Assembly: GCA_949288145.1 (NCBI GenBank)
Contig: CASEJD010000051.1
Location: forward strand, 1 to 35,791
Direction: 5' to 3'
DNA length: 35,791 bases
Source: an uncultured Coriobacteriia bacterium
GTDB lineage: Bacteria; Actinomycetota; Coriobacteriia; Coriobacteriales; Eggerthellaceae
Each line of letters opens with the position of its first letter. Within the stretch, counting starts at the first letter, position 1. This document shows, in pieces, positions 1-35,791 of this stretch. The notes beneath the pieces are model-generated. The model was given only the letters and a program-made list of their open reading frames with translations, was not told the DNA's origin and searched no databases. Both the position numbers and the translations under genes were made by a program.

Positions 1-4
1 GGGG

Positions 5-10
5 TAGACT
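5..10 (+). promoter_or_regulatory. Possible -10 element TAGACT
   Basis: TAGACT is preceded by GGGG, the same context as the better -10 before metQ (GGGGTAGAAT). It lies 29 bases before the start at 40, leaving room for a short leader with an AGGAAAGAGG ribosome-binding site. Any -35 would lie outside the window, so this is a weak call. Confidence 0.3.
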
Positions 11-39
11 TTCCGGGCAACGACAGGAAAGAGGCTTTC

Positions 40-471
40 ATGTTCCAGAAATTCGCGCAGAAGCTCCAGACGTTCATGATCGGGCGCAACGGCCCGGACG
101 ACCTCATGCGCTTCAGCCTGGTGGTCGCGATCGTGCTCATGATCTTGAGCATGGTGCTGCCCGACGCCACGGCGCGCACCGTCTTCTCGTGGCTGGCGCT
201 CGCGGTCATCCTGTACGGGTACTTCCGCATGATCTCGAAGAACGTGGGCAAGCGCTATCAGGAGAACTGCGCGTTCCTACGCGTCTTCAACAAGGTGGCT
301 GCGCCGTTTCGTCGCGCGGGCAAGCAGGCTGAGGAGCGCAAAAAGTACGGCAAGACCCACCACATCTACCGGTGCAAGAACTGCGGACAGAGCCTGCGCG
401 TGCCGAAGGGCAAAGGCGCCATCAAGGTGACGTGCCCGAAGTGCGGCACCTCGTTCACGACGAAGTCGTAA
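40..471 (+). CDS. Small membrane protein with C-terminal zinc ribbon
   Basis: The protein has 143 residues. Two hydrophobic helices near residues 25-40 and 46-62 form a hairpin with a very short turn. A basic cytoplasmic linker follows, then a C-terminal zinc ribbon made of two CxxC pairs (CKNCG near residue 111 and CPKCG near 131). The start is chosen for the purine-rich AGGAAAGAGG just upstream. Zinc ribbons of this type bind metal and often mediate nucleic-acid or protein contacts, but no specific function can be read here. It is followed by tRNA-Glu on the same strand and appears to be transcribed alone. I do not recognise a named family beyond the ribbon; the fold is clear and the role unknown. 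Confidence 0.8.
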   Translation: MFQKFAQKLQTFMIGRNGPDDLMRFSLVVAIVLMILSMVLPDATARTVFSWLALAVILYGYFRMISKNVGKRYQENCAFLRVFNKVAAPFRRAGKQAEERKKYGKTHHIYRCKNCGQSLRVPKGKGAIKVTCPKCGTSFTTKS

Positions 472-480
472 AAAAGCCCC

Positions 481-510
481 TTGCGCAATCATGCTTAATC
501 GGTTTACAAT
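481..510 (+). promoter_or_regulatory. Promoter of tRNA-Glu
   Basis: TTGCGC (481-486) and TACAAT (505-510) are separated by 18 bases. The -10 lies 29 bases before the tRNA 5' end, giving a short 5' leader for RNase P to remove. This is one of the few promoters in the window with a plausible -35 element. Confidence 0.6.
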
Positions 511-539
511 ATCGCAGCTGCTTTTCGAAGCACGCACCC

Positions 540-614
540 GTCCCCATAGTCTAGAGGTCAGGACGCGGCCCTTTCAAGGCTGAGACACGAGTTCGATTCT
601 CGTTGGGGGCACCA
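540..614 (+). tRNA. tRNA-Glu (anticodon UUC)
   Basis: A full cloverleaf can be folded. The acceptor arms are GTCCCCA (540-546) and TGGGGGC (604-610), with one G-U pair. The anticodon stem CGGCC/GGCTG encloses the loop CTTTCAA, placing TTC at the anticodon. The T arm is ACGAG/CTCGT around TTCGATT. The discriminator A (611) is followed by an encoded CCA (612-614). An upstream promoter and an immediate intrinsic terminator show a single-gene transcript. No partial copy of the 3' end was seen elsewhere in the window, so there is no sign that the gene served as an integration site for the neighbouring locus. Confidence 0.96.
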
Positions 615-624
615 TCAAAACCGC

Positions 625-660
625 AGGCCAGGAGCTCAACGCTCCTGGCCTTTGTTTTTT
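625..660 (+). terminator. Intrinsic terminator of tRNA-Glu
   Basis: A perfect 10-bp stem (GGCCAGGAGC 626-635 and GCTCCTGGCC 641-650) encloses a 5-base loop and is followed by TTTGTTTTTT (651-660). Confidence 0.93.
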
Positions 661-766
661 CGCAGCACGCACTACGTCGCAAAACGACGCGCGTTGCGGC
701 CAAGGGCAAAGCCGCTTGCCCGCTCGGCGGTGCGGCGGCCGGGTTTCCTGGCGTAGGTTCGCGCGG

Positions 767-795
767 TACAATACGCGAATACGCGAGTGAAGGAG
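767..795 (+). promoter_or_regulatory. -10 element and ribosome-binding site for the GtrB-like gene
   Basis: TACAAT (767-772) sits in the context CGGTACAAT, also seen before the aminotransferase gene on the other strand. No convincing -35 is present (TTTCCT at 744-749 at best). GAAGGAG (789-795), five bases before GTG 801, fixes the translational start. Longer in-frame starts would run back into the tRNA. Confidence 0.55.
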
Positions 796-800
796 CGAAC

Positions 801-1763
801 GTGGCAGAGACCATCACCGAAACCACGATAAAAGACGTAGCTGTCCTCATCCCGTGCTATAACGAAGCCGTCACCATTGCCAAGGTGGTCGACGACTTCA
901 AGCGCGAGCTTCCCGACGCCGATATCTATGTGTATGACAACAATTCCACCGACGAAACGGGCAAGATTGCGGCCGAGCACGGAGCCATCGTGCGCACGGA
1001 GACGCGCCAGGGAAAAGGCAACGTCGTCCGCCAGATGCTGCGCGACATCGACGCTCACTATTACATCATGGTCGACGGCGATGACACGTACCCGGCTGAA
1101 GCGGCGGTCGATCTGCTGAAGCCTCTGCGTGCCGGCCAAGCCGACATGACCGTGGGGGACCGCCTGTCAAACGGCACGTACAGCAAAGAGAACGACCGTG
1201 CGTTCCATGGTTTCGGCAACAACCTCGTGCGCTTCTTGATCAAGCTCATCTACGGCTTTGAATTCCGCGACGTCATGACGGGCTACCGCGCGTTCAATCG
1301 CGTGTTCGCGAAGACGATGCCCGTTCTTTCCCCCGGTTTTGAGATTGAGACCGAACTGTCCATCCATGCCGTCGACAAGCGTTGGCGCATTACAGAGATT
1401 CCCATCGACTACCGAGACCGCCCTGAAGGAAGCGAGAGCAAGCTCTCCACGTTTTCCGACGGCTTCAAGGTGCTCATGGCTATCATGTCGCTGTTCAAAG
1501 ACTACCGGCCGTTGGCGCTGTTCTCGTGGGTAAGCCTGGTGTTCTTCGTGCTTGGCTTGATAGCGGGCATTCCGGTTATCGTGGAGTACGCGCAGATTGG
1601 CCTTGTGCCGCGACTGCCCTCTGCTTTGCTGGCGGTCGCGCTCGTGTTCATCGGGTTCATGAGCTTAGCGTGCGGTCTTATCTTGGACACTACGGTCAAG
1701 GGCTACCGCAAGGAATACGAGCTTGACGTCACGGCGGCGTACGAACGGTACCATCAGATGTAA
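801..1763 (+). CDS. GtrB-like polyprenyl-phosphate glycosyltransferase (GT2)
   Basis: The 320-residue protein begins with GTG behind a strong GAAGGAG. Residues about 12-235 form a GT-A domain of the dolichol-phosphate-mannose-synthase type, with LIPCYNEA, DNNSTDET (nucleotide binding), VDGDDTYP (the metal-binding DxD region) and GFEIETELSIHA. Two C-terminal membrane helices (about 240-265 and 275-300) match the two-helix anchor of GtrB and its relatives. By family knowledge it transfers a sugar from a nucleotide sugar to undecaprenyl phosphate on the cytoplasmic face. A GtrA-type flippase and a large membrane protein follow, so this looks like the first step of a three-component glycan modification system. 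The sugar cannot be told from sequence. A terminator follows the gene. Confidence 0.88.
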   Translation: MAETITETTIKDVAVLIPCYNEAVTIAKVVDDFKRELPDADIYVYDNNSTDETGKIAAEHGAIVRTETRQGKGNVVRQMLRDIDAHYYIMVDGDDTYPAEAAVDLLKPLRAGQADMTVGDRLSNGTYSKENDRAFHGFGNNLVRFLIKLIYGFEFRDVMTGYRAFNRVFAKTMPVLSPGFEIETELSIHAVDKRWRITEIPIDYRDRPEGSESKLSTFSDGFKVLMAIMSLFKDYRPLALFSWVSLVFFVLGLIAGIPVIVEYAQIGLVPRLPSALLAVALVFIGFMSLACGLILDTTVKGYRKEYELDVTAAYERYHQM

Positions 1764-1785
1764 GCTCGCACGATGAGCTAGGATG

Positions 1786-1819
1786 ACGCGCGCTGCTTCG
1801 GCGGCGCGCGTTTGCTGTT
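1786..1819 (+). terminator. Intrinsic terminator with UUCG tetraloop
   Basis: An 11-bp stem (1786-1796 with 1801-1811, one G-U pair) is closed by a C(UUCG)G tetraloop and followed by TTTGCTGTT. It ends the GtrB-like transcript and separates it from the GtrA gene, which has its own -10. Confidence 0.85.
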
Positions 1820-1891
1820 CGAGGTTTGTGGGCTTTCTGGTCGAGCCGTGGGGAGTGCTTGGCGGAGCGACCGAGCAGGCTGTCCGTGGCC

Positions 1892-1897
1892 TATAAT
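1892..1897 (+). promoter_or_regulatory. Perfect TATAAT -10, likely leaderless promoter
   Basis: The consensus TATAAT ends 8 bases before ATG 1906. With a usual discriminator the transcript would begin at or next to the start codon, and there is no ribosome-binding site between them. No -35 is apparent at the right distance. A leaderless mRNA is therefore the simplest reading. Confidence 0.65.
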
Positions 1898-1905
1898 GCG
1901 GCGTC

Positions 1906-2295
1906 ATGAAGAAACTCATCGCACAATTCATGAAGTTCGGCGTGGTAGGCGTAATCGCCTTCTGCATCGATTACGGCGTCCTGGCGCTCCTGACCGAGGT
2001 CTTCGGCGTGAACTACCTGGTGAGCGCGACCATTTCGTTCACGGTGTCCGTCGTGTTCAACTACGTGGCTTCCATGCGCTATGTGTTCACGCACAAAGAG
2101 GGCATGAGCAAGCGGCGCGAGTTCATCATATTCGTCGTGCTCTCGGTCATCGGCCTGGGCATCAACAACCTGTGCATGTGGGCGGGCGTGGAGCTGTTCG
2201 GCATCCATTACCTCATCACGAAGATCGGCGCGACCGCCATTGTCATGGTGTGGAATTTCGTGACGCGGAAAATCTTCCTGGACGCGGGGGAGTAG
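1906..2295 (+). CDS. GtrA-like membrane flippase
   Basis: The 129-residue protein has four predicted membrane helices and typical GtrA family features: an N-terminal FMKFGVVGVIAFCIDYG, an FxxSVVFNYVASMRYVF stretch and a C-terminal VWNFVTRKIF. GtrA-family proteins are thought to move polyprenyl-phosphate-linked sugars across the cytoplasmic membrane. It sits between a GtrB-like synthase and a large GT-C-like membrane protein, the expected partners. The ATG has no Shine-Dalgarno sequence but a TATAAT immediately upstream, suggesting leaderless translation. It is a distant paralogue of the GtrA at 18999-19406. Confidence 0.9.
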   Translation: MKKLIAQFMKFGVVGVIAFCIDYGVLALLTEVFGVNYLVSATISFTVSVVFNYVASMRYVFTHKEGMSKRREFIIFVVLSVIGLGINNLCMWAGVELFGIHYLITKIGATAIVMVWNFVTRKIFLDAGE

Positions 2296-2304
2296 CAAAG
2301 CCGC

Positions 2305-4584
2305 ATGGTCCAACGTCGCGACAATGCGGGCTATGACCCGTTCGAGCCAGGGCGTTCCACGCCTGAGTTCGAGCAGTACGCGCGCGAGAACTACGTGGCG
2401 CGCGCTGGTCGGCAGGGGGCTCAGGGCTCGTACTGGGCGGCCTCGCCTCGACAGGCGAGGCCTTCAGCGTCCCCCGGCAACAGGCGGCCTTCTCAGGCTA
2501 GCTCGCCCGAAGCCCCGGGAAAGGGCAGGGCGTTCGTATCCATAGCGCTTGTCGTTCTTCTTGCCGCGTGCATTGAAGTGTTCGGCTTCAACCTCGCGTG
2601 CTTCACGTCATGGTTGTATCCGGACGAGGGAACGTACCTGGTGAACGGGTCCGACCCATCTTCGGTCGGAGAGTTGACGCTTGATGCTAGCTCCAACAGC
2701 TTCGAGATCACCGGGCTTGACGCGACAATTGACAGCATCCACTTCTCCCCGACGATTCTCAACGAGGACGTGCTCGAAGTTGCCGACGACACCATTCAGG
2801 TGGTCATGTATCTGCAAGACGAGGGTAACGCGAACTACTACGCGCTTCCCGCCGTTACGGTCGATCCTGATCGTCCCGCAAGCACGTACATTGGCCTTGA
2901 GCCGGCAGGAAACTGCCATTCCATTCGCGTGACGTTCACGAACCTTGAGACCATCGGGGCTATCTCGGTAAGTGATATTTCGCTGAATGCGCACGTGCCC
3001 TTCTCGTTCGATTCTGTTCGTTTTGCGGGGCTCCTTGTCATCTTGGCAGTCCTGGTGGCGTTGCAGCCGAAATCACGACTGTATGCGCTTGTTGCGGACT
3101 TGCGGTCGAATAAGATGAAGGCGCTCGTCGTTGCTCTGGTCGCCATTGAGCTCGCTGCCGTGTTCTTCCTTGTGCTCCAGAACACGTACTATGCGAACAT
3201 GACCCATATGTCCGATACGGAGAATTACTATCAGTACCAGAAGCTTGCGGAAGCGCTTGCGGAGGGGCATCTGTATTTAAATGACGTTCCGAGCGATGCG
3301 CTACTTGCCATGGACAACCCGTACGACACCGCGGCACGAGCGGCTGACGGCGTGCCGTATTTGTGGGATCATGCGTACTTCGAGGGTCGATACTACGTGT
3401 ATTTCGGCATCCTACCGTGCTTGGTGTTCTTCCTGCCGTGCTACCTGTTGACGGGGACTCATTTTGCCACATGGCTTGCCGTCGCCATATGTGCGGCGGT
3501 CTACGTGGCGGGGCTTGCCTACCTGCTTGTCCAGATATGCAAGCGATGGTTTCCGCGCACGTCAGTTGGCGCGTTCGTTATGCTCGATGTTTTGTTGTGC
3601 ATTGGTGGTGGCGTGCTTATCTTGGCGCGCACTCCGAGCATGTATTTCTTACCCGAAGCTATGGGCCTTGCTTGTGTCGCGTGGGGCCTTGCCTTGTGGG
3701 TTCGCGGCACGTCCCGGGGCCTTATTGACACTCCGCGTGTTGTTGCGGGAGCATTCTTGTTCGCGCTCACACTTGCGGCCCGTCCGCAAATGGTGCTTGG
3801 GGCGGTCTTCGGCCTGCTGCTATTCTGGCCGTTCTTGCAAGCATCGAAAGGCAATCGTCAGCTTCGCCGTCAGGCTATGCGCGCGTTTCGTGCCGCCCTT
3901 GTTCCTTTCGTTGTCGTTGGCGTCGCGGTGCTTGCATACAATGCGGCGCGTTTCGGCAGCCCGTTCGACTTTGGCGCGAACTATAATCTGACGACGAATG
4001 ATATGACGCACCGCGGGTTCCATGTTGACCGCATTCCGTTTGGTTTGTTCGCGTACTTGTTCCAGCCGCCGAGCGTGAGCAGCCAGTTCCCGTTCATGAA
4101 TCAGACGTATCTCGATCCGGCGTATCAGGGCATCACGATTTACGAGCCGATGTTCGGCGGCTACTTCTTCTTGTACCCCATGACGCTCGTGCTGCTCGCG
4201 CTGCCGAAGGCAAAGCGCGGTCTGCAGGAGAAAGGTCTGTTCGTTCCGGTGCTCACGGCACTTGGCGTAGCGTTTGTTCTCGTTAATTTCGACTTGCAAG
4301 GAGCGGGCATCCTTATGCGCTATATCTGCGACTTCGGCATCTACATTGCACTCGCAGCGTCGATCGTGTTCCTTGAACTGCTGCAGGTGCGCTCTTCGCG
4401 TCCGCTCACGGAAGGGTGGACGACGGACTTGTTCGGCAATTCGGCAATGGAGGGGCGTTCGGTTTCCGCCTCCGAGGGCATGACGGTGTCCGTGTACCGC
4501 ATTTCGCTGTATTTCGCCTTCGTCTCTTTGGTGGTCATGGTTGTCGTTGCCGTATTGCTTTGGAACGCCTTCGGTATGTACTAG
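2305..4584 (+). CDS. Large polytopic membrane protein, GT-C-like
   Basis: The 759-residue protein starts 9 bases after the GtrA stop, without a clear ribosome-binding site. Residues 1-75 are polar, probably disordered and cytoplasmic. One membrane helix follows (about 77-100), then an extracytoplasmic beta-rich segment (about 105-230), then roughly ten further helices. After the third helix an external loop carries MSDTENYYQYQKLAEAL and later YLWDHAYFEGRYYVYFGILP. An acidic residue in this first large loop is characteristic of GT-C transferases that use polyprenyl-phosphate sugars. The neighbours GtrB and GtrA supply exactly such a donor. I infer the transferase of a Gtr-like three-component system. 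The exact family is not certain, and a glycan polymerase or transporter cannot be excluded. Confidence 0.72.
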   Translation: MVQRRDNAGYDPFEPGRSTPEFEQYARENYVARAGRQGAQGSYWAASPRQARPSASPGNRRPSQASSPEAPGKGRAFVSIALVVLLAACIEVFGFNLACFTSWLYPDEGTYLVNGSDPSSVGELTLDASSNSFEITGLDATIDSIHFSPTILNEDVLEVADDTIQVVMYLQDEGNANYYALPAVTVDPDRPASTYIGLEPAGNCHSIRVTFTNLETIGAISVSDISLNAHVPFSFDSVRFAGLLVILAVLVALQPKSRLYALVADLRSNKMKALVVALVAIELAAVFFLVLQNTYYANMTHMSDTENYYQYQKLAEALAEGHLYLNDVPSDALLAMDNPYDTAARAADGVPYLWDHAYFEGRYYVYFGILPCLVFFLPCYLLTGTHFATWLAVAICAAVYVAGLAYLLVQICKRWFPRTSVGAFVMLDVLLCIGGGVLILARTPSMYFLPEAMGLACVAWGLALWVRGTSRGLIDTPRVVAGAFLFALTLAARPQMVLGAVFGLLLFWPFLQASKGNRQLRRQAMRAFRAALVPFVVVGVAVLAYNAARFGSPFDFGANYNLTTNDMTHRGFHVDRIPFGLFAYLFQPPSVSSQFPFMNQTYLDPAYQGITIYEPMFGGYFFLYPMTLVLLALPKAKRGLQEKGLFVPVLTALGVAFVLVNFDLQGAGILMRYICDFGIYIALAASIVFLELLQVRSSRPLTEGWTTDLFGNSAMEGRSVSASEGMTVSVYRISLYFAFVSLVVMVVVAVLLWNAFGMY

Positions 4585-4616
4585 CCGTTGGGTCGCATCG
4601 AATGCGGCGTTTGCGC

Positions 4617-4645
4617 TACACTGCCGTTAGCTGTGCGAATGGAGG
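4617..4645 (+). promoter_or_regulatory. Possible -10 TACACT and GGAGG site before GT2 gene
   Basis: TACACT (4617-4622) is of the same type as other -10 elements here, and an identical hexamer precedes the gene at 26088. GGAGG (4641-4645) lies three bases before ATG 4649. No convincing -35 is visible. Confidence 0.4.
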
Positions 4646-4648
4646 ATT

Positions 4649-5998
4649 ATGAAAGCGTCGGTCATCGTCCCTGTATACAACGCTGAGGCGTACCTTGGCC
4701 AGTGCCTGGAAAGCCTCTTTGGCCAGTCGTTTGATGATTTCGAAATCGTGTGCGTCGATGATGGGTCGACGGACGGGTCGCGCGCCATTTTGCAGGAGGC
4801 CGCCGCTGCGCATCCTGGGCGCCTTGTCGTACTCGAGCAGCAGAATGGCGGTCCCGGAGCGGCGCGCATGGCGGGTATTGACTGTGCGCAGGGAGAGTAC
4901 CTGTTCTTCTTGGATTCCGACGACTTCGCTGAGCCCACGATGCTCGAACATGCAGTGGACGTGCTGGATTCGACGGGTGCAGATGTGGCCATCTGGGATG
5001 TTTGGTACTACAACGAGCGCTTCTCTCGGCGGCAGAACCCCCCGGCAGGCACGTTGCGCCCCGAGGCGTTCTCGTGCGAGCGCGGCGTTTTCTCGTGGCG
5101 GGATAACCCTGATGAGATTATGAGCGCCTTTCAGAATTGGCCGTGGAACAAAGCCTTTCGCGCGGCGTTCGTCCGCGATAACGCTATCGCGTTCGGCCCG
5201 TTCCATCGCACGGAGGACTTGCAGTTCACGGTGGGCGCCCTCGTGTGCGCAGAGAAGATCGCGTACGTGGACGAGCGTTTGGTGAACTATCGAGTCGGTC
5301 GTGCGGACTCGGCCATGGGCGACAAGGACTCTCATCCGTGCGATGTGGTCGATGCCTTTGCGCTCTTGAAGCGCTGGCTCGAGGAGAAGGGGGTGTACGA
5401 TCAGCTCGAGCGCGGTTTCGTGAACTGGGCGGCATCGGGCGTTCTGTACACGCTCAACACCTTGAACACCCGCGAAGCGTACGCGCTTGTGTGCGAGTGC
5501 TTGCTCGAGAAGGGCGGCTTCGGCGAGCTTGGTATTGCGGGGGACGCGGTAGAACTGGTAGAAGGCGGCATAGGGGAGGATTTGAGCATCTTGCTCGAAC
5601 GTGGGCCTGAAGGCTACGCTTTCTATCGCAGTCGGGTCTTGAACGCGTTCGTTGATGATTTGAGCGCCAAGGACGATTTCGCGCAGACCGAGATCGCAAA
5701 TTTGCATGGCTCGTGCGACGCGCGCGGTAAAGAGATCGACCGGTTGTACATCGAGTGGGATAAGAGCAATAAGCGTCTCGCTGCCGCTGAGCAGCGTTTG
5801 CAAGAGGTTGAATGTCGACTTCAGGAGACAGATCGAACTTTGCAAGAGACAAAAGTCGAGAAGGACGCGCTCGAAGAAAGCTACCGCGACCTTGAGCGCC
5901 GTTATCACGAGATGGAAAACGCGGCAGAGCAGAAGATTGGCCGCGTGGTGTGCGCCATTCCGCGCGCTGTCCAGCGAAAGATTTTAGAGAGCAAGTAG
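4649..5998 (+). CDS. GT2 glycosyltransferase with C-terminal coiled coil
   Basis: The 449-residue protein opens with a GT2 GT-A domain: VIVPVYNAEAYL, VDDGSTDGS, GGPGAARMAG and the metal-binding FLDSDDF, complete by about residue 230. A mixed helical region follows. Residues about 340-430 then form a long, charged, heptad-like segment rich in Glu, Lys and Gln with repeated LQE units, very probably a coiled coil. Such tails in polysaccharide enzymes usually mediate oligomerisation or act as a spacer, which is inference here. The protein is cytoplasmic and is expected to extend the lipid-linked glycan. glf follows at 6058. Donor and linkage are not readable. Confidence 0.88.
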   Translation: MKASVIVPVYNAEAYLGQCLESLFGQSFDDFEIVCVDDGSTDGSRAILQEAAAAHPGRLVVLEQQNGGPGAARMAGIDCAQGEYLFFLDSDDFAEPTMLEHAVDVLDSTGADVAIWDVWYYNERFSRRQNPPAGTLRPEAFSCERGVFSWRDNPDEIMSAFQNWPWNKAFRAAFVRDNAIAFGPFHRTEDLQFTVGALVCAEKIAYVDERLVNYRVGRADSAMGDKDSHPCDVVDAFALLKRWLEEKGVYDQLERGFVNWAASGVLYTLNTLNTREAYALVCECLLEKGGFGELGIAGDAVELVEGGIGEDLSILLERGPEGYAFYRSRVLNAFVDDLSAKDDFAQTEIANLHGSCDARGKEIDRLYIEWDKSNKRLAAAEQRLQEVECRLQETDRTLQETKVEKDALEESYRDLERRYHEMENAAEQKIGRVVCAIPRAVQRKILESK

Positions 5999-6057
5999 CC
6001 CCTCGCCTTCGCACGGAGCGTTAAGTGGGCGAGGAGACGAGAGAAAGAGAGCGATTC

Positions 6058-7176
6058 ATGGCGAAATACGATTACCTAATCGTTGGCGCAGGCCTCACGA
6101 GCGCGGTGTTCGCGCACGAGGCTGCGAAGCTGGGCAAAACGTGCCTGGTCGTCGATCGACGCGACCATATTGCCGGCAACGTGTACACCAAAGAGGTCGA
6201 GGGCATCAACGTGCACGTGTACGGCGCGCACATCTTCCACACGTCCCTTGAGCCAGTGTGGCGTTACGTGAACCAGTTCGCTGAGTTCAACAACTACGTG
6301 AACAGTCCAGTCGCCGTTTACAAGGACGAGCTGTACAACATGCCGTTCAACATGAACACGTTCTCCAAGATGTGGGGCGTGCGCACGCCTGCTGAGGCCA
6401 AAGCGAAGATTGAGGAGCAGAAGGCGGCCGAAGCCATCGACGAGCCGCGGAACCTGGAGGAGCAGGCGCTCTCCCTCGTGGGCCGCGACATCTTCGAGAA
6501 GCTCGTGAAAGGCTACACGGAAAAGCAGTGGGGCCGCGACTGCAAGGACCTGCCGGCATCCATCATCAAGCGCCTGCCAGTGCGCTTCATCTACGACAAC
6601 AACTACTTCAACGACCGTTGGCAGGGCATCCCGATGGGCGGCTATGCCCAGATGGTCGAGAAGATGTTCGGTGACACGGAGATTCGCCTGGGCGTGGAGT
6701 ACAAGGACCTCATCGCGCAGGAGCCCGACATCGCCGAGCGCACCGTCTACTGCGGTCCGATCGACGAGTTCTTCGATTTCAAGCTAGGCAACCTCGAGTA
6801 CCGTTCCCTGCGCTTCGAGACCGAGGTCGTCGACGAGGAGAACTGGCAGGGCAACGCCGTTGTGAACTACACCGAGCGCGAGGTGCCGTGGACGCGCATC
6901 ATCGAGCACAAGCACTTCGAGTACGGTACGCAGCCGAAATCCGTCATCACGCGCGAGTACCCTGCCACGTGGGAGCCGGGCGACGAGCCGTACTATCCCA
7001 TCAACGACGAGCGTAACACTGCGCTGTACGCCGAGTACGCGAAGCTGGCCGAGCAGGAAGGCGACATCGTGTTCGCCGGCCGCTTGGGCGGCTACAAGTA
7101 CTACGACATGGACAAGGCCATCGACGCCGCGTTTGACCTCGTGAAGGCCGAGCTGGGCGTGGACTTGCGGGCGTAA
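6058..7176 (+). CDS. glf: UDP-galactopyranose mutase
   Basis: The 372-residue product matches the usual length of bacterial Glf. It interconverts UDP-galactopyranose and UDP-galactofuranose using reduced FAD in the cytoplasm. Visible hallmarks are the N-terminal FAD-binding YLIVGAGLTSAVFAHEA, the YGAHIFHTS loop, NNYVNSPVAVY, GYTEKQWGRD, and a C-terminal FAGRLGGYKYYDMD that closes over the flavin. The start at 6058 gives the canonical N-terminus; an in-frame upstream start would add unrelated residues. The gene shows the strong C-ending codon preference of the housekeeping genes at the right end of the window, unlike some of its neighbours. Its presence implies that the surface polymer made here contains galactofuranose. 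Confidence 0.97.
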   Translation: MAKYDYLIVGAGLTSAVFAHEAAKLGKTCLVVDRRDHIAGNVYTKEVEGINVHVYGAHIFHTSLEPVWRYVNQFAEFNNYVNSPVAVYKDELYNMPFNMNTFSKMWGVRTPAEAKAKIEEQKAAEAIDEPRNLEEQALSLVGRDIFEKLVKGYTEKQWGRDCKDLPASIIKRLPVRFIYDNNYFNDRWQGIPMGGYAQMVEKMFGDTEIRLGVEYKDLIAQEPDIAERTVYCGPIDEFFDFKLGNLEYRSLRFETEVVDEENWQGNAVVNYTEREVPWTRIIEHKHFEYGTQPKSVITREYPATWEPGDEPYYPINDERNTALYAEYAKLAEQEGDIVFAGRLGGYKYYDMDKAIDAAFDLVKAELGVDLRA

Positions 7177-7203
7177 GGACAAAGGTCGAATCTTAGACGT
7201 CGC

Positions 7204-7242
7204 AAAGAAATCCGCCGGGCGGTCGCCCGGCGGATTTTGTCT
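7204..7242. terminator. Bidirectional terminator between glf and the ABC exporter
   Basis: A perfect 10-bp GC-rich stem (7211-7220 with 7225-7234) has a GGTC loop. It is followed by TTTTGTCTT on the + side and by TTTCTTTG on the - side, so it can stop both convergent transcripts. Confidence 0.9.
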
Positions 7243-7244
7243 TC

Positions 7245-8201
7245 CTAGAGGATGTCGCGCTGGATGATGGCGATGAGCTTTGTCATCTCAGCGCGCGTTA
7301 CGAGCTTTGCGCCGCCCGCGTCGCCGGGGGCGGGATTGAGGATACCGCGCTCCTGACACCATGCAGTTGCATTCTCGATGGCGTCGGGAGCGGCTTCGCC
7401 TTGTTGGGATGCTGCGTAACGCACAGCGAACTCCGCGAGCTCTTCGATCGTGGCGGAGTCGTTCGGGCGGAAGAGCTCCGCCTGGTCTGCGGACACGATG
7501 CCGTTTTCAGCCGCCCACGCGACGGCAGGGGCGAAGAACTCTTCAGGAGGTACGTCATCGAACGGAGCGGGGGAGGCGGGCGCAGGCTGCCCCGCCGCGC
7601 GCCAGAAGATCGTGATTGCTTGAGCCCGCGTCACGGGGTCGTTCGGCCCGAACGCGCCCGTGTCGTATCCGCTGATCAGTCCATGCTCGGTGACGTAATC
7701 GTAGTACCCCGGCAAAACGAACCAGTCGGCAGGCTGGACGTCGGAGGGGTAGGAATAGACCTTCTTGAACAGGCGCGTGATGGCGCGCGCGAGCGCCACG
7801 TGCGAGGCAGGCTTGTCAAGGGCAAGCTCCATGGAGCCGTCGGCCTGCTTGTCGGCTGCGATGAGCTTGTGCGACACGCACCACTCGACGGCGACGCGAT
7901 CGGCGTTGTCGTCGGGCATGTCGTCGGCGTACGAGGTGGCGTCAACCGGATCGTAGCCATCGGCGGAGGGCTTGCGCCATGATGAGAACGCGCGAACGAT
8001 CTGCGCGAGCTCAAGACGGGTGGCCTCCCGATCTGCCTCATGCGCCAAAGCCTCGCGTACGATGCCGCTTTCGACGCCCCATGCCATCGCCTCCGCCGTC
8101 TCGTCCGCGCTTTCGAGTGTCTTTTTGGCGGCAGGCTTGCCCACGCTGCGCCAGAGGGCGAGCACGATTGTCCCGACAGTCACGGGCTTCTTCAGGTCTT
8201 G
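7245..8201 (-). repeat. Five tandem SLH-like modules within the ATPase
   Basis: Five 45-70-residue units (about residues 280-350, 365-425, 435-483, 492-545 and 550-597) share the SLH pattern: an AVxWxxExGI-type helix, then a short loop with NDP/ND, then an (L/I)TRAE-like helix. Units 3 to 5 fit well; units 1 and 2 are recognisable only by spacing and by the VEWCVSHKLI and MAWGVESGIV helices. Confidence 0.7.
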
Positions 8202-9038
8202 GGCGCTGGTGCGCTTGAGCGCAAGAATGCCGTTGTCCTCCACGAAGTCCGTGTACTCCATGTTGCGGTACGCGAAGCAGACGTCCTTGACGGAGCCTTC
8301 CATGCGCTTGTGGCCCTTCTCGATCCACAGCGCCTGCTTGCACACGCGCTCGACCTGGTCGATGGAGTGCGAGACGAACAAAAGCGTGGTGCCGTGGTTT
8401 TCGACCAGGTCGTTGATGCGCCGCTCGCACTTCTCTTGGAATATGAAGTCGCCGACGGAGAGTGCCTCGTCCACCACGAGCACATCAGGCGTCGTGGCGG
8501 TGGCGATCGCGAACGCGATGCGAGCGACCATGCCCGAGGAGTAGTTCTTGAGCGGCATGTCGATGAACTCGCGAACTTCGGCGAACTCGACGATCTCGTC
8601 GAAGTGCTCGTCGATGAACTTCTTGCTGTATCCAAGGAGGGAGCCGTTCAGGTACACGTTCTCACGAGCGGTCAGGTCAAGGTCGAAGCCTGCGCCGAGC
8701 TCGATCAGCGGGGCGATGGAACCGTAGACCTCGCACGTGCCGTGCGTGGGCTGCAGCACGCCCGAGATGATCTTCAGCAGCGTTGACTTGCCCGAGCCGT
8801 TCGTTCCGACGATGCCGTACACATCACCGCGGTTGACCGTGAAGGAAATGCCCTCGAGCGCCTTGAACTCTTTGAAGAACAGTTTGCCGCGAACAAGCGC
8901 GATAAAGTACTCCTTCAGGCTGTTGAGCTGTTCGTTGGCAATGTTGAAGACCATGTTGACGTCATCGACCACGATGAGCGGCCGCTTCGCGTCTGCACGG
9001 TTGGGGTCTTTCGCGCTCTTGCGCAGGGTGTCCGCCAT
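7245..9038 (-). CDS. Polysaccharide ABC exporter ATPase with C-terminal SLH-like repeats
   Basis: The 597-residue protein starts at ATG 9038 behind AGGAG. Residues 20-265 are a nucleotide-binding domain of the Wzt/TagH class: Walker A GTNGSGKST (78-86), signature YSSGM (166-170), Walker B PDVLVVDE (184-191) and the H-loop SHS (223-225). From about residue 280 to the end the protein consists of about five modules resembling S-layer homology domains. The clearest is at 435-483 (YYDYVTEHGLISGYDTGAF, then NDPVTRAQAITIFWRAAG). Two more C-terminal ones are good and two N-terminal ones are worn. Wzt proteins often carry a C-terminal carbohydrate-binding domain in this place. SLH domains are normally extracellular, so their presence on a cytoplasmic ATPase is odd. 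The permease lies 12 bases upstream. Confidence 0.93.
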   Translation of the reverse strand: MADTLRKSAKDPNRADAKRPLIVVDDVNMVFNIANEQLNSLKEYFIALVRGKLFFKEFKALEGISFTVNRGDVYGIVGTNGSGKSTLLKIISGVLQPTHGTCEVYGSIAPLIELGAGFDLDLTARENVYLNGSLLGYSKKFIDEHFDEIVEFAEVREFIDMPLKNYSSGMVARIAFAIATATTPDVLVVDEALSVGDFIFQEKCERRINDLVENHGTTLLFVSHSIDQVERVCKQALWIEKGHKRMEGSVKDVCFAYRNMEYTDFVEDNGILALKRTSAQDLKKPVTVGTIVLALWRSVGKPAAKKTLESADETAEAMAWGVESGIVREALAHEADREATRLELAQIVRAFSSWRKPSADGYDPVDATSYADDMPDDNADRVAVEWCVSHKLIAADKQADGSMELALDKPASHVALARAITRLFKKVYSYPSDVQPADWFVLPGYYDYVTEHGLISGYDTGAFGPNDPVTRAQAITIFWRAAGQPAPASPAPFDDVPPEEFFAPAVAWAAENGIVSADQAELFRPNDSATIEELAEFAVRYAASQQGEAAPDAIENATAWCQERGILNPAPGDAGGAKLVTRAEMTKLIAIIQRDIL

Positions 9039-9050
9039 AATCCGCAGCTC

Positions 9051-9839
9051 CTAAACGTAGAAGATGAACTTGGATTCGACTTTTCGGAACACGAGGAATC
9101 CGACCAGGAACGTGATGGCGGCCATGCCGAAGCACACAAGGTTCTCGGTCATGCCGGGATGCGTGTTCCACATCACGATGTCACGGAAGTACGTGATGTA
9201 GTGGTACATGGGGTTGAACTCCATAGCCTGGCGAATCCACGGATCGAGCAGATCGACAGGGTAGAAGATAGGGGTGGCGTACGTCCATGCAGTGATGACG
9301 ACGCCCCAGAGGTGGCACACGTCGCGGAAGAACACCGCCAGCGCCGCGAGCAGCAGCCCGATGCCCGACGAGAACAGCAGCACGTAGAACAGCAGCACGG
9401 GCATGAGCAGCAAGTTAGCGGTAGGCCATACTTGAAAGAAGAGCATGACCATGACGACCGCCACAAGCGAGATGGCGAAGTTCACGAGCTCGAATGCCGC
9501 CTTCTCGAGCGGGAAGATCATCTTCTCGACGCGAACCTTCTTGATAAGTGGCGCTGCTTCGATGATTGACCACATGGCCGCGTTGGTGGAGTTCTGCATG
9601 AGGCTGAACATGACCGTGCCGAGAATGAGGTAGAGCGGGTAGTTCTCGATGTTGCCGAAACGCAGGAACATGCTGAAGACTGCCGAAAGAACGATCATCA
9701 TGAGCAGCGGGTTCAGAATTGACCAGAGAATGCCCAGAATGCTGCGGCGGTATTTCAGCTTGAAGTCTTTTGAAACGAGCGAGAACAGGATGAACTTGTT
9801 CTTGCTCCACACAAGCTTGCGGATTTCCTTGGTCGACAT
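9051..9839 (-). CDS. Polysaccharide ABC exporter permease (Wzm/TagG family)
   Basis: The 262-residue protein starts at ATG 9839 behind AAGGAGA; longer upstream starts lack such a site. It has an N-terminal amphipathic stretch ending in DFKLKYRRSILGILWSILNPL, the ABC2-type signature of this family, followed by about six membrane helices. The loop ATPIFYPVDLL and the segment NPMYHYITYFRDIV are also typical of Wzm/TagG/RfbA permeases. It forms an operon with the ATPase gene 12 bases downstream. Together they should export a lipid-linked polysaccharide or teichoic-acid-like polymer from the cytoplasm, which makes the locus ABC-dependent. No Wzx or Wzy gene is visible. Confidence 0.94.
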   Translation of the reverse strand: MSTKEIRKLVWSKNKFILFSLVSKDFKLKYRRSILGILWSILNPLLMMIVLSAVFSMFLRFGNIENYPLYLILGTVMFSLMQNSTNAAMWSIIEAAPLIKKVRVEKMIFPLEKAAFELVNFAISLVAVVMVMLFFQVWPTANLLLMPVLLFYVLLFSSGIGLLLAALAVFFRDVCHLWGVVITAWTYATPIFYPVDLLDPWIRQAMEFNPMYHYITYFRDIVMWNTHPGMTENLVCFGMAAITFLVGFLVFRKVESKFIFYV

Positions 9840-10039
9840 AGGTCTCCTTGGACAGGTCTCGCGTTCCAATGTATCAAAGCACTTATTATACGGTAGTGGG
9901 TCGCGAGTTGTTGTGCAGGTATGCAATCGTCACGAACTGTTGCCGTCCGGAAGGCAAAGCGCTCCGCAGCCCAGGCTCCCCGCACCTCTGTATGCTACTA
10001 TGGCAGCGTTATGTACGCCGAATAGGGGAGACCACTCAT
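9840..10039. promoter_or_regulatory. Divergent promoter region between exporter and GT2 operon
   Basis: On the - strand TATAAT (9890-9885) lies 45 bases before the permease start. On the + strand TATGCT (9991-9996) or TACTAT (9996-10001) could serve the GT2 gene at 10040. That gene has AGGGGAG (10024-10030) as its ribosome-binding site. Neither direction has a good -35. No gene is seen in this gap. Confidence 0.5.
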
Positions 10040-11119
10040 ATGGCAGACGAAACCGCACGTCCTCTCGTTTCTCTACTGGTGCCTATCTACAACGTGGAGA
10101 AGTACTTGCGCGAATGCTTGGATTCCGCGCGCAGCCAAACGCTCGAGGACATCGAGGTCATTTGTATCAACGACGGATCGATCGACTCGTCTCCTGACAT
10201 CATTCGCGAGTACATGGCCGCCGACAAGCGTTTCCGCATGATCGACAAAGAGAACTCCGGTTATGGTTCGTCGATGAACATGGGTCTTGACGCTGCTCGG
10301 GGTGAGTACGTTGGCATCCTGGAATCGGACGATTTCCTTGACGCCAACGCGCTCGAGGAGATGTACAACGCGGCGCGCGAAGCGGACGCTGACGTGGTGA
10401 AGGCGGACTTCTATCTGTACTGGTCGCAGCCCGAGCCGCGTGACGAGCGTTTCGGCTGGGTCGCGAAGGAGAAGGCCGGCCTCAACAACCCCCAAGAAGA
10501 CGACACGGTGTACTACCTCAAACCGTCAATCTGGTCCGCCATTTATAAGCGCTCGTTCCTTGAGTCGAACGACGTGCGCTTCCTTGAGACGCCGGGCGCG
10601 TCGTACCAGGACGCCGGCTTCAATTTCAAGGTCTGGACGTCTGCGGAGCGCGTGGTGCTGCTTGACCGCGCGTACCTGCACTACCGCCAGGACAATGAGG
10701 CGTCTTCCGTCAACTCGCCCGGCAAGGTCTATTGCGTGTGCGACGAGTACGCGGAGATGCTGCGCTACCTGGACGCGCGCCCCGAGAAGAAAGAGCGCCT
10801 GCTACCCGTCCTCGTGAAGATGCGCTATGACAGCTACATGTGGAACTACGAGCGTCTTTCCGAGCCGCTTCAGCGCGAGTTCGTCAAGCGCATGGCGGAG
10901 GACTTCCGAAAGGAAGACGAGGCCGGCATTACGGACTACGACTTGTTCGAGCCCTGGAAGAAGGCGGACCGTAAGTTCATCATGGACCGCCCCGACCTGT
11001 TCCACCTGCAGCGCACGGAGCACGCGAAGCCGGGAAAGCTCAACACGGCGAAGCGGTATTACGAAATGGGGGGCTTCCCCCTGCTGCTGGACATGGTGAA
11101 GAACAAACTCGGCCATTAG
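10040..11119 (+). CDS. GT2 glycosyltransferase
   Basis: The 359-residue protein starts at ATG 10040 after AGGGGAG. The N-terminal GT-A domain shows LLVPIYNVEKYLRECLDS, INDGSIDSS (Ile replacing the usual Thr of DGSTD), SGYGSSMNMGLDAARGEYV and ESDDF, where Glu replaces the first Asp of the common DSDDF. The metal-binding DD is retained. The C-terminal half is helical and resembles GT2 enzymes of capsule and teichoic loci that add one residue to a growing chain. It is cytoplasmic with no membrane segment. It is the first gene of a two-gene + strand unit, with the next GT2 starting 12 bases after its stop. The substrate is unknown. Confidence 0.87.
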   Translation: MADETARPLVSLLVPIYNVEKYLRECLDSARSQTLEDIEVICINDGSIDSSPDIIREYMAADKRFRMIDKENSGYGSSMNMGLDAARGEYVGILESDDFLDANALEEMYNAAREADADVVKADFYLYWSQPEPRDERFGWVAKEKAGLNNPQEDDTVYYLKPSIWSAIYKRSFLESNDVRFLETPGASYQDAGFNFKVWTSAERVVLLDRAYLHYRQDNEASSVNSPGKVYCVCDEYAEMLRYLDARPEKKERLLPVLVKMRYDSYMWNYERLSEPLQREFVKRMAEDFRKEDEAGITDYDLFEPWKKADRKFIMDRPDLFHLQRTEHAKPGKLNTAKRYYEMGGFPLLLDMVKNKLGH

Positions 11120-11131
11120 GGGTAAGAAGCA

Positions 11132-12349
11132 ATGCCGCGCATTTCCGTCATCGTTCCCGTGTACAACGTCGAGGAGTACCTTGCGTTGTCGTTGCAGTCG
11201 GTCCGAGACCAGGACTGGCGCGATCTGGAGATCGTTTGCGTCAACGACGGCTCGACCGACGACTCCGCCAAGGTGCTGCGCCTGTTCGAGCAAGCGGATG
11301 AGCGCATTGTGGTCGTCGAGAAAGAGAACGGCGGCTTGTCTTCGGCGCGCAATGCTGGAATCAAGGCGGCATCAGGTGATATCGTCTGCTTCTTGGATTC
11401 GGACGACTTGCTGACGAAGGACGCGTGCGGCGTCATCGTGCGCGCGTTCGACCGCACGGGTGCAGACGTGGTCACGTACGGCGCCATGGCGTACCCGGAG
11501 TTTCGCAGCTATCCGTGGCTGGAAGAGGTTCTGAGCCCGCGCGACGTCGACTACGAGCAGTTCTCGACCGACATCCTGTTCAAGGAGCAATCTCGCCCGT
11601 TCGCGTGGCGCACTGCGTGCCGTCGTGATTTCTTGCTCGAGTCTGGCGTCCTGTTCGACGAGACGTTGCCGTTCGGTGAGGACCAGCTGTTCCATTTCGC
11701 TGTGTACCCGCGAGCCCAACGTGCCTCGCTCATCTCCGACAAGCTTGTCCAGTACCGCGTTTCACGCGCTGGGTCGCTCATGAACACGCGCCTTCACGAC
11801 CCGCTCAAAATGGCGCGCGAGCATGCGAACATCATTCGCCATATCGTGGCAGATTGGCGCGACGGCGGCTTCCTTGCACGCTATCCGCGCGAGCTGCTGC
11901 TGTGGACGGTGGATTTCCTGGGGTTCGACATCCTTCAGCTTGACGAGCCGGGACGCACGGAGATGCTCGATGTCATGAAAGGCATATGGGCAGAGTCGTT
12001 CGACGAAGCGACCATCGAAGCGTGCGCGGCGGTCGATGACGCGCGTGCGCGCATCGTCCAAGCCATTTGGAGCGATCGTTCGCTTGCGTCCGGCAACGCT
12101 CGTCGCGCCGTTGTGTACCGGTACTTCTCGTGGAAGTACGGCACGCGCGCAGCGCTTGGCCGCGTTCTTGACGTGGCCAAGAATGTCGGCCCAATCGGCC
12201 GCCTGCGCGAGTCCATCGCGCATTCTCGCCGCACCGAGACAGAAGCCTATCATGATGAGGAGGCGTGGGAGCAGCGCGACGAGCAGGAGCGCGCGGCAGC
12301 CCTGGAGCGCGTGAAGCGCGAGCTTGGTGACGCCGCCGTCTCTTCATAA
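11132..12349 (+). CDS. GT2 glycosyltransferase
   Basis: The 405-residue protein has a standard GT2 start: ISVIVPVYNVEEYLALSLQSV, VNDGSTDDS, ENGGLSSARNAGI and CFLDSDDLL. The family's central segment LPFGEDQLFHFAVYPRA provides the (E/D)D motif expected to hold the catalytic base. The C-terminal 120 residues are helical and charged with no membrane span. It follows the previous GT2 by 12 bases and is presumably co-transcribed with it. It converges on the - strand operon at 12405. It is probably another chain-extending transferase; donor and acceptor are not readable. Confidence 0.88.
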   Translation: MPRISVIVPVYNVEEYLALSLQSVRDQDWRDLEIVCVNDGSTDDSAKVLRLFEQADERIVVVEKENGGLSSARNAGIKAASGDIVCFLDSDDLLTKDACGVIVRAFDRTGADVVTYGAMAYPEFRSYPWLEEVLSPRDVDYEQFSTDILFKEQSRPFAWRTACRRDFLLESGVLFDETLPFGEDQLFHFAVYPRAQRASLISDKLVQYRVSRAGSLMNTRLHDPLKMAREHANIIRHIVADWRDGGFLARYPRELLLWTVDFLGFDILQLDEPGRTEMLDVMKGIWAESFDEATIEACAAVDDARARIVQAIWSDRSLASGNARRAVVYRYFSWKYGTRAALGRVLDVAKNVGPIGRLRESIAHSRRTETEAYHDEEAWEQRDEQERAAALERVKRELGDAAVSS

Positions 12350-12370
12350 AGCAGAAGCTCTTTTGGGTTC

Positions 12371-12399
12371 GAAGCCCTTGTTCTCAAGCGCAGGGCTTT
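12371..12399. terminator. Weak stem-loop between convergent genes
   Basis: AAGCCCT (12372-12378) and AGGGCTT (12392-12398) form a 7-bp stem with a 13-base loop in the 55-base gap between convergent stops. The T-runs on either side are poor, so termination here is only a possibility. Confidence 0.3.
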
Positions 12400-12404
12400 G
12401 GGCG

Positions 12405-13421
12405 TTAGCCTCGCTCGAGCGAGCGACCCATGAGCTTATCGAGCTTCTTCGAGTCGAAGCCGAGCGCATGCAGCGCAAGCGCCATGCGATAGCGCTTGCG
12501 CGTTGCCTGCTCGTGGGCAGGACAGCACCGGGAGAGCTCGACACGAAGGTCTTTGGCGCGCGCCATCCCGCGCGCGCGGTCGTGGTCGTAGATGAGCGCG
12601 ATGTTGTAGAGCGTGTGCACCATGAGCTCGATTTTGCGAGCAAGATAGCGCTTGACGCGAGGGTCGAGCGCGCGTTGCGCCTGCTCGTCCTCGTACCTTA
12701 CGATCTCTCTGAGCACGCGCACGTGGTCGTCCCATCGCTTGACGTAGTTCTCCGCGCTCACGCTTTGCGACGCGTTGCCCACAAGGTACTGATAGACCTC
12801 GTGGCTGTGGAAGACGATGGTGCGGGCGGGTACGGTGGCCTTGACAACGTACTCGTAATCCTCGTAGAACGTCTTTTCCAGGAGCGAGACCTGTTCGGAT
12901 CGTAGAAGCTCGGTTCGGGCGCTGAGCGTGTGAATCATGACGTACGATTCCGTGTCGTGCTCGCAGCACACGTCAGGGAAGGGGACCGTGGCGTCGGTCG
13001 GCACGTAGTCGGGCAGTTCGAACAGCTCGGACTCGCCTGTGACGAGGTGAACTTCACGTTTCAAGTCGACGACGAGGTCGGCATCGGAAGCCGACATCAC
13101 GTCGAGCATGGCATCAAGGCCATCGGGATTCACCCAGTCGTCGCCGTCGACGATGCGAAAGTACGTTCCTTCAGCGTGCGCAAGCGCCGCGTTCACGGCG
13201 GACCCATGGCCGCCGTTCTCTTTTGTGATGACCTTAACGACCTCGGGGTTCTTTCGTGCGAAATCGGCGAGGAGGTCAGGGGTGCTGTCGGTCGATCCGT
13301 CGTCGACGAGCACGACCTCGAGCCTGCCGACAAAGCGAGGGTCTCCATAGGGAGGCAGGCTGCGGTCGAGGTAGCGTTCGACGTTGTAGCAGGGAACGGC
13401 TATCGTGAGAACGGGCGCCAT
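12405..13421 (-). CDS. GT2 glycosyltransferase
   Basis: The 338-residue protein begins at ATG 13421. Its ribosome-binding site (AAAGGTAAGG) overlaps the stop codon of the preceding gene, so translation is probably coupled. The GT-A domain shows LTIAVPCYNVERYLDRSL, VDDGSTDST, ENGGHGSAVNAALAHAEG and IVDGDDW. The C-terminal half is helical and ends in a basic segment with no membrane helix. It is the last gene of a - strand operon with another GT2 and an acyltransferase. A role in extending the surface glycan is inferred from family and context. Confidence 0.87.
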   Translation of the reverse strand: MAPVLTIAVPCYNVERYLDRSLPPYGDPRFVGRLEVVLVDDGSTDSTPDLLADFARKNPEVVKVITKENGGHGSAVNAALAHAEGTYFRIVDGDDWVNPDGLDAMLDVMSASDADLVVDLKREVHLVTGESELFELPDYVPTDATVPFPDVCCEHDTESYVMIHTLSARTELLRSEQVSLLEKTFYEDYEYVVKATVPARTIVFHSHEVYQYLVGNASQSVSAENYVKRWDDHVRVLREIVRYEDEQAQRALDPRVKRYLARKIELMVHTLYNIALIYDHDRARGMARAKDLRVELSRCCPAHEQATRKRYRMALALHALGFDSKKLDKLMGRSLERG

Positions 13422-13425
13422 GGCC

Positions 13426-14556
13426 TTACCTTTCTGACTTAATCTTCGTGAACAGCGCTCCGCCGCGGTTCCGTGCGATATGGATAAGCCTGCCGAGCGC
13501 GGTGCAGAGTAGCGCACTGTGCGTGCGCAGCGTCGCGAGCCCCAGCGAGAGGGCGCGGCTGTCGGATGCGCGGGCGCCCGGTATCAGCTCGCGGTACAAG
13601 CCGTCTTCGAAGAGCCGATGGCACCAAGCGCGCCGATCGTGCCCGCTCATGCCCGCGCGAGGATCGCAGTTCCTTTCAAGCGCCGAAAGGATGTAGCGGC
13701 CGAACAGCGCGCCCATGGTCGAGCGCGCCTTAGGGGTGTCGAGGCCCCATCGGCGCTGTTGCTCGAAGATAGATTCGATGCGCCGGCGATGGAGCTCGAA
13801 ATACCGCGGCACGAACTTGTTCGTGAGGTTCGCTGCCGTGCGCTTGGCGTAATGGTAGGGAGTGCCCGGTAGGAAAGCCGCGTCATGGGCGGTCTCGAAA
13901 TACCCGACGTTGAACACGATGTCCTCAATCAAGGGTGCGTCGTCCTCGAACTCGAGCCCTGCCGCCCGGATGCGATCAAGGCGATAGAGCTTATTCCATG
14001 CGTACCCGAGCACGGTCGCTTGCTCGAGGTCGAGCACCTCGGCGCGCAGCGATGCCTGGTCGAAGTCGCGATGCTCCGCGAGCTCGATGGGATGCGCATA
14101 TTGGAACGACCCGTCCGGAGCGTAGTACTCTTCGGTATGTCCGAACAAGACGACGTCGTAGGGCTGCTCGTCAATCGCGCGCTTCGCGCATTCCAGCAAG
14201 CGCTCGTCGTAGCGGTCGTCGGGGTCGGGGAACCAGACGTACGCTCCGCGCGCGTGCTCGATGCCGGTGTTGCGGGCGGCGGAAAGGCCCTTGTTGACGG
14301 GGTGGGAGACGACCGCGATGCGCTTGTCTTCGCGCGCCGCGTCGCGTGCGATGTCGGCGCTGCGGTCAGGCGTGCAGTCATCGACGACGATGAGCTCCCA
14401 GTCCGGGCACGTCTGGGCCCGCACGCAGGCGATGGCCTCTGAGATGTAGTCCTCCACGCCATACGTGGGCATCACGATGCTGAACAAAGGCATGGTGCGA
14501 TACGAGGCATGCCCGGGACTATCGAGTGTGCAGGGTGTGGTGCTCAATGCAGGCAT
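13426..14556 (-). CDS. GT2 glycosyltransferase
   Basis: The 376-residue protein is taken from ATG 14556 because AGGAGG (14565-14560) lies directly before it. The alternative Met at 14493, which would give the more usual start MPLFSIVMPTYG, has no such site. The enzyme therefore carries about 21 extra N-terminal residues. Motifs are FSIVMPTYGVEDYI, VDDCTPDRS (Cys-Thr-Pro in place of Gly-Ser-Thr), NKGLSAARNTGIEHARG and WFPDPDD. The spacing to the next gene is 4 bases and to the preceding acyltransferase 17 bases, so the three form one operon. It is cytoplasmic; the substrate is unknown. Confidence 0.87.
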   Translation of the reverse strand: MPALSTTPCTLDSPGHASYRTMPLFSIVMPTYGVEDYISEAIACVRAQTCPDWELIVVDDCTPDRSADIARDAAREDKRIAVVSHPVNKGLSAARNTGIEHARGAYVWFPDPDDRYDERLLECAKRAIDEQPYDVVLFGHTEEYYAPDGSFQYAHPIELAEHRDFDQASLRAEVLDLEQATVLGYAWNKLYRLDRIRAAGLEFEDDAPLIEDIVFNVGYFETAHDAAFLPGTPYHYAKRTAANLTNKFVPRYFELHRRRIESIFEQQRRWGLDTPKARSTMGALFGRYILSALERNCDPRAGMSGHDRRAWCHRLFEDGLYRELIPGARASDSRALSLGLATLRTHSALLCTALGRLIHIARNRGGALFTKIKSER

Positions 14557-14573
14557 AAGCCTCCTGTGCGGCG

Positions 14574-15614
14574 TTATTGCTTTCCAACCCGCTTAAGTGG
14601 GTGCATCGTGAACAACGCCATTACAAGGCAAATCCAGGCCATGCGCAACAGGAAGATGGCGAAATTCGAGTGAGAAAGGCCTGCCAGCAGGGCGAACGAA
14701 CCCCACGCAATGTAATTTCCTTCAATCGTGTGAAGGAAGAACACCAAAAGCGAATTGACGCCCAGGTATAAAAGCGCACGCTTGATGAGTCTCGTGTGGT
14801 CGGCGATGAGCATAGAGACCTTCACAGCAAGCAGCGTTCCTGCGAGGGCTGCGAACAACGAGGGGTACACGCGGGTGGAAAGGGGCGCGTATGGGGCGAG
14901 CATGCAGAGTGCCCAGATTGCGAACGCCGCGATGATCCATTGCCAGCGAGTAATGGTCGCAATAAGGTTGTGGCGTTTGACGAGGTAGCCGATATACATC
15001 AAAAAGACCGTCGAAGTAACGAGGTCGAGTGCGAGGGGGAGAAAGACGAACTTTCCGACGGCACCGCCAATGACGGAGAACACGAAATAAATAAGGAGCT
15101 GCACTCGGTCGGAAACGCCGCGCTTTTCAAAGGCGCCCGTTGTGATATTGAGGATAACGCGGCTAGCGAACAGCGCCCACAGGAACCAAAGGATGCCTAC
15201 GGGAGGGAATCCGAACGGAACGACCGTGATCGCCGATGCGAAGAAGAATCCGGCAGCGCGCGATGCCAACATGTCGAAATCAAGTTGAGGCTCGAAAAGG
15301 ACAGCGGGCAGGACGGTGAGAATGAAAAGGATGCAGTACGGAATGAGCAGCTGCTTTGCCGACGCTTTGATGACTGACCGGGTTTCCTTCGGTCGGAACG
15401 TATAGCCAGCGGCTAGGAAGAACAACGGCATGTGAAATGAGTATATTGCCTGAACGATGGGCGTTTCGTACACGAGCGTATGACCAAGAACAACGAGAAC
15501 GATAGCGATGCCCTTGGCAATATCGAGCCATTCGATGCGTTTTTTCGGCTTCGTTGCAGGCGAGGCTGCTGTTCCTGCCGGACTAGGGGATGCGGGGATT
15601 GCAACATCGGGCAT
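14574..15614 (-). CDS. Membrane acyltransferase (acyltransferase 3 family)
   Basis: The 346-residue protein starts at ATG 15614 after AAAGGTG. A Pro/Ala-rich N-terminal 24 residues precede RIEWLDIAKGIAIVLVVLGH (25-44), the hallmark first helix of acyltransferase 3 proteins, whose conserved His is at the end. FHMPLFFLAAGY follows, then about eight further helices. Proteins of this family O-acylate (usually O-acetylate) cell-surface glycans from the membrane. It heads the operon with two GT2 genes, suggesting that it decorates the same polymer. Codon use is less G/C-ending than in its neighbours on inspection, a possible but uncalculated sign of separate origin. Confidence 0.88.
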   Translation of the reverse strand: MPDVAIPASPSPAGTAASPATKPKKRIEWLDIAKGIAIVLVVLGHTLVYETPIVQAIYSFHMPLFFLAAGYTFRPKETRSVIKASAKQLLIPYCILFILTVLPAVLFEPQLDFDMLASRAAGFFFASAITVVPFGFPPVGILWFLWALFASRVILNITTGAFEKRGVSDRVQLLIYFVFSVIGGAVGKFVFLPLALDLVTSTVFLMYIGYLVKRHNLIATITRWQWIIAAFAIWALCMLAPYAPLSTRVYPSLFAALAGTLLAVKVSMLIADHTRLIKRALLYLGVNSLLVFFLHTIEGNYIAWGSFALLAGLSHSNFAIFLLRMAWICLVMALFTMHPLKRVGKQ

Positions 15615-15874
15615 ACGGGAGCACCTTTCGTCGTGCAATTGGTCGGATGGAATACATAAAAGCGCCCTGAGGCGCGCAGTTGGCATCCTAAAGTAAAATC
15701 GAGCGTAAGCACAAGAGGGCAGACGAGAGTCGGCTGGTTGCTTGAATCGCGCCGATTCCTTGGCGGCGCATGCTACGCGCGTTTTGCCCGTGGTGCTTCG
15801 AAATAGGGGCAATGATGGTACGATATGAAAGTTAGCTATCTTTCGTCATGGGAGTCACAGAACGGGAACGCTGC
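15615..15874. promoter_or_regulatory. Divergent intergenic region
   Basis: The only recognisable signal for the + strand is TACGAT (15819-15824), with TTCGAA 15 bases upstream as a poor -35. The following GT2 could start at ATG 15848 (no ribosome-binding site) or ATG 15875 (weak GGGA). On the - side only a weak TTTACT-like -10 is seen near 15695. No gene was found in these 260 bases. Confidence 0.35.
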
Positions 15875-16579
15875 ATGAAGGTACTGGTCATCATCCCCGC
15901 GTACAATGAATCGGAAAGCATCGCCAAGGTCGTCGATGACATCCGCAGCAATGTGGACTACGACTTTGTGGTCATCAATGACGGCTCACGCGACGACACT
16001 GTTTCGATTTGTCGCAATCTGGGGGTAGCGGTTGTTGATCTGCCGCTGAACCTCGGTATTGGCGGCGCTGTTCAAACGGGGTATAAGTACGCTCATCGCA
16101 ACGGCTATGACGTCGCTATCCAGTTTGATGGCGACGGTCAGCATGATGCGCGCTACCTGGGACGACTCGTCGACGCATTGTCGGAAAAGAAGGCTAATCT
16201 CGTTATCGGGTCGCGCTTCGTGGACAAAGGTGAAGAGGGCTTCAAGTCCACGCTCATGCGGCGTATCGGCATTCGCTGGCTCTCGAGTTTTATCCGCTTG
16301 TTCTCCGGCATGCGAATCACGGATCCGACTTCGGGTTTTCGCGCCGCCGACAAGAGCGCGATTGCTTTTTTCTGCGAGAGCTACCCGATTGACTACCCTG
16401 AGCCAGAATCGATCGTCGCGCTGCACTCTGCCGGGTTATCCGTTGCCGAAGTTCCTGTCTCTATGAGAGAACGACAAGGCGGCTCCTCTTCCATCAAAGC
16501 GCTTTCGTCGATTTATTACATGATCAAAGTCTCTTTGGCGGTCGCGATTCAGAGCTCTCGCCGCGAGAAGAAAGCGTAG
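15875..16579 (+). CDS. DPM1-like GT2 glycosyltransferase without membrane anchor
   Basis: The 234-residue protein is almost only a GT-A domain of the dolichol-phosphate-mannose-synthase type: VLVIIPAYNESESI, INDGSRDDT, LNLGIGGAVQTGYKYA, FDGDGQHD (metal binding) and DPTSGFRAADK. It ends shortly after the domain with a basic tail and has none of the C-terminal membrane helices of the GtrB at 801. Start 15875 is preferred because it gives the standard family N-terminus; ATG 15848 would add nine residues. The next gene, 6 bases downstream, encodes a DUF2304 membrane protein that may supply the anchor. It is expected to make a polyprenyl-phosphate sugar. Confidence 0.85.
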   Translation: MKVLVIIPAYNESESIAKVVDDIRSNVDYDFVVINDGSRDDTVSICRNLGVAVVDLPLNLGIGGAVQTGYKYAHRNGYDVAIQFDGDGQHDARYLGRLVDALSEKKANLVIGSRFVDKGEEGFKSTLMRRIGIRWLSSFIRLFSGMRITDPTSGFRAADKSAIAFFCESYPIDYPEPESIVALHSAGLSVAEVPVSMRERQGGSSSIKALSSIYYMIKVSLAVAIQSSRREKKA

Positions 16580-16585
16580 GCAATC

Positions 16586-16948
16586 ATGGCGTTTGAACTT
16601 CGCATCTTGCTGGGAGTCGTCAGCATCATTTTCTTCTGCTTCGTTCTTTTGCGCGTGAGGAAGGGCAGGCTTTTGCTGCCGCATGCGTTCGTGTGGCTTC
16701 TTATTGCCGTGCTGGGTATTGTGGCGAGCGTGTTCACGGGCGTTGTTGCTGCGTGTGCCCAGCTCTTCGGGTTCGAGACCGCATCCAATTTCGTGTTTTT
16801 CCTTGTGATGCTGTTCGCTCTCGCGTTTCTGTTCTTCTTGAGCATGGTCGTCTCCAAGCAGACGCTGCAGATTAAAGGGCTTGTGCAAGAGCTTGCTCTC
16901 TTGAGGTCTGAGCTTACGCGGCGCAATGGCGAGGAGGAGGGTCGATGA
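16586..16948 (+). CDS. DUF2304-like small membrane protein
   Basis: The 120-residue protein has three predicted membrane helices (about 5-22, 33-58 and 68-90) followed by a charged helix (about 92-112). From memory this size, layout and basic first loop (RVRKGRLLLP) fit the DUF2304 family, whose genes commonly sit beside DPM1-like GT2 genes. It lies 6 bases after such a gene and overlaps the next by 4 bases (ATGA), so the three are one translation unit. I infer that it anchors or assists the soluble GT2, comparable in idea to the small subunits of eukaryotic dolichol-phosphate-mannose synthase. No biochemical role is established that I know of. Confidence 0.78.
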   Translation: MAFELRILLGVVSIIFFCFVLLRVRKGRLLLPHAFVWLLIAVLGIVASVFTGVVAACAQLFGFETASNFVFFLVMLFALAFLFFLSMVVSKQTLQIKGLVQELALLRSELTRRNGEEEGR

Positions 16949-19002
16949 GCGAAATGCCGCGCATTCCGTTTCATGCTAAGAATGTCCGTCATGGAGCGAG
17001 GTCGCGCAATCTGGCAGCGCCGTCTCGTTCAATGCATGATCGCTTCCTCGCGCTCGTCCGGAATCCGGGCGCGTGCATGGCTCTTGTTGCGTGCTCGCTT
17101 GTGGCGGTCTTCTTGTGCCAACTCAACCTTGGCTACGTTGACCCGGCTGGCGCCGTCGAGGCATACGGCACCGAAAGTCGCGTTCTTAAGCTCGCTTGGG
17201 TTTTCTCCCACTCGGTCGGGCTGGCGTTTCCTGAGGACTTGGCGCTTGTTGTCGTTGTATTTGCTTTGTTCGGCATGTTCTGGTCGCTCGAGTCTCGAAA
17301 AAAGCGCTCCGTCACATCGGGGATTCTTGCGTTCTTCTTCTCATGCTGCATGGTGGCGGGCGGTGTTTTCTCGGGCTCTGAGACAGGGTTTGACGCGTAC
17401 GAGCTTGCAAAGATGCTTTTGTCGGCAGTGGGCTATTTTGCCATGCTCTATGCCGGCCTTGCGCTCGTCCAATGGTTCCTGGACGAGAAGGTGGCGTCAG
17501 CTGACGCCACTCGTGCAGGGCGCGTTGTGGCGTTCGTGTTCGAGCGGCATGCTTTCCTTGCCCCGCTCGCGATCATCGCAGTCGCATGGCTGCCGTATCT
17601 CATTCTGTGCTACCCGGGTACGACAGATCCGTTCGACGTCCTTGACCAGCTTGAGCAATATCATGGTATTTACTCGCGCACCGCTGCGTGGGTGGATTTT
17701 GACCAAGACTCCTGGCTGTACGTGAGCAACAACAACCCGTTCTTTTCAACGGTGGTGACGAACTCGTTCATTGATTTCGGGTCGTTCATCGGGTCGCAGA
17801 ACATCGGTATGTTCCTGCTCGTTTTGCTCCAGTCTGCCTTGCTGGCGTCCGGATTTGCCATGACGGTCAAGTTGCAGAAGATGATGCGCTCGCCTTATGT
17901 TCTACGCTTCGTCTCGATCGCGACATTCGCGTTCGCGCCGTTGTTCCCGTGCTATGCCATCTGCATCACGAAAGACACGTTGTTCACGGGCTTGGTTCTC
18001 TGGTTCATTCTGCTCCTCGTGCTTGCCATCTGGGACAAGAGCTTGTTCATGCGGCATAAAGGGCTGTTCGTCGCCTTCTTCCTTGTGACGCTGTTCATGG
18101 CGCTTATTCGCAACAATGGTGTGTACATGCTGTTCTTGACGATTCCGTTCATCTTCCTTGTTCGCGGAAAACAGTCGAAGATTATCGGCGGCCTTGCCTG
18201 CTGCGTCATAGTTGTCTATATGGCGTACGGAAACGTAGTGCTTCCTGCTTTGGGTGTTGAGGGCGGCAGCGTGAAGGAAATGCTCTCCGCTCCCTTCCAG
18301 CAGACAGCACGCTACGTTTCGACGTACCCCGAAGAAGTGACCGAAGAGGAGCGAAGCGCCATCGAGGGGGTTCTTGAGTACGAAAGCCTGTTCTCGTACG
18401 ATCCCGGCCTTTCGGACGGCGTGAAGGACACGTATGACAAGGATGCAACAAGCGAAGAATTATCTCGTTACTTCTCCGCATGGCTGAGCATGGGGCTCAA
18501 GCATCCGCTTACGTACGTGGAGGCAACTGTCGCGAATTGCTATTCGTACTTCTACCCTCAGACGACTGCGGGATGGGTATGGACGCAGCTGAACCGTTAC
18601 GGCGCGAACGACTCGCTCGATTTGACGCCTGATTACAACGAGTCTGGTTTCTATATGGAGCAAAACCCCGCATGGGAGCCGTATCGGTCGGCGCTGACTC
18701 AGTGGTACACGACCGTCAACAACTCCGTGTTCGCATACGTCACCAACATGGGTCTGTGCGCATGGGTGATTCTTGCGTTCGCGGCATTTTTCGTACGGAA
18801 GCGCGCGTGGGGTGGCGTGGCGCCACTTATGCCAATCGTGGTATTGCTGCTGGTGTGCGTCCTGTCTCCCCAGAACGGCAACATCCGTTACGCTTTGCCC
18901 ATGATTGCCGCCACGATGACGCTCGTGACGTACGGTGTGGGTATGTTCGTTGCGCGTCGTGCCGACAAAATGCTCCAAGATACGCAGAGGATAGAGCACT
19001 AA
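16945..19002 (+). CDS. Large polytopic membrane protein (DUF6020-like), possible glycan transferase
   Basis: The 685-residue protein starts within the stop of the DUF2304 gene, after GAGGAGGGTCG. It has a basic N-terminal tail of about 40 residues, then some 12-14 membrane helices. A long extracytoplasmic region (about 435-585) carries segments such as YVSTYPEEVTEEE and PLTYVEATVANCYSYFYPQ. The stretch LPYLILCYPGTTDPFDVLDQLEQYHG after the fifth helix, with acidic residues in an external loop, resembles DUF6020 proteins as I remember them and is GT-C-like in layout. Co-translation with a polyprenyl-phosphate sugar synthase suggests it uses that lipid donor on the outer face. Its stop overlaps by 4 bases the stop of the convergent GtrA gene. 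Confidence 0.72.
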   Translation: MSEMPRIPFHAKNVRHGARSRNLAAPSRSMHDRFLALVRNPGACMALVACSLVAVFLCQLNLGYVDPAGAVEAYGTESRVLKLAWVFSHSVGLAFPEDLALVVVVFALFGMFWSLESRKKRSVTSGILAFFFSCCMVAGGVFSGSETGFDAYELAKMLLSAVGYFAMLYAGLALVQWFLDEKVASADATRAGRVVAFVFERHAFLAPLAIIAVAWLPYLILCYPGTTDPFDVLDQLEQYHGIYSRTAAWVDFDQDSWLYVSNNNPFFSTVVTNSFIDFGSFIGSQNIGMFLLVLLQSALLASGFAMTVKLQKMMRSPYVLRFVSIATFAFAPLFPCYAICITKDTLFTGLVLWFILLLVLAIWDKSLFMRHKGLFVAFFLVTLFMALIRNNGVYMLFLTIPFIFLVRGKQSKIIGGLACCVIVVYMAYGNVVLPALGVEGGSVKEMLSAPFQQTARYVSTYPEEVTEEERSAIEGVLEYESLFSYDPGLSDGVKDTYDKDATSEELSRYFSAWLSMGLKHPLTYVEATVANCYSYFYPQTTAGWVWTQLNRYGANDSLDLTPDYNESGFYMEQNPAWEPYRSALTQWYTTVNNSVFAYVTNMGLCAWVILAFAAFFVRKRAWGGVAPLMPIVVLLLVCVLSPQNGNIRYALPMIAATMTLVTYGVGMFVARRADKMLQDTQRIEH

Positions 19003-19406
19003 CGAAACACGACTTTGCGGTACAGCACGAAGTTCCACAACGTGACGCATGCCATCGTGAGCAATTTTGACAGGATCGAATTCCATCCCCAGTGGTCGAC
19101 AAGAATCGAAAGGACCGTCGTGGTGAGCGTCGTGTTGAAGGCGAAAAGGAGCAGGTATAGAACAAGGCTGCGTGCAGGGTTGCTCGCGCTCTTGAACGTG
19201 AAGTTGCGGTTCATAAGGAAGTTGTACGTCGTAGAGCAGACAAGAGCGATGACGTTTGACGGCCCTACGCCGATAGGCGAGAGGGTCAGCAGCGCTTGGA
19301 AGACGACGAGCTCGATAAGCGCGGACGAACCTCCCACGAGCAAATATTTTATTCCATGCTTCGCCACCGACTGCGAAGGCGTCCCCTGATTGTCTTGTGA
19401 AGCCAT
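18999..19406 (-). CDS. GtrA-like membrane flippase
   Basis: The 135-residue protein starts at ATG 19406 behind AGGAG. Upstream in-frame starts give an unlikely polar extension. It has four membrane helices with GtrA features: GIKYLLVGGSSALIELVVFQ, YNFLMNRNFTF and the C-terminal LWNFVLYRKVVF. The family is thought to flip polyprenyl-phosphate sugars. It is convergent with, and overlaps by 4 bases, the large membrane protein gene. With the DPM1-like GT2 it completes a second Gtr-like set. A DUF2304 protein accompanies the GT2 here, and the flippase is on the opposite strand, so the two halves would be separately transcribed. Confidence 0.9.
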   Translation of the reverse strand: MASQDNQGTPSQSVAKHGIKYLLVGGSSALIELVVFQALLTLSPIGVGPSNVIALVCSTTYNFLMNRNFTFKSASNPARSLVLYLLLFAFNTTLTTTVLSILVDHWGWNSILSKLLTMACVTLWNFVLYRKVVFR

Positions 19407-19498
19407 ATGCGCTCCTGTCGTTTGAACAATGAGCGTAATCATACCTTCCGTCGCACGCCGAGGAAAGCGCTCGTTCGGAATCCTCGACCCGTTGGTTT

Positions 19499-19507
19499 TG
19501 CTATTAT
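19499..19507 (+). promoter_or_regulatory. Extended -10 promoter of the VanW-lectin gene
   Basis: TGCTATTAT contains the TGn extension and a -10 matching TATAAT at five of six positions. No -35 is evident, as expected for an extended -10. Transcription would start near 19514, about 33 bases before the preferred ATG 19547. A second possible start, GTG 19517, would then be almost leaderless and is less likely. Confidence 0.55.
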
Positions 19508-19546
19508 GGAGAAAGCGTGTTGAAACTCTTGCGGAAAGGTGCGTGC

Positions 19547-22258
19547 ATGGTGATGAAGAGGAGAAATCGCATCGCGTCGACATTGCTCGCAATTCTCTTG
19601 GCGTGGGGGATGTGTCCTGTGGCATATGCCGATGAAGCCATTGTCGAGCCGGCGACGGAAGACATGCAGCAGAGCGAGCAGGCAAGCGAAGTCGTTAAGG
19701 CTAGCCCCGCAGGCTCCGAAGAGCTTTCTCCCGAGCAGGAAACGACCGGATCCATTGAAAGCGGTGCTCCCGCAGATGAAGACATCGAGGAGCCCCTTGA
19801 GGGGGATGGGTCCGCCGGTGAAGAAGGCATGGATGATCCTGGCGCTTCGGTTGATCCTGAGCAGCCGTCCGACCCCTCTCAAGACGAGCCAGCAAAAGGC
19901 GAGCCGGTGCTCGCTGCCGGCACCTACCTGATTCGCACGTTGCTCGCTGATTCCCAGGTGGTCGAGGTGGCGAACGGTGGTTTGTACAATTGCGCGAACG
20001 TTCAGCTCTATGAGTCGAACATGACGCAAGCGCAGCGCTTCCGCGCCGAGGTTGACTCACGGGGTCTTTACACGTTTGTCAACGAGAAGTCTGGCAAGGT
20101 GCTTGACATTGCTTCTGGCCGCGCCGAAAACGGCGCAAACGTGCAGCAATACGAGTCGAATGGAACGATGGCTCAGAAGTGGCGCCTCGTGGAGAACGCT
20201 GACGGCTCGTTCACGGCGCTGAGTGCTCTGGACGAATCTCTTGCGCTCGATGTATCGAACGGCGTTGCTGCGAACGGCTCGAATGTCCAGGTGTATGAGT
20301 CAAACCAGACGACTGCACAGAAGTTCTCTTTCATTCCGACGACGCCAGAGCTGCCCAGTCCTGACGCACTTGAACCGGGCGTGTACTATTTGAAGTCCGC
20401 GCTCGATACGACGTATGCAATCGACGTGCCCGATTATTCGTCGGAGAATGGCACGAAGCTTCAGCTTCATAAGGCTGGAGGAAACATCGCTCAGATGTTC
20501 CGCGTCGTAGTGGACGAGGATGGACTGGCACGCATTCTGAGCGTCAACTCCGGAAAGGCGCTCGACGTTCCGATTGGCAACCTTGTTCCCAGCGTTCGAG
20601 TTCAGCAATGGGACGCCGCGAATAGCCCTATTCAGAAATGGGTTCCGCTGGCTAACGTCGATGGGACGTTCACGTTCGTTTCGTGCGCAAACGGCCTTGC
20701 CCTCGACGTCAAGGGCGGCTCTGCCGCGAACGGCTCTGCCATTCAAACGTACACGCGAAACGGCACCGCCGCTCAAAGCTGGGTGCTCGAGACGGTTGGG
20801 AGCGTTGTGGCTGACGGGTATTACACGCTCGTGTCGATGCTCGATCATAGCAAAGTCGCTGACTTGAAGAACGGCTCCTTTGATGAAGGCGCCGTGCTGA
20901 ACCTGTTTTCCCGCAACGATACCCCAGCGCAGAAATTCAGGATTAAGAACGTCGAGTGCGAAGTCGACGATTCTATCGTGCGGGGTGTGACGCTGCAGTC
21001 TATGGCGAGCGGCCTGTATTTGACTTCGGGCAAAGACGGCGTGCACTTCGCTTCCGCCTCGTCTGACTCCGGGTCCCAGTCGTGGCTTGCCGCCGCTGGT
21101 GCTGCCGGCGGCGTGACTTTCGTGAACGTGGCAACGGGTCTGGCGCTTGACGTTTCGGGCGGAGGTACGTACGACGGGTGTTCCATCGGGGGATATGAGC
21201 CGAATGGCACTCCTGCTCAAGCGTTCCGGCCTATTGGCGTAGATCCTGTTTCGTACGGCACATACATTGTGTGGTCGTGCGCTGACGGCAGGGTTTTGGA
21301 CGTGGCGAACGGATCGCGCTCGAACGGCGCGAATGTCCAGGCATGGACCAGGAATGGCTCGGGCGCCCAGGCGTGGATCGTGCAGGGCATTGGAGACGGG
21401 TATTACCGTGTGGTCAACGCCCGCTCGGAATGCGCGCTTGACGTGGCGGAGGGCGTTGCCGCGAACGGCACGAACGTTCAGCAGTGGGCGGTTGCCAACG
21501 GCGCTGCTCAGAAGTGGCGTATCGTTGTGAACGACGACTGTTCGCTAACGTTTCTTTCGGCGTGCGGGGGCCTTGCCCTGGACGTTAACGGAGGGGGCGG
21601 ATACGACGGCGCCAACGTTCAAATCTACGAGCAGAACGGCACTGCAGCCCAGCGCTTCCGCTTGATTCCAACCACGTATGTGCGCGAAGACTTCGAGGAC
21701 TTGCTCGGCACGTTCACCACGTACTCCCAAAACACGTGGAATGGAACGTACAACATGCAGAAGGCGCTCGACCAGTTCAACGGCGTCGTGCTGCAACCGG
21801 GCGAAAGCATGTCGTTCTACGGCGTGACCGGACGGTGCGGCGCTGCCGAGGGCTATTTGCCCGCTGGCGTGGTTGGCGGCATTGGCTACGGCGGCGGAAT
21901 TTGCCAGGCGTCGACCACGATTTATGGCGCGGCTATTCGTGCCGGTTTTGGCATCGTCGATCGCCAGAACCACTCGGTTCCTTCGGTGTATGTGCCTATT
22001 GGATTGGATGCGATGGTGAGCTGGGGGTCATCTGATTTGGTGGTCCGCAATGATACGGGGCATCCGGCAAAGATCGTCACGCACACCTACGACAACGTGC
22101 TCACGTGCGAGATTTGGGGCATCCAGCCGGATTGGTACGATAGCATTGAGCCAATCTCGTGGTACACGGGCACGTCCTCTGCGGCGGCTCAGCGCATCTT
22201 CTACAAGAACGGTTCTGCAGTGTACACCGAGTGGCTGCCTTCCTCGTATTATTGGTGA
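19547..22258 (+). CDS. Secreted protein with four beta-trefoil lectin domains and VanW domain
   Basis: The 903-residue product starts at ATG 19547 after GGAAAGGTG. Residues 1-28 are a signal peptide (MKRRNR, hydrophobic core, cleavage after AYA). An acidic, Pro/Glu/Ser-rich linker reaches residue about 123. Residues 124-709 hold twelve ricin-B-like units in four trefoils, each unit built around LDV...NGxNVQxYExNGTxAQKW. Residues about 715-885 are a VanW domain (TYNMQKALDQFNGVVLQPG, GGGICQASTTIYGAA). VanW was first seen in vancomycin-resistance clusters; its biochemical role is not settled, though VanW-type domains share the L,D-transpeptidase-accessory setting in some proteins. The whole should be extracellular, bound to wall glycan. 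There is no sorting signal or membrane anchor. A strong terminator follows. Confidence 0.93.
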   Translation: MVMKRRNRIASTLLAILLAWGMCPVAYADEAIVEPATEDMQQSEQASEVVKASPAGSEELSPEQETTGSIESGAPADEDIEEPLEGDGSAGEEGMDDPGASVDPEQPSDPSQDEPAKGEPVLAAGTYLIRTLLADSQVVEVANGGLYNCANVQLYESNMTQAQRFRAEVDSRGLYTFVNEKSGKVLDIASGRAENGANVQQYESNGTMAQKWRLVENADGSFTALSALDESLALDVSNGVAANGSNVQVYESNQTTAQKFSFIPTTPELPSPDALEPGVYYLKSALDTTYAIDVPDYSSENGTKLQLHKAGGNIAQMFRVVVDEDGLARILSVNSGKALDVPIGNLVPSVRVQQWDAANSPIQKWVPLANVDGTFTFVSCANGLALDVKGGSAANGSAIQTYTRNGTAAQSWVLETVGSVVADGYYTLVSMLDHSKVADLKNGSFDEGAVLNLFSRNDTPAQKFRIKNVECEVDDSIVRGVTLQSMASGLYLTSGKDGVHFASASSDSGSQSWLAAAGAAGGVTFVNVATGLALDVSGGGTYDGCSIGGYEPNGTPAQAFRPIGVDPVSYGTYIVWSCADGRVLDVANGSRSNGANVQAWTRNGSGAQAWIVQGIGDGYYRVVNARSECALDVAEGVAANGTNVQQWAVANGAAQKWRIVVNDDCSLTFLSACGGLALDVNGGGGYDGANVQIYEQNGTAAQRFRLIPTTYVREDFEDLLGTFTTYSQNTWNGTYNMQKALDQFNGVVLQPGESMSFYGVTGRCGAAEGYLPAGVVGGIGYGGGICQASTTIYGAAIRAGFGIVDRQNHSVPSVYVPIGLDAMVSWGSSDLVVRNDTGHPAKIVTHTYDNVLTCEIWGIQPDWYDSIEPISWYTGTSSAAAQRIFYKNGSAVYTEWLPSSYYW
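19919..21673 (+). repeat. Twelve ricin-B-like repeat units (four beta-trefoils)
   Basis: Units of 42-50 residues recur in sets of three, about 145 residues per trefoil. Most end in the QxW/QxF type signature (AQKW, AQRF, AQSW). The units of the third trefoil are the most divergent: one of them lacks the LDV core and reads LYLTSGKDG. Repeats are diverged at DNA level, so this is an old expansion rather than a recent slippage. Confidence 0.88.
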
Positions 22259-22273
22259 TGCTTGATCATGTGA

Positions 22274-22309
22274 GAAGCGCCCTGGCTTGAGCCAGGGCGC
22301 TTCTTTGTT
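22274..22309 (+). terminator. Strong intrinsic terminator after the VanW-lectin gene
   Basis: A perfect 13-bp stem (22274-22286 with 22291-22303) with a TTGA loop is followed by TTTGTT. On the opposite strand no T-run follows, so it serves mainly the + gene. Confidence 0.9.
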
Positions 22310-22347
22310 GAATGCTTGCAGCACGTGGGGTGTAGAGGCGCTTTCGG

Positions 22348-23058
22348 CTAGCTTTCTTCCTGGTCATTTTCCTCAACATAAATCCCCTTCTGCCCGAACA
22401 CGGCACCGAAGGTGGCGAAGAAGACCTTCACGTCCAGGGCGAACGTCACGTTGTGGACGTACCACACGTCAAGCTTCAAGCGTTCGTGCCACGGGGCGGA
22501 GTTGCGCACCTTCACGGCGCTGTACCCGGTGATGCCCGGTTTCACGAGCAGCTTGTCGCCCTCGTTGCCCTCGTAAAGTTCGGTCTCGCGCTTGAGGTCG
22601 GGGCGGGGCCCCACGACGCTCATGTCGCCTTTGAGCACGTTCAGGAACTGCGGGAACTCGTCAAGGCTCGTCTTGCGCAGGAAGGCACCGATCTTCGTCA
22701 TGCGCGGGTCGTCGGCCCCGTTGTACGTGGAGCCGTCGGGCATGAGCAGATCGGGCGCGTTCACTTTCATGGAGCGGAACTTGTACATGGTGAACTCGCG
22801 GCCGTTCTTGCCCACGCGTGGCGCGTTGTAGAACACGGGCCCTTTGTCCTCATGGGCGATCATGGGGCCCACGATCGCCATGAGCACGAGCACGAAGGGA
22901 AGCGCCACTAGGCCGATGGCGATATCGCAGGCGCGTTTGCCCACGCGCAGGTACGCGGTCTCCTTGAACGGCGGGTACTGGTCGGTGCCATAGCGGCCTT
23001 CGCCTGCCGTCGAATGGCATTCCGCGCCCACCATGCTCGTCTTCTCGGCGTCGCTCAT
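22348..23058 (-). CDS. Polyprenyl-phosphate sugar-1-phosphate transferase (PglC/WbaP family)
   Basis: The 236-residue protein starts at ATG 23058, overlapping the stop of the aminotransferase gene (ATGA), so it is translationally coupled. One hydrophobic segment (about 44-67) precedes the conserved catalytic domain: APRVGKNGREFTMYKFRSM, LRKTSLDEFPQ with the Asp-Glu catalytic dyad (133-134), KGDMSVVGPRP, and VKPGITGYSAVKVRN. It has the minimal monotopic PglC-like size rather than the long WbaP form with extra helices. The enzyme transfers a sugar-1-phosphate from a UDP-sugar to undecaprenyl phosphate, the first membrane step of glycan assembly. Next to an aminotransferase, the sugar may be an amino sugar (inference). 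Confidence 0.95.
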   Translation of the reverse strand: MSDAEKTSMVGAECHSTAGEGRYGTDQYPPFKETAYLRVGKRACDIAIGLVALPFVLVLMAIVGPMIAHEDKGPVFYNAPRVGKNGREFTMYKFRSMKVNAPDLLMPDGSTYNGADDPRMTKIGAFLRKTSLDEFPQFLNVLKGDMSVVGPRPDLKRETELYEGNEGDKLLVKPGITGYSAVKVRNSAPWHERLKLDVWYVHNVTFALDVKVFFATFGAVFGQKGIYVEENDQEES

Positions 23059-24494
23059 CGGTCTTCCATCTCGCGCGCGATGTCCTCAGGGCTCACCGGC
23101 TGCTCCTCGTCGCCCACGGCGAAGGCGCGCGGCGCGGCGTCGCCGCTCCATCCGCCCGTCTCGTCCATGCGCTTGATGTACGCCTGCAAGCGCGCTTCCG
23201 CCGCGCTCTCGCCGGTCGCGGCGCCAAGCCCTTCGGCTTCCGCTTGCTCCATGGCGCGCGCGAGCTCTGCCACCACGCGGTCGACGTCCTCGTCAGAGAG
23301 CAGCGTGTGCAAAGGCAGCGTGATCTCGTTGCGGAATTGCTTGTAGGCGTTCGGGTAGTCCTTGATGTCGAACCCGAGCTCCCGGTACGCCGTCATCATG
23401 GGCAGCGGCTTGTAATGGACGTTCGTAGAGACGCCGGCTTCCGCCATGAGCTCGATCACGCGGTTGCGGAACGCCTCCTCGCGTCCGTCCAGGCGAACGA
23501 GCATCAAATGCCCGCTCGACGTGCCCCAGCGGCCATAGTGCTCGAGCGTGGTGACCGGCAGGCCGGCAAGGCCGCGCTCGTAGCGCTCGATGATCTCGCG
23601 ACGTCGAGCCAGCAGGGCGGGGTAACGGTCAAGCTGCACGCCGCCGATAGCCGCCATGATGTCGGTCATGTTGTACTTCCAGCCAAGGAACTCTATGTCG
23701 TACTCCCACGCGCCCGCTTTCGTCTTGGCCAGCGCGTCCTTGCTCTGACCGTGCAGGGAGAGCAGCATGACGCGCCGGTACAGCTCCTCGGAGGTCACTG
23801 CCGGCGCTGCTGGGGCGTTCCATGCCATTGGGTCGGCCGCCGCTCGCGGCAGGCGCCATGCCAGCCCACCGCCCTCGGCGGTGGTGAAGTTCTTCACGGC
23901 GTGGAACGAGAACGTGGTGAAGTCCGCCACGGACCCGCATTTCATGTCGTGCCAGGTGGCGCCGAGGGCATGCGCTGCGTCGGCGACGATGGGGATGCGG
24001 TCGAAACAGCGCTGGACGTCGGTCTCGGGGCGCCATTTCGCACGGTTGAGCTGCAGCATGCTGCGCAGTTGATTGTAGTCGCACATGCGTCCGGCGATGT
24101 CCACAGGGATGACGGCCTTCGTCCGCTCGGTGATGGCGTCGGAGAGCGCCATGTAGTCCATCTCGTACGACCCGGGAGCCGTGTCCACCAGTACGATCTT
24201 CGCGCCCACGTGGTGGATGGGCGAAGCGGAGGCGGTGTAGGTGTACGCGCTCGTGATGACCTCGTCGCCCGGGCCGATGCCAAGCAGGCGCAGGGCGCAC
24301 TCAAGCGCGGCGGTGGCGGAGTTCAGGCAGGCGAAGCCATCGGCGCCGGTGAAGGCGCACAGGCGGCGTTCGAGCTCTTTCGTGCGCGGGCCGGTGGTGA
24401 TCCAGCCGCTGCGCAGCGCGTCCGCGACCGCTTCGACCTCAGCCTCGGTGATGTCCGGTGGGCTGAACGGGATGGGCTTGCGGCATTCTGCCAT
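23055..24494 (-). CDS. DegT/DnrJ/EryC1-family PLP sugar aminotransferase
   Basis: The 479-residue protein starts at ATG 24494 after a perfect AGGAGG. Fold-type I features are clear: SGWITTGPRTKELE, NSATAALECALRLLGI, DEVITSAYTYTASASP, VADAAHALGA (Asp172 contacts the PLP ring), and SFHAVKNFTTAEGG with Lys201 as the Schiff-base lysine. The usual length is 370-400 residues. The excess comes from an insertion at about 145-168 and an acidic C-terminal tail of about 75 residues with no recognisable domain. Such enzymes aminate nucleotide-linked keto-sugars, for example in bacillosamine or amino-fucose pathways. No dehydratase partner is in the window. It is co-transcribed with the sugar-1-phosphate transferase. 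Confidence 0.94.
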   Translation of the reverse strand: MAECRKPIPFSPPDITEAEVEAVADALRSGWITTGPRTKELERRLCAFTGADGFACLNSATAALECALRLLGIGPGDEVITSAYTYTASASPIHHVGAKIVLVDTAPGSYEMDYMALSDAITERTKAVIPVDIAGRMCDYNQLRSMLQLNRAKWRPETDVQRCFDRIPIVADAAHALGATWHDMKCGSVADFTTFSFHAVKNFTTAEGGGLAWRLPRAAADPMAWNAPAAPAVTSEELYRRVMLLSLHGQSKDALAKTKAGAWEYDIEFLGWKYNMTDIMAAIGGVQLDRYPALLARRREIIERYERGLAGLPVTTLEHYGRWGTSSGHLMLVRLDGREEAFRNRVIELMAEAGVSTNVHYKPLPMMTAYRELGFDIKDYPNAYKQFRNEITLPLHTLLSDEDVDRVVAELARAMEQAEAEGLGAATGESAAEARLQAYIKRMDETGGWSGDAAPRAFAVGDEEQPVSPEDIAREMEDR

Positions 24495-24546
24495 GCTGTT
24501 CCTCCTATGGTGCAGCGCACATGCTGCGTGCGATTGTTCGAGCGAT

Positions 24547-24552
24547 ATTGTA
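24547..24552 (-). promoter_or_regulatory. -10 element TACAAT of the aminotransferase gene
   Basis: On the - strand the sequence reads CGGTACAATATCGC, with the same CGGTACAAT core as at 767-772 on +. It lies 52 bases before the start codon. No -35 is apparent. Confidence 0.5.
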
Positions 24553-24608
24553 CCGCGTAGTGCGAAGGTCCGCCGCGTGCGGGTTTGCCGTCCACTCTGA
24601 GGGAAGGA

Positions 24609-25862
24609 CTACGTTAGCGATTGGACGAGCCGCACGATCTCCAGGTACGACGTGTTTTGATCGAACTCGCGCTCGGCAACCTGCCGCGCGCGCATGCCCA
24701 TAATCTTTCGCTTGCTGCTGTTCACGCCAAGTCGCTCTATCGCTTCGGCGAGGGCGGGCACGTCTTCCGCCTCCACGTTCAGTCCGAAGCCGTCACTCGC
24801 GACTTTGGTGCGGAACTCGGGGCTCGAACCGGTGTTGACCATGGGCTTGCCACTGGCAAGGTAATCTCCGATTTTCGTGACGATGGATTGCGCCGCGCTG
24901 CGGACGAGGGAGTTTACCACGATGTCGCATTTCGAAAGCCACGCCGCCATGTGCGGGTAGTCTTGGTATCCCAGGAAGCGCACGGGCGCGCGGAAGTCCT
25001 GCGCCTCGCGCTCGAGCCGCTCTCGGTCGGGGCCGTCGCCCAGGATGAGCACGCGCAGGTTCGGTAGTTTCGCGTCCAGCAGCGCGGCAGCCTTGATGAG
25101 CGTGGAGAGGTCGTAGCTCGCGCCGAGCGTGCCCGCGTAGGCGACCCAGAGCTCGTTCGCGGGCTTCTCGATTTCGCTGGCATACTGAGCGACGCCGGCG
25201 TCGAACGCTTTGAGATCGTTGCCCACGTACACCGTGCGGGTGGGGCAAGGGCGCTCTCGGTCTTTGAGCGGGCGGGCGGCGTACTCATCGCTCGTGCCCA
25301 CGGCGGCGGCGCACAGGTTGTAGACGATCTTCGCGTCGCGCGCGAACGAGTGGAACGCCACGTCGCTCACGAGCGGCACGTCGACGACCATGCGCATGGC
25401 CTCGGGCCACAGGTCGTTCACGTCGACGACGAACGGGATGCCCTCGTCGCGAGCGGCCTCGGCGCACGCGCGGGCGACGTCGTTTGGTGGAATCTCCGCG
25501 TAAACGAGGGCGTAACGCCCGCGGTTCGCCTCGAAGTGCGCGCGCATGTTCTTGGCGGCAATGCTGTGGCTGCGAATGCGCCCGAGGTCTAGGTTGCGCT
25601 TGTAGCCCGGCTCGTCGATAAACACCACGTTGTACGGAAGGTTGCGGTAGCACGCTTTCGTCACATCGCGGTGTGCCTTCTCCCAGTGCTGGAAAGAAGA
25701 CGTGATGAGGTCGACATCGAAGCCGTGCTCGGCGAGCATCTGCGCGATGAACCGGAAGCGCGTGTAGCCACGCGTCTCGTCACCGAGCTTCACGCCCATG
25801 GTGACGACGGCGACGCGCAAACGTTCGCGCTGGCGGGGGGATGTCTTCGGAGTCTGTTCCAT
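24609..25862 (-). CDS. GT4-family glycosyltransferase
   Basis: The 417-residue protein starts at ATG 25862; longer in-frame starts lack support. It is a GT-B enzyme. The N-terminal acceptor domain runs from RLRVAVVTMGVKLGDETRGYTRF. The C-terminal donor domain carries VAYAGTLGASYDLSTLIKAA, LILGDGPDRERLEREA, FLGYQDYPHMAAWLSKCDIVV and TKIGDYLASGKPMVNTG, in the place of the GT4 EX7E region. It is cytoplasmic or peripheral, adding a sugar to a lipid-linked glycan. There is no ribosome-binding site before the ATG, but a TATAAT ends seven bases upstream, so the mRNA is probably leaderless. It is separated by 114 bases and a promoter from the aminotransferase. Confidence 0.9.
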   Translation of the reverse strand: MEQTPKTSPRQRERLRVAVVTMGVKLGDETRGYTRFRFIAQMLAEHGFDVDLITSSFQHWEKAHRDVTKACYRNLPYNVVFIDEPGYKRNLDLGRIRSHSIAAKNMRAHFEANRGRYALVYAEIPPNDVARACAEAARDEGIPFVVDVNDLWPEAMRMVVDVPLVSDVAFHSFARDAKIVYNLCAAAVGTSDEYAARPLKDRERPCPTRTVYVGNDLKAFDAGVAQYASEIEKPANELWVAYAGTLGASYDLSTLIKAAALLDAKLPNLRVLILGDGPDRERLEREAQDFRAPVRFLGYQDYPHMAAWLSKCDIVVNSLVRSAAQSIVTKIGDYLASGKPMVNTGSSPEFRTKVASDGFGLNVEAEDVPALAEAIERLGVNSSKRKIMGMRARQVAEREFDQNTSYLEIVRLVQSLT

Positions 25863-25869
25863 GGGCGGG

Positions 25870-25875
25870 ATTATA
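25870..25875 (-). promoter_or_regulatory. Perfect TATAAT -10, likely leaderless promoter of GT4 gene
   Basis: On the - strand TATAAT is followed by seven bases and then the ATG of the GT4 gene. This matches the GtrA gene at 1906 (eight bases). No -35 or ribosome-binding site is visible. The rest of the gap up to 26087 holds only the + strand promoter of the next gene. Confidence 0.62.
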
Positions 25876-26033
25876 CGGCATGCAAAGCGTCTCCTGCGCG
25901 CGGTCGCGGCTGGGATTTTTCGACGGCAGGCGTATTGGCGCCGCGTACGATGGCGCGGTGCCGAACAAGGGGCCATTTCATCCGCACGTGCGCCCGAAGC
26001 TGAAATCTCGGACGATGTGACGCATTGCGGGGA

Positions 26034-26039
26034 TACACT
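26034..26039 (+). promoter_or_regulatory. -10 element TACACT of the GT80-like lectin gene
   Basis: TACACT is identical to the element before the GT2 gene at 4649. It would give a leader of about 42 bases containing GAAAGGTGGGG just before ATG 26088. Confidence 0.45.
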
Positions 26040-26087
26040 TGAAATGCCTGTTCGAATGGCGTGTTGGAAACGTAGAAAGGTGGGGAT

Positions 26088-28994
26088 ATGGCAAACGGAA
26101 CAGTTGGCTCTGCTAGCCTGGAGAAGTTTGCGCTCAAGGCTGTAAGTTGCGCGCTCGCGCTCGTGCTCGCGCTGTCGCTTTCTCCGATATCGACCGCTTT
26201 TGCCGACGAGGTCTTCCAAACGGCTTCGGATGCGGTTCGGCAAGCAGAGTCCACCGACCAAGAGAGTGGGTTAGACGCGCCCGCGGATGCTGTCGAGGCA
26301 GAGACGGAGCGAGAAGCCGGCTACGAGGCGTCGGGCATTGCGGCGCCTTCCGAGGAGGAGGGCGGCCAAGGAGGCGCGATCTCCCCAGAAGACGTCTACG
26401 CGGTTGAGTTCGTGCCGGTAAAGAACACCACGAGCGTGACAGTGGCTGTTCCGGGGGCGGCGGAGCTTGCCTCCGCGGAGACCGTCGATACCATCGTCGT
26501 CGAAGCGACCATGTCGCATGGGGGGAAGACGACGCGCGAGGTGTCTGCCGAGAGTGACCTTGCGGTACTCGCTGCGGCAGGGGGATCCTTCAGTGTTGAT
26601 TTCGGCGATTTCGGCGCGTTTTCTGCCGTCGTGCGATTCTGCAATGGCGAGCAGGTCGTTCATGAAACGAGCGTCCAGACGGTCGGTGTCACGGCGGACA
26701 CGTACAACATCTCCCCCGTGAGCGCGACGCTCCCGGTTACGATGTTTTCGCTTAATCTGTGGGGAGAGGGCAGTATTCGTGAGTCTGGTCCGGTTATCTT
26801 GCTGATGGAGCGCCCGAGCAGTTACGACTGGGATGCCATGCCCGGTCCCGAAGACGGCGCGTACGGCATGTACGGTCTCCCGTACTTCACCAAAGACGAG
26901 ATTTCGTACCAGCCCGCCGATTTCCGAGCTGCGGCAGACTTGTTCTGCGAACGAGTCTCCACCATGGCTGACTACGTGGGCGATTTGATGGAGCTCGATC
27001 CGACCAGCCATGTGAACCTGTACTGCGTCGACGGCTATGTCGACCTGGTTCAGTCCATTATTTACGCGAACGGCATCCCGGAAGACCAGTACACCATCAC
27101 GGTGATGTCCGACGGAACGTTCACCTACGAGCAGTTCGCAAGCGCGTACGGTAGCGAGCAGCCTGCGCAGCAACATGAGGCGCTCGTGGCGCAGTGGGAG
27201 GCGGCGAAGAAGTACGCATACCAGAATGGGCGCGTTGCTGACGGCTATGGTCCTTGGCAGGCGTGTAACCAGTTCTGGGCAGCGGTTGACTCCGAGCCGA
27301 ACGCGCAACTGTGGGTGGCTCGCAAAGACCTTCTTGTCAGCCCGAGCGACGAGAACGCGTTCGGGCTCTCCGTCCAGGGGAGCTCCAAGGTCGTGCAGGT
27401 AAGCATCGCTTCGCTTCTGCAAACGAACATCCAGTCGAATGCCGCGAACCAGGAAGCGTTCAAAGCGCTGTACAATTTCAACGATAGCTATTTCTCCGCC
27501 GCGGAAGAGCAGGGCAAGAAGGTCATGCTCTTCTTGGGAACGCGCGTTGACGTGGAACAGAACTTCTCTGATTACGCGCGCTTCGTGATGTCGTACTACG
27601 GTGACGAGTATGCTTACTACTACAAAGGCCACCCCGCCACGCCGACCGATATGCATCCGAGCAAAGTGACGGAACTGGACTCGCTTGGCGTTACCGACGT
27701 CGACTCGTCCGTTGCCGCAGAGCTGATTCTGTTCTTCAACCCTGAGATTTATCTGTCTGGGTACGGGTCGAGCACGTATGCCAGCGTGCCTGAAGGCATG
27801 GCGAAGGGCATGTTCGCCATGACGAAAGAGCAGGGATTGGCGAACCCGCAATACCAGAACATGGATTACTGGATGAGCAAGGTCGATCCGAACGGCTCGA
27901 CGAGCGTTGCCGCTGAGTGCGTGGCTGGTCACGAGACCTTCCTAGTCGAGTTTTCTGATGCGGTTTCCGCGGCTGCGGGCTACGATATTGCGCTTTGGGA
28001 TTCCACGTCTGCCACGATTCGATACTACCAGTACGCTTCCGACGGGAGCTTGCTGTTCGTTTCGCAGCAGGAGGGTATGGCGGGCGCTCGCCCTGTCGCA
28101 GAAGGCACCTACGCGATTATGGCATCGTGCGCGTCTGGCAAGGTGCTCGACGTAGCGGGAGGATCGCTCTTCAATTGTGCCAACGTGCAATTGTACGGAT
28201 ACAACGGGACTTCGGCGCAGCAATGGAACGTTTCGTACGACGAAAGCGGACTCGCCACGATAACGAACGTCGGTAGCGGCAAGGTGCTTGACGTGACGTC
28301 GGGGCAGGCTGTTTCCGGGGCGAACGTCCAGCAGTACGAGAGCAACGGAACGCTTGCGCAGAAATGGAGCATCGAGCAGCGCTCGGGCGACACCGTGGTG
28401 ATCAGGTCCGCGCTCGATGGTGGCATCACGCTTGACATTGCGAGTGCGGGAACGAGCAATGGAACGAATGTCCAGGTTTGGGAGGCGAACGGTACGGTGG
28501 CTCAGGCATTCGAGTTCCTGCCGGTGTACCCGTCCGTGTCCGTGGAAGGCCAGGCCAATCTTGATGGCACCTATCGAATCCTGAGTGCGGTTGATACCGA
28601 CTACGCCATCGACGTGGCGGATTGGAGCCAGCAAGATGGTGGGCGCCTCCAGGTTTGGCAGTCTGCCGGCACGGAGAATCAGGAGTTCCGCATCGAGCGT
28701 TTGGACAACGGCTACTACTCCATTACAAGTGCGTGGTCGCACAAGACGTTCGACGTGACGGACGGGAGCATTGTCCCCGGAACGCCCGTGCAGCAATGGG
28801 ATCGCAGCGCGAACGCCGCAAACCAGCAATGGCGCATCGTCGAGGGAACGGGCGGTATGTACACGTTCCAAAACGTGAAGACAGGGCTGATGCTCGATCT
28901 CGCGGGCGGTATGGCATACAACGGGCGCGGTCTTGACGTCTACACCCCCAACGGCACACAAGCGCAACGGTGGCTTCTTGTGCCCGTCGACTAG
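26088..28994 (+). CDS. Secreted GT80-like (sialyltransferase-like) protein with two beta-trefoil lectin domains
   Basis: The 968-residue protein has a signal peptide (cleavage after AFA, residue 39), an acidic linker to about 98, an Ig-like beta region (about 100-205), a large middle domain (about 210-650) and two ricin-B trefoils (about 673-968). The middle domain shows, in order, SDGTFTY (341-347), a buried LFLGTR strand (471-476), YYYKGHP (510-516) and GYGSSTYASVP (558-568). I remember GT80 bacterial sialyltransferases having YDDGS, FxGT, YFKGHP and ASSLYFSLP in this order. The His of KGHP and the Ser pair bind CMP in that family. The first acidic residue of the DDG motif is Ser here, so activity is uncertain. 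The assignment is by motif memory, not alignment. Its lectin part is homologous to that of the protein at 19547. Confidence 0.75.
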   Translation: MANGTVGSASLEKFALKAVSCALALVLALSLSPISTAFADEVFQTASDAVRQAESTDQESGLDAPADAVEAETEREAGYEASGIAAPSEEEGGQGGAISPEDVYAVEFVPVKNTTSVTVAVPGAAELASAETVDTIVVEATMSHGGKTTREVSAESDLAVLAAAGGSFSVDFGDFGAFSAVVRFCNGEQVVHETSVQTVGVTADTYNISPVSATLPVTMFSLNLWGEGSIRESGPVILLMERPSSYDWDAMPGPEDGAYGMYGLPYFTKDEISYQPADFRAAADLFCERVSTMADYVGDLMELDPTSHVNLYCVDGYVDLVQSIIYANGIPEDQYTITVMSDGTFTYEQFASAYGSEQPAQQHEALVAQWEAAKKYAYQNGRVADGYGPWQACNQFWAAVDSEPNAQLWVARKDLLVSPSDENAFGLSVQGSSKVVQVSIASLLQTNIQSNAANQEAFKALYNFNDSYFSAAEEQGKKVMLFLGTRVDVEQNFSDYARFVMSYYGDEYAYYYKGHPATPTDMHPSKVTELDSLGVTDVDSSVAAELILFFNPEIYLSGYGSSTYASVPEGMAKGMFAMTKEQGLANPQYQNMDYWMSKVDPNGSTSVAAECVAGHETFLVEFSDAVSAAAGYDIALWDSTSATIRYYQYASDGSLLFVSQQEGMAGARPVAEGTYAIMASCASGKVLDVAGGSLFNCANVQLYGYNGTSAQQWNVSYDESGLATITNVGSGKVLDVTSGQAVSGANVQQYESNGTLAQKWSIEQRSGDTVVIRSALDGGITLDIASAGTSNGTNVQVWEANGTVAQAFEFLPVYPSVSVEGQANLDGTYRILSAVDTDYAIDVADWSQQDGGRLQVWQSAGTENQEFRIERLDNGYYSITSAWSHKTFDVTDGSIVPGTPVQQWDRSANAANQQWRIVEGTGGMYTFQNVKTGLMLDLAGGMAYNGRGLDVYTPNGTQAQRWLLVPVD
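28104..28991 (+). repeat. Six ricin-B-like repeat units (two beta-trefoils)
   Basis: Six units of about 45-50 residues form two trefoils at the C-terminus, ending two residues before the stop. The unit containing GANVQQYESNGTLAQKW is nearly identical to one in the protein at 19547 (GANVQQYESNGTMAQKW), so the two lectin arrays share a recent ancestor. Confidence 0.88.
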
Positions 28995-29160
28995 CGCTTG
29001 AAAAGACGAGCTGAAGGCTTTGCCCGCTGCCCGCCTTCAGCTTCAACGAGCAACCAAGTGTGTGCGCTTGATTGAAACGAGCGAGGCCCCGATTGGGGCC
29101 TCGCTCGCATGATGAACCTATTGCTTTCGGTTTGCCTCGACGCGTGCGCGCCCTCTTTTC
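28995..29160. other. Gap with two long inverted repeats after the lectin gene
   Basis: A 10-bp stem (29009-29018 with 29033-29042, loop 14) and a perfect 13-bp stem (29078-29090 with 29095-29107, loop GATT) follow the stop. Neither has a good T-run on the + side. The second is followed by TTTCAAT when read on the - strand. They probably stabilise or end the lectin transcript. No gene is seen here. Confidence 0.5.
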
Positions 29161-29188
29161 TTGACATCCTCCGATGATTCCGTACCAT
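29161..29188 (+). promoter_or_regulatory. Promoter of metN with perfect -35
   Basis: TTGACA (29161-29166) and TACCAT (29183-29188) are spaced by 16 bases. This is the best -35 in the window. Transcription would begin near 29196, giving a leader of about 150 bases before ATG 29345. Confidence 0.6.
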
Positions 29189-29195
29189 GTTCATG

Positions 29196-29344
29196 CTATG
29201 TGTCTTGAAGCCGTACATACCGCGATGATGAGGTGCATGCCCAAGCCTGGGTTTGTCGGCATGTGCGCTGACGCTCAGGCCTAGCTTACCTGCGGCCCCG
29301 CCGCGCCCTTTGTCATTGCAGTTCAGTACGAGGTGCATTCACAT
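29196..29344 (+). promoter_or_regulatory. Structured metN leader, no known riboswitch recognised
   Basis: The leader contains nested inverted repeats: GCATGCC (29235-29241) with GGCATGT (29258-29264), enclosing CCCAAGCCTGGG (29240-29251). I could not match the SAM-I, SAM-II or SAM-IV cores. GAGGTG (about 29330-29335) serves as ribosome-binding site for ATG 29345. Confidence 0.35.
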
Positions 29345-30106
29345 ATGATCGAGATACAGAACCTCACGAAGACGTTCGGTGCGGGGGAGGCGTCCCACAC
29401 CGCGCTTCGTGATATCAACCTGACCATCGAGGATGGCGACGTCTTCGGCATCATCGGCCAGTCCGGCGCCGGCAAGTCCACGCTCGTGCGCTGCATCAAC
29501 CTGCTCGAGCATCCTACGAGCGGCAAGGTCCTCATCAACGGTCGTGACATCACGGGCCTCAAGGGCAAAGAGCTGCTCGACCTGCGCAGCAGCATCGGCA
29601 TGATCTTCCAGAACTTCAGCCTGTTCCAGCAGCGCACCGTGCTGCGCAACGTCATGTTCCCGCTCGAGTTGCGCCATGAGAACAAGCAGAAGGCGGAGTC
29701 TCGCGCGAAAAAGCTCCTGGAGCTCGTCGGCCTGGAGAACAAGGCGAACAACTACCCCAGTCAGCTCTCCGGCGGCCAGCAGCAGCGCGTCGCCATCGCG
29801 CGCGCCCTTGCCAACGACCCGAAGGTCATGCTCTGCGACGAGGCCACAAGCGCGCTCGACACGCGCACCACGGCGCAGGTGCTGAACCTGCTGCGCGACA
29901 TCAACCGCGAGATGGGCGTGACGATGGTCGTCATCACGCACTCGCTCGCCGTTGCTGAGCAGATCTGCAACAAGGTCGCGGTCATCGACGACGGCGCGGT
30001 GGTGGAGCAGGGCTCCACGGAGCAGGTGCTCAAGAACCCGCAAAGCCCCGTGACGCGCGAGCTCATCGGTATGAACTTCGCGCACGGCGAAGAGGGGGTG
30101 CGCTAA
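29345..30106 (+). CDS. metN: Methionine ABC transporter ATPase, short form
   Basis: The 253-residue protein powers uptake of methionine with MetI and MetQ. Walker [10 protein letters not shown] (38-46), Q-loop FQNFSLF, signature LSGGQQQ (141-147), Walker B VMLCDE (161-166) and the switch His in ITHS are all present. The start [11 protein letters not shown] is typical, with GAGGTG nine bases upstream; an in-frame GTG at 29333 is possible but would sit inside that site. E. coli MetN is about 343 residues. This one ends right after the ATPase domain and lacks the C-terminal NIL (ACT-like) domain that binds methionine and inhibits transport. The stop codon directly abuts metI. The identity rests on the gene context. 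Confidence 0.92.
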
Positions 30107-30781
30107 ATGGAGTTCCTGCAAGAGTTCATCGAGAAGTACGGCCTCCTGCTGGCGGAGGGCACGTGGGACACGCTCGTCATGACCACGCTCTCCACGCTGT
30201 TCGCTTACGTCATCGGCATCCCGCTCGGCGTTGCCGTCTCCATCACGGCTCCCGACGGCATGCGCCCGCACCGCATCGTGAACATGGTGCTCGGCTGGAT
30301 CATCAACATCGGCCGCTCCATCCCGTTCGTCATCCTGCTCGTCGCCATCATCCCGTTCACGCGCTTCGTGGTGGGCACTTCGCTCGGCGTGCCGGGCGCC
30401 ATCGTGCCGCTCGTCGTGGCTGCCGCCCCCTTTGTGGGCCGCATGGTCGAGCAGAGCCTGGCGGAGGTCGACGGCGGCCTGGTCGAGGCGGCGCACAGCT
30501 TCGGCGCCTCCACGTGGCAGGTCGTGACGAAGGTTCTGCTGCGTGAGAGCCTGCCGTCGCTCGTCCGCGGCGCGTCCATCACGTTCGTGACGCTGTTCGG
30601 CTATGCTGCCATCGCGGGTACGGTCGGCGCGGGCGGTTTGGGCGACATCGCCATCCGCTACGGCTACCAGCGCTTCCAGGGTGACGTCATGATCGCGTCG
30701 GTCGTCCTGTGCATCGTGCTCGTCCAGGTCGTGCAGACCTTCGGCGACTTCCTCGCCCGCAAGGTCGATAAGCGCAAGTAA
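30107..30781 (+). CDS. metI: Methionine ABC transporter permease
   Basis: The 224-residue protein begins on the base after the metN stop, with GAGGGGGTG upstream as ribosome-binding site, so the genes are translationally coupled. It has five membrane helices. The EAA loop region SFGASTWQVVTKVLLRESLPSLV couples to the ATPase. GTVGAGGLGDIAIRYGYQRF is a conserved MetI segment. Length and order match MetI of other bacteria (about 217-225 residues). A terminator follows, and metQ has its own promoter, so the binding protein can be made in excess over the membrane complex. Confidence 0.96.
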   Translation: MEFLQEFIEKYGLLLAEGTWDTLVMTTLSTLFAYVIGIPLGVAVSITAPDGMRPHRIVNMVLGWIINIGRSIPFVILLVAIIPFTRFVVGTSLGVPGAIVPLVVAAAPFVGRMVEQSLAEVDGGLVEAAHSFGASTWQVVTKVLLRESLPSLVRGASITFVTLFGYAAIAGTVGAGGLGDIAIRYGYQRFQGDVMIASVVLCIVLVQVVQTFGDFLARKVDKRK

Positions 30782-30804
30782 CGCCGCAGCTCCTCGCGCT
30801 CTTT

Positions 30805-30845
30805 CGCCCGCGGACGCCCCAAGGTGTTCGCGGGCGTTCTGTTTT
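30805..30845 (+). terminator. Terminator after metNI
   Basis: CGCCCGCG (30805-30812) pairs with CGCGGGCG (30829-30836), with further inner pairing closing on a CCAA loop, followed by TTCTGTTTT. It separates metNI from metQ and may act as a partial terminator. Confidence 0.75.
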
Positions 30846-30991
30846 CCGGCGCAGCATCAGGCGCGCGCGTTGCGCAGCGGACTGTGCGGCAGGGGTCGAA
30901 GGCCTCGAGTTTTCCTGCCGCTCGCCCTGCGTCTCGTCGCGCAGGCGGGCGTCCGCGCGATTTTCACGACGCGATGGGGCGGATTACGGGG

Positions 30992-30997
30992 TAGAAT
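30992..30997 (+). promoter_or_regulatory. -10 element TAGAAT of metQ
   Basis: GGGGTAGAAT has the same context as at window position 1 and the same hexamer as before polA. There is no clear -35. The leader of about 25 bases carries AAGGAGGG (31018-31025) directly before ATG 31029. Confidence 0.5.
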
Positions 30998-31028
30998 CCA
31001 TCTCCGTTCGAGATACCAAGGAGGGATT

Positions 31029-31895
31029 ATGAAAGCAAAGAACATTCTGAAAGCGGTCCTGGCGTCGGCGTTCGCCTTCGTCATGGTCGCCGCCCTGGCT
31101 GGCTGCGGTGCCACGCAGGGTTCCACTGACACCGCCTCCGAGGGCGGCTCCACGGCAGCCTCGGGCGACGACAAGACCATCGTCGTGGGCGCGTCCCCGT
31201 CCCCGCACGCTGAGATCCTGGCAGCTGCCGAGGACGTTTTGGCGGAAGATGGTTGGACGCTCGAGATCGTCGAGTACTCCGACTACATCCAGCCGAACGT
31301 GGCGCTGGAGGGCGGCGAGCTTGACGCCAACTACTTCCAGCACAACCAGTACCTGGACAACTACAACGCCGAGAACGGCACCGACTTGGTGAACGCCGCC
31401 AACATCCACTTTGAGCCCATGACGCTCTACGCTGGCAAGACCGCCTCTGTCGACGAGCTGCCCGACGGCGCGCAGATCGCTGTCCCGTCCGACCCGTCCA
31501 ACGAGGCTCGCGCGCTGCTCGTGCTCGAGGAGCAGGGCATCATCACGCTCGCTGAGGGCGCCGGCCTGGAGGCCACTCCGAACGACATCGTGGACAACCC
31601 GAAGAACGTCCAGATCGTCGAGGCCGAGGCCGCCGCGCTGCCGCGCATGCTCGAGGACGCCGACATGGCCGTCATCAACGGCAACTACGCGCTGTCCTCC
31701 GGCCTGGACCAGTCCCTCGTGGTCGCCACCGAGCAGAACCCCGAGGCTGAGAGCACCTACCCGAACTGCATCGCCGTCCGCTCGGGCGACGAGGAGTCCG
31801 AGAAGACCAAGGCGCTCGTGAGCGCGCTCACTTCCGACACCATCAAGCAGTTCATCGAGGAGAACTACGGCGACGCCGTCGTGGCCTGCTTCTAA
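31029..31895 (+). CDS. metQ: Methionine-binding lipoprotein (NlpA family)
   Basis: The 288-residue protein starts at ATG 31029 behind AAGGAGGG; upstream in-frame Met would remove the lipoprotein signal from the N-terminus. Residues 1-27 form a lipoprotein signal with lipobox LAGC, so the mature protein is lipid-anchored outside the membrane. A Ser/Thr/Gly linker follows, then the NlpA-type binding fold from TIVVGASPSPHAEIL, with NVALEGGELDANYFQHNQYL (the family's ligand-loop region), FEPMTLYAGK and VINGNYALSSGL. It delivers methionine (possibly D-methionine or peptides) to MetNI, encoded just upstream. Codon use is strongly biased toward C-ending codons, consistent with high expression. Confidence 0.95.
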   Translation: MKAKNILKAVLASAFAFVMVAALAGCGATQGSTDTASEGGSTAASGDDKTIVVGASPSPHAEILAAAEDVLAEDGWTLEIVEYSDYIQPNVALEGGELDANYFQHNQYLDNYNAENGTDLVNAANIHFEPMTLYAGKTASVDELPDGAQIAVPSDPSNEARALLVLEEQGIITLAEGAGLEATPNDIVDNPKNVQIVEAEAAALPRMLEDADMAVINGNYALSSGLDQSLVVATEQNPEAESTYPNCIAVRSGDEESEKTKALVSALTSDTIKQFIEENYGDAVVACF

Positions 31896-31920
31896 TTTTG
31901 CGGTGAGCTGATATGCCCGG

Positions 31921-31954
31921 CGGCCGGCTTCCTTCCAGGAGGCCGGCCGTTTTG
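31921..31954 (+). terminator. Terminator of metQ
   Basis: CGGCCGGC (31921-31928) pairs with GCCGGCCG (31942-31949), extended inward by TTCC with GGAG, with a TTCCA loop and TTTT after the stem. Confidence 0.9.
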
Positions 31955-32102
31955 CTTGCGTGCCGCACGAAGTCGTTTCGGCCTGCTCGGCGGGCGCGAC
32001 GGGGTGCTTGCGCTCATCGAGAACGCCCACGAAAGGGGCGCGATCCCATTCGTGCGGCCTATCAGCCCACATCGCGCGCAGGATTGCGACACTTCAAGAT
32101 TT

Positions 32103-32132
32103 TTGCCCGCTGAAACAAAGGTGCGGTATAGT
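32103..32132 (+). promoter_or_regulatory. Promoter of glnA
   Basis: TTGCCC (32103-32108) and TATAGT (32127-32132) are 18 bases apart. The leader is about 45 bases with AGGAGG (32174-32179) before ATG 32184. A GAAAC (32112-32116), which is the core of a GlnR half-site, falls within the spacer. The partner half-site at 11 bases is not convincing. Confidence 0.55.
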
Positions 32133-32183
32133 GCCTCCGAAAGAGCGGCGCGCACAGCGCCTAACCGCATGTCAGGAGGCACC

Positions 32184-33527
32184 ATGACCCCGACCCCGCA
32201 GCAGGATTTCGTCCTGAAGACCATCAAGAGCCGCGACGTCCACTTCGTCCGCTTCTGGTTCACCGACGTGCTGGGGTCCATGAAGTCCTTCGCCGTCATC
32301 CCGAGCGAGATTGACAACGCCTTCGTGGAGGGCATGGGCTTCGACGGCAGCTCGGTGCGCGGTTTCTGCAGCACCGAGGAGTCCGACATGGTGGCCTTCC
32401 CGGACCCGTCCACGTTCCAGGTGCTGCCGTGGCGTCCCGAGTCCAACGCCGTGGCGCGCATGTTCTGCACTATCAAGACGCCCGACGGCCGCTTCTTCGA
32501 GGGTGACTCGCGCCACGTGCTGCAGCAGGTGGTCGACCGCGCGGCGGACATGGGCTATGTCATGAACGTCGGTCCCGAGCTTGAGTACTACTACTTCAAA
32601 GACGACAAGGGCACCGAAGTGCTCGACCGCGGCGGCTACTTCGACCTCACCTCGCTCGATTACGCGAGCGATTTGCGCCGCGACACGGTGCTCACGCTCG
32701 AGAAGATGGGCATCCCGGTGGAGTACTCCCACCACGAGAGCGGCCCGTCCCAGCACGAGATTGACCTGCGCTTCAACGACGCCGTCTCCATGGCGGACGC
32801 CGTCATGACCTACAAGCTGGTCGTCAAAGAGATCGCCATGAAGTACGGCGTCTACGCCTCGTTCATGCCCAAGCCCATGGCGGGCAAGCCGGGCAGCGGC
32901 ATGCATGTCCACCAGAGCCTTTTCGACTACGACGGCAACAACGTCTTCTTCGACGAAAAGGACCCGTCCGGCTACAACCTCTCGAAGGTGGCGAAGAGCT
33001 ACCTGGCGGGCCTGCTCAAGTACGCGCCGGAGTTCACGCTCGTCACGAACCAGTACGTGAACTCGTACAAGCGCCTGGCGGGCGGCTTCGAGACGCCGCT
33101 GTACCTGGCGTGGGGCCGCTCGAACCGCACGGCGCTCGTGCGCGTGCCCGGCTACAAGCCGAGCAAAGCGAGCGCCTGCCGCCTGGAGATGCGCAGCCCC
33201 GATGCCGCCTCGAACCCGTACCTGGCGTTCGCGTGCATGCTGGCTGCCGGCCTGAAGGGCATCGAGGACGGCCTGGAGCCGCCCGCGCCCGTGGGCAGCG
33301 AGGACCTCTATCAGCTCAGCCGCGAGGAGCTGGCGGAACGCGGCATCCGCGTGCTGCCGTCGAACCTGGGAGAGGCCATCGAGCTGTTCGAGGGCTCGGA
33401 GCTTATGCGCGAGGTACTTGGCGACCACATCCACAGCTTCCTGGTGGACGCGAAGCGCGCCGAGTGGAGCGAGTATCTGGGGACCGTCTCCGCATGGGAG
33501 ACCGAGCGCTACCTGCACGTGCTGTAA
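32184..33527 (+). CDS. glnA: Glutamine synthetase type I (alpha subtype)
   Basis: The 447-residue enzyme makes glutamine from glutamate, ammonia and ATP. The start at ATG 32184 follows AGGAGG; the in-frame ATG at 32169 lies upstream of that site. Motifs are the N-terminal beta-grasp with FWFTDVLGSMKSFAV, GMGFDGSSVRGF, GPELEYYYF, the ATP-binding MPKPMAGKPGSGMHVHQS, and the glutamate-site SNRTALVRVPGY. The short length (about 445 versus 470) and absence of the adenylylation Tyr loop place it in GSI-alpha, the feedback-inhibited form, rather than the adenylylated beta form usual in many actinobacteria. The GlnR-like gene begins 15 bases downstream, suggesting a glnA-glnR unit. Confidence 0.97.
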   Translation: MTPTPQQDFVLKTIKSRDVHFVRFWFTDVLGSMKSFAVIPSEIDNAFVEGMGFDGSSVRGFCSTEESDMVAFPDPSTFQVLPWRPESNAVARMFCTIKTPDGRFFEGDSRHVLQQVVDRAADMGYVMNVGPELEYYYFKDDKGTEVLDRGGYFDLTSLDYASDLRRDTVLTLEKMGIPVEYSHHESGPSQHEIDLRFNDAVSMADAVMTYKLVVKEIAMKYGVYASFMPKPMAGKPGSGMHVHQSLFDYDGNNVFFDEKDPSGYNLSKVAKSYLAGLLKYAPEFTLVTNQYVNSYKRLAGGFETPLYLAWGRSNRTALVRVPGYKPSKASACRLEMRSPDAASNPYLAFACMLAAGLKGIEDGLEPPAPVGSEDLYQLSREELAERGIRVLPSNLGEAIELFEGSELMREVLGDHIHSFLVDAKRAEWSEYLGTVSAWETERYLHVL

Positions 33528-33542
33528 GACCGGGAGAGAACG

Positions 33543-34220
33543 ATGCCGCAACGGAAACAGGTCATATTCATCGCCGACAGTTTGGACAACGCCCATCGCT
33601 TCCAGTCGGTCCTCTCCGGCATGGAGGTGGACGTGAGCGCGGGCTCGTCCATGCAGTTCAAAAAGCTCCTGTCGCAGAACCCGCAGTGCGACCTCGTCAT
33701 CTTCGAGGCGACGGGCGACGTGCAGCGCGGGGTGGCGCAGGCTGAGCAGGCGCTCGCCGAGGACGGCAGCGTTGCGCTGCTCGTCATCGTGCGCGAGGAC
33801 CAGCTGGCCGAGTTCCGCCCGCCCGTGCGCACGAAGAGCGACTTCGTGGTGCACGGCGCGAGCGCCGACGAGTGCGCAGCGCGCATTCGCCAGCTGCTCT
33901 GGCCCGGCAACGAGAGCGCCGCGTCCGACTTCATCCAGGTGGACGACATGACCATTAACCTGGCCACCTACCAGGTCAAGATCGCCGGCGAGCCCATCGA
34001 CTTCACGTACCTTGAGTACGCGCTGCTGGCGTTCCTCGCCACGCATCCCGGGCGCACCTACTCGCGCGACGCGCTCCTGCGCCGCGTGTGGGGCTTCGAC
34101 TACTACGGCGGCTCTCGCACGGTCGACGTGCACGTGCGCCGCGTGAGGGCGAAGCTCGGTCCCGAGCTGGCACAGCATCTCGAGACCGTGCGCGGCGTGG
34201 GCTACCTCTGGAACGCGTAG
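33543..34220 (+). CDS. GlnR-like OmpR-family orphan regulator with degenerate receiver
   Basis: The 225-residue protein starts after GGGAGAG. Residues 1-120 look like a response-regulator receiver, but the strand that normally ends in the phosphorylated Asp reads DLVIFEATGD, with Glu55 in that place, and the acidic cluster near the N-terminus is reduced. Residues about 128-224 are a good winged-helix domain of the OmpR/PhoB type: YLEYALLAFLATHPGRTYSR, RRVWGFDYYGG and RTVDVHVRRVRAKLG. The WGFDYYGGSRTVDV stretch is very like actinobacterial GlnR, an orphan regulator of nitrogen assimilation that also works without phosphorylation. It lies 15 bases behind glnA. No kinase gene is nearby. Nitrogen control is inferred. 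Confidence 0.85.
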   Translation: MPQRKQVIFIADSLDNAHRFQSVLSGMEVDVSAGSSMQFKKLLSQNPQCDLVIFEATGDVQRGVAQAEQALAEDGSVALLVIVREDQLAEFRPPVRTKSDFVVHGASADECAARIRQLLWPGNESAASDFIQVDDMTINLATYQVKIAGEPIDFTYLEYALLAFLATHPGRTYSRDALLRRVWGFDYYGGSRTVDVHVRRVRAKLGPELAQHLETVRGVGYLWNA

Positions 34221-34343
34221 GCCTTCCGGCTTGACGTTGGGCGGGGCGGCTGACGTCGCGTCTGCAAGGCTTGTTCGGCTGCCTGCTGGCCGCCCGAGTC
34301 CGCTCGTGCCCGCTCGTCGCGGGGTTCACCCGGGCACCTCTGC

Positions 34344-34349
34344 TAGAAT
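34344..34349 (+). promoter_or_regulatory. -10 element TAGAAT of polA
   Basis: TAGAAT lies 36 bases before ATG 34386. AAGGAAG (34374-34380) is the ribosome-binding site with five-base spacing. No convincing -35 is present. The rest of the 165-base gap shows no gene. Confidence 0.5.
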
Positions 34350-34385
34350 CGTCCGCGGAACAACCAGCGAACGAAGGAAGCCTTC

Positions 34386-35791
34386 ATGCCCAAGAAAGTG
34401 GCCGTCATCGACGGCAATTCGCTCATGCACCGTGCCTACCACGCCGTGCCGCCCACCATGAACGCTCCCGACGGCACGCCCACGAACGCGGTCTTCGGGT
34501 TCATGTCCATGCTCATCAAGTTCGTCGAGGTGGCGCAGCCTGACGCCATCGTGTGCGCCTTCGACGCCGGCAAGCCGGCGTTCCGCATGCAGGCGCTCGA
34601 GCAGTACAAAGCCCAGCGCCCGCCCATGGACGAGGAGCTGCGCGTGCAGTTCCCGCTCATCGAGGACATGCTCGGCTCCATGAACATCCCGGTCGTGAAG
34701 CTTGAGGGCTGGGAGGGCGACGACGTGCTCGGCACCGTCTCGGCGCGCGACGAGGAGCTCGGCTATGAGACGCTGCTCGTGACGGGCGACAAGGACGCCT
34801 ACCAGCTGGCGAGCGACCTGACGCGCATCGTCACCACGAAGAAGGGCATCACCGACGTCGTGATTTACGGTCCCGACGAAGTCTTCGAGCGCTACGGCGT
34901 CACGCCCGCGCAGTTCCCGGACTTCCTCGGCCTCATGGGCGACTCGTCGGACAACATCCCCGGCGTGCCCGGCATCGGCCAGAAGACGGCAGCGAAACTG
35001 CTCGCTCGCTTCGGCAGCATGGACGGCATCTACGAGAACCTGGGCGAGCTCAAGGGCAAGCAGCTCGAGAACCTGCAGAACAACAAGGACCAGGCGTACC
35101 TGAGCCGCACGGTCGCCACCATCGTGCGCGACGTAGAGTTCCCGCTCGACCTGGAGCATGTGCACTTCCCAAGCTTCACCGAGGAGCAGGTGACGGAAGG
35201 CTTCCGCAAGCTGCGTTTTAACGCGCACCTGACGAAGGTGCTCGCGCTGGCGGGCATGAAGGCGGCGCCGCAGAAGTCCGCCGTGACGATAGGGGAGGTG
35301 CTCGACCCGTCCGAGGCCGAGGTGCTCGTTGAAGGCGCCATCGTCGCGAACGAGCAGATTGCCATCGCCCTCGAAGAGAGCGCGCAGGCTTCGCTCTTCC
35401 CGGAGGCGCGCCTGTGCTTCGCCGCGGGCGAGCGCGCCGCTATCGCGCAGGGCGAGCAGGCTGAGGAACTGCTCGCGCGCGTGGTGCGCGAGGGACGCTT
35501 CGCCGCGCACGAGGTGAAGAAGCTCCTGCAGGCGGTCTATCCGGCAGACTCCGGCATCCCTGCCCGCGTGACGGACGAAGAGGTGCGCGCGGCGCGCTTC
35601 TTCGACGTGGCGCTCGCTGCGTACGCGCTCAACTCGTCGGCGCGCGGCTACGAGCTCGGCGCGCTCGTGGAAGAGCACTGCGACGGCGTGCTGCCCGAGG
35701 CGAAGGACGACGACGCGCGCTTGGCGCTGGACGCCCGCGCCATCCAGGCGCTCGTGACGCCGCTGCGCCGCGCGCTCGAGGAGGACGGGAC
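34386..35791 (+). CDS. polA: DNA polymerase I (partial, 3' end beyond window)
   Basis: The reading frame is open from ATG 34386 to the last base, giving 468 residues of a protein usually near 880-930. Residues 1-290 are the 5'-3' exonuclease (flap endonuclease) domain: VAVIDGNSLMHRAYHA, CAFDAGKPAFRMQA, EGWEGDDVLGTVS, LLVTGDKDAYQLAS and GLMGDSSDNIPGVPGIGQKTA, with the acidic metal ligands present. From about residue 300 the protein enters the 3'-5' exonuclease region. There the sequence lacks a visible DxE motif (EGAIVANEQIAIALEES), as in many Gram-positive Pol I enzymes with an inactive proofreading domain. The polymerase domain lies outside the window. It functions in Okazaki fragment processing and repair. 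Confidence 0.97.
   Translation, partial: MPKKVAVIDGNSLMHRAYHAVPPTMNAPDGTPTNAVFGFMSMLIKFVEVAQPDAIVCAFDAGKPAFRMQALEQYKAQRPPMDEELRVQFPLIEDMLGSMNIPVVKLEGWEGDDVLGTVSARDEELGYETLLVTGDKDAYQLASDLTRIVTTKKGITDVVIYGPDEVFERYGVTPAQFPDFLGLMGDSSDNIPGVPGIGQKTAAKLLARFGSMDGIYENLGELKGKQLENLQNNKDQAYLSRTVATIVRDVEFPLDLEHVHFPSFTEEQVTEGFRKLRFNAHLTKVLALAGMKAAPQKSAVTIGEVLDPSEAEVLVEGAIVANEQIAIALEESAQASLFPEARLCFAAGERAAIAQGEQAEELLARVVREGRFAAHEVKKLLQAVYPADSGIPARVTDEEVRAARFFDVALAAYALNSSARGYELGALVEEHCDGVLPEAKDDDARLALDARAIQALVTPLRRALEEDG

What the first reader, a model, noticed from the sequence alone, without database searches (positions are those of the whole stretch)
26088..28994. Secreted GT80-like sialyltransferase domain fused to Ig-like and beta-trefoil lectin modules in an actinobacterial glycan locus
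Seen directly: a signal peptide, acidic linker, beta-rich region, a middle domain with SDGTFTY, YYYKGHP and GYGSSTYASVP in that order, then two ricin-B trefoils. From family knowledge recalled without alignment: GT80 sialyltransferases of Photobacterium and Pasteurella have YDDGS, YFKGHP and ASSLYFSLP in the same order and spacing, and some have an N-terminal Ig-like domain and a signal sequence. Inference: this is a distant GT80 relative displayed outside a Gram-positive cell, with lectin domains to hold it on a glycan. An extracellular GT needs an external CMP-sugar donor, perhaps from a host. Alternatively, loss of the first catalytic acid (Ser in place of Asp) could have made it a sialoglycan-binding protein. 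I know of no described protein with this architecture.
Basis: partly seen in the sequence, partly recalled or inferred. Interest (0 to 1): 0.88.

Follow-up and report, generated by a model that had tools for sequence, protein, structure and literature searches.

The report
Surface-anchored GT80-like sialyltransferase in Gram-positive bacteria
The gene encodes an exported protein with the fold and catalytic residues of bacterial sialic-acid transferases, from a family spread through gut and oral Gram-positive bacteria that mostly cannot make the activated sugar it should need, so what it does outside the cell is an open and testable question.

Summary
The 968-aa ORF has a signal peptide, an Ig/FN3-like domain, a GT-B domain and two ricin-B trefoils. 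An AlphaFold2 model of residues 100-665 (pLDDT 94.8) matches GT80 sialyltransferases best (VIA Z 15.7-19.6; next unrelated GT-B 10.0). Profile-profile alignment maps PmST1 D141, H311, E338, S355 and S356 onto D342, H515, E545, S561 and S562; D342, H515 and E545 are invariant in 55 sequences. The gene belongs to a family (63 loci) of exported proteins in Coriobacteriia, Actinomyces, Trueperella, Firmicutes and others, with interchangeable, mostly self-surface anchors (ricin-B, ChW, choline-binding, SLH, lipobox, TM). The window's genome and 45 of 50 carriers lack NeuB, and most lack NeuA, so they cannot make CMP-sialic acid. Best reading: a surface enzyme using scavenged CMP-nonulosonate, as gonococcal Lst does, or running in reverse. 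No activity is shown. It is a new exported variant of the GT38/52/80 superfamily, not a filed GT80 member.

The parts
26088..28994 (+). Whole gene: exported GT80-like GT-B protein with ricin-B trefoils, 968 aa
26088..26207 (+). Signal peptide, residues 1-40 (cleavage predicted near AFA|DE)
   Evidence: sequence reading; about 50 of 54 relatives also carry an N-terminal export signal or anchor by hydropathy (read by eye)
26208..26384 (+). Acidic, low-complexity linker, residues 41-99
   Evidence: sequence reading
26391..26699 (+). Ig/FN3-like beta-sandwich, residues about 102-204
   Evidence: model residues 3-105 match FN3 domains at Z 9-10
26700..28007 (+). GT-B domain of GT80 type, residues about 205-640
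   Evidence: AlphaFold2 pLDDT 94.8; Foldseek ranks 1-3 and VIA ranks 1-20 are GT80
27030..27032 (+). Asp315, invariant in 55/55, near the PmST1 acceptor-site region
   Evidence: position relative to PmST1 H112 rests on a low-confidence stretch
27108..27116 (+). S-D-G motif; Asp342 = PmST1 D141, the catalytic base
   Evidence: PMC5517516
27321..27323 (+). Arg412, conserved 53/55
27624..27635 (+). KGHP; His515 = PmST1 H311, phosphate contact / catalytic acid
27720..27722 (+). Glu545 = PmST1 E338, binds the CMP ribose
27768..27776 (+). S-S-T, residues 561-563 (S561, S562 = PmST1 S355, S356), phosphate contacts
28101..28511 (+). First ricin-B trefoil, residues about 672-808
28560..28991 (+). Second ricin-B trefoil, residues about 825-968
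19517..22258 (+). VanW protein with 12 ricin-B stretches; the only other ricin-B protein found in this 98%-complete genome
603..24494 (.). Surrounding cell-surface polysaccharide locus: GT2 enzymes, UDP-galactopyranose mutase (6025-7176), ABC-2 export pair (7245-9926), DUF6020, acyltransferase, sugar transferase (22348-23058), DegT aminotransferase (23055-24494)

Best explanation
Best supported: the protein is a GT-B glycosyltransferase of the bacterial sialyltransferase superfamily (GT38/52/80), closest in fold to GT80, with the catalytic base, acid, ribose-binding Glu and phosphate-binding Ser pair in place (about 0.9). Inferred (about 0.95): it works outside the membrane, because it has a signal peptide and almost all relatives have an export signal, lipobox or TM anchor. 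Inferred (about 0.75): its ricin-B trefoils hold it on the cell's own surface glycan, probably the polysaccharide made by the surrounding locus. Proposed mechanism (about 0.45): it takes CMP-activated sialic acid or another CMP-nonulosonate from its surroundings (host cell lysis, other microbes) and caps galactose-like ends of surface glycans by an inverting SN2-like transfer, with D342 activating the acceptor hydroxyl and H515, E545 and S561/S562 holding CMP. Gonococcal Lst is the precedent.
For: Fold: VIA ranks 1-20 are all GT80 at Z 15.7-19.6, next unrelated GT-B 10.0; Foldseek 1.3e-13 to Photobacterium GT80. Sequence: profile-profile P=6e-6, Prob 85%, catalytic residues in register; reversed control Prob 0.3%. 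Relative L064 is 30% identical to the window protein (E=5e-44) and passes Pfam's GT80 cut-off (27.1 vs 25 bits). 20 of 55 members weakly match GT38 (best 1.5e-6), 5 match GT80, 1 matches GT52. D342, H515, E545 are 55/55, which points to an enzyme. Own genome: PF02348 finds only GlmU, PF03102 only a DAHP-synthase-like ORF. Carriers: true NeuB (>230 bits) in 5 of 50, NeuA-like (about 70 bits or more) in 6 of 50; relatives in general 9 of 100, so no enrichment. Anchors: ChW 11, ricin-B 10, choline-binding 2, SLH 1 of 55. Precedent: gonococci cannot make CMP-Neu5Ac, and Lst on their outer membrane uses host CMP-Neu5Ac (PMC4668040).
Against: No activity, ligand or acceptor is shown. CMP-sialic acid should be scarce outside cells, and several relatives come from MAGs not tied to a host. 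The first acid of the D/E-D/E-G motif is Ser or Thr throughout (E152A in MhPST costs 300-fold), so turnover might be low or the chemistry different. The donor (Neu5Ac, other nonulosonate, Kdo, another cytidine sugar) is not resolved. Profile-profile probability alone is moderate (82-92%).
Confidence: 0.5

Rival explanations
1. It runs GT80 chemistry in reverse: with CMP from the environment it removes sialic acid from host or dietary glycans, or moves it to other acceptors, acting as a CMP-dependent sialidase/trans-sialidase.
For: PmST1 and Pd2,6ST have sialidase and trans-sialidase activities that come mainly from reverse sialylation (PMC10795189). The own genome has no BNR_2 sialidase match, and only 8 of 50 carriers have one. 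Carriers mostly lack donor synthesis. Export and anchoring fit an enzyme working on outside glycans.
Against: The reverse reaction is a side activity in known enzymes and needs free CMP. No sialic-acid uptake or catabolic genes were seen in the Pfam-annotated part of the window.
Confidence: 0.2
2. It is a transferase of the same chemistry but for another CMP- or CDP-activated sugar, supplied from outside or by an unknown export route.
For: The superfamily includes CMP-Kdo transferases (PMC5517516). Donor-site residues conserved here contact cytidine, ribose and phosphate rather than the sugar. Carriers mostly lack NeuA and NeuB.
Against: No cytidine-sugar exporter is known to me, and no partner is conserved beside the gene.
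Confidence: 0.2
3. It is a catalytically dead sialoglycan- or nucleotide-binding surface protein.
For: Ser/Thr replaces the first acid of the D/E-D/E-G motif in all 55 sequences; lectin modules are attached.
Against: The base D342 and acid H515 are invariant in 55/55, as are E545 and D315; a binding protein would not need to keep the base.
Confidence: 0.08

Closest known systems
CAZy GT80 sialyltransferases (Photobacterium 2z4t, 4r83, 2zwi; Pasteurella PmST1)
   Same: GT-B fold, Ig-like N-terminal domain and N-terminal export signal (Photobacterium 2z4t), KGHP, E338, S355/S356 and D141 equivalents
   Different: 12-15% identity, below Pfam's cut-off for the window protein, Ser/Thr for the first acid of D/E-D/E-G, Gram-positive host, C-terminal surface-binding modules
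GT38 bacterial polysialyltransferases (MhPST, PF07388)
   Same: Weak profile matches in 20 of 55 members, same catalytic residue set, Foldseek hit 5wc6 (E=4e-4)
   Different: GT38 enzymes build capsule inside the cell (own knowledge) and keep the first acid of the motif
Neisseria gonorrhoeae Lst (GT52)
   Same: Cell-surface bacterial sialyltransferase in an organism unable to make CMP-Neu5Ac; uses host CMP-Neu5Ac
   Different: Gram-negative outer-membrane enzyme without lectin modules; only one member here matches PF07922 (0.0019)

Membership tests
CAZy GT80 / Pfam PF11477 (PM0188) | GT-B fold closest to GT80 structures | tested here: met
   VIA ranks 1-20 all GT80, Z 15.7-19.6, next unrelated GT-B 10.0; Foldseek ranks 1-3
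CAZy GT80 / Pfam PF11477 (PM0188) | Score above Pfam's curated cut-off (25 bits) | tested here: not met
   Window protein 11.7 bits. Family member L064 does pass, 27.1 bits
CAZy GT80 / Pfam PF11477 (PM0188) | Catalytic base in the D/E-D/E-G motif (second acid, D141) | tested here: met
   Asp342 aligned to D141, 55/55
CAZy GT80 / Pfam PF11477 (PM0188) | First acid of the D/E-D/E-G motif | tested here: not met
   Ser 46/55, Thr 9/55
CAZy GT80 / Pfam PF11477 (PM0188) | HP motif, ribose-binding Glu, phosphate-binding Ser pair | tested here: met
   KGHP 55/55, Glu 55/55; Ser pair mostly S or T
CAZy GT80 / Pfam PF11477 (PM0188) | CMP-sialic acid transfer to a galactoside | not testable with these tools
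   Needs an assay
GT38 (PF07388) | Score above Pfam's cut-off | tested here: not met
   No PF07388 match for the window protein at E<=10; L064 and L045, scanned alone, reach 20.1 and 21.3 bits, below the cut-off of 23.3; best member E=1.5e-6, bits not printed
GT52 (PF07922) | Profile match | tested here: inconclusive
   One member at E=0.0019

The most novel reading that the evidence does not exclude
A widespread family of Gram-positive surface enzymes performs extracellular, nucleotide-sugar-dependent glycosylation (or CMP-dependent desialylation) with scavenged CMP-sialic acid, letting commensals that cannot make sialic acid coat themselves with, or remodel, host-type sialoglycans.
Probability: 0.4. 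Interest if true: 0.9.

Novelty: new variant of a known kind. Interest (0 to 1): 0.74.

Why it matters
Leloir glycosyltransferases normally work where nucleotide sugars are, inside the cell. A conserved, exported, self-anchored sialyltransferase-like family in human-associated genera (Collinsella, Slackia, Senegalimassilia, Actinomyces, Anaerofustis), most of whose carriers show no CMP-sialic acid synthesis, would mean that these bacteria scavenge activated sialic acid, or use CMP to work on host sialoglycans. It gives a direct test of whether commensals sialylate themselves from outside, and of what exported Vibrionaceae GT80 enzymes do.

Tried and rejected
Profiles of the 5- and 55-sequence alignments against PDB sequences found no GT80 chain, so sequence-profile search alone does not reach GT80; single-sequence phmmer gave GT80 only at E about 0.5. 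NCBIfam has no model for the family. No relatives in plasmid or phage records. Neighbourhood clustering over the loci showed no conserved partner beyond a GT2 / DUF6020 pair in a few, so context does not name the acceptor. The ricin-B trefoil as a general wall anchor of this genome was rejected: it occurs only in this protein and in 19517-22258, which points to the locus's own glycan instead. Literature searches for bacterial secreted sialyltransferases and for Collinsella listed no paper on this family (titles and abstracts read only, open-access papers only). The promoter/terminator scan at 25600-29400 gave nothing above chance.

Full report
Observation. The ORF at 26088-28994 is real, with an RBS-like GAAAGGTGGGG before ATG and a clear signal peptide. 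Pfam sees only the ricin-B trefoils at significance.

Fold. A 55-sequence alignment of window and relatives (A2) gave an AlphaFold2 model with mean pLDDT 94.8 and pTM 0.90. Foldseek against the PDB puts Photobacterium GT80 enzymes at ranks 1-3 (E 1.3e-13 to 3.8e-10) and a GT38 polysialyltransferase (5wc6) at rank 15. VIA-align, re-aligning Foldseek's hits, lists only GT80 in the first 20 rows (Z 15.7-19.6, 341-362 residues aligned); the next unrelated GT-B scores 10.0. The alignment to 2z4t runs from model residue 12 to 548, so it starts within the Ig-like domain.

Sequence. Single-sequence phmmer lists PmST1 chains at E about 0.5, with KGHP and SS aligned. PF11477 searched over the whole own genome hits only this gene. 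Profile-profile alignment with a GT80 profile made from PDB chain sequences and a Vibrio plasmid GT80 gives P 6e-6, Prob 85%; a reversed GT80 profile gives Prob 0.3%. In it, PmST1 D141, H311, E338, S355 and S356 (named as important in PMC4202792; chain numbering +24, checked) fall on D342, H515, E545, S561 and S562. A spirochaete relative, L064, bridges the families: 30% identity to the window core over 381 columns, Pfam GT80 at 27.1 bits against a cut-off of 25, and BLASTP 3e-5 to the Vibrio GT80.

Catalytic state. PMC5517516 states that the base is E153 in MhPST and D141 in PmST1, with S143 two residues on; the PmST1 chain reads Y-D140-D141-G142-S143. The base is thus the second acid, kept here as D342 in 55/55. 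The neighbouring E152A in MhPST was 300-fold worse, so the uniform Ser/Thr (46/9) is a real difference. D315 is also invariant and R412 is 53/55.

Family. Of 54 near-complete proteins, about 50 show an N-terminal export signal, lipobox or TM helix; the automatic lipobox class overcounts, and I read the segments by eye. Accessory modules: ChW 11, ricin-B 10, LRR_5 7, choline-binding 2, SLH 1 of 55. In L020 ChW repeats also sit on an L,D-transpeptidase next door, and in L013 ricin-B modules sit on a glucosaminidase and a subtilase. From general knowledge, choline-binding and SLH modules hold a protein on its own cell surface; that the modules are exchanged for each other is the main argument for a self-anchor. 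In the own genome ricin-B modules occur only here and in the VanW protein about 4 kb upstream, which suggests a ligand made by this locus.

Donor. PF02348 in the own genome finds only GlmU and PF03102 only a DAHP-synthase-like ORF (both read from the ORF translations); completeness is 98%. Among 50 carrier genomes, 5 have a true NeuB (over 230 bits) and 6 a NeuA-like match of about 70 bits or more; the five are shared. Among 100 genomes of the window and its relatives 9 have NeuB, so carrying this family does not go with making nonulosonates. Completeness of the carrier genomes is not told by the tool, and many are MAGs, but isolates such as Thermophilibacter, Collinsella, Slackia and Anaerofustis are among those lacking a true NeuB and a strong NeuA.

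Mechanism. Gonococcal Lst sits on the outer membrane and uses host CMP-Neu5Ac in a species that cannot make it (PMC4668040). By analogy, and because GT80 acceptors are galactosides, I propose scavenged CMP-nonulosonate transferred to surface glycans. GT80 enzymes also run in reverse (PMC10795189), which is the main rival. I give the identity (exported GT80-like enzyme with intact catalytic centre) about 0.9 and the proposed direction of reaction about 0.45.

Membership. The window protein fails the Pfam cut-off and the strict D/E-D/E-G motif, so I do not file it under GT80; it looks built to work like one and belongs to the same superfamily.

Noticed in passing
window 7245-9038 (-): ABC ATPase of polysaccharide-export type carries C-terminal SLH domains, which would place a surface-polymer-binding module on a cytoplasmic export ATPase.
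   Followed up: no
window 19517-22258 (+): VanW domain fused to a long array of ricin-B trefoil stretches (12 PF14200 matches); no other ricin-B protein in the genome besides the one studied.
   Followed up: partly
window 15848-19002 (+); L013 12841-15631; L035 12632-18478: A GT2 next to a DUF6020 protein recurs close to the family gene in three loci.
   Followed up: partly
window 540-614 (+): tRNA-Glu gene just before the glycan locus; possible insertion point, not tested.
   Followed up: no
L073 781-1995 (Vibrio harveyi plasmid NZ_CP150472.1): A GT80 relative annotated as hypothetical on a conjugative plasmid, with a lipobox-like N-terminus.
   Followed up: partly
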